Below the pieces are notes generated by a model. That model ran no database searches and was not told the origin of the DNA. It saw only the letters and a program-made list of their open reading frames with translations. A DNA stretch of 57,363 nucleotides, taken from an uncultured Spirochaetaceae bacterium (GTDB taxonomy: Bacteria; Spirochaetota; Spirochaetia; Sphaerochaetales; Sphaerochaetaceae). This document shows, piece after piece, positions 1 to 57,363 of the stretch; within the stretch, counting starts at the first letter, position 1, and each line of letters begins with the position of its first letter. A program made the translations under genes and the position numbers. The DNA is taken from contig CALXYN010000008.1 of assembly GCA_944392975.1 (NCBI GenBank), forward strand, positions 1 through 57,363. Reading direction: 5' to 3'.

Positions 1-2
1 AT

Positions 3-530
3 CAGGGCAAGGGCGTAAGTTACTGCGCAACCTGTGAAGGTCCTTTTATCAAAGGTAAGAGAATCACAGTTGTCGGAGGAGGAGACACAGCCCTCACCGA
101 CGCCCTCTATCTCTCAAAACTTGGCAGTGAGGTGCACATCATCCACAGACGAAATGAGTTCAGGGGTCAGAAGGTCCTGCAAGACAGGGTCATGGCAAAG
201 GATAACATCCATCTCCAGCTTGGAAAGACCGTTGAAAGAATCAACGGGGATGACAAAGGTATCACATCAGTTCTTCTTTCCGATGGGACAGAACTTGCGG
301 TGGATGCTGTCTTCATTTTCGTCGGTATAATCCCGAACTCTGAGCTGCTGGAAGGTTTTGCCGAGCTCGAGAAAGGCTTTGTCGTCACTGATAACGCAAT
401 GGAAACAAGTGTACCGGGACTCTTTGCCGCAGGGGACGTGAGAACGACTCCATTCAGGCAGGTTGTGACAGCTGCAGGAGATGGAGCATCGAGTGCTCAC
501 AGTGCAGACGAATACATTCAGAATCTATAA
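3..530 (+). CDS. trxB: Thioredoxin reductase, 3' part (5' end outside window)
   Basis: This is the C-terminal part of a FAD/NADPH-dependent thioredoxin reductase, which passes electrons from NADPH to thioredoxin. Reading frame 3 is open from the window edge and begins QGKGVSYCATCEG, which holds the redox-active CxxC pair. A Rossmann NADPH-binding stretch (TVVGGGDTALTDALYLSKLG) and the HRRNEFRG motif follow. Near the C terminus the FAD-contacting GLFAAGDVR and the terminal QVVTAAGDGA are present. All are hallmarks of the family. About 175 residues are visible of roughly 310 expected. An intrinsic terminator follows directly, so it ends its transcription unit. The identification is secure; only the missing N terminus is unknown. 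Confidence 0.93.
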   Translation, partial: QGKGVSYCATCEGPFIKGKRITVVGGGDTALTDALYLSKLGSEVHIIHRRNEFRGQKVLQDRVMAKDNIHLQLGKTVERINGDDKGITSVLLSDGTELAVDAVFIFVGIIPNSELLEGFAELEKGFVVTDNAMETSVPGLFAAGDVRTTPFRQVVTAAGDGASSAHSADEYIQNL

Positions 531-545
531 GCTGCAAATTGTGTG

Positions 546-593
546 AAAACACCTTCAAAAAGCCCAAAACAACGCTTTAGAAGGTGTTTTTTC
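546..593 (+). terminator. Intrinsic terminator of trxB
   Basis: A perfect 11-base inverted repeat (AAAACACCTTC at 546-556, GAAGGTGTTTT at 580-590) with a 23-base loop is followed by a short T run. It lies 16 bases after the trxB stop and just before the glgA promoter. Confidence 0.8.
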
Positions 594-594
594 C

Positions 595-623
595 TTGCCT
601 TTATACCGCCCTTAGCAGATAAT
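595..623 (+). promoter_or_regulatory. glgA promoter, leaderless type
   Basis: TTGCCT (595-600), a 17-base spacer and GATAAT (618-623) form a good sigma-70-type promoter. The -10 ends 8 bases before the glgA ATG and no Shine-Dalgarno sequence lies between them. Transcription would start at or within two bases of the start codon. Confidence 0.6.
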
Positions 624-631
624 CTTTAAAT

Positions 632-2068
632 ATGAATGTCCTGATGGTTTCAAGTGAAGCAGTCCCCTTTTCAAAATCTGGAGGGTTGGCTGATGTATTG
701 GGTGCACTGTCCCCTGCCCTGGTGAAAAAAGGCGAGGATGTACGTATTTTCATGCCAATGTATTCTTTCATTGACCACAAGGGATTCAGGAAAGGAGTTT
801 CCTACAAAATTCCAATGCTTGCTTCCGAAGAGGAAGTCTCTACAGTCCACAGAAAACTGGATGGTGTGGAATACATAGGACTCGAACATCCCTATTTTTC
901 CGCTCGAAAGGGAATTTACGGAGATACATCCTTCACACCATATCCAGATAACGGGGAGCGCTTCATGCTCTTTGCCAAAGCGGCAGTACTTTACATGAAG
1001 GCTTCTGGCTGGTATGCAGACATTGTCCACTGTCATGACTGGACAGCAGGTCTTGTTCCGTTCTACGTCAAGGAAGAAGGAATAAAAGCCCATACTGTAT
1101 TCACAATCCACAATCTTGCATATCAGGGAGATTTCTCACGCTTCGATGCTGTGCTGGGCGGAGACAGACTCGACAGTAGCTTCTTCTATGGCAAAGCCGG
1201 AGAGGAACGGCTGAACATGCTCAAAGCAGGTCTCGAGTCAGCTGATGGCATTACCACAGTCTCCCCTACTTATGCAGAGGAAATCCAGACAGAGAAATAT
1301 GGATGTGGGCTCGACTGGCTTCTGAGGGAAAGAAAAGATGACCTGAAGGGCATCCTCAACGGTATGGATACTCACGAATGGAATTCCAGAACGGACAAGT
1401 TCTTTCCAGAGCATTACAGCGTAAAAGACCTTTCAGGCAAGAATGCACTCAAAGAAAGAGTTCTGAAAAAGTATGGCCTGATTGAGGATCCAAGCCTTCC
1501 TCTTTTCACGATGATTTCCAGAATTGCAGATCAGAAAGGATATGCGGAGCTTCTTGGTGGAAACCACCCTGTTCTTGAAGAGCTTCTGTGCCAGAAGAAT
1601 TTCCAGATGCTCATCATCGGAACCGGGGACAAGCACTACGAAGAAAAGCTTATTGATCTTGCAGCAAGGCACGAGAACCTGAGCGTGAAAATTGCTTTCA
1701 GCAGCGAAACAGCGCATGAAGGCGAAGGGGCTGCAGACTTCTTCCTGATGCCATCACGCTATGAACCATGCGGACTTAACCAGATGTATTCCCTCCACTA
1801 TGGAACACTTCCGGTTGCCCATAGGACTGGAGGACTGGCAGATACAATCATAGACATTACAGAACACCCGGATACGGGCACAGGTTTTCTGATGGAGAAT
1901 CTTTCATCGGAAGCCATAATCGATGCTGTAAATCGCGCAATCCGGTTCTATAATGAAGAAAAGGAGAACATGGTGAAAGCCATAAGACGGGCAATGACTA
2001 CGGACCTCTCATGGGACAAGTCGGCCGGTGAATATATAGAGCTTTATAACTCACTGAAAAATAAATGA
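632..2068 (+). CDS. glgA: Glycogen synthase (ADP-glucose type, GT5)
   Basis: GlgA transfers glucose from ADP-glucose to the growing alpha-1,4-glucan in the cytoplasm. The N-terminal ADP-glucose-binding motif SKSGGLADV is at residues 14-22. The C-terminal half carries the GT5 signature EPCGLNQMYS followed by HRTGGLADT. The length of 478 residues matches the family. The start is fixed by KSGG lying about 15 residues in, as usual, and by a promoter ending 8 bases upstream; there is no Shine-Dalgarno sequence. glgC follows after 25 bases, so the two probably form an operon for glycogen storage. No branching enzyme or phosphorylase is in the window. Identification is secure. Confidence 0.95.
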   Translation: MNVLMVSSEAVPFSKSGGLADVLGALSPALVKKGEDVRIFMPMYSFIDHKGFRKGVSYKIPMLASEEEVSTVHRKLDGVEYIGLEHPYFSARKGIYGDTSFTPYPDNGERFMLFAKAAVLYMKASGWYADIVHCHDWTAGLVPFYVKEEGIKAHTVFTIHNLAYQGDFSRFDAVLGGDRLDSSFFYGKAGEERLNMLKAGLESADGITTVSPTYAEEIQTEKYGCGLDWLLRERKDDLKGILNGMDTHEWNSRTDKFFPEHYSVKDLSGKNALKERVLKKYGLIEDPSLPLFTMISRIADQKGYAELLGGNHPVLEELLCQKNFQMLIIGTGDKHYEEKLIDLAARHENLSVKIAFSSETAHEGEGAADFFLMPSRYEPCGLNQMYSLHYGTLPVAHRTGGLADTIIDITEHPDTGTGFLMENLSSEAIIDAVNRAIRFYNEEKENMVKAIRRAMTTDLSWDKSAGEYIELYNSLKNK

Positions 2069-2093
2069 GCAACACATTAGGAGGATTGGAAAA

Positions 2094-3386
2094 ATGAAGA
2101 AAAAGAAAGCAATAGCAATTGTTCTCGGTGGAGGACGAGGAACAAGACTTTATCCGCTGACAATGGACAGAGCAAAGCCAGCTGTACCATTTGCAGGAAA
2201 ATATAGACTTGTAGATATTCCTATTTCCAACTGTATCAACAGTGGAATCAGGCAGATTTACGTCCTCACACAGTTCAACAGTGCCTCTCTTCATAACCAT
2301 ATCGCAAACACATATCAGTTTGACCAGTTCTCTGGTGGTTTTGTTGAAATCCTTGCTGCTGAGCAGACATATGCAAGCGAGAGCTGGTATCAGGGAACAG
2401 CAGATGCCGTAAGGAAGAATCTCAAGCATTTCCATGACCAGAACGCAGATTACTACATCATCCTCTCTGGCGATCAGCTTTACAGAATGGATTTCCAGAA
2501 GATGCTTGACAGACACATCGAGTCAGGTGCTGAGCTCACAATTGCAGCAAAGCCGATTTCAAGAGCTCAGGCAACAGGTCTTGGAATCATCGGAGCAGAT
2601 GAGGAAGGAATCATCAGGAAGTTCTATGAGAAGCCGGCTCCTGATATGGATATCACAGAGTACAAGGTGCCTGCAGAATGTCTGAAGAATCAGCTTTCCG
2701 TCGAAAGAAATACTGAAAATGAATACCTTGCTTCAATGGGTATCTACATCTTCAATGCACAGACCATGGAAGAAGCACTTAACAACGACAAGACAGATTT
2801 CGGAAAGGAAATCATTCCTGAAATCATCAAGACACGCCGTGTAAGTGCCTACCTCTTCAGCGATTTCTGGGAAGACATCGGAACCATCAAGGCTTTCTAC
2901 GAGACAAACCTCAATCTCGCTTCTGAGAAGCCTGCATTCAACTTCTATGATGAGGAGATGCCGATTTACACACACAGAAGACACCTTCCTGCAACAAAGG
3001 CAAACTTCTGCAATATCTCCTGCTCGCTCACATCTGAAGGTTCAATCATCACCAATGCTTACATCGTCAACTCCATTGTCGGTGTCCGTACATTCATCGA
3101 AGCTGGAGCATCGCTTGATGGTGTTTACTGCATGGGTGCCACATTCTACGAAACAGAGGAAGAGAAGGCAGAGAATGCAAAGAAAGGCATTCCAAACATC
3201 GGTATTGGAAAGGCTACAATCATCAAGAGGGCAATTATCGATCAGAATGCAAGAATCGGCTCCAACTGCCGCATCGGTATCGACAATATTCCACGTCCGG
3301 ATGGAGATTTTGAGATGTATTCAATCCACGATGGAATCATCGTCATCAACAAGAATGCAATTATTCCAGATGGCACAGTGATGTAA
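2094..3386 (+). CDS. glgC: Glucose-1-phosphate adenylyltransferase
   Basis: GlgC makes ADP-glucose from glucose-1-phosphate and ATP, the committed step of bacterial glycogen synthesis. The nucleotidyltransferase motif VLGGGRGTRLYPLT lies near the N terminus and is followed by KPAVPFAGKYRLVDIPISN. The metal-site region (LSGDQLYRMD) and a C-terminal left-handed beta-helix (residues ~300-430) are present. The length of 430 residues is typical. A strong Shine-Dalgarno AGGAGG sits 9 bases before the ATG, in contrast to leaderless glgA, consistent with glgC being translated from the glgA transcript. A UUCG-capped terminator follows. Identification is secure. Confidence 0.95.
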   Translation: MKKKKAIAIVLGGGRGTRLYPLTMDRAKPAVPFAGKYRLVDIPISNCINSGIRQIYVLTQFNSASLHNHIANTYQFDQFSGGFVEILAAEQTYASESWYQGTADAVRKNLKHFHDQNADYYIILSGDQLYRMDFQKMLDRHIESGAELTIAAKPISRAQATGLGIIGADEEGIIRKFYEKPAPDMDITEYKVPAECLKNQLSVERNTENEYLASMGIYIFNAQTMEEALNNDKTDFGKEIIPEIIKTRRVSAYLFSDFWEDIGTIKAFYETNLNLASEKPAFNFYDEEMPIYTHRRHLPATKANFCNISCSLTSEGSIITNAYIVNSIVGVRTFIEAGASLDGVYCMGATFYETEEEKAENAKKGIPNIGIGKATIIKRAIIDQNARIGSNCRIGIDNIPRPDGDFEMYSIHDGIIVINKNAIIPDGTVM

Positions 3387-3407
3387 GCACAGCCTAGCTT
3401 GCATAGG

Positions 3408-3432
3408 GGGAACCTTCGGGTTCCCTTTTTTT
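3408..3432 (+). terminator. Intrinsic terminator of glgAC
   Basis: The stem GGGAACC/GGTTCCC (3408-3414, 3419-3425) is closed by a UUCG tetraloop and followed by seven Ts. It sits 21 bases after the glgC stop. Confidence 0.92.
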
Positions 3433-3435
3433 GAC

Positions 3436-3470
3436 AAGAAAAATCCCATGTACCATTGAGATACATGGGA
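3436..3470 (-). terminator. Intrinsic terminator of ilvE (minus strand)
   Basis: The inverted repeat TCCCATGTA/TACATGGGA (3444-3452, 3462-3470) is followed on the minus strand by a T run (plus-strand As at 3439-3443). It terminates the leftward ilvE gene. It is separate from the glgC terminator only 10 bases away, so this convergent pair has one terminator per strand. Confidence 0.8.
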
Positions 3471-3494
3471 AAAGAGCAAACAAAACATCTGGAA

Positions 3495-4520
3495 TCAACA
3501 GATTTTCCTGATCCAGCCTTCTGGAGCTTCAACATCTCCATTCTGAATACCTGTAAGAGTTTCCCTGAGTTTTCCAAGAACAGGTCCGAATTCATTCATG
3601 CCGGAAGGAACCATGATTTTCTCATCATGATTGTCAATCTCCCCTACCGGAGAAATAACGGCTGCGGTACCGCAGACACCGACTTCGGCAAATTCTTTGA
3701 CCTCCTCAAATGGAACCTGTCTCTCTTCAACAGTGAGGCCAAGATACTCCTTTGCAACATAGACAAGTGAGCGTCTTGTTATTGACGGGAGGATTGTCGA
3801 GGATTTCGGAGTAACAAGCTTTCCGTCCTTTGTGACGAAGAGGAAATTAGCACCACCCGTCTCCTCTACATATGTCCGTGTACCTGCATCGAGGAACATG
3901 TTCTCATTGTATCCTCTGCTGTGAGCAAGTTCTCCCGCATAAAGAGACATTGCATAGTTAAGACCTGCTTTTATATCTCCGGTTCCATGAGGGGCTGCCC
4001 TGTCGTAATCAGAGACACAGATCTTTATTGGCTTCACACCACCCTTGAAATATGGTCCGACCGGAGTACAGAAAAGCCTGAACTGATATTCAGGAGCTGG
4101 CGCTACACCGATGACAGGACCTGAGCCAAAAAGGAATGGACGCACATAAAGTGTGGCACCAGTACCATATGGAGGCACCCATGCAGCATTGGCCTTTACA
4201 GTCTCATCAAGTGCGTGGAGGAACATCTCTGTGGAAACTTCTGGAATAAGGAGACGGCGAGCAGAACTCTGGAGACGTTCAGCATTGAGATCCGGACGGA
4301 ATGTGACAATGCTTCCATCTTTCTGGGTATAAGCCTTGAGGCCTTCAAAACATGTCTGTGCATACTGAAGAACGCCAGCACATTCAGACATGGTGATGGT
4401 ATTATCCTTTGTAAGCTTTCCTTCTTCCCATGCACCATTTTTCCATTCTGCATAGTAACGGTAATCTGTGGGCATGTAACCGAATCCAAGCTCACCCCAT
4501 TTAATATCCTTCTTTTCCAT
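3495..4520 (-). CDS. ilvE: Branched-chain amino acid aminotransferase
   Basis: This is a PLP-dependent class IV aminotransferase that interconverts branched-chain 2-oxo acids and Val/Leu/Ile using glutamate. The type-II (large) form is indicated by 341 residues, by SARRLLIPEV in the N-terminal half, by DIKAGLNYA around the likely PLP lysine, and by VEETGGANFLFV downstream. The C terminus has GTAAVISPVGEI, also typical. The minus-strand start has a purine-rich GAGAGG site upstream, so this gene uses a conventional leader. It is flanked by its own terminator and reads away from the Nudix gene. No other ilv or leu genes are in the window. Confidence 0.92.
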   Translation of the reverse strand: MEKKDIKWGELGFGYMPTDYRYYAEWKNGAWEEGKLTKDNTITMSECAGVLQYAQTCFEGLKAYTQKDGSIVTFRPDLNAERLQSSARRLLIPEVSTEMFLHALDETVKANAAWVPPYGTGATLYVRPFLFGSGPVIGVAPAPEYQFRLFCTPVGPYFKGGVKPIKICVSDYDRAAPHGTGDIKAGLNYAMSLYAGELAHSRGYNENMFLDAGTRTYVEETGGANFLFVTKDGKLVTPKSSTILPSITRRSLVYVAKEYLGLTVEERQVPFEEVKEFAEVGVCGTAAVISPVGEIDNHDEKIMVPSGMNEFGPVLGKLRETLTGIQNGDVEAPEGWIRKIC

Positions 4521-4568
4521 AATGCACCTCTCAGAAGAAAAATATAGCTAGATAGTAGAACTCTGCCT

Positions 4569-4967
4569 TCAGCTATTCAAGAGAAGAGAGACCACTCTGT
4601 CGCGGATTTGGCAATCTGATGGGCCCATATCGAGAAGAAGAAGTTCTTCTCGCCCAACCCACTTGATTTCTGAATGGACGCTTAGCGAGAAATCATCGGA
4701 CAGAATGCTTATCAGATGAGCATTCAGATGGTAGAGAGTATCTTTGTTGATGAAGTCAAAAGAGAGAAAGGATTCTCCCACAGAAACCGGCACACCCAGC
4801 TCTTCCAGGTACTCGCGCTTCAATGTGTCCTCATCCCTCTCGCCCCAGCGCTGCTTGCCTCCAGGGAATTCCCATTTTCCAGAAAGAGCACCGCCTTCTA
4901 TTCTGTGGGCAACCAGAACCATATTGCTTCTTATTGCAACACCTGCTGTAGTAATCCGTTCATTCAT
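4569..4967 (-). CDS. Nudix hydrolase, MutT-like
   Basis: This small (132 residues) cytoplasmic Nudix pyrophosphohydrolase probably cleans up an oxidised or surplus nucleotide. The full Nudix box GX5EX7REXXEEXG begins at the second glycine of FPGGKQRW (around residue 38) and ends REYLEELGV. The N terminus with TTAGVAIRSN and the FPGGK lead-in resemble 8-oxo-dGTP diphosphatases, but substrate cannot be read from the sequence. Its start is supported by a -10 hexamer TATAAT ending 6 bases upstream, which overlaps the stop codon of the preceding gene. It therefore probably has its own leaderless transcript as well as readthrough. Confidence 0.85.
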   Translation of the reverse strand: MNERITTAGVAIRSNMVLVAHRIEGGALSGKWEFPGGKQRWGERDEDTLKREYLEELGVPVSVGESFLSFDFINKDTLYHLNAHLISILSDDFSLSVHSEIKWVGREELLLLDMGPSDCQIRDRVVSLLLNS

Positions 4968-4973
4968 TTTTTA

Positions 4974-4979
4974 ATTATA
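4974..4979 (-). promoter_or_regulatory. Nudix gene -10 element, leaderless type
   Basis: A perfect minus-strand TATAAT ends 6 bases before the Nudix ATG, with no Shine-Dalgarno sequence between. It overlaps the TAA stop of the upstream membrane gene. No good -35 is apparent. Confidence 0.45.
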
Positions 4980-5382
4980 GCAGAACAATGTGGGGAAAAA
5001 GAAAATGAATAAGGGCAATCACAAGAGAAAACAGGCCAAGCTTCCTCACTTTCTGTTTCTTTCCGGCAAGGTAGGCATCTGAACGTTCCCTGTTCTTTTC
5101 CGAATAAAGCAGACGGAAGAAAAATGCCATGAAAAGTACGGATAACGACGGAACAAGATCCCCGATTATGGCAGGCCCAGGAGACATCGGCAGGAATAGA
5201 TTTAGAAGAGAAATCAGGAGGCCTGCCGCAAAATAGATATTGAGACGCTTGCTGTCTTCTCTGAGTCTCGATTTGACTTTAATCATAAAAGACAGCTTCC
5301 TTCTATATGAATCCACAAGAATGAGAAGAGCAGAAAAGACAAGATAGGCGACAGAGAGCAAGTAAAGCTGTATCATCTGCAC
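4975..5382 (-). CDS. Small integral membrane protein, unknown function
   Basis: This 135-residue protein is not recognised. It is strongly hydrophobic, with about four predicted membrane segments (residues ~4-24, ~48-66, ~70-92, ~113-133). A basic loop (YRRKLSFMIKVKSRLREDSKR) separates the first two, and a KKQKVRK stretch precedes the last. It has no catalytic motif and no signal-peptidase site. It overlaps the upstream NnrDE gene by 10 bases and ends 7 bases before the Nudix gene, so it is probably translated from the nnr transcript. No link to NAD(P)HX repair is known. Confidence 0.65.
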   Translation of the reverse strand: MQMIQLYLLSVAYLVFSALLILVDSYRRKLSFMIKVKSRLREDSKRLNIYFAAGLLISLLNLFLPMSPGPAIIGDLVPSLSVLFMAFFFRLLYSEKNRERSDAYLAGKKQKVRKLGLFSLVIALIHFLFPHIVLL

Positions 5383-6740
5383 CTTCCTGTCATGAGTATC
5401 AATTCTTCCGCCGAATAATAACCATACTCCTCATGGGCTTTTTTTCCAGCTCTCTGGTGAAGTATAACGCCATCAATTGCCGCGCGAAGAGGTGATTCCC
5501 CCTCTCCCATCAATGCTGTGATGATTCCAGAAAGAACATCTCCCGATCCTGCGACTCCAATGGATGGATTAGAACCGTCATAAACGAAAATTCTCTCACC
5601 ATCAGTTATCCAGAGAACAGATGACTTAAGAACCACAATGCTTTCTGTCTTCTGAGAAAGACTTCTAAGGGATGAAGAAAGAGTCTCCGGATTCCCAAGA
5701 CCATCAGGAATGGAAAGAGAGGCCATCAGGCGACGGTATTCCCCGATATGAGGGGTAAGCACGGCCCGATAAGAGAAAATATGTCCAGAAACGAAACGGA
5801 GCGCATCTGCATCTATCACAAAATTCTTACCCGATTCTACTACGCGGCGAAAAAGCTCTCTGTTGCCATCACCCCACCCCGGACCGACAGCAAGGGCATC
5901 AAAGTGAGACAAATCTGCATTTTCAGGGGAAGAAATGATGACTGCAGGATTTTCATCCCTGATTCTCTCTGAATCTGTAATGATAGTCACAAGCCCTGCT
6001 CCGGAAAAGAATGCAGCACGGGCAGAAAGCCGAGGAGCTCCTGTATATTTATCAGAGCCTCCGACAATAGCAATATGTCCCCGGCTGTTCTTATAATCTG
6101 AAATGGAAAAAACAGGCATTGAGGAATCACTGTCCGAAAGCAGGAACATGTTTGTCTCCGCGTTCTCTGTTTCTTTATCAGGAAAACCAGGATTTGCCAG
6201 CAGAATCTTCCCCGCGTTCTTTCTCAAAGATGGCTCGAAAAACACATCTTTCAAAGCCATGAAAGCCACAGTCACGTCAGCATTCACAAGTGAAGCAGAT
6301 GGAACATCAAGAGATATCACAATCTTTCCGGTATTTGCGCCTTCTATTGCAGCTTTAGTCCGCTCATCAGCTTCTCCATGAAAGCCGAAACCGAAAAGTG
6401 CATCATAAACAGTATCATAACCATATGTTGATTCGACTATATCCAGCGAAGATGGAAGAAGCGTCCTTCTTCTTATATTCTCAGAGTTTCCTTTTTCACT
6501 GAGAAAGAAGATATCAGGCTTAACACCTGCTTCCAGAAGCAAAAGTGACAATGCAAGTCCATCAGAACCATTATTTCCCGGTCCCACCATCACAAGGACA
6601 CGGCCACTGACATATTCTCTTGTAAGCTCAAAAGCTTTCTTTGCAGCATTGTCTATCAATGTGCTTTCATCAAGACCATATTCAGCAATAAGAGCATGAT
6701 CCAACCGGGATGAAGCTTTAAGAGAGAGTATCGGGCGCAT
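5373..6740 (-). CDS. nnrDE: Bifunctional NAD(P)H-hydrate epimerase / ADP-dependent dehydratase
   Basis: This enzyme repairs damaged NADHX and NADPHX. The N-terminal epimerase half (YjeF_N) carries GPGNNGSDG at residues ~53-61. The C-terminal ADP-dependent dehydratase half carries the ribokinase-like GVAGSGDVLSGIITAL near its end, with the catalytic aspartate in GSGD. The length of 455 residues fits the fused form. An in-frame GTG at 6764 would extend it by 8 residues. I prefer ATG 6740 because family N termini start at the equivalent of PILSLKASSRLD, and because a strong promoter (GTGACA, 17 bases, TATTAT) ends 7 bases before that ATG. It leads the group with the membrane protein and the Nudix gene. 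Confidence 0.88.
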   Translation of the reverse strand: MRPILSLKASSRLDHALIAEYGLDESTLIDNAAKKAFELTREYVSGRVLVMVGPGNNGSDGLALSLLLLEAGVKPDIFFLSEKGNSENIRRRTLLPSSLDIVESTYGYDTVYDALFGFGFHGEADERTKAAIEGANTGKIVISLDVPSASLVNADVTVAFMALKDVFFEPSLRKNAGKILLANPGFPDKETENAETNMFLLSDSDSSMPVFSISDYKNSRGHIAIVGGSDKYTGAPRLSARAAFFSGAGLVTIITDSERIRDENPAVIISSPENADLSHFDALAVGPGWGDGNRELFRRVVESGKNFVIDADALRFVSGHIFSYRAVLTPHIGEYRRLMASLSIPDGLGNPETLSSSLRSLSQKTESIVVLKSSVLWITDGERIFVYDGSNPSIGVAGSGDVLSGIITALMGEGESPLRAAIDGVILHQRAGKKAHEEYGYYSAEELILMTGRCR

Positions 6741-6747
6741 ATCAGGA

Positions 6748-6776
6748 ATAATAGCTTCTATCACTTAAATTGTCAC
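6748..6776 (-). promoter_or_regulatory. nnrDE promoter, leaderless type
   Basis: On the minus strand, GTGACA (6776-6771), a 17-base spacer and TATTAT (6753-6748) form a promoter. The -10 ends 7 bases before ATG 6740, and there is no Shine-Dalgarno site. The -35 matches the consensus at five of six bases. Confidence 0.6.
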
Positions 6777-6810
6777 TTGACTACAAAGCTCTTTCCGTTC
6801 TAGTGTTCAA

Positions 6811-6886
6811 AGCGTCTAGGGGTGGCTAAGGCCTGAGATTATACCCTCGAACCTGATCTGGATAATACCAGCGAAGGGAACGGCAG
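6811..6886 (+). promoter_or_regulatory. TPP (THI-box) riboswitch
   Basis: The conserved thi-box elements are present in order: GGGGTGGC, GGCCTGAGATTATACCC, AACCTGATCTGGATAATACCAGCG and AGGGAAC. They match the core of TPP riboswitches closely. The element lies directly upstream of thiBPQ, so TPP would switch thiamine uptake off. Downstream, AAATCCC (about 6891-6897) can pair, with one mismatch, with TTTTGGG around the thiB Shine-Dalgarno GGGAG (6915-6919). This suggests control of translation initiation; no clear terminator hairpin was seen. The expression-platform model is inference. Confidence 0.95.
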
Positions 6887-6925
6887 ATTTCAAATCCCCG
6901 GATAATCTATTTTTGGGAGATGCTA

Positions 6926-7939
6926 ATGAAGAAGGCACTCTTTATTATGCTTTTTGCATTTGCAGCACTGTCAGCTGTAATGGCACAGGCTGCAGCGGAG
7001 GAAGATGTTCTCACAGTCTATTCCTATGACTCTTTCGCCAGTGACTGGGGTCCGGCAGGAAAGCTTATTCCAGCATTCGAGGAAGAGACAGGAATCAAGG
7101 TCAACCTTGTCAGCGCAGGAGATGGAGTTGAAATGATCTCACGCGTAGAACTCGAGGGAGAAGACACGAATGCAGATGTCATCCTTGGTGTCACGGATGA
7201 CTTTGCGTACAGAGCGTACCCATATATTGAGAGTTATGAGTCCCCTGTTCTCAGCGATATTCCTGACGAGCTGAAATTTGATCCTGAAAACCGCCTTATC
7301 CCATTCGATTACGGTGCATTCGCATTTGTGTGGGATTCAGAGTGCGGCCTTGATAAACCAAAATCTCTTTCCGATCTCACAGATTCCCAGTATGAGAACA
7401 AGGTCATACTCATCGATCCAAGAACCTCTTCTGTAGGACTTGGTCTTCTTCTCTGGACATACAACATCTATGGAGACGGAGAGGAGTTTGAATCATGGTG
7501 GAAGGCAATGAAGGACAATGCGCTTACCATCGCTGATGGCTGGTCATCCGCATACGGTCTTTTCACAGAGGGAGAGGCTCCTATCGTACTTTCATATACG
7601 ACAAGCCCTGTTTATCATGTCATGAATGACAATACAACGCGCTATCAGGCAATTGTATTCCCCGAAGGCCATGAAGCCACAATTGAGGGAATCGGTATTG
7701 TAAAGGGCACTGACAAGAGAGAAGAAGCGGAGAAATTCGTCGATTTCATCCTCACAGAGGCTCAGATTGATATCGCGGTTGCAAACTCCATGTATCCAGT
7801 AAACAGCTCAATCGAGCTTCCTGATGCATTTGATTGGGCACCAAAACCGGATGTTCTTTTCAGAAGCGGGGCCACAGATCCGGCAAAGGTTGAAGAACTC
7901 CAGACAAAATGGCTGGAAATAATGACGGAAATCAACTGA
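6926..7939 (+). CDS. thiB: Thiamine/TPP ABC transporter, periplasmic binding protein
   Basis: This is the solute-binding protein that captures thiamine or its phosphates in the periplasm for ThiPQ. A type I signal peptide (residues 1-~22, KKALFIMLFAFAALSAVMAQA) leads into the TbpA-type sequence VLTVYSYDSFASDWGP. The family motif SAGDGVEMISRVELEGE with ADVILGVTD follows. There is no lipobox cysteine. I use ATG 6926 rather than 6920 because GGGAG (6915-6919) would touch the first ATG but lies 6 bases before the second. It is the first gene of thiBPQ, 27 bases from thiP, under the TPP riboswitch. About 337 residues is normal. Confidence 0.93.
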   Translation: MKKALFIMLFAFAALSAVMAQAAAEEDVLTVYSYDSFASDWGPAGKLIPAFEEETGIKVNLVSAGDGVEMISRVELEGEDTNADVILGVTDDFAYRAYPYIESYESPVLSDIPDELKFDPENRLIPFDYGAFAFVWDSECGLDKPKSLSDLTDSQYENKVILIDPRTSSVGLGLLLWTYNIYGDGEEFESWWKAMKDNALTIADGWSSAYGLFTEGEAPIVLSYTTSPVYHVMNDNTTRYQAIVFPEGHEATIEGIGIVKGTDKREEAEKFVDFILTEAQIDIAVANSMYPVNSSIELPDAFDWAPKPDVLFRSGATDPAKVEELQTKWLEIMTEIN

Positions 7940-7966
7940 ATTTTTCTGTTATAATGAGGAGGAGCC

Positions 7967-9592
7967 ATGAAAAGAAACAGAGCTACTTTCTATACATTAA
8001 ACGCACTTCCAGGAATTCTGATTCTCGTAGTGCTCTTCCTCATTCCCCTTTTTTTCACATTCAGCTATGCCTTCCATGATAATGGGAAGGCGCTGGTAGA
8101 GATTTTCAAGGATGAATATACATACCGTCTCCTTGTATTTACGCTCGAAGAGGCCCTGCTTTCCGCACTCATATCAACATTGATAGCAATCCCGCTAGCC
8201 TCTTTTTTCTCAAAATACACATTTCCATTAAGAAGAACGGTACTTACGCTTTCAGGCCTTTCATTCACAATACCTTCAATCCTTGTAGTACTTGGATTTG
8301 TCATCTGGTATGGAAACAACGGCCTTTTGAACGCGTTTCTGATGAAAATAACGGGACGAGATTATACGACGCTGCAGATACTTTATTCATTCAAGGCAAT
8401 CATACTTGCACATGTCTATCTCAATTTTCCGATAGCCTTCCTGCTCATAACCAATGCATGGACAGAAATGCCGGACACACCGGAGAAGGCAGCATACACA
8501 CTAGGAGCTGGAAGAGCAAGGACTTTTATCCACGTCACGCTTCCGCGCCTTACGCCTGCAGTCCTTTCTGCATTCATACTCATCTTCCTCTTCTGCTTCT
8601 CATCATTCTCGATAATCCTGGTGCTGGGAGGAAATCCTGCCTATTCCACGTTTGAAACGGAAATATACAGACGTGTCAACATAAATGTTAACAGGGAAGA
8701 AGCCGCCGCCCTTTCAATCTTCGCTTTCTTCATCACATCCGTAATGCTGATTATCACAAGCAGGGGACGAAAGAACCAGAGGGCGACAAGAAAGGAGAAA
8801 ACACTGGAGAAAGCAAAGGGGAAAACACTCGTTGTAGCATTCCTTCTCATACTTCTCATTCTCCTTTTCATCCTTCCGCCAATGCTTTCCATCATTTACC
8901 GCGCATTCTATACAAAAGCAGGAGACTTCACTCTCCGTGCCTGGAATGATATAGCAAAAGGGAGCACAGGGCTGATGAGTACTGCCATGAGCGGTATCAT
9001 CAACAGTTTTCTGATTGCTCTCCTCTCTTCCCTTCTCTCTGTCTATTTCGGTTCAAGAATAGCCCTCGCATCTGCTAAACGGAATTCAAGAATCCTGCCA
9101 GTTATTTCATCAATGCCAATGGCAACAGGATCTGTCACACTGGGCCTTGGTTTTTCATTTCTGGCAGCCACAGTCGGACATGATTCAATTTATTTCTCGT
9201 ATATTCTTGTAATAGCAGCACATCTGACTATCATTTTGCCATTTGCAGTAAGGACGATAACACCGGGAGCGAAAATGATACCTGATTCGCTTGCTGCAGC
9301 TTCCTACACCCTAGGTGTTTCTGCTTTCCGTACCATGAGGAAGGTGGAGAAACCAATACTTTCCCCATACAAGAGAAAGGCTTTTGCATTCGCCTTTGCA
9401 CTCTCTCTGGGAGAAGTAAATGCAACCCTGACACTTTCTGACGGGCATGTATCGACATTGCCAATACTCATATACCGGATGATAAGCTCCTATAACTATC
9501 AGGGAGCGGCCGCTCTGGGAACACTGCTTCTGGCAGAAGCCCTAATTGTTTTCGCAATCGGCGAAGGAGGAAGGAAACATGCCATATCTTGA
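7967..9592 (+). CDS. thiP: Thiamine ABC transporter permease
   Basis: ThiP is the inner-membrane permease of the thiamine importer. At 541 residues it is a fused double permease, with two BPD_transp_1 domains each made of about six membrane helices (residues ~10-265 and ~285-535). EAA-type loops contact the ATPase: the first half has YTLGAGRARTFIHVTLPRL, the second has SYTLGVSAFRTMRKVEKPIL. The middle (residues ~268-285) is a basic cytoplasmic linker. A strong Shine-Dalgarno GGAGGAG precedes the ATG. The gene overlaps thiQ by 14 bases. A TATAAT just upstream of the ATG (7950-7955) could be an internal promoter, but operon transcription is likelier. Confidence 0.92.
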   Translation: MKRNRATFYTLNALPGILILVVLFLIPLFFTFSYAFHDNGKALVEIFKDEYTYRLLVFTLEEALLSALISTLIAIPLASFFSKYTFPLRRTVLTLSGLSFTIPSILVVLGFVIWYGNNGLLNAFLMKITGRDYTTLQILYSFKAIILAHVYLNFPIAFLLITNAWTEMPDTPEKAAYTLGAGRARTFIHVTLPRLTPAVLSAFILIFLFCFSSFSIILVLGGNPAYSTFETEIYRRVNINVNREEAAALSIFAFFITSVMLIITSRGRKNQRATRKEKTLEKAKGKTLVVAFLLILLILLFILPPMLSIIYRAFYTKAGDFTLRAWNDIAKGSTGLMSTAMSGIINSFLIALLSSLLSVYFGSRIALASAKRNSRILPVISSMPMATGSVTLGLGFSFLAATVGHDSIYFSYILVIAAHLTIILPFAVRTITPGAKMIPDSLAAASYTLGVSAFRTMRKVEKPILSPYKRKAFAFAFALSLGEVNATLTLSDGHVSTLPILIYRMISSYNYQGAAALGTLLLAEALIVFAIGEGGRKHAIS

Positions 9593-10556
9593 AATAAGAA
9601 AACTGGAAAAGAAATATAAGGATTTTACACTCTCTGCTTCCTTTGGCGTCGATGAGGGGGAATTTCTATGTGTCATAGGTCCATCCGGTTCTGGAAAATC
9701 TACGCTTCTATCTCTTATTGCCGGCCTTGACAAGCCCGATGGAGGCACTGTGACAATCGACGGGAAGGATATCACAAAGATGAAAATCCAGGAGCGTGGA
9801 ATCGGTATGGTTTTTCAGGATTTCACTCTCTTTCCTTCAATGAATGTCGAAAAGAATATTCAGTTCGGAATGACTGAGAAGAAGGCTGAGAAGAAGAAAA
9901 TCTCTGATGCACTACTCTCCCTTGTCGGTCTTGAAGGCTATGCAAAGCGTTCTGTATCATCGCTCTCAGGAGGCGAAGCTCAGAGAGTACAGCTTGCTCG
10001 CGCAATTGCAGCAAAACCGAAGATTCTGCTCCTCGATGAACCGCTTTCTGCACTCGATGCACCGCTGAGGAAAAGCATCAGATCATCCATCAGGGCAATT
10101 CATGATGCACTTGGAATCACCATGATCTACGTCACGCATGACAGGGAAGAGGCATTCTCAATCTCCGATTCCATTCTGATAATGCATGATGGAAAGACTG
10201 TTGCGATGGGTACTGCTGAAGAGCTTTACAGGCATCCAAAAGATCTTTTCACGGCCTTTTTCACAGGAGAAGGAACCGCACTGCCGGCACATCTTGTATT
10301 TGAGAATATGGAGGGTTCCGTCTTCTTCCGTCCAGAGAATGCCGTAATATCGGAAGAAAGCATCAGTGCGGAAATGTATCCGATGCATGTGGTTTTTCCT
10401 GACGCAGAAATAATCTCATGCGAGTTCTGTGGTTCAGATTATATTCTCGGGCTTGAGTACCAGGGCTACCCTCTTCTCTGTCAGAGTGCTACAAAACCAC
10501 GCAGAAAGACAGTTTCTGTGATGATACTGAAAGAAAGCATCCTCAACCTCCAGTAA
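9579..10556 (+). CDS. thiQ: Thiamine ABC transporter ATP-binding protein
   Basis: This ATPase drives the ThiBP importer. It shows Walker A GPSGSGKST (residues 34-42), a Q-loop in MVFQDFTLFP, the signature LSGGEAQRVQLARAI, Walker B ILLLDEP, and the switch histidine in YVTHDREEAF. The length of 325 residues exceeds the ~235 of enteric ThiQ. A C-terminal extension of about 90 residues resembles the regulatory beta domain of iron/sulfate-type importers (PENAVISEE onward). The ATG at 9579 has GGAGG 8 bases upstream; an upstream in-frame start at 9546 lies deep in thiP and is less likely. Specificity for thiamine rests on the riboswitch and ThiB. Confidence 0.92.
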   Translation: MPYLEIRKLEKKYKDFTLSASFGVDEGEFLCVIGPSGSGKSTLLSLIAGLDKPDGGTVTIDGKDITKMKIQERGIGMVFQDFTLFPSMNVEKNIQFGMTEKKAEKKKISDALLSLVGLEGYAKRSVSSLSGGEAQRVQLARAIAAKPKILLLDEPLSALDAPLRKSIRSSIRAIHDALGITMIYVTHDREEAFSISDSILIMHDGKTVAMGTAEELYRHPKDLFTAFFTGEGTALPAHLVFENMEGSVFFRPENAVISEESISAEMYPMHVVFPDAEIISCEFCGSDYILGLEYQGYPLLCQSATKPRRKTVSVMILKESILNLQ

Positions 10557-10567
10557 AACTTAACCAA

Positions 10568-10601
10568 TGCCTCCGCTTACAGCGTATAAAGAGCGGAGGC
10601 A
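10568..10601 (+). promoter_or_regulatory. Hairpin sequestering the next gene's Shine-Dalgarno
   Basis: TGCCTCCGCT (10568-10577) and AGCGGAGGCA (10592-10601) are perfect complements with a 14-base loop. The right arm contains the GGAGG Shine-Dalgarno of the gene at 10604. No T run follows on either strand, so it does not look like a normal terminator. It could hold down translation of the downstream gene or end thiBPQ transcription weakly. Confidence 0.55.
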
Positions 10602-10603
10602 AA

Positions 10604-11137
10604 ATGAAACGAATAATCATTGCAGTACTTCTTCTACTCCCGACCTCGCTTCTAGCAGACACAGTATGGAGTCCCTCGTTATCTTTATCAGTTGAGTATG
10701 AAGGAAGTCATATTGAAGAGCATGAGGAAGAAAATGCCATCTGGAGTACTGCACGTACAGCAATAGGAATTTCACCGCTATCAATGACAATCAATGAAAA
10801 GCATACGCTATCGCTGCCGATGGAGCTTGCATACACTGCTGACAGCTCCGTCCATGGAAGGCTGATGATGCCGGGATACTTCTCAACGCTCCTTGCCCTA
10901 CGTTATGGATACCATGTATCCCGCGATGTCGAGATTGCCATTTCACTGGATACAGTTCTCCAGTGGCACAACAGGCAGAATGCACTCTCCTGGAGATTCG
11001 GCATGAGCACATACCTCACATGGTATCCTTTCACAAACCTTGGTCTGTCAATTCCACTCTCAGCTTCGTGGAGTCCCGGAGTCTTACATTTCAATTCCGG
11101 TCTTATTCTCGTATTCAACATCAGGAGCATTCAATGA
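10604..11137 (+). CDS. Small exported protein, probable outer membrane barrel
   Basis: This 177-residue protein is not assigned to a named family. A clear signal peptide (residues 1-~18, KRIIIAVLLLLPTSLLADT) is followed by alternating polar/hydrophobic strands such as SLSLSVEY, TLSLPMELAY, FSTLLALRYGYH, VEIAISLDTVLQW and NLGLSIPLSASW. It ends SGLILVFNIRS, consistent with a small outer-membrane beta-barrel. The ATG has GGAGG at suitable spacing, but that site lies within a 10-bp hairpin. It overlaps the caspase-like lipoprotein gene by 4 bases (ATGA), so the two are translationally coupled. Function cannot be stated. Confidence 0.7.
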   Translation: MKRIIIAVLLLLPTSLLADTVWSPSLSLSVEYEGSHIEEHEEENAIWSTARTAIGISPLSMTINEKHTLSLPMELAYTADSSVHGRLMMPGYFSTLLALRYGYHVSRDVEIAISLDTVLQWHNRQNALSWRFGMSTYLTWYPFTNLGLSIPLSASWSPGVLHFNSGLILVFNIRSIQ

Positions 11138-12036
11138 TAAAAAGAATTCTTTTCATTCTTATTTCAGTTCTCACGATCTGCAGCTGTGAAATGACACCAC
11201 AGCAGGGAAAGGTTGTATTTGTTTCAATCGCAGTGGATTACAATGCCCCCGATGGCATTAACGCGCTTGATAACCCTCCAGAAGATCAGAGAGTGCTATC
11301 TTCTCAGATTGAGGCACTTTCCTATGCGTCAGGTGAAATATATGAGCAGTATCTTTTCCTTGAGAAAAACGGAATCAGGTATTTCAATGGTACTGAAAAG
11401 AAGTGGAACCATGACGATATCCTCTACACGCTCTCAGAACTGGATACACTTCAGAGCGATCTTGTCATCCTTCATTATTCAGGGCATGGAGATTCTACAG
11501 GAGCACTTGTCACCGATGCAGATACTTCATCGCGTCTTTCTGCAGAAAGACTTCTGGATGCAATGAGAGGAATTGATGGACGCAAATGCCTTTTCCTTGA
11601 TTCCTGTTTTTCAGGAGTGTTCATAGATGATGCAGGATATATGCAGAATGGAGACAGATTCGAGGACGGGAATCTTGAGTCCGATAATATATTAAACGCA
11701 TTTATTCCATCCTTTATCGGAACTTTTTATAAAAAAGACTATGGAAATGACAATATCTGGATCATCGCAGCGGCAACAGAGGAGCAGAATTCCTTTGACA
11801 ACTGGGATAGCGGCCTGCCACAGCAGGAGAAGTTTGGAGCTTTCTCCTACTACCTAGCACTGGCACTTGGATATGATATGGAGAATGACACCCCGCTGCT
11901 TCCACCAAAAGGAACGAGAATGACATTCTATTCTCTGTGGGAAGAAATAAGGAAAAGCATGGCAGACGATCTGAAAAGGGAAGCAACTCCACAAGCAACA
12001 CTGTCTGTAACGGATCCTGTACTCTTCAGCCTTTAG
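11134..12036 (+). CDS. Caspase-like (peptidase C14) lipoprotein
   Basis: This predicted exported cysteine peptidase has a caspase/metacaspase fold. The N terminus is a lipoprotein signal (residues 1-18, ILISVLTICSC, with Cys18 the likely lipidated residue). The p20-type core follows: VVFVSIAVDY at residues 27-36, the catalytic His in DLVILHYSGHGD (H118), and the catalytic Cys in KCLFLDSCFSG (C158), both in family context. The length is 300 residues. I start it at ATG 11134, with AGGAG 6 bases upstream, because that start gives the lipobox; in-frame sequence upstream belongs to the preceding gene in another frame. Substrate is unknown, and a periplasmic or surface site is unusual for this family. 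It ends 2 bases from convergent uvrB. Confidence 0.82.
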   Translation: MIKRILFILISVLTICSCEMTPQQGKVVFVSIAVDYNAPDGINALDNPPEDQRVLSSQIEALSYASGEIYEQYLFLEKNGIRYFNGTEKKWNHDDILYTLSELDTLQSDLVILHYSGHGDSTGALVTDADTSSRLSAERLLDAMRGIDGRKCLFLDSCFSGVFIDDAGYMQNGDRFEDGNLESDNILNAFIPSFIGTFYKKDYGNDNIWIIAAATEEQNSFDNWDSGLPQQEKFGAFSYYLALALGYDMENDTPLLPPKGTRMTFYSLWEEIRKSMADDLKREATPQATLSVTDPVLFSL

Positions 12037-12038
12037 TC

Positions 12039-14105
12039 TCAATCTACAAGATCCTTTCTGTCTTTTATTCTCTGGATCTCATCCCTAAGAAGTGCAGCTT
12101 TTTCGAATTCCAGATTCTTTGCAAGCTCAGTCATCTGACGGGTAAGATCTGCTATGTACCTCTTTCTGTCGCGCTCCACGAGAAGGTTGTAATTCGAGCT
12201 GATGATTTTCATCTCTTCCTTAGCAATTGCCTCATCATCAGCCTCTTCGCGTTCAAGAATATCCTCAACTGCTTTCTTGATTGTCTTCGGGGTTATGCCA
12301 TGAGCTTCGTTATATGCCATCTGCACGGAACGTCTGTGCTCTGTTTCCTCAATTGCCTCAGCCATTGCCTCACTCATTCTGTCTGCATACATCAGAACAC
12401 GGCCATCTGCATTTCTGGCGGCACGGCCGATTGTCTGAATGAGGGAAGTGGCAGAACGTAAAAATCCGATTTTATCGGCATCGAGAATGGCAACAAGAGA
12501 GACTTCGGGCAGATCAAGGCCTTCTCGGAGAAGGTTGATTCCGACAAGCACGTCGAATTTTCCAAGTCTGAGATCCCTGAGAATTTCCACACGCTCAATC
12601 GTTTCGACCTCCGAGTGAAGATAACGGACAGCAAGACCAAGACCAGAAAGATAATCTGTAAGGTCCTCTGCCATCTTCTTTGTCAGCGTTGTTACAAGAA
12701 CACGCTCATTCTTCTCAATTGTCTTACGAATCTCGCCATAGAGATCCTCCATCTGCCCCTCTGTTGCCCTGACCTCAATCTTCGGATCAAGAAGGCCTGT
12801 CGGACGTATGAGCTGCTCCACGATTTGGGCAGATTCCTTCCTCTCTCGTTCTCCGGGAGTTGCAGAGACATAGATACGCTGCCCCACCTTATGATCGAAC
12901 TCATCGTATTTGAGAGGACGGTTATCCAGAGCAGAAGGAAGACGGAATCCATAGTTTACGAGATTCGTCTTTCTCGATCTATCGCCCTCATACATGGCTC
13001 CAATCTGAGGGAGTGTGACGTGTGACTCATCGATGAACGTTACAAAATCATCTGGAAAATAATCAAGCAGGACTGCAGGTCTTTCTCCTGGAGCACGGCC
13101 AGAGAGAATTCTTGAATAGTTTTCAATACCGGAGCAGTATCCGACTTCCTGAAGCATTTCCAAGTCGTATTCGACACGGCTTTTTATTCGCTCCGCCTCT
13201 ACAGGTTTTCCATTGGAAAGGAAGTACTGAACACGTTCTTCTTTTTCCTGGTTTATCTCATCAATTGCCCTGTTTATCTGCTCCTGAGGCATCACGAACT
13301 GCTTTGCAGGATAAAGAGTGACTACATCAACACTGGCAATCCGCTCGCCTGTAAGAGGATTGAACCAGACAATATCTGAAATAGTGTCCCAGTCAAGATA
13401 GATACGGAACGCGGTCTCAAGATATGCAGGATAGATCTCTACAGTCTCTCCACGAGGACGGAATGTTCCACGCTCAAGAATCATATCATTCCTGTCATAG
13501 AGCATTCTCGTGAGCTGGGAGAAAACCTTGTTCTGATTGAAATCATCTCCAGTACGGAAAGTGAAGAGCATATCGCGGAGAGAGACAGGATTGCCAAGGC
13601 CATAAATACAGCTTACAGTCGCTACGACAATCACATCGCGTCTTTCCATCAATGAAAAGGAGGCATTAAGCCTTAGTCGGTCAATTTCATCATTGATATC
13701 CACTTCCTTCTCAATGTAGAGATCTTTTCCAGGAACATACGCCTCCGGCTGGTAATAATCGTATGTAGACACGAAATAAGTGACAGCGTTTTCAGGGAAG
13801 AAAGATTTAAACTCCCTGTAAAGCTGTGCTGAAAGTGTCTTGTTATGTGAGAGCACAAGTGTCGGTTTCTGTATCTTCTCGATAAGCTTTGCCATCGTGA
13901 ATGTCTTTCCCGATCCGGTGACACCTTTCAGTGTCTGGGCCCTATCACCTTTCAGATAGCCTTCATAAAGCTTTTCGACGGCCTCTCCCTGATCTCCTGC
14001 AAGACCGTAGTCAGAGACGACATGGAAGGGCTTTGAAAAACCCGCCTGAAAATTTATGAACGGTTCACCTGCTATGTTATAGCCTTCTTTCACCTCACCA
14101 GCCAT
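12039..14105 (-). CDS. uvrB: Excinuclease ABC subunit B
   Basis: UvrB is the damage-verification helicase of nucleotide excision repair; it receives DNA from UvrA and recruits UvrC. Walker A GVTGSGKTFT (residues ~61-70), the damage-probing beta-hairpin (STYDYYQPEAYVPGKDLYIE), the Walker B box FIDESHVTLPQ, and helicase motifs VLVGINLLREGLDLPE and IGRAARN are all present. The C-terminal UVR domain (MTELAKNLEFEKAALLRDEI) contacts UvrC. The length of 688 residues is normal. It overlaps the upstream protease gene by 16 bases and so is read from a shared transcript. Downstream it abuts the convergent caspase-like gene. Confidence 0.97.
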   Translation of the reverse strand: MAGEVKEGYNIAGEPFINFQAGFSKPFHVVSDYGLAGDQGEAVEKLYEGYLKGDRAQTLKGVTGSGKTFTMAKLIEKIQKPTLVLSHNKTLSAQLYREFKSFFPENAVTYFVSTYDYYQPEAYVPGKDLYIEKEVDINDEIDRLRLNASFSLMERRDVIVVATVSCIYGLGNPVSLRDMLFTFRTGDDFNQNKVFSQLTRMLYDRNDMILERGTFRPRGETVEIYPAYLETAFRIYLDWDTISDIVWFNPLTGERIASVDVVTLYPAKQFVMPQEQINRAIDEINQEKEERVQYFLSNGKPVEAERIKSRVEYDLEMLQEVGYCSGIENYSRILSGRAPGERPAVLLDYFPDDFVTFIDESHVTLPQIGAMYEGDRSRKTNLVNYGFRLPSALDNRPLKYDEFDHKVGQRIYVSATPGERERKESAQIVEQLIRPTGLLDPKIEVRATEGQMEDLYGEIRKTIEKNERVLVTTLTKKMAEDLTDYLSGLGLAVRYLHSEVETIERVEILRDLRLGKFDVLVGINLLREGLDLPEVSLVAILDADKIGFLRSATSLIQTIGRAARNADGRVLMYADRMSEAMAEAIEETEHRRSVQMAYNEAHGITPKTIKKAVEDILEREEADDEAIAKEEMKIISSNYNLLVERDRKRYIADLTRQMTELAKNLEFEKAALLRDEIQRIKDRKDLVD

Positions 14106-15346
14106 CTGGAATTATCCTCCGTCTGTTCGACCAGAACTACATTGTTAAGCACTATACTTCTGCCATTTCTCATAACTGTAAGTTCCACACGATCTCCAGG
14201 ACGCGTATCAAAAAGGGCTGCGAAGTAATCACTATAAGAATTCACTGCTTTTCCGTTTATGGCAGTTATAACATCACCGCCGAGATAGATGACACTCTGT
14301 CCGTACTGCACAGCTTCATTTCCACCTCTGAGGCCACCTTTATCGGCTTCACCGCCAGGAACCACCTGCGAAACGAGAATTCCATCTGTTATGGAAAGAC
14401 CTGAGTATTCAGCAATCTGGGAATTGAGTTCTACCGAAAGGATATCAAGCCAGCCGCGGTGGGATTCTCCTGTACTGATGATCTGCTCTGCCACATCCAT
14501 CATGACTTCAGACGGGAGTGCAAAGGAAACACCTTCTGCACCGCCTGAGCGTGAATAGATTGAACTGACAAGCCCTGCCATCGTACCATCAGAGGAAAGA
14601 AGCGGGCCACCGCTGTTTCCAGGATTGATCAGGGCATCTGTCTGGATCATTGAAGGGATGACAGCCCCTGAATCAGTGGAAACCATACGGTCTAGACCGG
14701 AGACAATACCTCTGGTAAGCGACCATGTATAACCATATGGATGCCCGATTGCATAAACAGTACTGCCTACAGATAAATCATCTGATGAGCCGATAGAAAT
14801 CGCATCCAGCCCCTCTGCATTGGCTTTAAGTACGGAAATATCAGAAAGGGAATCTGATCCGACAAGAACTGCATCACGGACAGAACCATCAGCAAGCCGG
14901 ACTATGAAATCAGACCCTGTTCCTGTCACATGGCGATTTGTTACAATATATCCATCAGGAGAAATTATTACACCAGCTCCCTGCCCCGTATCTGATAGCT
15001 CAGATGCAGAGACAATCTGCACAACACTTTTCATTGCCTTATTGTAGATTGCCACCGCTCTGCTCTCCTCCGCACTCATCTGCCAAGATGGCTTGTCTCC
15101 TGAGAACAGTGGAAGATCCTCATAGCTGTAATGAATCTCATCGACAGGTACTCCTGCCATCTCCAATAGGCCCTTTTCACCGTATTCATCAATCACACTC
15201 TCAAGAACAGACCGGAGCATTGAGGCTTTCTCCTCCTGGGAAAGAAACCTTGTCCAGATTGCCAAGAGAGTGAATATGAGGACAGAGACTACGGATACAA
15301 TGATAATCGTTATTATCTGATGGCCCGAGGGTCGTTGCTTTTTCAT
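14090..15346 (-). CDS. HtrA/Deg-type serine protease with PDZ domain
   Basis: This is a membrane-anchored periplasmic S1C protease for envelope protein quality control. One N-terminal membrane helix (residues ~11-31, IITIIIVSVVSVLIFTLLAIW) is followed by the trypsin-like domain. The catalytic triad sits in VTNRHVTG (His), SDSLSDISVLKA (Asp) and NPGNSGGPLLSS (Ser). A PDZ domain follows (GGDVITAINGKAVNSYSDYF). The length of 418 residues fits DegS/HtrA-like proteins with a single PDZ. It could act like DegS in stress signalling, but no RseA/RpoE homologue is in the window. It overlaps uvrB by 16 bases. Confidence 0.9.
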   Translation of the reverse strand: MKKQRPSGHQIITIIIVSVVSVLIFTLLAIWTRFLSQEEKASMLRSVLESVIDEYGEKGLLEMAGVPVDEIHYSYEDLPLFSGDKPSWQMSAEESRAVAIYNKAMKSVVQIVSASELSDTGQGAGVIISPDGYIVTNRHVTGTGSDFIVRLADGSVRDAVLVGSDSLSDISVLKANAEGLDAISIGSSDDLSVGSTVYAIGHPYGYTWSLTRGIVSGLDRMVSTDSGAVIPSMIQTDALINPGNSGGPLLSSDGTMAGLVSSIYSRSGGAEGVSFALPSEVMMDVAEQIISTGESHRGWLDILSVELNSQIAEYSGLSITDGILVSQVVPGGEADKGGLRGGNEAVQYGQSVIYLGGDVITAINGKAVNSYSDYFAALFDTRPGDRVELTVMRNGRSIVLNNVVLVEQTEDNSRWLVR

Positions 15347-15395
15347 AGTTCAAGAAAAACATACTTCCCAATGGGGATGACGTCAACAGCCACTG

Positions 15396-16310
15396 CTACG
15401 CATCAAAGAATGAAACAGCAAGCTCGGCATCTCCGGCTTTCATTATATGTTTTTCACTGATTTCCACCTTTTTCTCAAAATGGCAATCGGAGAGAAGAAA
15501 TGTGCACTCATCTTCCTCTCTTTCCAGACCCTTCCAAGGGGAAAAGCCATCACCTGCTATGTGTTTTCCAATATGACAGGAATGGAAAAGACTCTTTCCT
15601 GTGCTTCGCCATGGTCTCATAAGGTAAACGCTTTCAGCATCCACGCTGCTCTCTGATGTGAAGACACAAGAGACAAAGACAAAGCCTGTCCAATCCTTCT
15701 TTCCAGATGGTGCTGTTACATATCCTTTTCCAATACTTTTTATCTCACAGTTTTCAAAAAGAGCATCACCACCACCGAATATGAAGTCCACAGTACCCTC
15801 AATGTAGCTATCGAGGATTATGCTGCGGCATCGCTTACGTGGAAGAAGATACCGAGGACCATAGAAGCCGCCTTTTTCACGTTCCTCATCAGGTAAAGGC
15901 GCGAGAAAGAGCGTATCCTGATGTCCAATGATACGGAGATTCTGCAGATGGGAATCCGATACATCCAGATACAAAGCAATTCCCTGTCCAACAACATCGC
16001 CTTCCCCAGCCTCATTCACTATTTCAAGATTCTCAAGATGCAGGTGTTCACCGGAGAAAAAAGCTGTATATGAACGAAAGGTGCCCCGTTTAATTCCCCT
16101 GTCAAGAATTTCTCTAGCGCCATCGGCCCAGATAATCTTCACATCACCTATACCCCGGATTGTGAGATCCTTTTTGTCAGAAAAAAGCTTCTCCCGGTAT
16201 ACACCCTCATGTACTTCAATCTCGGCAGAAAACTCATATGGGATTGCATTCACTGCTTCCTGTATTGAGGTATAATCTTCGTTACCGTGCCCGACTGTTA
16301 TTCTCAGCAT
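15396..16310 (-). CDS. Pectinesterase-like protein (CE8), apparently cytoplasmic
   Basis: This right-handed beta-helix protein resembles pectin methylesterases, which release methanol from methyl-esterified homogalacturonan. Family motifs appear in order: a VGHGNEDYTSIQEAVNAIP opening, GQGIALYLD, GHQDTLF (first catalytic Asp), YIEGTVDFIFGGGDALFENC (second Asp), YVTAPSG, and LMRPWR with the substrate-binding Arg. The length of 304 residues is a bare catalytic domain. There is no signal peptide, so it would act in the cytoplasm on imported oligosaccharides, or on something else. It overlaps thiN by 7 bases, which places it in an unexpected operon. Family assignment is good; substrate is inferred. 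Confidence 0.85.
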   Translation of the reverse strand: MLRITVGHGNEDYTSIQEAVNAIPYEFSAEIEVHEGVYREKLFSDKKDLTIRGIGDVKIIWADGAREILDRGIKRGTFRSYTAFFSGEHLHLENLEIVNEAGEGDVVGQGIALYLDVSDSHLQNLRIIGHQDTLFLAPLPDEEREKGGFYGPRYLLPRKRCRSIILDSYIEGTVDFIFGGGDALFENCEIKSIGKGYVTAPSGKKDWTGFVFVSCVFTSESSVDAESVYLMRPWRSTGKSLFHSCHIGKHIAGDGFSPWKGLEREEDECTFLLSDCHFEKKVEISEKHIMKAGDAELAVSFFDA

Positions 16311-16915
16311 ATGATCTCCACGTTTCTGAACTCCTCAGGAAAGAACCTGAGAAAGACAGTGTCAGATACATCGATTGAGACTTCTTCGTTCATTACCCTG
16401 TTCGACTGGGAAATGAATGTATCAGAGAGCCTCACGTCCTTGATATCCCAGAAAAGACCTGTTGTCGTGACAACTGAAGATGTCAATGGAATTATGGAGA
16501 CATCAGTATTCGCTGGAGCTTTGAATGAAATATGGCTGGATACAGAAACAAGAGTATCTGAACGCATATACCAGACACGGGGGAATGCAATCGTCCTGAA
16601 CGCAACAAGAAGGGAGAGCGTATGATCAATGCGTCCCTCTCCGCCTCCGATGAGATCAAAGTCATCACCAGATGCTTTTATTGCCATTGCGGCATCAGTG
16701 TCGTCCTTATCGCGAGGACATGGCTCATAACCTGAAGAGAGAAGCTCTTCCCGGTATAAAGTGGAATCAAAATCGCCAAGAACAACATCAGGCGTTATTC
16801 CCAGATGCTTTGCAGTGTCATATCCAGAGTCCGCCGCAATAATAGATGCATATGATGAAAGAGGAAGCGAAAGCTTATCTGGAGCTGCGCCTCCAATAAT
16901 AACCAGATTCTTCAT
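16304..16915 (-). CDS. thiN: Thiamine pyrophosphokinase
   Basis: ThiN converts imported thiamine to TPP using ATP. The protein (203 residues) has the TPK motifs: IAADSGYDTAKHLGITPD, VLGDFDS, the acidic RDKDDTDAAMA loop, and IGGGEGRIDHTLS. This is the enzyme needed after ThiBPQ uptake, encoded some 9 kb away but without a TPP riboswitch of its own. The start is supported by TATTAT ending 8 bases upstream; there is no Shine-Dalgarno sequence. The promoter's -10 overlaps that of the divergent DUF1015 gene. The pectinesterase-like gene downstream overlaps it. Confidence 0.92.
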   Translation of the reverse strand: MKNLVIIGGAAPDKLSLPLSSYASIIAADSGYDTAKHLGITPDVVLGDFDSTLYREELLSSGYEPCPRDKDDTDAAMAIKASGDDFDLIGGGEGRIDHTLSLLVAFRTIAFPRVWYMRSDTLVSVSSHISFKAPANTDVSIIPLTSSVVTTTGLFWDIKDVRLSDTFISQSNRVMNEEVSIDVSDTVFLRFFPEEFRNVEIIC

Positions 16916-16922
16916 TACATGT

Positions 16923-16952
16923 TATAATAACGGACGGAGGACTGAAAATGAA
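16923..16952. promoter_or_regulatory. Overlapping divergent -10 elements of thiN and the DUF1015 gene
   Basis: A plus-strand TATAAT at 16923-16928 and a minus-strand TATTAT at 16929-16924 share five bases. The minus element ends 8 bases before the thiN ATG (leaderless type, with TTCATT 17 bases behind it at 16952-16947). The plus element is followed by GGAGG (16936-16940) and the DUF1015 ATG at 16948. Polymerase cannot occupy both at once. Confidence 0.55.
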
Positions 16953-18228
16953 AGACTTAGGATTCTCTCCTGCAGATATCCTTCTTCCTAGAGAGGATAT
17001 CGACATGGAGCGCTGGGCAATTGTAGCCTGCGACCAATACACATCACAGAAAGAATACTGGGAAGAAGCGGACAGGATAGCCGGCGACAGCCCTTCTACA
17101 CTCCGCCTGATACTCCCTGAATGCTATCTTGAAGAAAGCGACAAGGAAGAACGGATAAGGAATGTCGAAAATGCGATGAAGGAATATGCTGAGAATGGAA
17201 TTTTCAGGACATTCCCGGATTCATACATTCTTGTAAAGAGAGACACAGAAACAGGAACCCGCTATGGTCTTGTCGGGAAACTCGATCTTGAGGAATATGA
17301 TTACTCTCCGGATTCATGTTCTCTGATCAGGGCAACGGAAGGCACCATACTCTCCCGTATTCCACCAAGAAAGGAAATAAGGAAGAACGCACTTCTCGAA
17401 CTGCCGCATATCATGGTGCTTATCTCTGACAGCAAGAGAAGCGTAATTGAGCCTATTGCAGGGAAAAAGGAAGAGCTTAAAAAAGTCTATGACTCTCCAC
17501 TGATGCTCAATGGAGGCCATGTCACAGGGTATCTTGTCAACAGCATTGAAGACAAAGAAGCCATTAACAACGCACTTTCAGCTATTTATGAGTCACTATC
17601 TCCGGAAAACCCTCTGCTTTTTGCTATGGGTGATGGAAATCATAGTCTGGCTTCGGCAAAGAGCTGCTGGGAGGATATCAAAAAGACACTCTCTGATGAA
17701 GAGAAGAAAAAACATCCCGCAAGATATGCACTTGTTGAGATTGAGAATATCTTCGATCCGGGACTTCAGTTTGAACCGATTCACAGAGCATTCTTCTCCC
17801 TGCCAAAATCTTCTTTCGATGAGATTCTGTCCAATCATGCAAATGAAATCAAGGAAAAGGAAATCCAGACTATTGAAGACGGAGTCAGGGCAATAAATTC
17901 AGGAAACGGCAGTTTTGTCCTGATTGACGGTGGAAAATACTATGTATATACGCTCATTGGTACAGAACGCGAAATGCCTGCCTGGACAGTGCAAAACGTG
18001 ATTGATGAGATGCTCGAAAAAGAAAAAGGAAGCGTTGATTACATCCATGGCATCGATACAGTGGAAGAACTTGCAGGAAAGGGAGCTCTGGGCCTGATTC
18101 TCCCGGACATCTCAAAAGAGACATTTTTCCAGTCAATTCTCAAGGACAGAGCATTCCCGAGAAAGACATTCTCCATCGGGCATGCAAATGAGAAAAGATA
18201 TTACATTGAAGCAAGACGCATTAAATAA
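16948..18228 (+). CDS. DUF1015 family protein
   Basis: This 426-residue cytoplasmic protein belongs to the widespread uncharacterised DUF1015 family. Recognisable parts are the opening SPADILLPREDID with WAIVACDQYTSQKEYWEE, the central GGHVTGYLV, and MGDGNHSLASAK, which is highly conserved in the family. The C terminus has YIHGIDTVEELA. In some organisms the family sits beside serine or phosphoglycerate metabolism genes; nothing here supports a specific reaction. It has a good GGAGG Shine-Dalgarno sequence, and its promoter overlaps that of divergent thiN. Its last 8 bases overlap the convergent tsaC gene. Confidence 0.85.
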   Translation: MKDLGFSPADILLPREDIDMERWAIVACDQYTSQKEYWEEADRIAGDSPSTLRLILPECYLEESDKEERIRNVENAMKEYAENGIFRTFPDSYILVKRDTETGTRYGLVGKLDLEEYDYSPDSCSLIRATEGTILSRIPPRKEIRKNALLELPHIMVLISDSKRSVIEPIAGKKEELKKVYDSPLMLNGGHVTGYLVNSIEDKEAINNALSAIYESLSPENPLLFAMGDGNHSLASAKSCWEDIKKTLSDEEKKKHPARYALVEIENIFDPGLQFEPIHRAFFSLPKSSFDEILSNHANEIKEKEIQTIEDGVRAINSGNGSFVLIDGGKYYVYTLIGTEREMPAWTVQNVIDEMLEKEKGSVDYIHGIDTVEELAGKGALGLILPDISKETFFQSILKDRAFPRKTFSIGHANEKRYYIEARRIK

Positions 18229-18766
18229 TGTAAGCGCCTTGCCTGATAATCTTGTACGGATATGTTGTGGCATCGATTAATGTCGATGCCATTCCACCTT
18301 TTGTATCAGGATCATTTACGATGAAATCCACTGTTTCAGAGAATACAGGAAGAATATCCTCAAAAGTGAGAAGGCTCTTCTCTCCTGAGAAATTCACAGA
18401 TGTGGAATAGATTGGACCGGAAATGGCAATCACGCTCTGAACAAAGGGATCAGCAGGCACCCTCACAGCTTTCGTAGAGCCATCGGATTCTTTGAGAATA
18501 GCAGTAAGAGGGGCTGGCCACCTTGAAAGTATGTCTTGAGGAACTGAGAGCGTGGAATTCTTCACATTCTCTATGCTCATCAGTGTGATGAATGATTTGG
18601 ATGCAGGGCGTCTTTTTATCTCATAAAGCCTTTCTGCAATATGTTCTCCGACAATTCCACAAAGTCCGTAAATCGTATCACACGGAAAGATCCCGACTTC
18701 CCCTCTTCTGAGTCTTTCCCCTACTTCTCCTGCATTTCTGATATTGTATTCAATGATTGCTGCCAT
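18221..18766 (-). CDS. tsaC: L-threonylcarbamoyladenylate synthase (TsaC/Sua5/YrdC)
   Basis: This enzyme makes threonylcarbamoyl-AMP from threonine, bicarbonate and ATP for the t6A37 modification of ANN-decoding tRNAs. The YrdC fold is shown by GEVGIFPCDTIYGL, the basic KRRPASKSF motif and VRVPADPFV, with STSVNFSGE near the middle. The length of 181 residues means a stand-alone TsaC-type domain without the Sua5 C-terminal domain. A -10-like TGTATT ends 8 bases before the ATG and no Shine-Dalgarno site is visible, so it is probably leaderless. It overlaps the convergent DUF1015 gene by 8 bases. Confidence 0.9.
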   Translation of the reverse strand: MAAIIEYNIRNAGEVGERLRRGEVGIFPCDTIYGLCGIVGEHIAERLYEIKRRPASKSFITLMSIENVKNSTLSVPQDILSRWPAPLTAILKESDGSTKAVRVPADPFVQSVIAISGPIYSTSVNFSGEKSLLTFEDILPVFSETVDFIVNDPDTKGGMASTLIDATTYPYKIIRQGAYII

Positions 18767-18774
18767 ATGTTTGG

Positions 18775-18780
18775 AATACA
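18775..18780 (-). promoter_or_regulatory. tsaC -10 element, leaderless type
   Basis: Minus-strand TGTATT ends 8 bases before the tsaC ATG, with no Shine-Dalgarno sequence. It matches the consensus at four of six bases and the -35 is weak, so this is one of the less certain leaderless cases. Confidence 0.35.
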
Positions 18781-18877
18781 GCTAAGATAGCTATGCATCA
18801 AGTAGTAAAAATGCCCATATACTGGGCTAAAATGCATTTTTAAGTGCAAAAGAAGCACTTTTCTGCAGATTATTTCC

Positions 18878-18930
18878 TTGCTAATTATCATATAGCACTG
18901 ATATAATACTTAAAAGCGTAATCAATTACG
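18878..18930 (+). promoter_or_regulatory. Promoter and palindromic operator candidate upstream of the repeat protein gene
   Basis: TTGCTA (18878-18883), 18 bases and TATAAT (18902-18907) form a promoter. Just downstream, CGTAAT-CA-ATTACG (18917-18930) is a perfect dyad whose 2-base centre is too tight for an RNA hairpin, so it looks like a protein-binding site. A GGAGGA Shine-Dalgarno sequence follows at 18935-18940. The rest of the 178-base gap to tsaC holds only a weak 6-bp hairpin near 18842-18860. Confidence 0.5.
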
Positions 18931-18944
18931 TCGCGGAGGAATTA

Positions 18945-19907
18945 ATGGCCAAACCCTCGAAAACAGCAAAGCTTGTTGTAACCAGCATCGTGATTACCCT
19001 CATAGTGCTGGCAGCCTTCACTCTGGTGTTCATCAATTTCATCGTTCCTGCCTATCAGATTACGGAGGATCAGATATACTCCGTACTTACTCGCTTGTTC
19101 CCTGTTCTGATTGGTCTCATCCTTATTCAGATAGGTGTCATGGCCGCAAAGAAGGGAGAGCCTGAGTACAAGGATACGATTGACAAGCTTTCACCCAATG
19201 CATATGACAGTGCCCTTTACACAGAAGCAAAGGATGATCCAATGCTTCGTGGAAAAGTATCGCCTGAGGTTTTCTCCAATGGTGCTGCAGCAGCAACTGC
19301 TGTCAAGGAAGTTGTAAAAGAAGTTCCTGTAGAGGTCATCAAGGAAGTTCCGGTTGAAGTTGTCAGAGAGGTTGAGGTACCTGTTGAGAGAATCCGCGAA
19401 ATACAGGTTCCTGTAGAAGTTGTAAAGGAAGTTCCAGTTGAGAAGATTGTAGAGAAGGAAGTCATACGCGAAGTTCCAATTGAAGTTCTCAAGGAAGTAC
19501 CTGTTGAGGTAGTGAAGGAAGTTCCAGTCGAGAAGATTATAGAGAAGGAAGTTCCGGTTGAGGTCATCAAAGAAGTCACAATTGAGAAGGAAACAGAACC
19601 ACCTGTCGTGATGCTTGATTTCCATGATGTTCTCAAAGAAGAGGCAAAAGCTGCTGCTGATATGGACTACGATCTTTCGCTTGTGGCCATCAAGGAAAGA
19701 GAAGGTCTTACAGAAGAATCCATTGAAGCAGAGTTTGGAGAGGATACTCTGGTATTCAGTGAAAACGGCTGCTTCTTTGCAGTCCTGCCACTCTACTCAA
19801 AGGAAGAGGCAGAGAAAGCAACAGAGAATCTTGTACCAAGAAATGTTGTTTCAGTGAGGTCCGAGATAGACCCTGCAGAATTCATACAAGAAGCTGCACG
19901 CTTCTAA
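18945..19907 (+). CDS. Membrane protein with long EVPVE-type repeat
   Basis: This 320-residue protein is of unknown function. Two membrane helices lie near the N terminus (residues ~10-33 and ~46-67). Residues ~120-215 are a degenerate repeat of units such as KEVPVEVIKEVPVEVV and PVEKIVEKEV, alternating charged and beta-branched residues with regular prolines. This suggests an extended rod or stalk. A C-terminal domain of about 100 residues (from ~PPVVMLDFHDVLKEE) is acidic and mixed alpha/beta and contains LVFSENGCFFAVLPLY. The Shine-Dalgarno GGAGGA is strong. The repeat is a true protein repeat: synonymous codons vary between units. Similar proline-valine-glutamate stalks occur in other bacterial envelope proteins, but no function can be assigned. 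Confidence 0.75.
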   Translation: MAKPSKTAKLVVTSIVITLIVLAAFTLVFINFIVPAYQITEDQIYSVLTRLFPVLIGLILIQIGVMAAKKGEPEYKDTIDKLSPNAYDSALYTEAKDDPMLRGKVSPEVFSNGAAAATAVKEVVKEVPVEVIKEVPVEVVREVEVPVERIREIQVPVEVVKEVPVEKIVEKEVIREVPIEVLKEVPVEVVKEVPVEKIIEKEVPVEVIKEVTIEKETEPPVVMLDFHDVLKEEAKAAADMDYDLSLVAIKEREGLTEESIEAEFGEDTLVFSENGCFFAVLPLYSKEEAEKATENLVPRNVVSVRSEIDPAEFIQEAARF

Positions 19908-19915
19908 TTGATCTG

Positions 19916-19940
19916 ATAGCCGGCTAAGCCGGCTATTCTT
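19916..19940 (+). terminator. Terminator-like hairpin after the repeat protein gene
   Basis: ATAGCCGGC/GCCGGCTAT (19916-19924, 19928-19936) form a 9-bp GC-rich stem with a 3-base loop. The T tract after it is short (TCTTAT), so termination may be incomplete. Confidence 0.65.
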
Positions 19941-19952
19941 ATGTCAGACCAC

Positions 19953-19981
19953 TTATGACATTATGAGAAATATCATATAAT
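19953..19981 (+). promoter_or_regulatory. rfbB promoter, leaderless type
   Basis: TTATGA (19953-19958), 17 bases and a perfect TATAAT (19976-19981) form a promoter. The -10 ends 6 bases before the ATG. The only Shine-Dalgarno-like AGGA touches the ATG and could not function. Confidence 0.55.
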
Positions 19982-19987
19982 CAGGAT

Positions 19988-20947
19988 ATGAGAATCCTTG
20001 TCACAGGAGCTGCAGGCTTTATAGGGACAAACTTCGTCTACTATATGCTTTCAAAGCATCCGGATTATGAAATAACAGGTCTGGATTCCCTTACCTATGC
20101 CGGGAATATCGGGAATCTTGAAAGGGCATTGAAAAGCCCTTCATTCACCTTTGTAAAAGGCGATATAAGATGCAGGAGCGATGTAACTTCTGTCTTTGAT
20201 AAATATTCTCCGGATATCGTTGTAAATTTTGCCGCAGAAAGTCATGTCGACAGATCCATAGATAGTCCTGCAATCTTTCTTGATACTAATGTTCTCGGAA
20301 CAGAAGTGCTCCTTGAAGAGGCTCTGAAACATGATGTGAAGCGTTTTCATCAGATATCTACAGATGAAGTCTATGGTGATTTACCGCTCGAAAAAAAGAA
20401 CTTGCGATTTACAGAGCAATCCATTCTTCGCCCCAGTTCCCCATACAGCGCCTCAAAAGCTTCTGCAGACCTCATTGTACTGGCCTATCACAGGACATAT
20501 GGCCTTAATGTGACGATATCAAGATGCTCAAACAATTTCGGGCCATATCAACATGAAGAGAAACTGATTCCTAAAACAATAAAGAATGCCATTTCAGATA
20601 ATGTGATATCAGTCTATGGAACAGGTGAAAACATCAGGGATTGGATATATGTCATAGACCATTGTAAAGCTGTGGATACAATTATCCATAAAGGAAAGGA
20701 TGGTGAGATTTACAACATAGGTGCAGACAATGAGATCAGTAATATCTCCTTGATTAAAATGATTCTGAAAGCACTCAACAAGCCAGAAAGTCTCATCACC
20801 TACACTGCGGACAGGAAAGGACATGATCTCAGATATGCCATAGACAGTTCAAAACTGCAAAAAGAACTCGGATTCTCAGAGTACTCTGAATTCAATAATA
20901 AACTTGCAGAGACTATCATGTGGTATAAGATTTCAGCAATTAAATAA
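19988..20947 (+). CDS. rfbB: dTDP-glucose 4,6-dehydratase
   Basis: This extended SDR converts dTDP-glucose to dTDP-4-keto-6-deoxyglucose, the branch point to rhamnose and other deoxysugars. NAD is bound by GAAGFIGTNF (residues 7-16). Family marks are LDSLTYAGN, NFAAESHVDRSID, the active-site STDEVYGDL, the YSASKAS catalytic motif, and SNNFGPYQHEEKLIP. The length of 319 residues is slightly short for RmlB because the C terminus is trimmed. The rmlA, rmlC and rmlD genes are not in the window, so the pathway would have to be completed elsewhere. The final 15 bases overlap the convergent metallophosphoesterase gene. Confidence 0.9.
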   Translation: MRILVTGAAGFIGTNFVYYMLSKHPDYEITGLDSLTYAGNIGNLERALKSPSFTFVKGDIRCRSDVTSVFDKYSPDIVVNFAAESHVDRSIDSPAIFLDTNVLGTEVLLEEALKHDVKRFHQISTDEVYGDLPLEKKNLRFTEQSILRPSSPYSASKASADLIVLAYHRTYGLNVTISRCSNNFGPYQHEEKLIPKTIKNAISDNVISVYGTGENIRDWIYVIDHCKAVDTIIHKGKDGEIYNIGADNEISNISLIKMILKALNKPESLITYTADRKGHDLRYAIDSSKLQKELGFSEYSEFNNKLAETIMWYKISAIK

Positions 20948-21916
20948 AAATGAGTTTTTCTGTTTTCCGGTTTTAGCAGAAAATTCAATAACATTAATCG
21001 TTTTATTTGAAGTATCAAGTTCAACAAGATAGAAGCTACCATCACTTTCAATATCAAGAGAGGTATCACGTTCATGGAACGCTGCTATATTCAGTTCCGC
21101 AGAAACATCTGAAAATCTATAGGCGATGTTTCCTTTATGATGATGACCGGTAAATATAAGAGACACACCATATTTATCCATAAGTCTCAAGATGCGGTGA
21201 ACTTCTCTCTGATCTGCCATTCCAGTAATAATCATAGAGTGATCCAAGTGTCCTCCTGACACCATATTTCCATGCGCTACAAAAATTTTGAAAGGATTTT
21301 TATCATCAGCTAGGGCATTTTCAAGGTAATCAATTTGTTCTTTTCCGAAAACGCCTAGAGAATTATCTAACTTATAAATTGAAAGTGGACCATATACGTA
21401 TTTACACATACGTATTGTTTCCTTATCAGGATAGAACGATGACAAAAGAAGGTCAAAAGATTCGGAAGTCTCATTGTGCAATTCATGATTGCCAATACAC
21501 CATATATGATTTCCATTAACCATATTTGCAGTCTCAGAATAAAAGTCTATGACTTCTGAATCCTCAAAATGCCCTTCATCAATAAGATCTCCTAGATTAA
21601 CCAGGAATGGATAGTTTCCCTCCTCTAGAAAACGCATGAAAGATTCTATATGAAATATAGTACCAGAATCATCACGTCCTGAATGAACATCAGAAATAAC
21701 AGGGAAACGTATAATACTTTCTACCGCAATATCCAAATCCATCTTTTCTGTATTCAAGATGCCATCAGATATCAGGGGCATTACTTTATGTCCTGTTTTT
21801 GTAAGATCAATTTCTACTAGGAATGGATTTGATTTAATATTCGCAATTTCCCAAATTGGAATAACACGGCAGGAAATAAGGATTACAACGAGAACTAAAA
21901 GAAGGATTTTTTTCAT
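20933..21916 (-). CDS. Metallophosphoesterase lipoprotein
   Basis: This calcineurin-like phosphoesterase is exported as a lipoprotein. The signal (residues 1-16, KKILLLVLVVILISC) ends in a spirochaete-style LISC lipobox with Cys16. The five metal-site motifs are all visible: SDVHSG, NLGDLIDEG, IGNHELH, VAHGNM and GHHHKG. The length is 327 residues. Possible substrates include phosphodiesters, nucleotides or phospho-glycans outside the inner membrane; the sequence does not decide. It overlaps the upstream barrel-like gene by 4 bases (ATGA-type coupling) and the convergent rfbB by 15 bases. Confidence 0.85.
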   Translation of the reverse strand: MKKILLLVLVVILISCRVIPIWEIANIKSNPFLVEIDLTKTGHKVMPLISDGILNTEKMDLDIAVESIIRFPVISDVHSGRDDSGTIFHIESFMRFLEEGNYPFLVNLGDLIDEGHFEDSEVIDFYSETANMVNGNHIWCIGNHELHNETSESFDLLLSSFYPDKETIRMCKYVYGPLSIYKLDNSLGVFGKEQIDYLENALADDKNPFKIFVAHGNMVSGGHLDHSMIITGMADQREVHRILRLMDKYGVSLIFTGHHHKGNIAYRFSDVSAELNIAAFHERDTSLDIESDGSFYLVELDTSNKTINVIEFSAKTGKQKNSFLFNC

Positions 21917-22572
21917 ATTATTCCTCTATAGATATACCCAGCTTTAATTCCCCAACCAGAAAGAACTAATGTGTTTACATCAATCAGATTGTCAAAAACA
22001 AAGTATGCATCTGCAAATATGAAATGTCCATTTTCAATTTCAATTTCAGCTACTGCTCCAGCAGTAGCCGTCATTTTCCATTCCATCGTTTCTGGATGAA
22101 TCATAGTACAGTAAATAGTAGAAAAGAAAGAATCAGAATGTATTCCTACACGAAAATCAAAAAGAGGAATAACAGAATAATATGTAGAAGAAAATGGAGA
22201 ATAAGAGATACCGGTCTGTACACCTACTCCATAGCCCAAAATCATCAATTTCCATGAAAAGAGTTGCGAGAAAACATAACTCAATGTTGAGAACCCGCCC
22301 TCTTCAGGAACATTGTCAGAATGAATGATGAAATTATTATGAATTGTGCGGCCAATATCCAAATCATAAGTTGCAGTAATAAGAAAATCATCAGCAGATA
22401 TTCCAGAAAAATGAATGGAAAAATCATCATATCCAGCAAATAATCCATATGAAAATTTATCCGGAGATATTGATCTGTAACGCACACCTCCAAAGAATCC
22501 TACATTCCATTCAGCTGCATAAATAAAAATATCAAGCAACAAAACCACAACAAGAAGAATAAATTTCTTCAT
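21913..22572 (-). CDS. Exported barrel-like protein, unknown function
   Basis: This 219-residue protein has a signal peptide (residues 1-~19, KKFILLVVVLLLDIFIYAAE) followed by glycine- and aromatic-rich amphipathic strands (NVGFFGGVRYRS, FSYGLFAGYDDFSIHFSG, GYGVGVQTGISYS). It ends in a membrane-strand-like GWGIKAGYIYRGII. This fits a small outer-membrane beta-barrel. It is co-transcribed with the metallophosphoesterase lipoprotein, so the two may work together at the cell surface. AGAGGA lies upstream of the ATG at somewhat long spacing. No family is recognised. Confidence 0.68.
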   Translation of the reverse strand: MKKFILLVVVLLLDIFIYAAEWNVGFFGGVRYRSISPDKFSYGLFAGYDDFSIHFSGISADDFLITATYDLDIGRTIHNNFIIHSDNVPEEGGFSTLSYVFSQLFSWKLMILGYGVGVQTGISYSPFSSTYYSVIPLFDFRVGIHSDSFFSTIYCTMIHPETMEWKMTATAGAVAEIEIENGHFIFADAYFVFDNLIDVNTLVLSGWGIKAGYIYRGII

Positions 22573-22667
22573 GATTAAAGAATCCTCTTATTTATTAGAG
22601 AAAAAATTTACACTATGAACAATCATGAAAATTCCCCACCTATACCCATTTTCCAGTTTCGAGAATA

Positions 22668-24419
22668 TCAAATGTTCCAGATGAAACCAAGACTTCCCAT
22701 TGGGCTAAAGTGATTTTTTCCTTCCTGATTACAATAATTAAAATACATATTAAACCCTACAAGACCATAAACTTGTATGCCAGTATCAAGAATAAGATAA
22801 TTTCCATATGCCTTTAGCTGAATCATATGTTCTGCGGAACTCAAACCACCGGAAGGGGTACTAATACCTGCAAAATCATCCCCAATCACAGCATTTCCCA
22901 TATCAATGGAAGTATCATAAAGTCCATTATATGAATGAGAAAGATGTTTCAATCCTCTTAGTTTATACATCAATGAACCACCCACCATCCATCTTTCATT
23001 ATCCGATGTATAATTACTTCCAAATGATAATACGAATGAATCTGGTCCATACTGATAACCGGAATATCCATAATCCGCCAAAGTACTCATCTCATAACCA
23101 ACTATGTAATCTAGATTGAAATCATGGATTCCATCCTCATCTATTTTCTGATTCAAATAAATGAAAGGATTTGTATATACTCCCTCAATCCAGGAATCAA
23201 GTACTCCATCACCAATCTGTACTGAGTACTTCAGATTAAGCAAGACTCCGAAAGCAGGAGGAACTGTCGTAGAATCTTCCCATGGCAACTGAAACTGATC
23301 GATAGCTACCTCTCCGTAAAACGAAAGCCCTTTGGTTATTGCCCATTCACCAGAAAGACTGAGAATATTGTTTGCCTCATCAAAAGAGCGCTTTATCGTG
23401 CTATTGTCATAATTGTAATAATTATGCCCAAGTACAAAAGGATAAAAGAAACGTATATCAAAACCGAAATTAGAATTGTAAATTGTCCCTAAATTCAAAC
23501 CTATCCGAACCTTATCAATTATATTGATATCAAACCTATGTACTACACGAAACTGTTGAGGACCGGTAAACTCATTTCTGGAAATATCCGTAATAGTTGA
23601 ACCGGCATTCGGAGTCTCCATCTGATCAAATCTGGTGACAGATATATTGTATGTAAAATATCTGCTCATGAATGATAATGCTGTTAACTCCTGATAAATA
23701 AAGTTATCGCCAATTACAAGATTTCCAGTAATACCATTTCCTACACTGTGGGGATATCTTCCAATAATGAAAGATAAATTGTCATTTCCTATCGACAATC
23801 CCGCTCTAAGAGGTAATTCTCCTGGAGGATTTGTCGGACCTTCACTACCAAATACAGACAGATGACCATTATAACTAGTCAAAAGCCAGCCAAATGTCGT
23901 CTCATACATATGATGATTGTTATTCTGTAAAGCAAAATTTGCCTCCATGTAAACGTAATCACCAAAATTAAAGGCTGGATGAATATATATGGCAGGAATC
24001 TCAAATCTGTATTGAAGTAATGCTTCGTTTCTCCTATCAGGAGCTATGCCATCAGAATTAGAGAAATCAAAATTCGAATAGTCTGCAATATTCACCCCAA
24101 CATTGACACCGGTATTCAGATTAAAATCAAAACCGTCAGATGAAAAGAGATAATTTCCAGTCAGTTCTGCTTTTAGCCGTCCATATTCTTTCTGTTCTTT
24201 TTCAGAGAGAGAGGCAGGATCGATTCTATTCAAAGCAATTTCCAGCCCTCTTGCAGATATCGGAGAGAATGAAGATGGGCCAGTCACTCCAGCAAGTCGA
24301 CATAAACGATCAACCTGGATATACATATCATCTCGTGTTGTATACACTTTCTGCATATTAGAGGCAGATACAATGGAACAAAAAACAAATACAATTACAG
24401 TAAAGATGATTTTTCTCAT
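22668..24419 (-). CDS. Outer membrane beta-barrel protein, paralogue A
   Basis: This 583-residue exported protein has a signal peptide (residues 1-~19, ending SIVSAS), a short helical N-terminal domain (MQKVYTTRDDMYIQVDRLCRLAG) and about 24 predicted beta-strands ending in GSLGFIWNI. It is clearly paralogous to the divergent gene at 24513. Both share the N-terminal block, a GNG(I/V)TGN(L/M)(V/I)IGDNF(I/T)YQE segment and SGYQYGPDSFVLS/SGYIYGPDAIVIS. The size and N-terminal domain vaguely recall Wzi-type capsule-assembly barrels. That would suit the nearby glycan genes but is only a suggestion. The pair share a 93-base divergent intergenic region. Confidence 0.75.
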   Translation of the reverse strand: MRKIIFTVIVFVFCSIVSASNMQKVYTTRDDMYIQVDRLCRLAGVTGPSSFSPISARGLEIALNRIDPASLSEKEQKEYGRLKAELTGNYLFSSDGFDFNLNTGVNVGVNIADYSNFDFSNSDGIAPDRRNEALLQYRFEIPAIYIHPAFNFGDYVYMEANFALQNNNHHMYETTFGWLLTSYNGHLSVFGSEGPTNPPGELPLRAGLSIGNDNLSFIIGRYPHSVGNGITGNLVIGDNFIYQELTALSFMSRYFTYNISVTRFDQMETPNAGSTITDISRNEFTGPQQFRVVHRFDINIIDKVRIGLNLGTIYNSNFGFDIRFFYPFVLGHNYYNYDNSTIKRSFDEANNILSLSGEWAITKGLSFYGEVAIDQFQLPWEDSTTVPPAFGVLLNLKYSVQIGDGVLDSWIEGVYTNPFIYLNQKIDEDGIHDFNLDYIVGYEMSTLADYGYSGYQYGPDSFVLSFGSNYTSDNERWMVGGSLMYKLRGLKHLSHSYNGLYDTSIDMGNAVIGDDFAGISTPSGGLSSAEHMIQLKAYGNYLILDTGIQVYGLVGFNMYFNYCNQEGKNHFSPMGSLGFIWNI

Positions 24420-24512
24420 ATTTAATTAGCTCATAAAACAACAGCCCTATGCAAGCATTTATGGTATACACAACAAATGTATGATAGATTCTAGAACATA
24501 TCAGGAATAATT

Positions 24513-26249
24513 ATGATGAAACTTAAACGAATTATATTGATCTCTCTTTTATTGGTTTTTATTACAACATTGTTATCTGCTACAAATCTTCAAAAAACAT
24601 ATCTTCTTTCAGATGGTGTGTGGATAAGAGCAAACAGATTGTGTATCTCAACAGGTCATCTTGGGCCTACCCCTGTATCCCCTACAACCGGAGCAGAAAT
24701 TCTGCAGGCACTGGAACGTCTGGACTACAACAGTCTATCACCACAACAAAAACAAGAATATGATTTTATTGTTGAAGAAATTGATACCCCATCAAAAGGA
24801 GTTGTGTTTTCTGCAAAGAATATAACATTGGATCCAGAATTATTTCTCGGATTTGAGGCATATGCCTTCAACAATCTCAAATCAACCCCGGTTGAAGAGT
24901 TCTTCATCCCCTTTAGAGATCGCATACCATTTTTCTACGGAGAGCTACATTCATATTTTGGAGATCTTGCCTATTTTGATTTTCAGTATACATTCCGCGA
25001 TGGTTCCCAAGGATTCAGACTAGAAGATGGTGTTGTAAAAAAAGGGAATGACGAAGAAAATCTCTTCTACAATTTCACGAATGCGGGATTTATCTTAAGC
25101 CCAGCACTTGATGGTTCTTGGCATTATTACGGAAACAGTAAGAACATATATACATTCTTTAACTATCAACCGACTAAAGTTGGAGGGGTAATTGGGAATG
25201 ATTTCATGAATTTCTATATCGGTAGATCTCGCCAGGAATTCGGGAATGGAGTCACCGGGAACATGATAATAGGAGATAATTTCACATATCAGGAAATAGC
25301 AAAGCTTTCATTCTTTTCTGATATCTTTTCGTATTATCTGTCACTCACCCATTTCGACAACATCGAAACAAATACAGATTTCCAGCTCAGTGGGCTACAC
25401 CAGAACAGATTGATTCATCGCTTTGATTTTAACATCATCAATAAATTGCGTTTCACAATCAACATAGGTGCACATATGCTTACCGATTCACCTTTTGATC
25501 TCAGGATGCTTAATCCTATGATGATTATACACAACTGGAATAACAACAGCGAATCAATTGAGTGGGAACCTGGAAACAATGATGAACTGAATAATATCCT
25601 TGGTTTTGAATTTGAATATGCCTTTTTACCTGGCTACATTGCCACAGCACAACTTGTCATCGACCAGATGCGAGTGTATGGAGAAAACAATAGTACAGTC
25701 CCTGCTGCTTTTGGTTTTCTTCTGAATCTGAAAAACTATACAACTTTAAAAACAGGATATCTTGATTCATATGTTGAAGGAGCATACACATCGCCATATC
25801 TTTATCTGAATAAAAAAACATGGAATGGAAATGATAACTATATGCTCGATCATATCGTCGGTTACCGTTTCTCGCAGAATAATACAACGGAAGCAGAATA
25901 TTCAGGTTATATATATGGACCAGATGCCATAGTTATTTCAGCAGGAACCGAATACACATCATTCAAGGATTGGAGTATCAAAGGCAGTATCCTGTACATG
26001 GCTCATGGTGAAAACGGGAAAGAAAACTGGAGGAACAAAGATAATAGAACTGGAGAAAATATTTCCACTCCATCCGGCATTGTAGAACATACCCTATCAA
26101 TAAGAACTGGTGGTAGTTACTCAATTCTTGAAAATCTCAAATTAACAGCGGAATTGGGGGCTTCGTTCATCTGGAATTATCATAACGCTGCAAATGCTTT
26201 CAGGACAAATCTGCAGGCAGCTGTCGGAATATCATGGACAGCCTTGTAA
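24513..26249 (+). CDS. Outer membrane beta-barrel protein, paralogue B
   Basis: This 578-residue exported protein (signal residues 1-~23, ending TTLLSATN) is the divergently transcribed paralogue of the gene at 22668. It has the same N-terminal helix block (LQKTYLLSDGVWIRANRLC), then a barrel with FGNGVTGNMIIGDNFTYQE and a terminal strand AAVGISWTAL ending in a hydrophobic residue. Divergence between the two copies is large, so the duplication is old. AGGA lies 6 bases before the ATG. Function unknown; a role in surface glycan secretion or nutrient uptake is possible. Confidence 0.75.
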   Translation: MMKLKRIILISLLLVFITTLLSATNLQKTYLLSDGVWIRANRLCISTGHLGPTPVSPTTGAEILQALERLDYNSLSPQQKQEYDFIVEEIDTPSKGVVFSAKNITLDPELFLGFEAYAFNNLKSTPVEEFFIPFRDRIPFFYGELHSYFGDLAYFDFQYTFRDGSQGFRLEDGVVKKGNDEENLFYNFTNAGFILSPALDGSWHYYGNSKNIYTFFNYQPTKVGGVIGNDFMNFYIGRSRQEFGNGVTGNMIIGDNFTYQEIAKLSFFSDIFSYYLSLTHFDNIETNTDFQLSGLHQNRLIHRFDFNIINKLRFTINIGAHMLTDSPFDLRMLNPMMIIHNWNNNSESIEWEPGNNDELNNILGFEFEYAFLPGYIATAQLVIDQMRVYGENNSTVPAAFGFLLNLKNYTTLKTGYLDSYVEGAYTSPYLYLNKKTWNGNDNYMLDHIVGYRFSQNNTTEAEYSGYIYGPDAIVISAGTEYTSFKDWSIKGSILYMAHGENGKENWRNKDNRTGENISTPSGIVEHTLSIRTGGSYSILENLKLTAELGASFIWNYHNAANAFRTNLQAAVGISWTAL

Positions 26250-26399
26250 TTGCAAAACGATGAATTCAATCTCAGCTATCATTCTTTTATAAAACCTAGA
26301 GAATGAAAGTACGTAATTTTGATATAATATCAAAAACCTTAAGATATTGAATCTTGTTTTCATGACGATGTCAGCAATTTTAATGAAAAAGGAAGAAAT

Positions 26400-27110
26400 A
26401 TGAATATTGCATTGATTATAGCAGGTGGAACAGGATCACGTATGGGAATGGATGTCCCCAAACAGTTCATAACAATTGATGGAAAACCCATCTTGATTTA
26501 TACAATGGAATGTTTTGAAAGACACCCAATGATTGATGAAATTGAATTAGTTTGCCTTGATGGTTGGCAAACTATAGCAAAAAAATATGCAGAGAAATTC
26601 AATATAACGAAGCTGAAAAAAATAGTAACCGGAGGAGCAAGCGGACAGGAGTCAATACGAAATGGAGTTTATGCCCTTAAGCAGAAATGTGCTGCAGATG
26701 ACATTATAGTTATCCACGATGGTATCCGCCCACTTATTGATGAAAGTGTACTCTCTGATGTTATTGCAAAATGCCAGAAATATGGCAATGCAGTTTCTTC
26801 ATTACCATATAATGAGCAAATATTTATTATTGATGATGAAATATCTACCACAAAATATATTCCAAGAGAAACACTTAGACGAGTTTCAACCCCTCAAGCT
26901 TATAAATATTGTCTCCTTTTAGAAAAATACGAGGAAGCCTTTGAAAGAAAGATTGGAATATATGGTTCATCATATACCAATACGATGATGGTGGAATTGG
27001 GAGTAAGACTTTATTTTGCTGCAGGGTCAGATAAAAACATCAAATTGACAACAAAAGATGATCTAGAAATTTTCAAAGGATATCTTAATTCACATAAAAA
27101 GGAATATTGA
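26400..27110 (+). CDS. IspD/TarI-family cytidylyltransferase
   Basis: This 236-residue enzyme transfers CMP from CTP to a phosphorylated alcohol. The family motifs are ALIIAGGTGSRMG, PKQFITIDGKP, VIHDGIRPLI and the C-terminal KLTTKDDLEI. IspD (isoprenoid synthesis) and TarI (CDP-ribitol) are close relatives. I favour a glycan role because the next gene is an oxidoreductase, the third is a LicD phosphotransferase, and the region is an AT-rich surface-glycan island. The product would be a CDP-alditol. AAGGAAG precedes the ATG. The upstream 150-base gap has TATAAT near 26323 and no other clear element. Confidence 0.82.
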   Translation: MNIALIIAGGTGSRMGMDVPKQFITIDGKPILIYTMECFERHPMIDEIELVCLDGWQTIAKKYAEKFNITKLKKIVTGGASGQESIRNGVYALKQKCAADDIIVIHDGIRPLIDESVLSDVIAKCQKYGNAVSSLPYNEQIFIIDDEISTTKYIPRETLRRVSTPQAYKYCLLLEKYEEAFERKIGIYGSSYTNTMMVELGVRLYFAAGSDKNIKLTTKDDLEIFKGYLNSHKKEY

Positions 27111-27112
27111 TT

Positions 27113-28198
27113 ATGAACAATGTTCTATTAACTGATAAATTATATATTGAAGATTTAGAAAGCATTATTTGTTCAACAAATTTTGATTCACTAAAAAATA
27201 AATCAATAATGATCTCCGGAGCAACAGGAATGATAGGAAGCCTTCTTGTTGATGCCTTGATGCATGCAAACAAAAAACTGGGGACATCTATAAAAGTACT
27301 TGCATTGGGGCGTAATATTGAGAAGGCAAAGAAAAGATTTCCTTATTTTGGCGAACAATTATTTCAATTCATGCAATGCGATATATCAAATAAGAATACT
27401 CTTCAAGTAAATGAAAGTATTGATATAATCATACATTTAGCAAGTACCACACATCCTCTAGCCTATGCAACTGATCCAATTGGAACAATCACTTCAAATG
27501 TTTATGGAACGATGAATCTATTGGATTTGGGAGTAAGACATAACATACAAAAATTCATACTAGCTTCTTCTGTAGAAATATATGGTGAAAACAATGGTGA
27601 TAAAGAATATTTTACAGAGGATTATTGCGGATATATAAATCCAAACACACTTAGAGCAGGCTATCCTGAAAGCAAACGGGTCTCAGAGGCTTTATGCCAG
27701 GCTTTCATTCAGAAATATGGTATTGATATCAGCATTCCCAGACTTTCCAGGGTATTTGGTCCGACAATGCTAGCCTCTGATTCAAAAGCTTTATCCCAAT
27801 TCTTAAAAAAGGCTGTAAATCATGAGAATATTGTATTGAAAAGTTCTGGTACTCAAAAATATTCCTATTGCTATTCAGCAGATGCCGTATCAGCAATACT
27901 TGCAATCATCATCAGTGGCGAAAAAGGTGAAGCCTACAATGTTTCTGGAACAATGGATTGTAACATTACACTAAGGAATCTGGCTGAATTAATTGCAAAA
28001 ATGGCAAATACAAATTTACGTTTTGAAATTCCTGATGAAATGGAACAGGCAGGTTACTCAAAAGCCACTAAAGCTCTTTTAGATATAGATAAAATCAGAA
28101 CACGACTTAACTGGGTACCAAAATATTCAATAGAAGCTGGAATCTCAAGAACAATATCTATTTTGCAGCATCTTCCTGAGTTTAAACAGAAGATTTGA
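27113..28198 (+). CDS. NAD-dependent epimerase/dehydratase (extended SDR)
   Basis: This 361-residue extended short-chain dehydrogenase binds NAD(P) through SGATGMIGS (residues ~35-43). It contains IIHLAST, FILASSVEIYGE and the catalytic GYPESKRVSEAL, in which Tyr and Lys have the YxxxK spacing. It starts 2 bases after the cytidylyltransferase stop; I use ATG 27113 (AAGGA 9 bases upstream) rather than TTG 27107. Paired with a TarI-like enzyme it would supply or modify the sugar alcohol that is activated. It could also be an ordinary nucleotide-sugar epimerase. The 3' end overlaps the convergent licD gene by 17 bases. Confidence 0.8.
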   Translation: MNNVLLTDKLYIEDLESIICSTNFDSLKNKSIMISGATGMIGSLLVDALMHANKKLGTSIKVLALGRNIEKAKKRFPYFGEQLFQFMQCDISNKNTLQVNESIDIIIHLASTTHPLAYATDPIGTITSNVYGTMNLLDLGVRHNIQKFILASSVEIYGENNGDKEYFTEDYCGYINPNTLRAGYPESKRVSEALCQAFIQKYGIDISIPRLSRVFGPTMLASDSKALSQFLKKAVNHENIVLKSSGTQKYSYCYSADAVSAILAIIISGEKGEAYNVSGTMDCNITLRNLAELIAKMANTNLRFEIPDEMEQAGYSKATKALLDIDKIRTRLNWVPKYSIEAGISRTISILQHLPEFKQKI

Positions 28199-29105
28199 TT
28201 ATATTTCCGTCTGCATCTAATTCTGGAAGATTAACTTGAAGGAAGAAATGGGGACTTCTATCATTTTCTGGAGGTAATTCCATATAGTCCCCATAGAACT
28301 CTTTCAGAATCAAATCAATTTTTCCGGGAAGATTAACGGATTTACCTTCGAAATCAGCTCTCATAGATGGTACATAATAGTTAACAGGAAATAGTTCATG
28401 TTTATAATTATGAAGACCTGTCGGAATAACCATATAATCACTAGCAGGATGTCTTGATACCCTATCCAAATGATTTATCCAAACTTTCTGAGGAATAACT
28501 CCAAGAATTTTTCCTAGAATATAACCACTATATAACTCTGCACGAGTTATCAAATTACAATTTTTTCTATGATTTTTTATCACACGATGATACTGGCGAG
28601 AGTACAATATCGTATAGTTTATATCACGAAGAAAATTCAGATAATGTCCTTGCAAAAATCGCAGAATTTTTGATTCAGGTGCAAAATCTATAGGAAATAT
28701 ATCGATAAATACTTCACAGTCATTTTCATCCTTAACAAGTTCTCTAAGTAAAGTTCCTCTCAACTTTATTTTCATATAAGCAAAAGATCCCACATTATCG
28801 GAATTAGGGGCTTCAACGATATATTTTTCTGAAAATGCCTCATTAAAAGCTTTTTTAAAAACTTCGAAATCTTTTCGTGGCATAGAAAGGTCTACGTCAT
28901 CATCCCATGGAATAAAACCATGATGCCTGATAGCTCCAAGAGCTGTTCCTCCAGACAGGTAATATGTTAGATTTCTGCTCTCACAAAATGTAATAACATC
29001 ATTCATAATACAAAAAAGAATACGATGAAGTTTTTTCAGATCTTCATCTGAAAGCTGTACAAAAATATTCCTATTGCATTTTATAAAATCTCTAATTGGA
29101 TCCAC
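28182..29105 (-). CDS. LicD-family phosphotransferase (1)
   Basis: LicD proteins move phosphocholine or another phospho-alcohol from a CDP donor onto a glycan. The family core is intact: TYYLSGGTALGAIRHHGF followed by IPWDDDVDLSMPR, with the acidic metal-binding cluster. Further blocks are VFIDIFPIDFAPES and EFYGDYMELPP. The length of 307 residues is typical. It is most similar to the LicD at 35303, sharing sequence throughout, and less so to that at 34495. It overlaps the upstream glycosyltransferase gene by 14 bases and faces the TarI/SDR pair. Donor (CDP-choline or a CDP-alditol) is undecided. Confidence 0.88.
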   Translation of the reverse strand: MDPIRDFIKCNRNIFVQLSDEDLKKLHRILFCIMNDVITFCESRNLTYYLSGGTALGAIRHHGFIPWDDDVDLSMPRKDFEVFKKAFNEAFSEKYIVEAPNSDNVGSFAYMKIKLRGTLLRELVKDENDCEVFIDIFPIDFAPESKILRFLQGHYLNFLRDINYTILYSRQYHRVIKNHRKNCNLITRAELYSGYILGKILGVIPQKVWINHLDRVSRHPASDYMVIPTGLHNYKHELFPVNYYVPSMRADFEGKSVNLPGKIDLILKEFYGDYMELPPENDRSPHFFLQVNLPELDADGNIIKSSV

Positions 29106-30075
29106 TTTCCATCTCCTGTTTCACTTCATTCAGAAGGAATCCATAGACTGTATCTTTTCCATCGGTATGGCATCTATGTTTCTGGTTCCACACAAGTTTT
29201 GAGAAAATATTATCCGAGAGTATACGGGATACTTTGTTCTTATCATATGGATTATTAAGAATTGAGACCAGCTCATATAATCCTTCACTTGTTGAATCAA
29301 GATTATCAATCATTGAATGAATATCATCAAACTTCCAATATGCAAGCATTATTGAATAATCCAACAAGTAATAATCAATAATTACATCATGATCAATCCA
29401 ATATGATGACAGCAATTCCTTTACAAAAGAAATAAGCTTTGAATTAGATAGCCCCCCTAAAACAAAACAGTGGACTCTGTCATTTTGTACGAATGCTGTT
29501 TTCTTTAGACTTGTATGCAATGAATAGAATGTTTTCTCAAAAATTTCTGAAGGAATCTTCTGAGACACATAGATTGTTGAATCAAGCCACAATCCGCCAT
29601 GAGAAGATATAAGATATATTCGCATAATATCTGAAAGTTGCGCGAATGAGATATATCCTTTCTCATGCTTCTCAATTATATATGAAGGAATATCGGCATA
29701 TTGGTAATAATTATTCTTATCTATAACAACTACTTCTGCTCCATTGGCATTTTTTCTCATACTATCAATACACATACGTACGAGTTCTGGTGCAGAAGAT
29801 TCTCCCTGCCACCACATCACCCATATGTAATGTTTATTCTCTGACTTTTTAATATCAGGAAAATCAAGTTTTTTATATTTCCCAATAAGTTCACTGTAAT
29901 TCTCAGCAAGATAATCCAAAACAAATCTATGTTTTTTCTGAACAATACGATATATGAACTCATTCTGAAAAACAGGAATAAAATACAATAAACTTATCAG
30001 AGTTTCAAAATTCAGTTTCCATGATATTTTATGTCCAACTCGAAACCAATTCTTAATCAACCATCTAGTATTCAT
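29092..30075 (-). CDS. Capsular polysaccharide synthesis-type glycosyltransferase
   Basis: This 327-residue GT-A glycosyltransferase is of the Caps_synth/GT32-like group. The signature block HYIWVMWWQGESSAPELV occurs near residue 84, followed by VVVIDKNNYYQYADIPSYI. The substrate-binding ISFAQLSDIMRIYLISSHGG with LWLDSTIYV contains the DxD-equivalent acidic residues. The protein is cytoplasmic with a hydrophobic patch near residues 25-40. It lies in a three-gene leftward group (pyruvyltransferase-like, this gene, LicD) with overlapping or near-touching ends, so it probably adds a sugar to the same glycan that LicD decorates. Confidence 0.85.
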   Translation of the reverse strand: MNTRWLIKNWFRVGHKISWKLNFETLISLLYFIPVFQNEFIYRIVQKKHRFVLDYLAENYSELIGKYKKLDFPDIKKSENKHYIWVMWWQGESSAPELVRMCIDSMRKNANGAEVVVIDKNNYYQYADIPSYIIEKHEKGYISFAQLSDIMRIYLISSHGGLWLDSTIYVSQKIPSEIFEKTFYSLHTSLKKTAFVQNDRVHCFVLGGLSNSKLISFVKELLSSYWIDHDVIIDYYLLDYSIMLAYWKFDDIHSMIDNLDSTSEGLYELVSILNNPYDKNKVSRILSDNIFSKLVWNQKHRCHTDGKDTVYGFLLNEVKQEMESGSN

Positions 30076-30090
30076 ACAAATAATCCATAT

Positions 30091-31077
30091 TCAAAAATAA
30101 ATACATTTTGCACCAAATTGAGAACACCATTCAGCAATTGCATCAATATTGATTTTTATTTGTACAGGAGAATCTTTCAATACAATTTCTGGAAGTTCTG
30201 ATATTTGTTTTCTTTCTAAAACATTTAAATTAAAAGAATCTCGAAAACCAATTGCTCTGTGATCTACTGCTATTATGAAAGCTCTAACACGATGCTGAAG
30301 TGCAAATATTCCTCCATGAAGTCTGGTTCCAATATAATCAACGGCTCCATTTTCACACACTTCTGAAAATTTCTTGAGCGAATACAGCACAGTATAATTA
30401 TGATCAGGCATAAGTGAATTCAGATATTTTTCATCATGAATTGTCTGTATCCAGAAATATTTGCATTCATAAAGCTTATTAATCTGAAAAAGTAACTGTT
30501 TATCAGCCTCTGGGTTTCTTAATACTCTATTACCACTAAGAGAAATAATAACATTTTTTTGTTTTTCCGGATTGATACTTTCACAGAACGAAGGTGTAAA
30601 TCTCCAAATTGAGGGACATCCAGTATTCAAGACTTTAAAACCCATTGAAGAAAGAAACCTAGCAGAAAATTCATCTCTTACACTATGAATAATATCCTTT
30701 CTAAGTATTTTATTATAGATCAACTTTGAATACAGAGATGGTAATAAAGATTCATAGGTAGTCCCAACTCCTACCAAAATTGTATTTTCATATAGTTTTG
30801 ATGATATTGGTCCTATTGGCCATTGATAAAATGTCTTGGCAATTCTTGCTGATAACAAATCAGTACCTATAATAAATTTATAATCGCAAGAATTTGAGAA
30901 ATCAACCTTGGGATTATTTTTATATGATGTCAATCCGAAATTATGCAAATGTGTAGCAAACTGTACTGTAAATGAATTCTCAAAAAGAGTGGGGATAGCA
31001 GAAATGAAACTATCCATAATAATTTGATCACCTATATTTCCTGACCCAACTATCGTATTGAAAAGCGCAATATTCAT
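30091..31077 (-). CDS. Polysaccharide pyruvyltransferase-family protein
   Basis: This 328-residue protein belongs to the PS_pyruv_trans family, whose members add pyruvate ketals to surface sugars. Evidence is the opening SGNIGDQIIMDSF, the conserved SVRDEFSARFLSSMGFKVLN and NTGCPSIW, and the later TRLHGGIFALQHRVRAFIIA with the family's R-H pair. It starts the leftward operon that ends with LicD. The -10 TATAAT ends 9 bases before the ATG with no Shine-Dalgarno sequence, so it may be leaderless. The substrate sugar is unknown. Confidence 0.82.
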   Translation of the reverse strand: MNIALFNTIVGSGNIGDQIIMDSFISAIPTLFENSFTVQFATHLHNFGLTSYKNNPKVDFSNSCDYKFIIGTDLLSARIAKTFYQWPIGPISSKLYENTILVGVGTTYESLLPSLYSKLIYNKILRKDIIHSVRDEFSARFLSSMGFKVLNTGCPSIWRFTPSFCESINPEKQKNVIISLSGNRVLRNPEADKQLLFQINKLYECKYFWIQTIHDEKYLNSLMPDHNYTVLYSLKKFSEVCENGAVDYIGTRLHGGIFALQHRVRAFIIAVDHRAIGFRDSFNLNVLERKQISELPEIVLKDSPVQIKINIDAIAEWCSQFGAKCIYF

Positions 31078-31086
31078 ATCGGGGAT

Positions 31087-31178
31087 ATTATATCAATAAG
31101 AAAGTCTTATCATTAGGGAACATAAATCATTCCACATAGAAAACAGGTCTTAGAATATGGACATGACAAGTGTATAAT
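31087..31178. promoter_or_regulatory. Divergent promoter region between pyruvyltransferase and licA operons
   Basis: A minus-strand TATAAT (31092-31087) ends 9 bases before the ATG at 31077. A plus-strand TATAAT (31173-31178), with weak TTAGAA 17 bases upstream, lies 35 bases before licA. The region is very AT-rich. No operator repeat was recognised, and licA has no visible Shine-Dalgarno site. Confidence 0.5.
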
Positions 31179-31213
31179 TATAAACTTATTTAAAAACACA
31201 AAATTAATAAAAT

Positions 31214-32260
31214 ATGAACATAAAATTTACAGAAAATTTGAATATAAATAAAAATTTATTTAAGCTACAAGAAGTTTCTTCTAATAAAATCTGCAATAAT
31301 TGTGGATTGGTTAATAAATCCAGGAATCGATTACAATCTGAATATCTTCTCGCAAATGAATCCCAACCAGAACCTATACAAATCATATGCAAAGCTCTAA
31401 ACGTCTCATATAAAGATATTTCCAATATTAAACTCCTAAAAAAAGGAATGACTAACAAATCTTTTATTTTTTTCTGTATGGGTAAGAAATATATTATGAG
31501 AATCCCTGGAGAGGGTACAGAAAAATTAATTAATCGACAAAATGAAAAAACTGTATATGATGTAATTAATCTGCAAAATATCTCTGATCATATCATTTAT
31601 TTTGATGCCAAAACTGGTTACAGAATTACGGAATACATAGAAAACGCAAGAACCTGCAATCCGAACTCAGAAGACGATATAAGAAAATCAATGGCATTTC
31701 TTCGCTCATTCCACGAGAAAGCTCTATCGGTCAATCACGAATTCGATGTTTTTACTCAAATTGATTTTTATGAATCATTGTTTGGAGGGAATTCATCATA
31801 TATAGATTATCTTGATACGAAAAAAAACATATTATCTCTACGAAATTTCATTGAAGAGCATTCGAGAACGAAAACCCTCTGTCATATTGATTCCGTTCCA
31901 GATAATTTTCTATTTTATCGGGAAGGAATGCACCAAGAAATAAGATTAATCGATTGGGAATATTCAGGAATGGCAGATCCCCTCATAGATATTGCAATGT
32001 TTTGTATTTATTCTTTATATGATGAGACGAATATAGAAAAAACGATCGATGCATATTTCCCAGAAGGAACTTCAAGGATTACAAGAACATTAATTCATTG
32101 TTACATCGCGACATGTGGTTTACTTTGGAGTAATTGGTGTGAATATAAACATCTACTTGGAGTTGAGTTCGGAAAGTACTCTCTATCTCAATATCAGTAT
32201 GCAAGAAATTACTACAGTATTGCCCAAAAAGAAATAGCAGAAATTATGGAGGAAGAATAA
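31214..32260 (+). CDS. licA: Choline kinase, LicA-like
   Basis: LicA phosphorylates choline with ATP. The kinase core begins near residue 74 with LLKKGMTNKSFIF, then YIMRIPGEGTEKLINR. It contains the Brenner motif CHIDSVPDNFLF and the metal site LIDWEYSGMADPLIDIAMF. At 348 residues it is about 60 longer than typical LicA, the extra being an N-terminal stretch containing CNNCG (a single Cys pair). No later start fits better: the next methionine lies inside the kinase core. It overlaps licC by one base, TAATG. The phosphocholine pathway context supports choline rather than ethanolamine as substrate. Confidence 0.88.
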   Translation: MNIKFTENLNINKNLFKLQEVSSNKICNNCGLVNKSRNRLQSEYLLANESQPEPIQIICKALNVSYKDISNIKLLKKGMTNKSFIFFCMGKKYIMRIPGEGTEKLINRQNEKTVYDVINLQNISDHIIYFDAKTGYRITEYIENARTCNPNSEDDIRKSMAFLRSFHEKALSVNHEFDVFTQIDFYESLFGGNSSYIDYLDTKKNILSLRNFIEEHSRTKTLCHIDSVPDNFLFYREGMHQEIRLIDWEYSGMADPLIDIAMFCIYSLYDETNIEKTIDAYFPEGTSRITRTLIHCYIATCGLLWSNWCEYKHLLGVEFGKYSLSQYQYARNYYSIAQKEIAEIMEEE

Positions 32261-33006
32261 TGAACGAGGTAAAAAGAGCTATTATCCTCGCAGCTGGAAA
32301 AGGAACAAGACTCCGACCTATTTCTGATTCTGTCCCCAAACCTCTAATAGAAGTTAATGGAAAAAAAATGATCGAAACAATCATTGATGCTCTTATCACC
32401 AATAATATAAATGAAATTTACATTGTTATTGGGTACATGAAAGAAAAATTTCAGCAGCTTAAATTAAAGTACCCTTTCATAAAATTTATTGAAAACCCGT
32501 ACTACGATATGTGTAATAATATCTCTTCCATATATGTTGCAAGAAAATATCTTGAAAACTCAATCATTATAGAAGGCGATTTAAATATATATGATCCTGA
32601 CTCACTAACCCCTTTTTTCTTGCGTTCAGGTTATGATGCACTTTTTATTAATAATCCAACAAATGAATGGGTTTTAAATTTAAACAAGAAAGGTATTATC
32701 ACAAGTTGTTCTCCGAAAGGTGGAGATAAAGGATGGCAGCTTTTTGGAGTATCTCGATGGTCAAAAACAGATGGGAACCGTCTATGCACATATATTGAAA
32801 AAGAATTCATTGAAAATAGAAACACAGCAATTTATTGGGATAACATCGCCCTTTTCATATATAAAGATGAATTTGAATTAGGAATACATCCCATAAACAG
32901 CAAAGCAATTATCGAAATTGATAGTATTGAAGAACTTGCAATGATAGATAGGAAATACAAGAAATACTTGGAGAAACAGAATGAAAGACACAACAATGAA
33001 AATTGA
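32260..33006 (+). CDS. licC: CTP:phosphocholine cytidylyltransferase, LicC-like
   Basis: LicC activates phosphocholine to CDP-choline. The nucleotidyltransferase motif AIILAAGKGTRLRPISD (residues 8-24) is followed by VPKPLIEVNGK. The ENPYYDMCNNISSIYVA block, the LicC-type GWQLFGVSRW and IYWDNIALF segments, and the acidic EIDSIEELA near the C terminus are present. The length of 248 residues matches LicC. It sits between licA and a BCCT transporter with overlaps on both sides, forming a complete choline uptake and activation operon. Confidence 0.9.
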   Translation: MNEVKRAIILAAGKGTRLRPISDSVPKPLIEVNGKKMIETIIDALITNNINEIYIVIGYMKEKFQQLKLKYPFIKFIENPYYDMCNNISSIYVARKYLENSIIIEGDLNIYDPDSLTPFFLRSGYDALFINNPTNEWVLNLNKKGIITSCSPKGGDKGWQLFGVSRWSKTDGNRLCTYIEKEFIENRNTAIYWDNIALFIYKDEFELGIHPINSKAIIEIDSIEELAMIDRKYKKYLEKQNERHNNEN

Positions 33007-34498
33007 TTGGGTAATTACAATAATTCCTTTTATCACAATTCTAATAATGTGCATGCTTTTTTTCGTTTTCCCTTTGGAATCTAACGTAATAATAAGTCAA
33101 GTCCGTTTTTTTCTTGGAGATACAATGGGTTCATATTATCTATTAATCGGACTGAGTATTTTTCTATTTTCTCTATTTCTTGCATTTTCAAAATATGGGA
33201 GCATTATACTTGGAAAACAAAATGATAGACCCAAGTATTCATTTTTCACTTGGGGTGCAATGATGTTCACAGCAGGCTTAGCCGCAGACATCCTTTTCTA
33301 TTCATTTTCTGAGTGGATTCTTTATGCAACAGATAAACATATAGAAAAACTCGGGGGATTCGAATCTTGGGCAAGCGTATTTCCATTATTTCACTGGAGC
33401 TTTATTCCCTGGGGGTTTTATCTCGTACTAGCAGTAGCCTTTGGATTCATGATGCATGTGAGAAAAAGCGATAAACAAAAATTCTCTGAAGCTTGCCGAC
33501 CTTTATTAGGTAAATATACAGACAAATTACCTGGTAGAATAATCGATCTTCTAGCTGTATTTGCATTGATAGCTGGAACAGCAACTACATTCAGTTTGGC
33601 TACACCACTGATGGCAAATGTAATAAATGTATTATTTAATACGTCTATTAATAGAAATTTGCTCACTATTATCATTTTGCTAATAACTTGCATTGTATAT
33701 ACATACTCATTACTTCATGGTTTTAAAGGAATAAGTCTGCTCGCAAAAGGATGCGTATATATTTTTCTCATTCTTCTTCTATATGTTTTTTTCCTTGGTG
33801 GTGAAACCAAATTTATATTTGAAATGGGAATAGAATCACTAGGAAGAATGCTTTCTAATTTTATTGAACTATCAACATTTACTGATCCGTATCGGGAAAC
33901 TCTATTCCCTCAGAACTGGACATTATTCTATTGGGCATACTGGATGGTTTGGTCAGTTGCCGCCCCTTTCTTCATAGGTCAAATCTCAGAGGGAAGAACA
34001 ATCAAACAAACAATTTTAGGAGGATACGGATTCGGAGTAGGATCTACAATATTGAGCTTTGTGATTTTAGGTAACTATCCTTTAAAAAAACAGATTGATG
34101 GTACAGCCGACTTTATTTCTTCCTATCTAAAGGATGGGGATCTTTATAATACTATAATAGAAATTATAAAAACGCTTCCTGCAGCAGAAATAGTCCTCAT
34201 AATGCTTTTGCTAGCAATGATTGCCTTTTATGCTACTTCATTTGATTCAATAGCACTTATTGCTTCATACTACAGTTATAGAACTATACCATCAGGAAAA
34301 ATCCCCAATAAAATAATTGAATTTATGTGGTGCATATTGTTAATTCTACTTCCAATTGCGTTGGTTTTTTCATCAAGCTCGATGAACAATCTACAATCAG
34401 TAAGTATTATTGCGGCATTTCCACTAGGAATAGTAATTATTCTTATTGCAATAAGCCTGATAAAAGAACTGCAGCAGTTCAGTTGCAAAGACAACTAA
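32981..34498 (+). CDS. BCCT-family choline/betaine transporter
   Basis: This 505-residue, roughly 12-helix transporter is of the betaine/choline/carnitine family. The diagnostic helix-8 block WTLFYWAYWMVWSVAAPFF is present with GQISEGRTIK after it. The tryptophan-rich opening of that block forms the substrate cage in the family. The start at 32981 has GGAG 7 bases upstream and overlaps licC by 26 bases, so it is firmly part of the licA-licC operon. It takes the place held by the small LicB permease in Haemophilus and pneumococcal lic loci. Choline as substrate is inferred from this context. Confidence 0.88.
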   Translation: MKDTTMKIDWVITIIPFITILIMCMLFFVFPLESNVIISQVRFFLGDTMGSYYLLIGLSIFLFSLFLAFSKYGSIILGKQNDRPKYSFFTWGAMMFTAGLAADILFYSFSEWILYATDKHIEKLGGFESWASVFPLFHWSFIPWGFYLVLAVAFGFMMHVRKSDKQKFSEACRPLLGKYTDKLPGRIIDLLAVFALIAGTATTFSLATPLMANVINVLFNTSINRNLLTIIILLITCIVYTYSLLHGFKGISLLAKGCVYIFLILLLYVFFLGGETKFIFEMGIESLGRMLSNFIELSTFTDPYRETLFPQNWTLFYWAYWMVWSVAAPFFIGQISEGRTIKQTILGGYGFGVGSTILSFVILGNYPLKKQIDGTADFISSYLKDGDLYNTIIEIIKTLPAAEIVLIMLLLAMIAFYATSFDSIALIASYYSYRTIPSGKIPNKIIEFMWCILLILLPIALVFSSSSMNNLQSVSIIAAFPLGIVIILIAISLIKELQQFSCKDN

Positions 34499-35310
34499 AT
34501 CCATCTGGTTTCCACGTCATGCACCATACGCTTTTCTGGCGGGGGTAATTGCATATAATTCTCCCCATAAGCTCGTAGTAAATAATCTTTCCAATCTCTA
34601 GGAGCATAGAAAAACGTATCTTCAAATATAACAGTTTGTGGATTATCAAAATCCTCTTTCTTCAAATATACAAAATGCTTATTTCTTTCTTCCACATCTG
34701 CAACGAACTCAGACTTATCAAAAGACGTTTTTCGAAGAATCCGATCAATCAATTCATTACGTTTTTTTGCATGTGGAAAAATAAAACAACACAAATTTCC
34801 TAAAATATTGAGAAAATTTTTCTTATTTCTGATTGCGTAAATATCTGCAATCTGAATCGTTTTATTAATATAAAGTCTGAATCTTCTAATAAGAGATAAT
34901 GGCGAAATACCAGGGATTCCATCGTATGGAAAAATATCAATCCAAACACCCATTCGTTTCGGTTGATTCCGTATGTATGATGGTTTTACGATTGTCCTAT
35001 CGTCACATATACGTATGATTTGATAATGATAATTGTCATCTGTTGTATAATGAAGGTGATAAAAATGCTCTCCTATCTTTTCACCAGAATTAAGCATGAA
35101 TAACAATCGATCATAATCAGGACGAGGTATCCCTATATCCATATCATTATCCCAAGGAATGAACCCCTTATGCCTTATGGCTCCAAGGAGAGTTCCATAA
35201 ACCATCACATAACGAATATTGTTATCAACAAGAAATGAATGAAGAACCTTCATCATTTCCAACATTATACTTTGTTGTTCTGTAATTGATAGAATTTTAG
35301 AACTATTCAT
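34495..35310 (-). CDS. licD: LicD-family phosphotransferase (2)
   Basis: This 271-residue LicD protein shows VYGTLLGAIRHKGFIPWDND and MDIGIPRPDYD, a family variant with DND in place of DDD. Downstream blocks are WIDIFPYDGIPG and AYGENYMQLPPPE. I start it at ATG 35310, which has GGAGG 5 bases upstream; an in-frame ATG at 35334 lies inside the preceding gene and lacks a ribosome site. It is the more distant of the three LicD paralogues. It converges on the BCCT gene with a 4-base overlap and is read with the LicD at 35303. It probably uses CDP-choline made by the neighbouring LicA/LicC. Confidence 0.87.
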   Translation of the reverse strand: MNSSKILSITEQQSIMLEMMKVLHSFLVDNNIRYVMVYGTLLGAIRHKGFIPWDNDMDIGIPRPDYDRLLFMLNSGEKIGEHFYHLHYTTDDNYHYQIIRICDDRTIVKPSYIRNQPKRMGVWIDIFPYDGIPGISPLSLIRRFRLYINKTIQIADIYAIRNKKNFLNILGNLCCFIFPHAKKRNELIDRILRKTSFDKSEFVADVEERNKHFVYLKKEDFDNPQTVIFEDTFFYAPRDWKDYLLRAYGENYMQLPPPEKRMVHDVETRWI

Positions 35311-36205
35311 TTTTTCCTCCATGACCAAAATCAACCGCGGTAAAACAACATGTATAATCGCTTGTATCCTTTGGAGGAGTCATATAGTCTCCATAAAACT
35401 TTGTAAGTAGACTTTCAACTTTATTTGGAATGTTTACTTCTATACCTTCAAAAACACCTTTTCTAGGAGGATAAAAAGTAGCCACAGGAAAACATTCTTC
35501 ACTATACCTGTGTATACCAGAGGCAACAACATAAAAAGAAGACTCTTTTTTCTCTACCATCTTATCAAAATGATTAAGCCATTTCTCGAGAGGGATAATA
35601 CTCAAAATCTTCCCCCAGACATATTTTACATGCAAAGCTCTTCTTAATCGTTTACTGCATTTTCTTTCATAAGGTTTAAAGACATCGGAATAAATTTTTG
35701 AAAATAAAACAGAATATGCTAGACTACGATACACAAAATACCACGCTTCACAAATAGATCTATGAATTTTAGACTCAGGCGCATATTCAAGAGGAAACAC
35801 ATCAATAAATATCCCATAATTTGGACCAGGAGCCATTAAACTCCTCATAACAGTTCCTTTTTTTCTTATTTTCATAAAAGGAAGTCCTCCAACATTTGGA
35901 CAACCAGGAGCTTCTACGGAATATTTATCCTCATACACATGTTCAAATTTCTCTCGAAAAATTTTGTAATCCTTTTTGGGTAGAACAATATCAATATCAT
36001 CATCCCAAGGGATAAAACCATGATGCCTAATAACTCCCAAAGCAGAGCCTCCAGTGAGATAATATGTTAAATTTTGTTTTTCACAAAAATGAATAACGTC
36101 TTTCAACATTTCGACCTGGATTTTATGCATCTTCTGTATTTCTTCTTTTTTTAAAGGAATGAAGGCTTCCTTTATTTCTTTCCTGAATTCTTTCACTGCA
36201 TCCAT
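35303..36205 (-). CDS. licD: LicD-family phosphotransferase (3)
   Basis: This 300-residue LicD protein contains TYYLTGGSALGVIRHHGF, IPWDDDIDIVLPK, VFPLEYAPESK and FYGDYMTPP. It aligns along its length with the LicD at 28182 (shared HRxLxxxMxDVIxFCE-type N terminus, GLHNYKHELFPV versus GIHRYSEECFPV). It overlaps licD (2) by 8 bases and is the first gene of that pair. A -10-like TAAAAT lies about 18 bases upstream of the ATG, with no clear Shine-Dalgarno site. Two adjacent LicD enzymes may decorate different sugars of one glycan. Confidence 0.87.
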   Translation of the reverse strand: MDAVKEFRKEIKEAFIPLKKEEIQKMHKIQVEMLKDVIHFCEKQNLTYYLTGGSALGVIRHHGFIPWDDDIDIVLPKKDYKIFREKFEHVYEDKYSVEAPGCPNVGGLPFMKIRKKGTVMRSLMAPGPNYGIFIDVFPLEYAPESKIHRSICEAWYFVYRSLAYSVLFSKIYSDVFKPYERKCSKRLRRALHVKYVWGKILSIIPLEKWLNHFDKMVEKKESSFYVVASGIHRYSEECFPVATFYPPRKGVFEGIEVNIPNKVESLLTKFYGDYMTPPKDTSDYTCCFTAVDFGHGGKNE

Positions 36206-36244
36206 AGTCAGCCTACACTTGTAATTTTATCCATACGATGAGCT

Positions 36245-36272
36245 TTGTTGCCAACATCATATATGTTATATT
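36245..36272 (+). promoter_or_regulatory. Promoter upstream of the flippase gene
   Basis: TTGTTG (36245-36250), 16 bases and TATATT (36267-36272) form a promoter. It lies upstream of ATG 36298 but downstream of an in-frame ATG at 36238, so it favours the later start. Confidence 0.45.
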
Positions 36273-36297
36273 AAGATACCCTTGCAAGAATAGTGTA

Positions 36298-37905
36298 ATG
36301 GAAAAAAACTCAGACAAGAATCTAAATAGAATAAGGTATTCAAAACTGAATATCACAATAGCCCTTATCACATCTATTGCAATGGGATTCCTTAATTTTA
36401 TCGAAAGAACTGTTTTTAACAGATTCTTTATTGAAGACTATCTTGGGTTATTCAGTTTTTACAATAGTGTCATCGGAATTCTTGGTACTGTTGAACTGGG
36501 AATAACAAGTTCCATAGCCTTTGCCCTGTATGCACCACTTGAGTATAGAAACAAGGGACAGATCAGAGCAATCATGAGTTTTTTCAAAAAAGTTTATATA
36601 GCTATTGGTACTATAATTTTTTGTTCAGGACTAATTGTAATGCAGTTTTTCCCGTTGTTACTTAAAACAGAAGTTCCAATGCAGTGGGCAAAAATTTATT
36701 TTCTGTTTTTCCTGTTCAGAACGGCTTCAAACTATCTCTTTGGATATAAATCAATTCTTTTCACTGCTAATCAAGAAGAATATAAGACAACTCTCGTATC
36801 AAATATTTGTTGGTGCTTCTTATATTCCTTGGATATGGTAATAACAATAACTACTCAGAATTTTCTACTCTATTCAATCAGCATTTCAGTAGTAAACCTA
36901 ATTCGATTGATAATTATAAACATATTAGCTATCAAGGATTTCAAATGGATAAAAGGAGCCATAAAAGAGAAAATTAATCCTGCTGTCAAGACACATATCA
37001 TAAAAAATACGAAAGGTCTTATTGTAACAAGATTCGGGAATATGATTATCAGTGTTACAGATACTCTTCTAATAAGTATAATGGTAGGGACTGCAACACT
37101 CGGTCTTTATTCAAACTACACTATGATAACCTCCGGACTCACTACATTTGTAAATATTTTACCGAAATCAATTACAGCAAGTATCGGAAATGCAGGTGTT
37201 ACAGAAACAAGACGATCAATGTCAAAGAGTTTTAGCATTATGAATCTTGCTTCATTCTTTATCTATGGTTCAACAACTATTCTTCTTGTGAATATCCTAA
37301 ACCCTATTGTGTCTACGTTTTTTGGTTCCAACAGAACCTTTAATATGTTATCCGTTGTACTAATCTGTACTTCATTTTATTTGACATGTGCAAGAGAGAT
37401 TTTCTTTACATATAAATCATCTCTTGGATTGTATTGGGAAGATAGGAAACGTCCATTAATTGCCGGACTTGTAAATCTAATTACATCGGTAATATTCGGG
37501 AAATACATGGGTTTAAATGGCATTATATTAGGTACTATTTTCACAAATCTTTTTGTCAATCTGCTATTTGAACCGACTGTTATAATCCATAAAGGTTTCA
37601 GAAGTTCAGCTTTTTGGTTCTATATAACGATAATCGGAAGACTATTACTTGTATCAGGAATATCAATACTAACGCTTTTTATAAACAGCTTCATACATAT
37701 AAACGGAATTCTTGAGATTATAATAAAATTCATTACTACGCTGATTGTTCTGTTATTAACATTCTTGTTGATATACAGAAATAATCAAGATGCAAGAACA
37801 ATCCTATCGACCGTGAAAATCGCATTCATGGATAAAAGAAAGCTCAAGAAGCTGGAGAAAGAAAAAAACAAAGAAGAATCTTCTACTTCTTCAGATTATC
37901 AATAA
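36298..37905 (+). CDS. Wzx/MATE-type polysaccharide flippase
   Basis: This integral membrane protein of about 535 residues has 12-14 helices and belongs to the MOP superfamily. It would flip lipid-linked glycan units across the inner membrane. Helices start at SKLNITIALITSIAMGFLNF; the N-terminal FSFYNSVIGILGTVELGI and the mid-protein FGNMIISVTDTLLISIMVG blocks resemble oligosaccharide flippases. The last 35 residues are highly charged (KKLEKEKNKEE). I use ATG 36298 because a promoter ends 25 bases before it; the alternative ATG 36238 would add 20 residues. No Shine-Dalgarno is visible for either. The 3' end overlaps the convergent glycosyltransferase by 23 bases. Confidence 0.83.
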   Translation: MEKNSDKNLNRIRYSKLNITIALITSIAMGFLNFIERTVFNRFFIEDYLGLFSFYNSVIGILGTVELGITSSIAFALYAPLEYRNKGQIRAIMSFFKKVYIAIGTIIFCSGLIVMQFFPLLLKTEVPMQWAKIYFLFFLFRTASNYLFGYKSILFTANQEEYKTTLVSNICWCFLYSLDMVITITTQNFLLYSISISVVNLIRLIIINILAIKDFKWIKGAIKEKINPAVKTHIIKNTKGLIVTRFGNMIISVTDTLLISIMVGTATLGLYSNYTMITSGLTTFVNILPKSITASIGNAGVTETRRSMSKSFSIMNLASFFIYGSTTILLVNILNPIVSTFFGSNRTFNMLSVVLICTSFYLTCAREIFFTYKSSLGLYWEDRKRPLIAGLVNLITSVIFGKYMGLNGIILGTIFTNLFVNLLFEPTVIIHKGFRSSAFWFYITIIGRLLLVSGISILTLFINSFIHINGILEIIIKFITTLIVLLLTFLLIYRNNQDARTILSTVKIAFMDKRKLKKLEKEKNKEESSTSSDYQ

Positions 37906-39010
37906 TGATTGAAGCAACTTTTGAAGCGCTGAATTCAATTGGAAGTGCATTGAAACTTGCATCAAGTTTTATAAGCTTTTCGGGGTTCTGCACATAATCA
38001 CATACAATATCAACAGCTTTTTCTTTCTCATTAGCACAGTTCCATCCGATTTTGTATTTCTCAACATAATCAGCAGAAGGAATGACCGTGTATACAAGTT
38101 CAGTTATTAGGAACGGACGATGCATATACATTGCCTCTAGAATTGTATTTATTCCTGCCCTCCCCGCTACGATATCAGAAGCTGCCAGATAATCATTAAC
38201 ATCTGTTATAAAACCTCTGATATACACCTTCGTGTTCTGAGCCTTGCTTCTGGAAATGATACTATCAAGCTTCTCTGTCATTGACTTATTCATTCCGCCG
38301 ATTATAACAATCTGCATTGGCAGGTCTTTTTTCAGAAGTGAGTGCAGAAGGGCTAGAGAACCTATTCCTTCACCACCAAGATTCAATTGAAGCGTAAACA
38401 GGTTCTCATCCAGTTCGATTTTCTTTCTTGCTTCTTCTTTTGAAAGTACAGGAGAATCAGCAATTGACTGCTGCAAAGGAAACGGAACAATCTCGATACT
38501 TTCTGGATTCTGTCCCATAGCCATTACTCTTTCCGCTCCCTCTTCCGTGGAGATGAAGAATTTTCTGAGCTTATCGCAAACAGAAGCAACAGGCGCGTTG
38601 AAAACATCTGTAGCATAATAGAAAACCGGAATATCAATTTCCAGCTTTGAAAGCATTTCAGAAAGGATCGTACTTGCATATGGATGCGTTGCAAAAATGA
38701 AATCTGGCTTGAACTCATCCAGGTTTGCAGTAAGCATCCTCCAGCAATGCTTATTGGCAAAACGAATAGCCAATTCCATTCCATTCGAATCTGAATCATT
38801 GTGTTTTGAAAGATGCTGCTCAAGATTCGGGAATCTCAGCATCGTTCTCCAATAAGACTTATTCAGCCTTCCCATCCATTGGATATCAAGATAATCGAAG
38901 AACTCTTCAACCTCAACTTCGACCCCAATCTTTTTCAATTCCTCAGCAACAGCCTTGGCAGGGACATAATGCCCCTTGCCACCATCAACATATATGCAAA
39001 TCCCTTTCAT
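37883..39010 (-). CDS. GT28/MGDG-synthase-like glycosyltransferase, paralogue A
   Basis: This 375-residue GT-B glycosyltransferase resembles diacylglycerol glucosyl/galactosyltransferases (UgtP, MGDG synthase). The glycine-rich acceptor loop YVDGGKGHYVPAKAVAEEL is at residues ~6-24. The C-terminal donor domain has LNLGGEGIGSLALL, VIIGGMNKSM and AGRAGINTILEAMYMHRPFLI. Its paralogue at 45421 shares each block, with the same KGHYxPAKA opening and GGEGIG loop. The in-frame extension to 39064 is hydrophobic and lies before a run of eight As, so I start at 39010 by alignment with the paralogue. A glycolipid product is likely; the sugar is unknown. Confidence 0.82.
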   Translation of the reverse strand: MKGICIYVDGGKGHYVPAKAVAEELKKIGVEVEVEEFFDYLDIQWMGRLNKSYWRTMLRFPNLEQHLSKHNDSDSNGMELAIRFANKHCWRMLTANLDEFKPDFIFATHPYASTILSEMLSKLEIDIPVFYYATDVFNAPVASVCDKLRKFFISTEEGAERVMAMGQNPESIEIVPFPLQQSIADSPVLSKEEARKKIELDENLFTLQLNLGGEGIGSLALLHSLLKKDLPMQIVIIGGMNKSMTEKLDSIISRSKAQNTKVYIRGFITDVNDYLAASDIVAGRAGINTILEAMYMHRPFLITELVYTVIPSADYVEKYKIGWNCANEKEKAVDIVCDYVQNPEKLIKLDASFNALPIEFSASKVASIIIDNLKK

Positions 39011-39126
39011 TTTTTTTTGATTCCAGACACATATTAACACAACTGGGAAAAACAGCAAAATCATGGAATAAAATCGCCTCGAATATGGAGTTTTCTTGTA
39101 ACGATACCTTGAATATTCCGGCTTCC

Positions 39127-39155
39127 TTGCTTCAAAAAAACAATAACGATAAAAT
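39127..39155 (+). promoter_or_regulatory. RND transporter promoter, leaderless type
   Basis: TTGCTT (39127-39132), a 17-base spacer and TAAAAT (39150-39155) form a promoter. The -10 ends 8 bases before the ATG, with no Shine-Dalgarno sequence. Confidence 0.58.
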
Positions 39156-39163
39156 CACTATTT

Positions 39164-41659
39164 ATGAATCATAAGACATCGCATCCATTTGAGAGACTCA
39201 TGGCTTCAATAATGAAGCATTCTGTTATTGTCCTTATTGCTATCGGAATCATAACAATTTTCTTTGCTTTAGCAATACCACGACTACAGCTCGATGCAAA
39301 TGTCTTTTCATATGCAGCAGGGGCACCACCTTCGGAAATAGTTCCAACACCAGCAGAAGCTCCTGATGAACCTTTATATCTCAATGGTATCGGAACAATT
39401 GCCATCAAACCAGAAAAAGGCGAAGTAGTACCAATTCCAAGCAGGACAAACTCATTCTCCGAAGAAGAGTTTGAGAATCCAGGAGGATTTGAGCCTGTTG
39501 AGATGGTGGTAAATGAATTTAATGGCGATAAAACTGGCGGCAGATTCTCTGATGGCTATGTAATTATATTTTCATCAGAAAGGATGTTCGAGCCAGAGGT
39601 TCTTAATAAAATCTATGAAGTCCGGGATAATCTATCAAAGCGTTATGAAATAGGACAATGTCTGTCACCTTTTGACTATGTAACTGTTGAAAAGAGAGGC
39701 ACTAGACTTTCCATTGTTCCTATCGCTCCAGTGAAACAGGGAGAGACATGGACTGAAGAAGATGCAGAAATATTTTATGAAAGACTGATGAATGATGATG
39801 TCGCGAAAAACTATCTTTACACAGATGGCGGACATACAATAATGATTTATTACCGTGCAAGAGGCCTCAATGCGACATCAATTGCAGAACTTGATACAAT
39901 CGTAAATCCATTACGAGAATATGGCCGTGTAGCGCTAAATGGCGGAGGACTTATAAGCAATGCGGTAATGAATTATCTTAACAAGGACCTTATTACCCTG
40001 CTTGCGCTTTGCTTTGCAATCATGCTGGCCGTTTACTATTTCTCATTTCATTCCTTCAGAGCTATGCTTCTTCCTGCATCGCTCTCGATAATAGGCATAA
40101 TATGGACATTAGGAACAATGGCTCTGGCCGGTTATAAGCTGACAATCGTTACAGTACTTACACCCTGTCTTGTTCTGACACTTGGTTCATCCTATTCAAT
40201 CCATATGGTCAGTGAATACTTTGAAGCAATGGTAGAAAAAGACGGCAATAGACTTGCTTCCCATTTCACAAGAATATCAAAAACAATATTTTTTGCGATG
40301 GCCACAACTGTTGCAGGATTCTTATCCCTTCTCATATGCAGGACTCCTATGTTCAAAGAATTCGGAATTACGATCTCAATCGGAGTCTTCTACTGTGCAA
40401 TCCTTGCATTCACATATATTCCTGCAATGCTCTCAAAAATGAGACCTCCAAAACAGAAACAGATTAATACCGTTGAAAATGGCCTACTTACAAAAATAAT
40501 TGAAAAAATGTCCAATGGAATCACAAAGTACTGGTATATATTCCTTATTTTGTTACTGATCATCATCGTTGTTTTTGCTTTTGTTCGTGATGATATAGGG
40601 TTTGATTCCAATTATATGTCCTATTTCCCCGAAGATGATCCCATCGTTCAGGATTCAATCTATTTTGCAAAGACGCTGGGTGGTACCGATCCTTATTATC
40701 TGACAATCACAGCACCCAATAATGAGCCTGGATTCTTCTTAAAGAGCGAGAACCTGAAAGATGTTTATGCATATGAATGTGCAGTTCTGGCAGCAGATCC
40801 TGATATTGTCCAGTCTTTGTCATTCACACAATATGTCAGCTTCCTTAACAAGGTTTACAACGGGAAAACCGAAATTCCAAATAACAATGGACTCATTAAC
40901 CTGCTTTATAGGGTTCTGAATCAGATTGAAGGACAAATCGGTTCGAATGTACTTGATGTTCTGATTAACGAGGATGCTTCAGAGATTACACTCTCAATGA
41001 GAAATTACGATTACGTAGAACAGGATCTACAGACAACATCCAGCGCCAGGCGACTAGAGCAAACACTTGATTATTACCGTTATATGCTTCCTGAAGGAAC
41101 ATCGAGTGAAATTCACTGCGCAGCCTCAAGTGGAGTACGTGCAAGTGACATGATCATGGTTGATCAGAACAGATCAACAATACTTTCATATGTAATAACT
41201 TTTATACTTGCAGCTATTGCAGTTGCTTCAATCCGTTATGGAATCTCAACAGTTGTACCAGTTGCCGTAGGTGTGATGATAAATTACATCTTTATGTGGG
41301 GTGTAGGAATTCCTTTTGATATCGTAACTGTAGGTTTCTCATCCGTTGCCATTGGAACCGGTGTTGATGATGCAATACACTTTTTGCTTCGCTATCGATC
41401 AAAAAGGAAAACAAACCCAGAGCAATCCGTACCTGAGGCCCTTAGAGAAAACATAAGAGAAACAGGCCGCCCGATGTTCCTTACAACCATAAGTGTAGAT
41501 GCAGGTCTGCTTATGTTGCTATTTGCGTCATATACACCAATAAAGCTTTTCGGTGTACTTCTAAGTCTAGCACTTACCGCAGCAATGCTGGCTGCATTGT
41601 GCATATTGCCACCAGTATTGATATTTGCAGACAAGATACATTCAAAAATCCGTAAATGA
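39164..41659 (+). CDS. MMPL/RND-superfamily transporter
   Basis: This 831-residue inner-membrane protein is built as two RND half-repeats, each with one helix, a large periplasmic loop and about five helices (first ~20-440, second ~455-830). The equivalent fourth helices carry GSSYSIHMVSEYF in the first half and GTGVDDAIHFLLRYR in the second. The acidic proton-relay residues are present only in the second. This MMPL/HpnN-like subgroup moves lipids or other hydrophobic molecules between the membranes. It sits between two lipid-type glycosyltransferase genes, so glycolipid export is a reasonable inference. No membrane-fusion or TolC partner is adjacent. Confidence 0.85.
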   Translation: MNHKTSHPFERLMASIMKHSVIVLIAIGIITIFFALAIPRLQLDANVFSYAAGAPPSEIVPTPAEAPDEPLYLNGIGTIAIKPEKGEVVPIPSRTNSFSEEEFENPGGFEPVEMVVNEFNGDKTGGRFSDGYVIIFSSERMFEPEVLNKIYEVRDNLSKRYEIGQCLSPFDYVTVEKRGTRLSIVPIAPVKQGETWTEEDAEIFYERLMNDDVAKNYLYTDGGHTIMIYYRARGLNATSIAELDTIVNPLREYGRVALNGGGLISNAVMNYLNKDLITLLALCFAIMLAVYYFSFHSFRAMLLPASLSIIGIIWTLGTMALAGYKLTIVTVLTPCLVLTLGSSYSIHMVSEYFEAMVEKDGNRLASHFTRISKTIFFAMATTVAGFLSLLICRTPMFKEFGITISIGVFYCAILAFTYIPAMLSKMRPPKQKQINTVENGLLTKIIEKMSNGITKYWYIFLILLLIIIVVFAFVRDDIGFDSNYMSYFPEDDPIVQDSIYFAKTLGGTDPYYLTITAPNNEPGFFLKSENLKDVYAYECAVLAADPDIVQSLSFTQYVSFLNKVYNGKTEIPNNNGLINLLYRVLNQIEGQIGSNVLDVLINEDASEITLSMRNYDYVEQDLQTTSSARRLEQTLDYYRYMLPEGTSSEIHCAASSGVRASDMIMVDQNRSTILSYVITFILAAIAVASIRYGISTVVPVAVGVMINYIFMWGVGIPFDIVTVGFSSVAIGTGVDDAIHFLLRYRSKRKTNPEQSVPEALRENIRETGRPMFLTTISVDAGLLMLLFASYTPIKLFGVLLSLALTAAMLAALCILPPVLIFADKIHSKIRK

Positions 41660-41749
41660 TACAGCACAGAACCAACATTTTGTTGGATTAATGATTGCAG
41701 GTTTTGTTGTCTGCTGTTAGTATACCAATTGTTGCAAGCGGGTTGTGAA

Positions 41750-43009
41750 ATGCGAATAGCTTTTGGTTTTGACATCTTCTATCCAGAAACCAATGGTGTT
41801 ATTACAACAACCATTAATCTGGCCAATAATCTGATTGCGATGGGGCATCGGGTCTGGTTTTTCGTACCAAAAGATAAAGCTTTCACAGATGATGTGATAG
41901 AAGACGGAATTCAGATTGTTCATGTACCTGCAATTCCAGCATGGATTTACAAAGGAATAAAACTGCTGCCAATTGCAGGCTGGTATCTTCTACCCTATCT
42001 TCTGAAGTATCATATCGATATCGTCCACAATACATCACCTTGGCTTATGGGAATGGCGCTGAATCACTCTGCCAGGAGGCTGCATATTCCAACAATCGCA
42101 ACGCATCACACGCTTATTGACAACCCTATTTACATTAAATATGCATTGAAAAGCAAAAAGCTTGCCTATGCCGCACAGGATGCAATCTGGTCTGTTGTTT
42201 TCGGTCCATTTTATAAGCTTACATGGATGGCTACAGCACCAAACAGGCACACCTGCCAGCAGATCAGAGATCGAATACCCGGACTTGATGTACGCTATGT
42301 ATCCAATGGTATAGATATCTCACGTTTTGATGATTCAAACCCAGAACTCCCTTTGCCAAAGTCAATCAATCCGGAATGGCTGGGAAAGAGAACGTTACTT
42401 TACGTTGGACGTCTTGGTTTTGAGAAAGCTATCGATGTCGCAATCAATGCATTTGCACTCTGCCTCAAAAAGAATCCAGATGCTCACTTCATTATCGTTG
42501 GACAGGGGCCTGCCGAAAAAGCATTGAAAAAACTTGAAGATGAACTTGATCTGACCGGGCATATACATATGACTGGCATGATTCCAAATGATGAATTAAT
42601 CGGTTCAAGGCTTTTGGATAAGGTAGCAGCATTTGTAACTGCATCTCTTTCTGAGAATCAGGCAATGACAGTGATTGAAGCACTTTGTTCCGGCGCTCCT
42701 GTTATTGCAGCTGATGTAAATAACATGCGCACACTTTTCACGGAAGAACAGGGCTGGTTCTTTGAAGGTGGTAACGAGGAAGATCTTGCAGACAAAATGG
42801 ATTATGTTCTCAACAATCCAGAAGAACGAGACAGAAAAGCAATAGAAGCAAAAAAGAGCCTCTCCCACTTCGATGGACGAAATGTTGCCAAGAAGTTTGA
42901 ATCAATCTATAAGGAACTACTAGAAGAAAAAAAAGCGGGTTTCTATGTTCCTGGCGGAGAAAAAAGAGCTAAGAAATTTGTGAGAAAAATTCAGAAAGAT
43001 AAAAACTAA
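41750..43009 (+). CDS. GT4-family glycosyltransferase, probably glycolipid-forming
   Basis: This 419-residue GT-B retaining glycosyltransferase has the N-terminal acceptor motif FYPETNGVITTTINLANNL and later STNGIDI-type VSNGIDISRFD. In the donor domain it has LLYVGRLGFEKAIDVAINAF, IIVGQGPAEKALKKL, and the EX7E pair in SLSENQAMTVIEALCSGAPV. The N-terminal pattern resembles diacylglycerol alpha-glucosyltransferases. A TTG at 41729 is in frame, but ATG 41750 aligns with family starts. It lies 90 bases after the MMPL transporter on the same strand. The C terminus is basic (KRAKKFVRKIQKDKN), which may favour membrane association. Confidence 0.85.
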   Translation: MRIAFGFDIFYPETNGVITTTINLANNLIAMGHRVWFFVPKDKAFTDDVIEDGIQIVHVPAIPAWIYKGIKLLPIAGWYLLPYLLKYHIDIVHNTSPWLMGMALNHSARRLHIPTIATHHTLIDNPIYIKYALKSKKLAYAAQDAIWSVVFGPFYKLTWMATAPNRHTCQQIRDRIPGLDVRYVSNGIDISRFDDSNPELPLPKSINPEWLGKRTLLYVGRLGFEKAIDVAINAFALCLKKNPDAHFIIVGQGPAEKALKKLEDELDLTGHIHMTGMIPNDELIGSRLLDKVAAFVTASLSENQAMTVIEALCSGAPVIAADVNNMRTLFTEEQGWFFEGGNEEDLADKMDYVLNNPEERDRKAIEAKKSLSHFDGRNVAKKFESIYKELLEEKKAGFYVPGGEKRAKKFVRKIQKDKN

Positions 43010-43099
43010 TATTTTCTGTTTCCATTGGTAAATTCACACTATAAAATTACCTGACCCAAAACTATAATTTTAAATTGGAAATACAAAGACGAGGAGTTT

Positions 43100-43642
43100 A
43101 TGAAAAGATTTTTTGCCTTATTACTCTGCCTGTCCATCCTATTCTCTATTTCAGCTGCAAACAATACAGGCAGAATTGGAATCCAATTCGCCGCACAAGG
43201 TTATATTGGAACAGATGAAAGCCCAGCAAACGCCCAAGAAGTTGCAATCTCAGTTTCCGGTGCAAATTTCTTTGGAGAAGATGGAATATTCGGAATTAGA
43301 TACTCATTTGGATATGGTTTCTCTTTCGATGGATTAGAGAACTTCAAGCCTCTGCATTTCGGACTGGATTCAATCTTCAGTTTAGAAATTTCAGATTCTC
43401 TATCAATTGAACCGAAAATTGGACTGGCAGATACGCTCTATATTTTTGATGACATAACATCAAACGAATTCGGGATTGCAATAGGCTGTGGTTTTGAATA
43501 TGAGCCGATCAATCATCTCGGAATAAATGCTGCTATCAATTATACATTGCCTATTGTCTCTAGTTATAAGAATTCAATTTCAACCATTGCTTTTGACAAG
43601 CATGTATTATCTTTTGGTCTTGCCGTAAATTATCTTTACTGA
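43100..43642 (+). CDS. Small exported barrel-like protein
   Basis: This 180-residue protein has a signal peptide (residues 1-~20, RFFALLLCLSILFSISAAN) followed by short amphipathic strands (GRIGIQFAAQGYIG, GIFGIRYSFGYGFSF, LHFGLDSIFSLEIS). It ends in HVLSFGLAVNYLY, with an aromatic C-terminal residue typical of outer-membrane barrels. GAGG precedes the ATG and a TATAAT lies near 43060. It is 10 bases upstream of the GT80-like lipoprotein gene and presumably co-transcribed with it. Its family is not recognised. Confidence 0.7.
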   Translation: MKRFFALLLCLSILFSISAANNTGRIGIQFAAQGYIGTDESPANAQEVAISVSGANFFGEDGIFGIRYSFGYGFSFDGLENFKPLHFGLDSIFSLEISDSLSIEPKIGLADTLYIFDDITSNEFGIAIGCGFEYEPINHLGINAAINYTLPIVSSYKNSISTIAFDKHVLSFGLAVNYLY

Positions 43643-43652
43643 GGAATAAGAA

Positions 43653-45311
43653 ATGAAAACAATCAGAAACTTGTTGATTATATCAATTGCTTTTATTCTC
43701 ATTTGCAGCTGTAGCGGATACATAAACTGGGATAATTCTACAAAAGTTGAGGAAACAAGTAATGCAACCTCTGCACGAATAGACCTTCTTCCGGAATATG
43801 TGGACCAAGGTGCAACCACAATCTCTATAGAAGTTACACTTCTCAATGGCATGAATCTGCCAATAAAAACAATCGAGAATTCATATGAAATACTTTCTGA
43901 TGAAGAGGGATCATATATAATTCATGATTTCGAACACTTCGGCAAATTCCAGGTCATCGCAACTTACAAAAATGGAACCGAGGTAATTGGTGAAAACAAT
44001 TTTGAATATATACTTACATCAGATGAATACAATATTGCACTCCTGACGGCAACTGTTCCTACCACATATTTCAGCTTATTCATGTCAGATACGGACAACA
44101 GTTATGCCACAGAACAAGAAATAGGAATAAATGCATCTCTACCTACAATAATCGGAATGGAACGTGCAGCGACCTATGATTGGGACAACCTCTTGCCAAA
44201 TTTCAGCACATGTCCTTTTGCAGATGAAAGCTTGAATGATCAAAATCTCACTCCATATGAATGCATCAGAATGATGGAATCATTCAAACAGTACATTGAA
44301 TACCTCGACACCCTCAATCCTGAATCGGTATATCATTTGTATATTAACGATTTTGATTCTTATATCATCCCACATCTCATGCTTGAAAATGGGATTTCTT
44401 TTGACAGATTTGATGTATATGCAATCACAGATGGTACTGGAACTGCAGGAATATTCCGTGAAAAATATGGAACAGGGACAGCTCCTGATACATCGATGGA
44501 CTTCTATTCAAGAGTAGAAGAGACATGGGTAAAAGTCAAAAAACTCGCAAGTACAGGCGACTCTGGCTATGAGAGTATTCTGATAGAATTCTCAAATATT
44601 ATTCCACATCTTAATCGTTATATGCAGGATTTCATGCCAGTACTTGTTAATGACAGCGACCTAAAGATTACATGGATAATGAACAGGAACAATCCTGATG
44701 CATTTGGGACATCTGAAGTTTATACAGATAAAATACAGAACAATCCAAATGTCAAACAAATCAACATGAACAGCATTCTTGTAAGTCTTTCTGATGCAGA
44801 GATAAAAGAATTCCAAGGAATGTATAAATTTGATTCCTCTATATTTGAAGTTGCAGATGAAAGCGATAAAGGAATCATGATTTTTCTGGGGACATCAACG
44901 ACATATGAAGAACATTTCAGGGATTATCTCACATTCATGACGACATATTATGGAGACGAGTATGTCTATTATTACAAAGCTCACCCAGGATATGCGGCAG
45001 ATTATGATGATAATAAGGCAAACCTTCTTGCAGAACTGGGAATTCTGAATCTGGATGCAGCGATTCCAGCAGAACTGTTCTACTTTTTCCGTAACGATGC
45101 TGTAATGTGCGGTTACCAGTCCAGTACATTTGCAAATGCTGAAGGTGTTGAGATTTCCTGTATCGTGAATTCAGTAGAAACATACGGAGGCAGAGCAGAT
45201 CTTACAATAACTGCAAATGATGATGGTACATATATAGTTTCAAACATAAAGGACCATCCAGGTACATTTATCTGGGATCCATCAAAACCAGAAGTTTTTC
45301 CGTGGCTTTGA
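43653..45311 (+). CDS. Lipoprotein with GT80-like sialyltransferase domain
   Basis: This 552-residue protein starts with a lipoprotein signal (FILICSC, Cys20). Residues ~40-120 look like an Ig-like domain. The rest resembles GT80 sialyltransferases. Landmarks known from the Pasteurella enzyme are all in place and in order: D260 in ITDGTG (general base), MIFLGTSTTYEEHFRDY, H444 in YYKAHPGY, E474 in IPAELFYF, and S490-S491 in GYQSSTF. Spacing is close to that of the Pasteurella enzyme. The lipobox/Ig/GT80 order matches Photobacterium sialyltransferases as I recall them. The donor could be CMP-sialic acid or a related CMP-sugar; no neuA or neuB gene is here. GAGGAA precedes the ATG; a terminator follows. 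Confidence 0.72.
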   Translation: MKTIRNLLIISIAFILICSCSGYINWDNSTKVEETSNATSARIDLLPEYVDQGATTISIEVTLLNGMNLPIKTIENSYEILSDEEGSYIIHDFEHFGKFQVIATYKNGTEVIGENNFEYILTSDEYNIALLTATVPTTYFSLFMSDTDNSYATEQEIGINASLPTIIGMERAATYDWDNLLPNFSTCPFADESLNDQNLTPYECIRMMESFKQYIEYLDTLNPESVYHLYINDFDSYIIPHLMLENGISFDRFDVYAITDGTGTAGIFREKYGTGTAPDTSMDFYSRVEETWVKVKKLASTGDSGYESILIEFSNIIPHLNRYMQDFMPVLVNDSDLKITWIMNRNNPDAFGTSEVYTDKIQNNPNVKQINMNSILVSLSDAEIKEFQGMYKFDSSIFEVADESDKGIMIFLGTSTTYEEHFRDYLTFMTTYYGDEYVYYYKAHPGYAADYDDNKANLLAELGILNLDAAIPAELFYFFRNDAVMCGYQSSTFANAEGVEISCIVNSVETYGGRADLTITANDDGTYIVSNIKDHPGTFIWDPSKPEVFPWL

Positions 45312-45325
45312 TTTATGTGTTTCTC

Positions 45326-45354
45326 GCGGGCTGTTTTTATAGCCCGCTTTTTTT
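45326..45354 (+). terminator. Intrinsic terminator of the GT80-like gene
   Basis: The stem GCGGGCT/AGCCCGC (45326-45332, 45341-45347) with an 8-base loop is followed by seven Ts, 14 bases after the stop codon. Confidence 0.92.
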
Positions 45355-45420
45355 CACCATTCTCCAAATCTTCACAAATTATTTATTGTAAGAGACTTCC
45401 CTTTCATGCATTATGAAATC

Positions 45421-46551
45421 ATGAAAGGAGCAATGCTATATGTCGATGCGGGCAAAGGTCACTATACACCAGCAAAAGCTCTCGCTGACAATTTTCTGAA
45501 AGCTGGCCACGAAGCTATCGTAGAGAACCTATTCAACACTTTTGACTCGGCTTTCTGGAATGTAATGACAAAATACTCCTGGCGCTTGATGCTGCATTTT
45601 CCTCGACTTGAACCTTTTCTGACAAACAGCATCGATTCAAGATTCAATGCATTTCTGATGAAACGGGTTGTAGAACTTGAAAAGCATCTGAATGCCTTCA
45701 AGACATGGTATGAGAAAGAGAAACCAGATTTCATAATCTCAACAAACTTCATCGGGGGTGCAATCATTCCTACAGCAGTGAAAAAACTGCATCTTGATGT
45801 ACCTGTATACCAGTATCTTGCAGATGTTTTTGACACACCCAGAATCGGTATCAATAGCAATCTTACCAGAATGTATACCCCTTCCGAGCTTGGTGTGAAG
45901 AATGCATTTGAAAAAGGACAGAACATAACATCCTTGTCTATCTGCTCCTTCCCTCTTCAGCAGAAATTTGATTCATATGAAAAGAAGAGCAAGTCAGAAA
46001 CAAGAAAGAAGCTTGGGCTTGATGACAAGTTTACAATACTCTGTTCTTTAGGCGGAGAAGGTATAGGAACTTCCGCGCTTCTTTACAAACTTGCAGAAAC
46101 CAATATTGACTGCCAGGTAGTGACAATTGGTGGCCGCAGCAAGTCTACAGACAAGAGCTTTGCCAGATTCAAAAAGAAATATCCATCCTTTTCTCTTGTG
46201 CAGAGAGGTTTTGTGGACAATGTTCCAGATTATCTCAGCGCATGTGACATGCAGATTGGAAAAGCTGGAGCAAACAGTGTGATGGAATCTATATACATGC
46301 ATACTCCGTTTATCATCACACAGGTACTCTACCCTTTTGAAGCTTCTCTTGATTTTCTAAAAGAACATCCTGTGGGATGGGGAGAAAATGATGAGGGAAG
46401 ACAAGTTGAAATCATCAGGGAATTCATGGAAAGCGAAAGTCTGCGAAAATCTGTCGAAAAGGAATTTCAGAATATTCCGCTGAAATTTGGAGCATCTGCA
46501 TTCAGAGACCAGATAATAAAAGACACCGAAGAGTTCAGAAGGTTGCGGTAA
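45421..46551 (+). CDS. GT28/MGDG-synthase-like glycosyltransferase, paralogue B
   Basis: This 376-residue GT-B enzyme is paralogous to the gene at 37883. Shared blocks are the acceptor loop YVDAGKGHYTPAKALADNF, LGGEGIGTSALLYKL, VTIGGRSKSTDKSF, QRGFVDNVPDYLSACDMQ and GKAGANSVMESIYMHTPFIIT. It probably glycosylates a diacylglycerol or similar membrane lipid. ATG 45406 is in frame, but 45421 matches the start of the paralogue (MKGAMLYVD against MKGICIYVD); neither has a good Shine-Dalgarno site. It follows a strong terminator, so it needs its own promoter; I could not place one confidently. It overlaps the convergent gene by 17 bases. Confidence 0.82.
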   Translation: MKGAMLYVDAGKGHYTPAKALADNFLKAGHEAIVENLFNTFDSAFWNVMTKYSWRLMLHFPRLEPFLTNSIDSRFNAFLMKRVVELEKHLNAFKTWYEKEKPDFIISTNFIGGAIIPTAVKKLHLDVPVYQYLADVFDTPRIGINSNLTRMYTPSELGVKNAFEKGQNITSLSICSFPLQQKFDSYEKKSKSETRKKLGLDDKFTILCSLGGEGIGTSALLYKLAETNIDCQVVTIGGRSKSTDKSFARFKKKYPSFSLVQRGFVDNVPDYLSACDMQIGKAGANSVMESIYMHTPFIITQVLYPFEASLDFLKEHPVGWGENDEGRQVEIIREFMESESLRKSVEKEFQNIPLKFGASAFRDQIIKDTEEFRRLR

Positions 46552-47698
46552 AATAAGCGCCGAAATCAAAATCGAATCCGCTTCTGTATCCTTCAGGAGA
46601 CAGATAGTCCCAATATACTCCGACATATGCCCTGAAAAGCCTCATTATGTATAAATCGAATCTTGCACCGACAGTTCCGTAAAAACCTATTCCAATATGC
46701 TCTTCATTACTATTGAGAAGAGCACCCGCTGCAAGAGCATTTTCCATAGTCAAAGTTACTGTGGGATAGGTTCCAACAGTAAGGAATTCAGGTCCGACGA
46801 GTGTGATAGATGCTTTTATGTCTGTGATGAATGGACGAGGAGGAATTGCCTTGCCCCTGAAATTCACCGACATCTCATGCTGAGGAATTGCCTTGCCAAA
46901 CATAATCTGACAGGAAAGCCCGAAATTCATATACAAGGAGAATAGATTCATTTCTGAATCTTCCTGATTCTGCTGCATGATTGTATGCGTATACGACGCC
47001 GTATAGAGCATTTTCCAGTAATCAATATATGAATTGGTGTTAAAGATAGTAGGACTATTCAGAAGCCACCATGGTCCCATGACAAAGTCAATGGAGAAGT
47101 CATAACCTTCAGGTGTCAGGTAATGGCTGTAGCGGTTGTTGAAATCAAGACCAATTGTTATTGAATTTGAGAGCGAGTACTTGTTCCCATTAAGTTCTGG
47201 AACTCCTACAACTTCTGTGTTTTCTGGAAAATAAATGGGATCATCAAAGACTCCTCCAAAATCTCCATTCTGGATATCATGCAGAGATCCGAAAGCCTGT
47301 TCCCATCTGACACCAATAAGAAAACTCAATGTAAGAAAATCCTTCTTTGTCTCATCAGGATTTGTGACAAGTCCCTGTTCAAAACCGACAAGGCCTTCAG
47401 AAAAAACAACAGAATAACGTCTCTGGTCATCCGGGTCGGTTATGACTGAACCGGGCTCTGGCCACTGTCTGAGTGTTCTCTGGGCCATACCTGCCTCAAC
47501 CCTGACAAGTGCCTTTGTATTGAGATTTTCGACAAGATCAAGTTTATCAATACCGAATTCTCCCCAGAAACTCACAGGAAAAGCATTGAGTGCAAAATCT
47601 GAAAGATATGACGCATTGATAATACTCGAATAAAACACCTCTGCATTGAGAGGCAGTAGGAAAAAAGATAAAAGTATTACCAAGACTAATTTACGCAT
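46535..47698 (-). CDS. Exported outer-membrane-barrel-like protein
   Basis: This 387-residue protein has a signal peptide (residues 1-~20, KLVLVILLSFFLLPLNAEV) followed by a beta-rich sequence (DLVENLNTKALVRVEAG, FLIGVRWEQAFGS, NSITIGLDFNNRYSHYL, AGVYWDYLSPEGY). It ends in GFDFDFGAYFTATF with a terminal Phe, the usual outer-membrane barrel signature. I choose ATG 47698 over 47704 because TATTAT ends 7 bases before it, giving a leaderless start like that of the divergent gene. No family is recognised. Its 3' end overlaps the convergent glycosyltransferase. Confidence 0.7.
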   Translation of the reverse strand: MRKLVLVILLSFFLLPLNAEVFYSSIINASYLSDFALNAFPVSFWGEFGIDKLDLVENLNTKALVRVEAGMAQRTLRQWPEPGSVITDPDDQRRYSVVFSEGLVGFEQGLVTNPDETKKDFLTLSFLIGVRWEQAFGSLHDIQNGDFGGVFDDPIYFPENTEVVGVPELNGNKYSLSNSITIGLDFNNRYSHYLTPEGYDFSIDFVMGPWWLLNSPTIFNTNSYIDYWKMLYTASYTHTIMQQNQEDSEMNLFSLYMNFGLSCQIMFGKAIPQHEMSVNFRGKAIPPRPFITDIKASITLVGPEFLTVGTYPTVTLTMENALAAGALLNSNEEHIGIGFYGTVGARFDLYIMRLFRAYVGVYWDYLSPEGYRSGFDFDFGAYFTATF

Positions 47699-47705
47699 CT
47701 TCATG

Positions 47706-47766
47706 ATAATAACATTGTTAACGAAACTGCATCTATATTGTTAACGATGTTCATTTCTGCTATATT
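47706..47766. promoter_or_regulatory. Divergent leaderless promoters with an 11-bp direct repeat
   Basis: The minus-strand -10 is TATTAT (47711-47706), 7 bases from ATG 47698. The plus-strand promoter is TTGTTA (47738-47743), 17 bases, TATATT (47761-47766), 9 bases from ATG 47776. ATTGTTAACGA occurs twice (47714-47724, 47737-47747), 23 bases apart, each with a GTTAAC dyad. One copy covers the plus -35 and the other sits beside the minus -10, as expected for a shared repressor or activator site. Confidence 0.55.
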
Positions 47767-47775
47767 CCCAGCATT

Positions 47776-48447
47776 ATGAATAACAAGGTACCGGAGAACC
47801 CTTCAAAAAACCGGAAAGGCGATTTTTCACCGCTTGTTGTGGTTACCGCCCTTCTGGTCATGTTTTACATCGTTGCTAATTTAATGGCCGTAAAGATCAT
47901 CAGCATTGGATCTTTATCTCTTTTCGACGCAGGAACGATAACCTTCCCTTTTGCATACATGCTTGGAGATGTACTGGCAGAGGTATGGGGATATAAAACA
48001 GCAAAGAAAGTCATCATCATGACCTTTATCTGCAATGCCATGCTTGTTATCTTCACATCAATCGGAATCATCTTGCCATATCCAGAATACATGGAAGATA
48101 TTCAGCAGGCTTATACCATGATTTACACATACGTACCGCGCATTGTGATAGCCTCTCTGATATCATTTCTTCTTGGAGAGCTTGCAAATGCAAAGGTTCT
48201 TGTCTGGATAAAGGACAGACAGAAAGATGGCAGAAGATTGTGGATGAGAACGATTGGTTCTTCAGCTGTCGGTTATCTTTTTGATACTGTCTTTTTCGTG
48301 CTTTTCGCCTTCTATGGCACATCCCCTACAGAAGACCTTATATCAATGATAGTCGTCCAGTACATAGCAAAACTCCTGATTGAAGCTGCCGCGGGCACAC
48401 CGCTTGCATATGCTGCAATTGGTTACCTTAAAAGGAAGTATTTATGA
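47776..48447 (+). CDS. YhhQ-family queuosine-precursor transporter
   Basis: This 223-residue inner-membrane protein with about six helices is of the YhhQ/VUT family, which imports queuosine precursors such as preQ0, preQ1 or queuine. Family marks are FYIVANLMAVKIISIG, DAGTITFPFAYMLGDVLAEVWG, and the second-half WMRTIGSSAVGYLFDTVFF. It overlaps the radical SAM gene by 4 bases, so the two are coupled. The start lies 9 bases after a -10 hexamer without a Shine-Dalgarno site (leaderless type). The radical SAM partner favours queuine as cargo; this is an inference. Confidence 0.85.
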   Translation: MNNKVPENPSKNRKGDFSPLVVVTALLVMFYIVANLMAVKIISIGSLSLFDAGTITFPFAYMLGDVLAEVWGYKTAKKVIIMTFICNAMLVIFTSIGIILPYPEYMEDIQQAYTMIYTYVPRIVIASLISFLLGELANAKVLVWIKDRQKDGRRLWMRTIGSSAVGYLFDTVFFVLFAFYGTSPTEDLISMIVVQYIAKLLIEAAAGTPLAYAAIGYLKRKYL

Positions 48448-49133
48448 GCGATCTGATTCGTTACAGTGAAATAACAAAAGGATTCAAGAGAGAATTCATC
48501 CTTCTGCAGGGAACAGGATGCCGCTGGAGGAAATGCACTTTCTGTGATTATTATCTTGACGAATCCATAGACCCATTTGCGGTCAATGAGCCAGTATTGA
48601 AGATGGTGACAGGTAAATATGGCGTTCTTGATATCATAAACTCAGGTTCTGCCATGGAATTCGATGAAAAGACAATCGCTCTTATCAGAAAGGTCGTTGA
48701 AGAGAAGAATATCCAAAATCTGTGGTTTGAAGCACATTGGATATATCATAAGGAACTTGAAGCTTTCTCGAAGAATTTTCCATGCAACGTCCATTACCGC
48801 ATCGGTGTAGAATCTTTCAATCCAGATCTCCGCATCCGCTGGAAAAAAGGTATTGGAAGAGATGTAACTCCTGAAATGATAAGACAATATTTTGATGGAG
48901 TATGTCTACTTGCAGGTCTTGAGGGACAGACAGAAGAAGATATCGTAGAGTCTGTACGTATTGCCGAGAAGTATTTCGATTACTATTCAGTAAATCTCTT
49001 CTGTCCAAACTCTTCTGAAGAGAAACGCTCAGAAGAACTCTCAAGAATATTCATCGAACGCCTTGCTCCGGAAATGGCCAAAAGCAGCAAAGCTGAAATA
49101 CTGATTGAGAATACTGATCTGGGGGTAGGCTAA
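48444..49133 (+). CDS. Radical SAM protein, candidate queuine lyase
   Basis: This 229-residue radical SAM-type protein has a cluster motif in QGTGCRWRKCTFCDYY, with cysteines 26, 31 and 34 (CX4CX2C rather than the usual CX3CX2C). Later blocks HYRIGVESFNPDLRIRWKKG and LEGQTEEDIVESVRIAEKYF fit the SAM barrel. It is short for the superfamily and has no extra cluster domain. Gene overlap with a YhhQ transporter recalls queuosine salvage in Clostridioides, where the radical SAM enzyme QueL converts queuine to a precursor that TGT can use. That assignment is inference from context; the radical SAM fold itself is better supported. Confidence 0.72.
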   Translation: MSDLIRYSEITKGFKREFILLQGTGCRWRKCTFCDYYLDESIDPFAVNEPVLKMVTGKYGVLDIINSGSAMEFDEKTIALIRKVVEEKNIQNLWFEAHWIYHKELEAFSKNFPCNVHYRIGVESFNPDLRIRWKKGIGRDVTPEMIRQYFDGVCLLAGLEGQTEEDIVESVRIAEKYFDYYSVNLFCPNSSEEKRSEELSRIFIERLAPEMAKSSKAEILIENTDLGVG

Positions 49134-49247
49134 ACTATCCCCGGCGACTGTCTCCTGAATTGACAGATAAGGTGCATCGATGGTAATTTTTCATTTAGTT
49201 GTTTTTTATCGAAACAGCTTTAATTTAAATGGAAAAGAGGTTTCAGG

Positions 49248-50765
49248 ATGCCTTCGGATAATAACGCAAATGGTGCAGTCATCCCAGAGAATGGAAAGAA
49301 GAACGGAAAAGACAAGAAGAAGCATGGCAAATCAGCTGGATGGATTATCGGTGTAATCGTACTCATCCTGATTTCTGTCACATTCATTCTTCCTACCACT
49401 GTATTCAGCACTGGCAATTCCAGAAGTATTAACTTCGGAAGTTACAATGGAGATGAGATCTCTCTTGAACTCGCCTACGATAATTACTTCTATAACCAGC
49501 TTTACTCACTTTCTCAGACATATGGCATGAGTTCGCAGAATATGATGCAGCTCTATGCACAGGCTTTCTACCAGACAGTCTTCCATACAGCACTTTCACA
49601 GCTGGCTGATGAAGCTTCAATCAGTGTATCCGACAAAATGATAAGCCAGGGCATCGTCAACAGCGGTCTGTACCGTGATGAAAATGGTGCTTTCGACCTA
49701 GAAGCATATAATGCAGCATCCCAGCTTGATAAGGATGCTCTCAAACAGCAGCTTACTGATATGATTCCTGCACAGGTTGTTTATCAGGATATGACATCTG
49801 TAAAGACATCCAATGCAGAATACAGCTTTGTATCTGCTCTCAATGCCAATCCAAGATCATTCCAGTACATCACTGTTGACTACGATTCATATCCAGATGC
49901 AGATGCAGTGACTTATGCAACTGCAAATCAGGAACCATTCATGACAAAGAATCTCTCTGTCATCACTGTAGCAACAGAAACAGAGGCAAATGATCTTATC
50001 GCTGCCATCCAGAATGGAGAGAAGACATTTGAAGAAGCTGCAACAGAAAGTTCCACGGATAACTATGCTAGTGAAAGCGGAAACATGGGTTCAGTCCTTT
50101 TCAATGATCTCCAGAACATGCTTTCAAACAGTGAGGATACAGCAACTGTATTTGCAATAGCATCTGGAGAGCTTTCGGCTCCTATCCAGGGTTATTCAGG
50201 ATGGATGATTTTCCGTGCAGACAGCGAAGCAGCTCTTGCAGATCTTACAGATCCTGAGGTGCTTTCTGATGTCAAGAGATATATGTCCATCAATGATAGC
50301 GAAACAATGAATGCATATGTCGAAGCAAAGAGTGCGGAAGTCTATGCAGCTGCAGTAGAGGATTTCGAGAAAGCAGCAACAGATAACAATCTTACAATTA
50401 CTGATGTCAATGCTTCTTCCTACAATCCTTCTTCCTCATCATTCATCAACGACATTGCTGGAAATGATCCGGAAGGACTTCTCTATAATGTTGCTTCATC
50501 CGATGCAGCCTTCCAGGAAGAGCTTTTCAAGGTAGCTGACAATACTGTGCTCGAGCCAATGCTGACAGGTTCTTCCTACATTATCGTACGCCCTGTCGCA
50601 CCGAATAATGTCAATACGAACTGGACTTCATATCTCGATATGATGTACTCAGCAAGCATGCCAAGTCTTGTGGCACAGGACATTGAATCCAGCATCCTTT
50701 CTTCCGACACATTTGAGGATAATTTCATCAACACATATATTTCGGAAGTGATGATAACTCAGTAA
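49248..50765 (+). CDS. PpiD/SurA-like peptidyl-prolyl isomerase, membrane-anchored
   Basis: This 505-residue periplasmic folding factor is tethered to the inner membrane. A very basic cytoplasmic N terminus (GKKNGKDKKKHGK) precedes one helix (residues ~31-53). A SurA_N-like chaperone region (residues ~85-200; ALSQLADEASISVSDKMIS) and a parvulin-type rotamase segment (residues ~230-325; FEEAATESSTDNYASESGNM, ELSAPIQGYSGWMIFR) follow. A C-terminal helical and second chaperone part ends EVMITQ. Length and order fit PpiD. It probably helps fold the many barrel and lipoproteins encoded here. AAGAGG precedes the ATG, and the gene has its own terminator. Confidence 0.82.
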   Translation: MPSDNNANGAVIPENGKKNGKDKKKHGKSAGWIIGVIVLILISVTFILPTTVFSTGNSRSINFGSYNGDEISLELAYDNYFYNQLYSLSQTYGMSSQNMMQLYAQAFYQTVFHTALSQLADEASISVSDKMISQGIVNSGLYRDENGAFDLEAYNAASQLDKDALKQQLTDMIPAQVVYQDMTSVKTSNAEYSFVSALNANPRSFQYITVDYDSYPDADAVTYATANQEPFMTKNLSVITVATETEANDLIAAIQNGEKTFEEAATESSTDNYASESGNMGSVLFNDLQNMLSNSEDTATVFAIASGELSAPIQGYSGWMIFRADSEAALADLTDPEVLSDVKRYMSINDSETMNAYVEAKSAEVYAAAVEDFEKAATDNNLTITDVNASSYNPSSSSFINDIAGNDPEGLLYNVASSDAAFQEELFKVADNTVLEPMLTGSSYIIVRPVAPNNVNTNWTSYLDMMYSASMPSLVAQDIESSILSSDTFEDNFINTYISEVMITQ

Positions 50766-50779
50766 TCCTAAGCTATTCC

Positions 50780-50812
50780 AAAAGCGGCAGCTCATCCTGC
50801 CGCTTTTTTCTT
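50780..50812 (+). terminator. Intrinsic terminator of the ppiD-like gene
   Basis: AAAAGCGGCAG/CTGCCGCTTTT (50780-50790, 50797-50807) form an 11-bp stem with a 6-base loop and are followed by Ts. It ends only about 8 bases before the -10 element of the next gene. Confidence 0.92.
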
Positions 50813-50819
50813 TTCCTGA

Positions 50820-50825
50820 TATACT
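50820..50825 (+). promoter_or_regulatory. -10 element of the DUF2804 gene, leaderless type
   Basis: TATACT, preceded by TGA (extended -10), ends 6 bases before ATG 50832 with no Shine-Dalgarno site. The -35 region falls within the preceding terminator and is poor. Confidence 0.45.
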
Positions 50826-50831
50826 CTTCAT

Positions 50832-51821
50832 ATGAACTTGCTACCTATCGATGAAAACAGCGCAGAAGGATGGCATAAACATCCTCTCTGGTGCATTCCT
50901 TCAAAGGATTCAGGAAAACCTGTTTCAATGCGTGGTGCAGATATCTGCACGTTTTCTGACAAAGAAAAGCAAATGCTTGTCAGCATAACATTCGCAGATT
51001 TTGGAATCGCAAGTTTTCATTCCATTTCGTTTGCAGATTATAAAAGAAACAAAGCAGTTTCTGTGCGTTCTTTCAAACGCCCCTCTACAAAGACCTCCAG
51101 ACTCTCTGACTCAGCAGTTTCTGACTGCTCTCTCACCTACTATGATAATGACCTGACGATCTCGATACTAAAGCGAAAGGAACATCGCCATATCTTGATG
51201 ACAGCGCCTGAGCTAATGCTTCCATCAGGAGAACAGGGTTTCAAAGCAGACATAACACTTACTGAGATACCGGGAGATGAGAGTCTGTCAGCTCTTATCA
51301 GGAATAAAGAGAAAGGGTATATATACACTACACGCTATATCCCTCTCTCCGTATCTGGTACTGTTTTCATTGGTGACAGAATAGAAAAACTCAGCAAGAA
51401 CAGTAACGCAGGTTTCACATGGACCAGAAGCAAAGGCCTTGGTACTGATAATATCCTTGACATCATCGCTTTCGATAATAATGAAGATGGAACAAGATGG
51501 GGACTTTCATTGTCAGAAGCTTCTGAACTAAGAAATGCAATAATAATAAATGGACAGCTTTTCAAGCTTGGAAAATGCCTGATAACCCGTCCAGACGATG
51601 GAATTTCCGAAAAATGGCATATTGAAGATGAAAGCCATAGCCTTGTCCTTGATATGAAACCATCATCAAATCTTCATTACAGGGAGAATCTGCAACCTTT
51701 TAAAGGCGAGACCAGCGAGATTTTCGGAATATTCAGAGGATCTTTCAGGATGCCGGACGGAAAAAAATTGGTAATAAATGAATCATATGGATCTGCAAAG
51801 ATGGCTGCCAAGAGAAACTGA
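50832..51821 (+). CDS. DUF2804 family protein
   Basis: This 329-residue soluble protein of no known function resembles DUF2804 proteins, which are beta-rich and found near lipid or envelope genes in some bacteria. Recognisable parts are the opening WHKHPLWCIPSKDSGK, the central NAGFTWTRSKGLGTDN and TRWGLSLSEASE, and the C-terminal SEIFGIFRGSFRMPDGKKL. It has no signal peptide or membrane helix. The start is supported by a -10 ending 6 bases upstream. The AI-2E family gene follows with a separate promoter. I would not assign a reaction. Confidence 0.72.
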   Translation: MNLLPIDENSAEGWHKHPLWCIPSKDSGKPVSMRGADICTFSDKEKQMLVSITFADFGIASFHSISFADYKRNKAVSVRSFKRPSTKTSRLSDSAVSDCSLTYYDNDLTISILKRKEHRHILMTAPELMLPSGEQGFKADITLTEIPGDESLSALIRNKEKGYIYTTRYIPLSVSGTVFIGDRIEKLSKNSNAGFTWTRSKGLGTDNILDIIAFDNNEDGTRWGLSLSEASELRNAIIINGQLFKLGKCLITRPDDGISEKWHIEDESHSLVLDMKPSSNLHYRENLQPFKGETSEIFGIFRGSFRMPDGKKLVINESYGSAKMAAKRN

Positions 51822-51823
51822 AC

Positions 51824-51852
51824 TTGCAAATCGTCTCTTCATCCTCTACAGT
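51824..51852 (+). promoter_or_regulatory. AI-2E family gene promoter, leaderless type
   Basis: TTGCAA (51824-51829), a 17-base spacer and TACAGT (51847-51852) form a promoter. The -10 ends 8 bases before ATG 51861, with no Shine-Dalgarno sequence. Confidence 0.55.
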
Positions 51853-51860
51853 TTTTCCGT

Positions 51861-53015
51861 ATGAGACGCAAGGATTTCCTCACATATCTTCTTCTTGGTG
51901 CCCTGCTTGCAGCGGCAGTTACGTTTATATGGAATTATAAGACAACAATCCCCTGGATTACAGAAAGAATATCCCCTGCTCTGCTTCCTGTATTCGGAGG
52001 GGTATGCATCGGCTTCATAATGAATCTTCCTGCTTCTTTTTTTGAGAAACATATAAAAAGATGCCGAATAGAATGCCTCTCAAAGCACAGCATGGGGCTT
52101 GCCTTGCTTATATCCATCCTGCTGCTTCTTGTTTTCATAGCCTTGGTATTCACGCTTGTCATCCCGGAGCTGGTCAATGCCATATCACTGTTTGCTGCAT
52201 CGCTGAGGGATTTTGCAAGCAACAGCAACTTCTGGAACGAGACGGATATATCACGTATACCAGTTCTCAACACTTTCTTCGATGGTGCAGATGATGGGAT
52301 CCTAACCATCGCTGATGCTCTCGAGCAGAAGATAAATGAATTCACACCATCAATCATCTCCTACACCTTTTCAACCATTCAGGGGATGATCTCATCGGTT
52401 GTCGTCTTTTTTGTCTCTTTCATATTTGCGGTCTATTTCATCTCGAACAAGAAAAGACTGCAAAGACATATTCTTAAAGTTCTTGGACTGTTTATGAAGG
52501 AGAAGCACATCCAGTACCTGCAGCATGCGGCGTCTATAAGCTTCATCGCATTTTCCAGATTCATAACAGCACAGGTGACAGAAGCTCTCATTATCGGAGT
52601 ACTGTGTTTTGCAGGTATGCTCATACTGGGCTTTCCATATGCTCTCACAGTTGGAATACTTACAGGCGTCATGGCACTTCTTCCAATATATGGTGCGCTG
52701 ATTGGAGCACTTGTAGGAGCTTTCATGATTGCTGTCATCGCCCCTTGGAAAGGTCTGTTTTTCCTTATTTTCATCATTGTACTTCAGCAGCTTGAAGGAA
52801 ATTTAATATATCCAAGAGTTGTAGGAACAACTACTGGTGTACCGTCTGTCTATGTATTTATAGCCGTAACAATCGGAGGTGCATTATTCGGTATTCTGGG
52901 AATGCTGCTGGCTGTTCCTGTATTCTCAATCATCTTCACTCTTTTAAAGGAAAAATCCGATCAAAGGGTAAAGATAAAAATTGATGCAGTAATTGATGAT
53001 GACAAAAGGAATTAA
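51861..53015 (+). CDS. AI-2E/PerM-family membrane transporter
   Basis: This 384-residue polytopic protein of the UPF0118/AI-2E exporter family has about seven or eight helices. The characteristic C-terminal half is present: SFIAFSRFITAQVTEALIIG, FPYALTVGILTGVMALLPIY, IVLQQLEGNLIYPRVVGTTT and LFGILGMLLAVPVFSI. Members include autoinducer-2, Na+/H+ and other permeases, so the name does not prove substrate. A tRNA gene follows, and no quorum-sensing gene is nearby. The start is fixed by a promoter ending 8 bases upstream. Confidence 0.86.
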   Translation: MRRKDFLTYLLLGALLAAAVTFIWNYKTTIPWITERISPALLPVFGGVCIGFIMNLPASFFEKHIKRCRIECLSKHSMGLALLISILLLLVFIALVFTLVIPELVNAISLFAASLRDFASNSNFWNETDISRIPVLNTFFDGADDGILTIADALEQKINEFTPSIISYTFSTIQGMISSVVVFFVSFIFAVYFISNKKRLQRHILKVLGLFMKEKHIQYLQHAASISFIAFSRFITAQVTEALIIGVLCFAGMLILGFPYALTVGILTGVMALLPIYGALIGALVGAFMIAVIAPWKGLFFLIFIIVLQQLEGNLIYPRVVGTTTGVPSVYVFIAVTIGGALFGILGMLLAVPVFSIIFTLLKEKSDQRVKIKIDAVIDDDKRN

Positions 53016-53068
53016 CCTGGTGATTTCATAAAAATTGGCTATTTGTATTAAAAACATGTTACAAACTA

Positions 53069-53097
53069 TTGACAGAAATAAAGAGAAAGTGTAGATT
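53069..53097 (+). promoter_or_regulatory. tRNA-Asn promoter
   Basis: A perfect TTGACA (53069-53074), a 17-base spacer and TAGATT (53092-53097) lie 22 bases before the tRNA. This is the best -35 in the window and supports the sigma-70-type consensus used for the other promoters. Confidence 0.8.
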
Positions 53098-53119
53098 CTT
53101 CACTGTTCGGAAGAACCAT

Positions 53120-53192
<73 letters not shown>

Positions 53193-53195
53193 CTG

Positions 53196-53232
53196 GCGCA
53201 ACTCATTGGAAAACAAGAGTTGCGCTTTTTTT
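53196..53232 (+). terminator. Intrinsic terminator of tRNA-Asn
   Basis: GCGCAACTC/GAGTTGCGC (53196-53204, 53217-53225) form a 9-bp stem followed by seven Ts. The 120 bases beyond it, to the next gene, show nothing recognisable. Confidence 0.92.
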
Positions 53233-53353
53233 CTTTCACTAGTTTTTACATAAACAGAAGAGATGGAAACAATATCGAAAATTGATTCAGATTTTATCTG
53301 AAACTTATTATGAAGAACTGCACAACGCAGAAATCAATATTTTCCTATTTCCC

Positions 53354-54268
53354 CTACTCTTTTACTTCTGCAGAATCCCGAGTCTTCCAATTCTTCATCA
53401 ATGTAAAGAAGTCCGTCTTCTGTAAAAGCATCTGTTTTTTCTTGACTTCCTCGTTCAGCACTTCTTTATCGACATATGGCTTCCATTTCTCAACAACGTT
53501 TTTTCCTGCTATACGACGGACGGACATAGCCTTTGTATAAAATCTGTCAGAACCATCACAGAGCGAACGGTCTTCAATGATGGAAAGACGTGTCGGAAAC
53601 TGGATTGCAAGGGATTTTGTAGTGAAGATCCTGTATCCAAGGAGAAAACAGCGGACTCCGAAATCCATCGCCTGATAAAACTCTCCGGAAATCAATGTGT
53701 CATACGACCTGAGGCGCTGAAACAGCGCTCTGTCATAGAGCCCAAGCTCCATTACAGGGTAAAGATTAAGTTCCTCCTCATCCATATCAATAGAGGGTGT
53801 GAATGACATAGGATCTACTTGTCTTCCATTTATATATGGGGCACGGAGAGTCGGCATCACTTCCAATGCGGAGGATATCATCACCGGTGTGATTATAGCT
53901 GGATGATTCTTTTCTGCCATCGCAGCCATCAGACGCTCTCCATCAAAAGCTATCAGCACAGCATCGGTTCTGACCACAAGAAAATATGTTGCATAGCATT
54001 CATCTGCAAATACGTTTATATACTCACCCGTAGTCGCAGGTTGTTTGAAGATGATGAAATTAACATCAGGAAACATAGCCTGCCAGTCTTCCTCATCTAT
54101 CCTTGTCTGGAGTGTTATCACATAGATGGGGTTACTCATATTAGCCGTATACCATTTCAAGGATTCAATAAGTTCATCCTTTGAGGCAAGGTCAAGAATG
54201 CCGATGGCAAGCTGCTGTTGCCTGTAAAGTGAAGAGATTCTTATACCGACATCCTGCCTCTGATGCAT
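53354..54268 (-). CDS. Putative GT-A glycosyltransferase-like protein
   Basis: This protein of about 304 residues has a pattern suggestive of family 2-like or related GT-A glycosyltransferases: a nucleotide-binding-like YATYFLVVRTDAVLIAFDG in the first half, then LGLYDRALFQRLRSYDTLIS and GEFYQAMDFGVRCFLLGYRI. The DFGxR segment resembles the acceptor-site region of some glycosyltransferases. There is no signal peptide and no clear DxD. ATG 54304 would add 12 residues but its GAGG touches the start codon; ATG 54268, which follows the proB stop by 10 bases, is preferred, though neither site is strong. It lies downstream of proB-proA on the same strand. Function is uncertain. Confidence 0.55.
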   Translation of the reverse strand: MHQRQDVGIRISSLYRQQQLAIGILDLASKDELIESLKWYTANMSNPIYVITLQTRIDEEDWQAMFPDVNFIIFKQPATTGEYINVFADECYATYFLVVRTDAVLIAFDGERLMAAMAEKNHPAIITPVMISSALEVMPTLRAPYINGRQVDPMSFTPSIDMDEEELNLYPVMELGLYDRALFQRLRSYDTLISGEFYQAMDFGVRCFLLGYRIFTTKSLAIQFPTRLSIIEDRSLCDGSDRFYTKAMSVRRIAGKNVVEKWKPYVDKEVLNEEVKKKQMLLQKTDFFTLMKNWKTRDSAEVKE

Positions 54269-54278
54269 TACCCTGTAA

Positions 54279-55397
54279 TCAGACACTTTCTGTAAAGACG
54301 ACATCCTCTGGTCTGAAGATTACGTCTTTCCTCCCTTTCCCTAGAACAGTTTCAATCTCAGAACTCTTATGGCCCTGAAGCTTCTCTATCTCAGTGCTGT
54401 CAAAATATGGAACCGCTTTGGCAAACACTGAGCCTTCAGCATCTATTATAGCGGCAACTTCACCCTTTCCGAAGACTCCTTCTATTCCTTTTATTCCAGA
54501 TGGAAGAAGACTCTTGTGAGCAAAAAGCGCACGCTTTGCACCTTCATCAACAATAATAGAACCCCGGGGAGTTGTATTGAGTATCCACCGTTCTCTCTGT
54601 GAAAGTCTTGTTTCCGGAAGAATATAAGACCCCAGTTCCTCTCCTCTAAGAATTCTTGTCAGCACATTCTTCTCATAACCGGAAGCTATCACAGTGCCAC
54701 AACCACCTTTCTGGGCAATCCCTGCAGCAAGAAGCTTTGTCTTCATTCCACCTGTGGCAAATGCAGACCCCGCTCCTTTTGCATATGACATTATTTCAGG
54801 AGTTATTTCCGGGATAGTATGGATAAGAACAGCATTTTCATCTGTTCTAGGATTTCCTGTATAGAGACCATCAATATCCGTGAGAAGAATAAGCAGATCC
54901 GCATCAATTTTAGATGCGACAAGTGCACTCATTCTATCATTGTCACCAAATACATCCTTGAGCTCTGCCGTGGAAACAACATCATTCTCATTGAAAACTG
55001 GAATAACACCCATTGCCAGGAGCATTGATACGGAAGAACGCAGATTGTTATAGCTCTTGCGATTGTTCAGTATCGACTTTGTGATAAGCACCTGTGCAGG
55101 CAGCAGATTGTGTCGCTGGAATTCTTCTCTGTATGCACTCATCAGAAGAGGCTGTCCAATAGCAGCACAAGCCTGCTTCATGGCGATGTACACCACAGGA
55201 CTATTATGGCCTAAAGCTTTAGCCCCAAGACCAACAGCTCCAGATGAGACAAGAATAATCTGATACCCAAGCTCCTTGAGAGAGGCAATCTGATCAACAA
55301 TTGCCCTTATTCTCTCCATATCTATACCGGTTTCAGAGGAGAGAAGATTAGTACCGGCCTTTATGACAATCCTTTTTACAGAAGAGAAATCACGCAT
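54279..55397 (-). CDS. proB: Glutamate 5-kinase with PUA domain
   Basis: ProB phosphorylates glutamate, the first step of proline synthesis. The kinase domain starts VKRIVIKAGTNLLSSETGID, then IILVSSGAVGLGAKALG and the IPVFNENDVVST catalytic region, with FGDNDRMSALVASKID near the nucleotide site and GTGGMKTK-type SAFATGGMKTKLLAA. A C-terminal PUA domain follows (residues ~280-360, NTTPRGSIIVDEGAKRAL). The length of 372 residues is typical. I start at ATG 55397, with AAGGA 8 bases upstream, rather than at in-frame upstream codons lying inside proA. It overlaps proA by 8 bases, so the two are translationally coupled. Confidence 0.94.
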   Translation of the reverse strand: MRDFSSVKRIVIKAGTNLLSSETGIDMERIRAIVDQIASLKELGYQIILVSSGAVGLGAKALGHNSPVVYIAMKQACAAIGQPLLMSAYREEFQRHNLLPAQVLITKSILNNRKSYNNLRSSVSMLLAMGVIPVFNENDVVSTAELKDVFGDNDRMSALVASKIDADLLILLTDIDGLYTGNPRTDENAVLIHTIPEITPEIMSYAKGAGSAFATGGMKTKLLAAGIAQKGGCGTVIASGYEKNVLTRILRGEELGSYILPETRLSQRERWILNTTPRGSIIVDEGAKRALFAHKSLLPSGIKGIEGVFGKGEVAAIIDAEGSVFAKAVPYFDSTEIEKLQGHKSSEIETVLGKGRKDVIFRPEDVVFTESV

Positions 55398-56682
55398 TGC
55401 AAAGTTCCTTATGCTTGAAATTCTTACCATCTGGGCCAGAATAATCTGCAACAATCTCCCCATGCCCGGAAAGAAGCCATTTTGTTGTCATAAGGCCTTC
55501 AAGCCCCACAGGACCCCGGGCATGGATTTTTGATGTCGATATGCCAACCTCTGCCCCTAAGCCGAATCTGAAACCATCAGCAAAACGTGTTGAGCAGTTG
55601 CAGAAAACATCCGCACTATCAACTTCACGGAAAAAGCGTGCTTTCGATTCCTCAGAACCTGTCACAATGCTGTCTGTATGATGAGAGCCATGCTCCGCGA
55701 TATGAGAGATAGCCTCATCAATGGATTCTACAATCTTCAAAGCACATTCAAGCGAGAGATATTCAGTATGGAAATCATCCTCTGTTGCAGGAATGGCATC
55801 AGGAATGTAAACACGACTCTTTTCGTCAGCATGAACAATAACACCACAAGCTTTGAATGCCTTTCTCAGCTCTGGCAAAAGCTCAGGGGCGATTCTTTCA
55901 TGCACCAGAATTGTCTCAGCAGCATTGCAGGCTGCAGGATATTGTGTTTTGCTATCTATGATAATGCGTACAGCCATATTGATATCCGCACTTTCATCAA
56001 CATATACAGAACAGATACCATCTGAATGTCCTATTACAGGAATGTGTGTATGATCCATCACGTAGCTGACAAACTTATTTGAACCACGTGGGATGATCAG
56101 ATCTATATCCTTATCAAGTGTGAGAAGAGTATCAACATCAGCATGGCTCTCAATTCCCAGAATCCAGGAAGAATTCACAATGCTCTCAGTTGCTTCAGCA
56201 ATGACCTTCACAAGTACTCTGTTCGTATTTTCAGCTTCCTTACCCCCCTTGAGCACAACAGCATTTCCAGAACGGAGGCAAAGTCCTGCTATCTGTACAA
56301 GCGCGTCCGGACGAGCTTCGAAAATCATGGCAATGACACCAATCGGGAATGTGACTTTCTTCAGTACAAATCCCTCATCAAGCTCTCTGGCTTCTCTGAC
56401 CTTTCCTACTGGATCGGGAAGGGATGCCAGCTCCCTGAGGCCTTTCACTGCAGAAGCTATCTTGTCTTCAGAAAATTTCAATCTGTGGAGAATTGATGAT
56501 GGGATACCAGACTTCTCTGCTCTCTCAAGATCCTCATTATTAGCGTCAATGATCTCGGCCTTTCTTCTTAGAATGGCCTCTGCCATACTCTCAATGGCCG
56601 CTTTCCTTGTCTCGTTGCTTTTAATTGACAGTTCAGATGCACCTCTACGGATAGATCTTACTTTTTCTTCTAGTCCAGACAT
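55390..56682 (-). CDS. proA: Glutamate-5-semialdehyde dehydrogenase (gamma-glutamyl phosphate reductase)
   Basis: ProA reduces gamma-glutamyl phosphate to the semialdehyde with NADPH. Family marks include KKVTFPIGVIAMIFEARPDA, LRSGNAVVLKGGKEAENTN, DLIIPRGSNKFVSYVM, the catalytic-cysteine region SKTQYPAACNAAETIL, and NCSTRFADGFRFGLGAEVGI with STSKIHARGPVGLEGL. At about 430 residues it is full length. The start is uncertain: ATG 56682 aligns best with family N termini (SGLEEKVRSIRRGASELS), but in-frame ATGs at 56700, 56727 and 56748 also exist and none has a clear Shine-Dalgarno site. Together with proB it makes the proline precursor; proC is not in the window. Confidence 0.93.
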   Translation of the reverse strand: MSGLEEKVRSIRRGASELSIKSNETRKAAIESMAEAILRRKAEIIDANNEDLERAEKSGIPSSILHRLKFSEDKIASAVKGLRELASLPDPVGKVREARELDEGFVLKKVTFPIGVIAMIFEARPDALVQIAGLCLRSGNAVVLKGGKEAENTNRVLVKVIAEATESIVNSSWILGIESHADVDTLLTLDKDIDLIIPRGSNKFVSYVMDHTHIPVIGHSDGICSVYVDESADINMAVRIIIDSKTQYPAACNAAETILVHERIAPELLPELRKAFKACGVIVHADEKSRVYIPDAIPATEDDFHTEYLSLECALKIVESIDEAISHIAEHGSHHTDSIVTGSEESKARFFREVDSADVFCNCSTRFADGFRFGLGAEVGISTSKIHARGPVGLEGLMTTKWLLSGHGEIVADYSGPDGKNFKHKELCNA

Positions 56683-56787
56683 GGTTTCAGGATGCCTCAT
56701 TAACTGATTTGATTCAACCTCATGCATATTAAGTTTCTGTCTTACACGCATATCCACAAAATAATGGAATACAGTGTACAAACGGCT

Positions 56788-57363
56788 TCAGAAATTCACA
56801 TAAGAATCAATCACTTCAAGTACTCCTCCGGCAATGGCACGGGCTTTATCAGAAATAGTGAGATGATCAGAACTTTCTCCACGAGGATCGATATCTGCAA
56901 TCTTGAAGCCAGGAGGAACGACAAGATCATCGTGAAGAAGGCCTCTTAGTTTTCCATCAATTGAAGCTTTCACTTCCACATTTCCAACATATGCAATGAC
57001 ATCATCCTTCCTGACAAGATCACCGATCATCTTCACGCCTCTGAATTTTCCGGAAGCTGGAGAATGGATGACACGTTCCTTTCCATAGCCACCAACAAGC
57101 CCAGGAATCCCTGAATTCGGGATAGCAGATCCCTGACGGATTACGGAACCAAGAGAATGTCCACGCTTTGTCTCAATAACGAAATCAGCATCCACGCCAG
57201 CCTCGAATCCCGGTCCGAGTGCGATCACAAGCGGAGCCATGCCTTTTTTTGTACCCAGGTTTTTCTTTGCAATGATTGCATCAACAAGCGCAACTGGATG
57301 AAAAGTATCAAGAAGCGACAGCTTCTCATCAATGAGAATCGGTACAGAACCTGAATCCAGGAT
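56788..57363 (-). CDS. yqeB: Selenium-dependent molybdenum hydroxylase accessory protein (YqeB/EF2563), 5' end missing
   Basis: The frame is open through the right edge of the window, reading LLDTFHPVALVDAIIAKKN then GTKKGMAPLVIALGPGFEAG. This matches YqeB/EF2563 family proteins, which are needed for maturation of selenium-dependent molybdenum hydroxylases such as xanthine dehydrogenases. Further conserved parts are ADFVIETKRGHSLGSVIRQG, ERVIHSPASGKFRG and AIAGGVLEVID. About 190 of an expected 260-270 residues are present. An apparent start at 57240 is an internal methionine. The 105 bases between it and proA show nothing recognisable. The hydroxylase itself would lie outside the window. Confidence 0.85.
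   Translation of the reverse strand: MLDSGSVPILIDEKLSLLDTFHPVALVDAIIAKKNLGTKKGMAPLVIALGPGFEAGVDADFVIETKRGHSLGSVIRQGSAIPNSGIPGLVGGYGKERVIHSPASGKFRGVKMIGDLVRKDDVIAYVGNVEVKASIDGKLRGLLHDDLVVPPGFKIADIDPRGESSDHLTISDKARAIAGGVLEVIDSYVNF

Follow-up and report, generated by a model that had tools for sequence, protein, structure and literature searches.

Nucleotide-sugar glycosyltransferases normally work inside the cell, where nucleotide sugars are. The window (the whole stretch of 57,363 nucleotides that was analysed, from an uncultured Spirochaetaceae bacterium) encodes a protein that resembles sialyltransferases of glycosyltransferase family 80 (GT80) and carries the signal of a lipoprotein. What is this protein and, if it is an enzyme outside the cytoplasm, where would its donor come from? 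An earlier note, made from the sequence alone, had read in it a lipobox, an apparent Ig-like domain and a GT80 domain with the landmarks D260, H444, E474 and S490-S491, within what it called a surface-glycan region. The gene and its surroundings comprise the following features.

43100..43642, + strand: gene for a small outer-membrane β-barrel of 180 amino acids (aa), with a signal peptide and eight strands (Pfam OMP_b-brl, AlphaFold2 (AF2) model, conserved upstream position)
43641..43646, + strand: ribosome-binding site GAGGAA, which overlaps the barrel gene's stop codon (sequence)
43653..45311, + strand: gene for the lipid-anchored GT80-related protein, with an intact reading frame from the ATG at 43653 to the stop ending at 45311 (552 aa)
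43653..43712, + strand: lipoprotein signal peptide, residues 1-20, ending ICS-C20, with C20 the presumed lipidated cysteine (sequence)
43734..44018, + strand: Ig-like β-sandwich domain, residues ~28-122 (AF2 strands; aligns with the N-terminal domain of 2z4t and 4r83)
44019..45284, + strand: GT-B domain of GT80 type, residues ~123-544 (VIA-align and hhalign, values below)
44430..44432, + strand: codon of D260, equivalent of the catalytic base D141 of PmST1 (alignment; PMC2169525)
44976..44987, + strand: codons of K442-A-H444-P445, equivalent of (F)KGHP (K, H and P invariant in 18 sequences; PMC5517516)
45072..45074, + strand: codon of E474, equivalent of the ribose-binding E338 (invariant in 18 sequences; PMC5517516)
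45120..45128, + strand: codons of S490-S491-T492, phosphate-binding SS motif (S/T at 490 and 491, T492 invariant in nine sequences)
45326..45347, + strand: rho-independent terminator-like stem 3' of the two-gene unit, nine pairs of which six are GC, followed by T7

In the sequence, 10 bases separate the barrel gene from the GT80-related gene. The architecture and the secretion signal of the 552-aa protein are read from sequence or prediction. Its lipobox, MKTIRNLLIISIAFILICS-C, is that of a lipoprotein by sequence criterion, and C20 is invariant in an alignment of nine sequences (relatives 30-61% identical), with lipoboxes VSSC, FAGC, LSSC and similar. AF2, run on the nine-sequence alignment, gave a model with pLDDT 85.5 and pTM 0.83, in which the strands of the Ig-like domain fall in residues 30-131. 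As assessed by VIA-align, residues 28-550 of this model align to Photobacterium 2z4t, Ig-like domain included. Both the lipobox and the Ig-like domain of the earlier note are thus borne out, and so is the GT80-type fold that it proposed. Indeed, the model scores Z 18.1-21.9 against all 21 GT80 structures listed, with the next fold family at Z 10.1, and the best 19 Foldseek matches are all GT80, with E-values down to 8e-15.

At the level of sequence, the relationship is visible only when relatives are aligned. Single-sequence searches with the 552-aa protein gave no match in Pfam, NCBIfam or the PDB sequences. No match to Pfam PF11477 (GT80) above the cut-off was found for this protein or anywhere in its genome, and one of the nine aligned members matches PF11477 (2.5e-6). 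A profile of the nine members, searched against 177,635 PDB sequences, placed GT80 chains first (E 8e-4 to 4e-3, non-GT80 chains from 0.43), and an 18-member profile spans the entire GT80 domain of the Pasteurella and Photobacterium enzymes (hhalign, 3.8e-12), the reference sequences of which agree with their PDB chains. The profile match by which the earlier note would have judged GT80 membership therefore fails for the protein alone and succeeds for the profile of its aligned relatives. The motifs are similarly mixed. The FKGHP motif of GT80 enzymes, with its HP core, is present as YK[A/G]HP in the close family, and the SS motif is present as S490-S491, with S or T in all nine sequences. The strict YDDGS motif (D/E-D/E-G) is replaced by ITDGTG in the window protein and by SDG in relatives. 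A 20-sequence tree unites the nine window-type proteins (91/97) and separates them from known enzymes. Because the strict GT80 motif and Pfam tests fail, we file the protein not as a member of GT80 but as a candidate GT80-related sister family, which probably works like a GT80 enzyme.

Would the site of such an enzyme still be functional? In the enzyme group, a lysine contacts cytosine, a glutamate contacts ribose, and the HP histidine and two hydroxyl residues contact phosphate (PMC5517516), and the base is the second acid of D/E-D/E-G (PMC2169525, PMC4202792). All known contacts of the group, and the base, have putative equivalents in the window protein. Residues D141/H311/E338/S355/S356 of PmST1 (PM0188, a GT80 enzyme of Pasteurella multocida), numbered as in PMC4202792 and with a sequence that agrees with PDB 2ex0, correspond to D260/H444/E474/S490/S491. 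Spacings in the window protein and PmST1 are 184/170 from D to H, 30/27 from H to E and 16/17 from E to S, so the landmarks lie exactly where the earlier note had placed them, at spacings near those of PmST1. The same note had regarded the protein as divergent around the base motif (TDG), which taken as damage does not stand. In PmST1, D140, the first acid, points into the core and D141, the second, is catalytic (PMC2169525). As D260 corresponds to this second acid, TDG retains the base, and just the first acid has changed.

Conservation follows the same residues. In the nine-way alignment 49 of the 552 sites are invariant, and K442, D260, H444 and E474 are all among these (chance for four given sites, 5.5e-5). 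Across 18 cross-genus relatives, drawn from several spirochaete families and one actinobacterium, only six residues are invariant (G413, K442, H444, P445, E474, and G487), which makes the nucleotide pocket the best-kept part of the protein. D260-G261 is invariant in all 14 members of the set formed by the window-type proteins and their relatives in Propionibacteriaceae. In the distant relative L070 the base is lost, aspartate being changed to histidine, and some members may therefore not be conventional enzymes. Locus L071 carries two tandem GT80-like genes (8252-11106), the second of which lacks the glycine and reads NDMA where the DG of the base motif is expected.

Photobacterium GT80 enzymes carry an N-terminal lipoprotein signal. 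Those of known structure (2z4t, 4r83/4r9v, and 2zwi) are the nearest in architecture, sharing the order of an Ig-like domain followed by GT-B (2z4t and 4r83), and the window protein has equivalents of their base aspartate, HP histidine, ribose glutamate and SS motif. It is only 12-14% identical to them, with TDGTG and YKAHP in place of YDDGS and FKGHP. Unlike them, it has a paired barrel gene and a host genome in which no CMP-sialic acid synthesis genes were detected. PmST1 shares the GT-B fold (Z 18-20.5 to the window model), with ~14-16% identity in this domain by structure alignment, and was solved in a form lacking the Ig-like domain. The GT52/GT38 sialyl- and polysialyltransferases (MhPST, 5wc6), generally taken to act on the cytoplasmic side, have motifs of the D/E-D/E-G and HP types and a cytidine pocket in common with the window protein. 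Membership in GT52/GT38 was rejected, as the GT38 structure 5wc6 reaches only Z 9.6 to the window model vs 18-22 for GT80; the Pfam profile A-2_8-polyST is touched by two relatives (~5e-4). For surface sialylation from exogenous host CMP-Neu5Ac there is a precedent in another family, Lst of Neisseria gonorrhoeae (GT52), for which we know of no lipid anchor. The location of Lst was reported as the surface in 2002 and as the cytoplasm in 2021 (PMC8092323).

The strongest functional link that we found is the pairing with the barrel gene. The barrel matches Pfam OMP_b-brl at 9.7e-7 (29.5 bits vs a cut-off of 28.7), and its AF2 model (pLDDT 84.6) has eight strands, so that profile and strand number both agree with an eight-stranded protein of this family. 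Its best fold matches in the PDB are Ail, OmpA, OmpX, NspA, and OmpW. In 8 of 10 carriers, the neighbourhoods of which otherwise differ, the GT80-like gene has a barrel of this type upstream. Since co-occurrence counted from the barrel's own alignment was judged circular, the window barrel alone was searched against the 139 family genomes. Six non-self matches resulted, with 57.9-213.8 bits, each immediately upstream of a GT80-like gene, and the next match had 33.4 bits. Possible roles of the barrel are to tether the lipoprotein to the outer membrane, to serve as its acceptor or to let its substrate through. In two loci from different genera, L017:7740-8287 (+) and L020:4342-4930 (-), the reading frame of the barrel gene is interrupted precisely at a run of guanines just past the signal peptide (G8 in the former, G7 in the latter). 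These tracts are the sole G/C runs of at least 7 in the two barrel stretches, and the window barrel has no such tract. The frameshifts look like slipped-strand phase variation, or may be homopolymer assembly errors. Slipped-strand phase variation has been described for poly-G tracts of Treponema surface genes (e.g. PMC7864442).

The surface-glycan region of the earlier note is only partly right. The functional neighbour is the small barrel gene, the two genes travelling together while other neighbours differ. A glycan cluster occupies 26400-35334 of the window, with an IspD/TarI-like cytidylyltransferase (26400-27110), an NAD-dependent epimerase or dehydratase, a CsaB-like pyruvyl transferase and two LicD-type phosphotransferase-like genes (28182-29105 and 34495-35334). 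Two GT28-type diglycosyldiacylglycerol-synthase-like genes flank the region, at 37883-39064 (-) and 45406-46551 (+), and L013, a relative, has two tandem copies of the latter's counterpart (6561-7691 and 7705-8829). The idea that these neighbouring glycolipid glycosyltransferase genes form one system with the GT80-related gene was dropped, because the two-gene unit stays together while its neighbours change.

The distribution of the family is patchy. Clear homologues occur in 10 of 139 genomes of the window's own family, the carriers including uncultured Spirochaetales, Spirochaetaceae, and Sphaerochaetaceae genomes. Distant homologues, mostly with a lipobox, were found in six genomes from other parts of the phylum, and genome G287 has one without a signal peptide. 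A match of 20 bits in G059 was not counted, as it covers part of the Ig-like region only. A search of Propionibacteriaceae, prompted by L047, a metagenome-assembled genome of that family, yielded five genomes with secreted forms. These carry Sec-type signals but lack a lipobox, and an added ricin-type lectin domain is present in two (5e-27 and 1e-23). At L112:7567-9738 and L113:8227-10428, secreted actinobacterial GT80-like proteins have the ricin-type lectin domain at the N terminus, and one of these loci is on a 3.26-Mb contig. A sixth Propionibacteriaceae match, G686, proved to be a different protein (GT52 plus GT2) and was set aside. At L114:6122-8218, an actinobacterial fusion of GT52 sialyltransferase type and GT2 adjoins ABC-2 type polysaccharide exporter-like genes. 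No relatives were found on plasmids, phages or viral contigs, and an initial single-sequence scan of genome contigs was likewise empty. A partial literature search found no earlier description of lipid-anchored GT80 enzymes in spirochaetes. Three points are new: lipoprotein and barrel form a conserved pair, the family is separated in this lineage from the synthesis of CMP-sialic acid, and Gram-positive bacteria have secreted forms fused to a lectin.

Does the organism make the donor of a sialyltransferase? The earlier note had pointed out that no CMP-sialic acid synthesis genes are in the window, and this problem extends to the whole genome. In this genome (95% complete) CTP_transf_3 has no match, therefore no NeuA or KdsB was detected, and the sole match to the NeuB profile (42 bits) was rejected as a DAHP synthase fused to prephenate dehydratase, as read from its sequence. 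None of the ten family carriers (the window's own genome and nine close ones) has a strong NeuB or CTP_transf_3 match. Nor was a BNR_2 sialidase found in them, and there is thus no other sign of sialic acid use in these carriers. In contrast, NeuB (177-215 bits) and CTP_transf_3 (69-181 bits) are present together in all six distant spirochaete carriers outside G287. Although confounded by ancestry, this difference shows that CMP-nonulosonates of its own making are dispensable for the window lineage. G287 and the actinobacterium G496 have no strong match to either profile. We do not claim strict exclusion between the GT80-like gene and NeuB within the family; because a strong NeuB match is rare there (~1/9 of genomes), its zero overlap with the ten carriers is weak evidence.

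The fold, the conserved nucleotide and catalytic sites and the absence of NeuA and NeuB, all derived computationally from sequence or structure prediction, led us to a best explanation that we hold with a little less than even confidence. The protein would be an extracytoplasmic, lipid-anchored, cytidine-nucleotide-dependent glycosyltransferase or transglycosidase that has a dedicated barrel partner and uses a donor which the cell does not make. We infer that barrel and GT80-related protein, presumably made from one transcript, would work together. The C-terminal half would bind CMP via K442, H444, P445, E474, S490, and S491, D260 would deprotonate a hydroxyl group of the acceptor, and the sugar transferred to or removed from extracellular glycans would most likely be a sialic-acid-like nonulosonate. 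As no CMP-sialic acid synthesis genes were found, the donor should be exogenous. It might be CMP-sugar released by the host or by neighbouring cells, or it might be taken from sialoglycans via CMP-dependent reverse transfer. GT80 enzymes perform reverse sialylation in vitro, acting as sialidases and trans-sialidases (PMC10795189), which offers one route to work outside the cell without a supply of CMP-sialic acid, given CMP. Against this explanation count the missing first acid of D/E-D/E-G, the lost base in L070, the neighbours of CDP type and the lack of a sialidase. Moreover, CMP-sugars are not known to be common outside cells.

The same fold and cytidine pocket might instead serve another donor, such as CDP-ribitol, a CDP-dideoxysugar or a periplasmic lipid-linked sugar rather than CMP-sialic acid. 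Since the strict GT80 sequence criteria fail, the donor could indeed be another cytidine-activated compound, and no strong NeuA/NeuB match was found in the family carriers. In two families, a D-ribitol-5-phosphate cytidylyltransferase-like gene directly follows the GT80-like gene (L016:9836-10552 and L067:6933-7649, both over the model cut-off). The cluster at L070:3524-12723 contains rfbF, rfbG, rfbH, a GtrA-type flippase, a ThDP enzyme, an epimerase, a GT2 gene and a GT80-like lipoprotein with a cadherin-like domain. These genes resemble a CDP-glucose pathway leading to a branched sugar of yersiniose type, in which the GT80-like protein may be altered. A different cytidine donor would be compatible with these three neighbourhoods, and the window's own glycan cluster has its IspD/TarI-like gene and two LicD-type genes. 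However, CDP-activated donors are cytoplasmic too, so the problem of location stays, most loci have no neighbour of CDP type, and the L067 protein, which has no signal peptide, may act in the cytoplasm. We regard another donor as doubtful on balance.

Alternatively, the protein could be a retired enzyme in which the GT80 fold, with Ig-like or lectin domains, recognizes glycans or nucleotides at the surface without catalysis. An extracytoplasmic place and no known donor would suit such a binder, as would the base lost in L070 and the ricin-type lectin fusions of Propionibacteriaceae. Yet 14 members that are 23-61% identical to the window protein retain the base together with the phosphate, ribose and cytosine sites, a full set that pure binding would not need, and we consider this reading distinctly unlikely. 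A conventional GT80 sialyltransferase exported by an unknown route and working on self-made CMP-sialic acid would accord with the six distant carriers that have both synthesis genes. It is hard to reconcile with the window's family, where all ten carriers are without a strong match to NeuB or CTP_transf_3 and the latter has no match at all in the 95% complete genome of the window; nor do we know of a bacterial CMP-sugar exporter, and this possibility is very improbable. Chance resemblance of an unrelated secreted protein sharing a few residues, for which the empty single-sequence searches of Pfam, NCBIfam and PDB might speak, has a negligible probability, because fold, profile and site conservation agree, and it is refuted by the comparison of the predicted fold.

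Returning to the exogenous-donor explanation, we tentatively extend it to the whole family, an extension that is less likely than the explanation itself. It would be a cross-phylum family with extracellular activity on donors, cytidine-activated or CMP-regenerated, which are not self-made, e.g. as GT80-fold CMP-dependent trans-sialidases, with a dedicated barrel in spirochaetes (possibly phase-variable in some lineages) and lectin-fused secreted forms in Gram-positive bacteria. Taken together, these findings describe a family with an intact-looking cytidine pocket that is exported in two phyla, and the carriers of which in the window lineage show no CMP-sialic acid synthesis genes. Surface location, lack of donor genes and relatives secreted by Gram-positive bacteria make the origin of the donor a real puzzle. 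If the protein is active, it would have to capture its donor from the host or neighbours, or draw on existing sialoglycans by reverse transfer, and it would offer a setting in which the location of lipoprotein-type GT80 enzymes can be tested. If it is inactive, a glycosyltransferase fold would have been turned into a surface binder.
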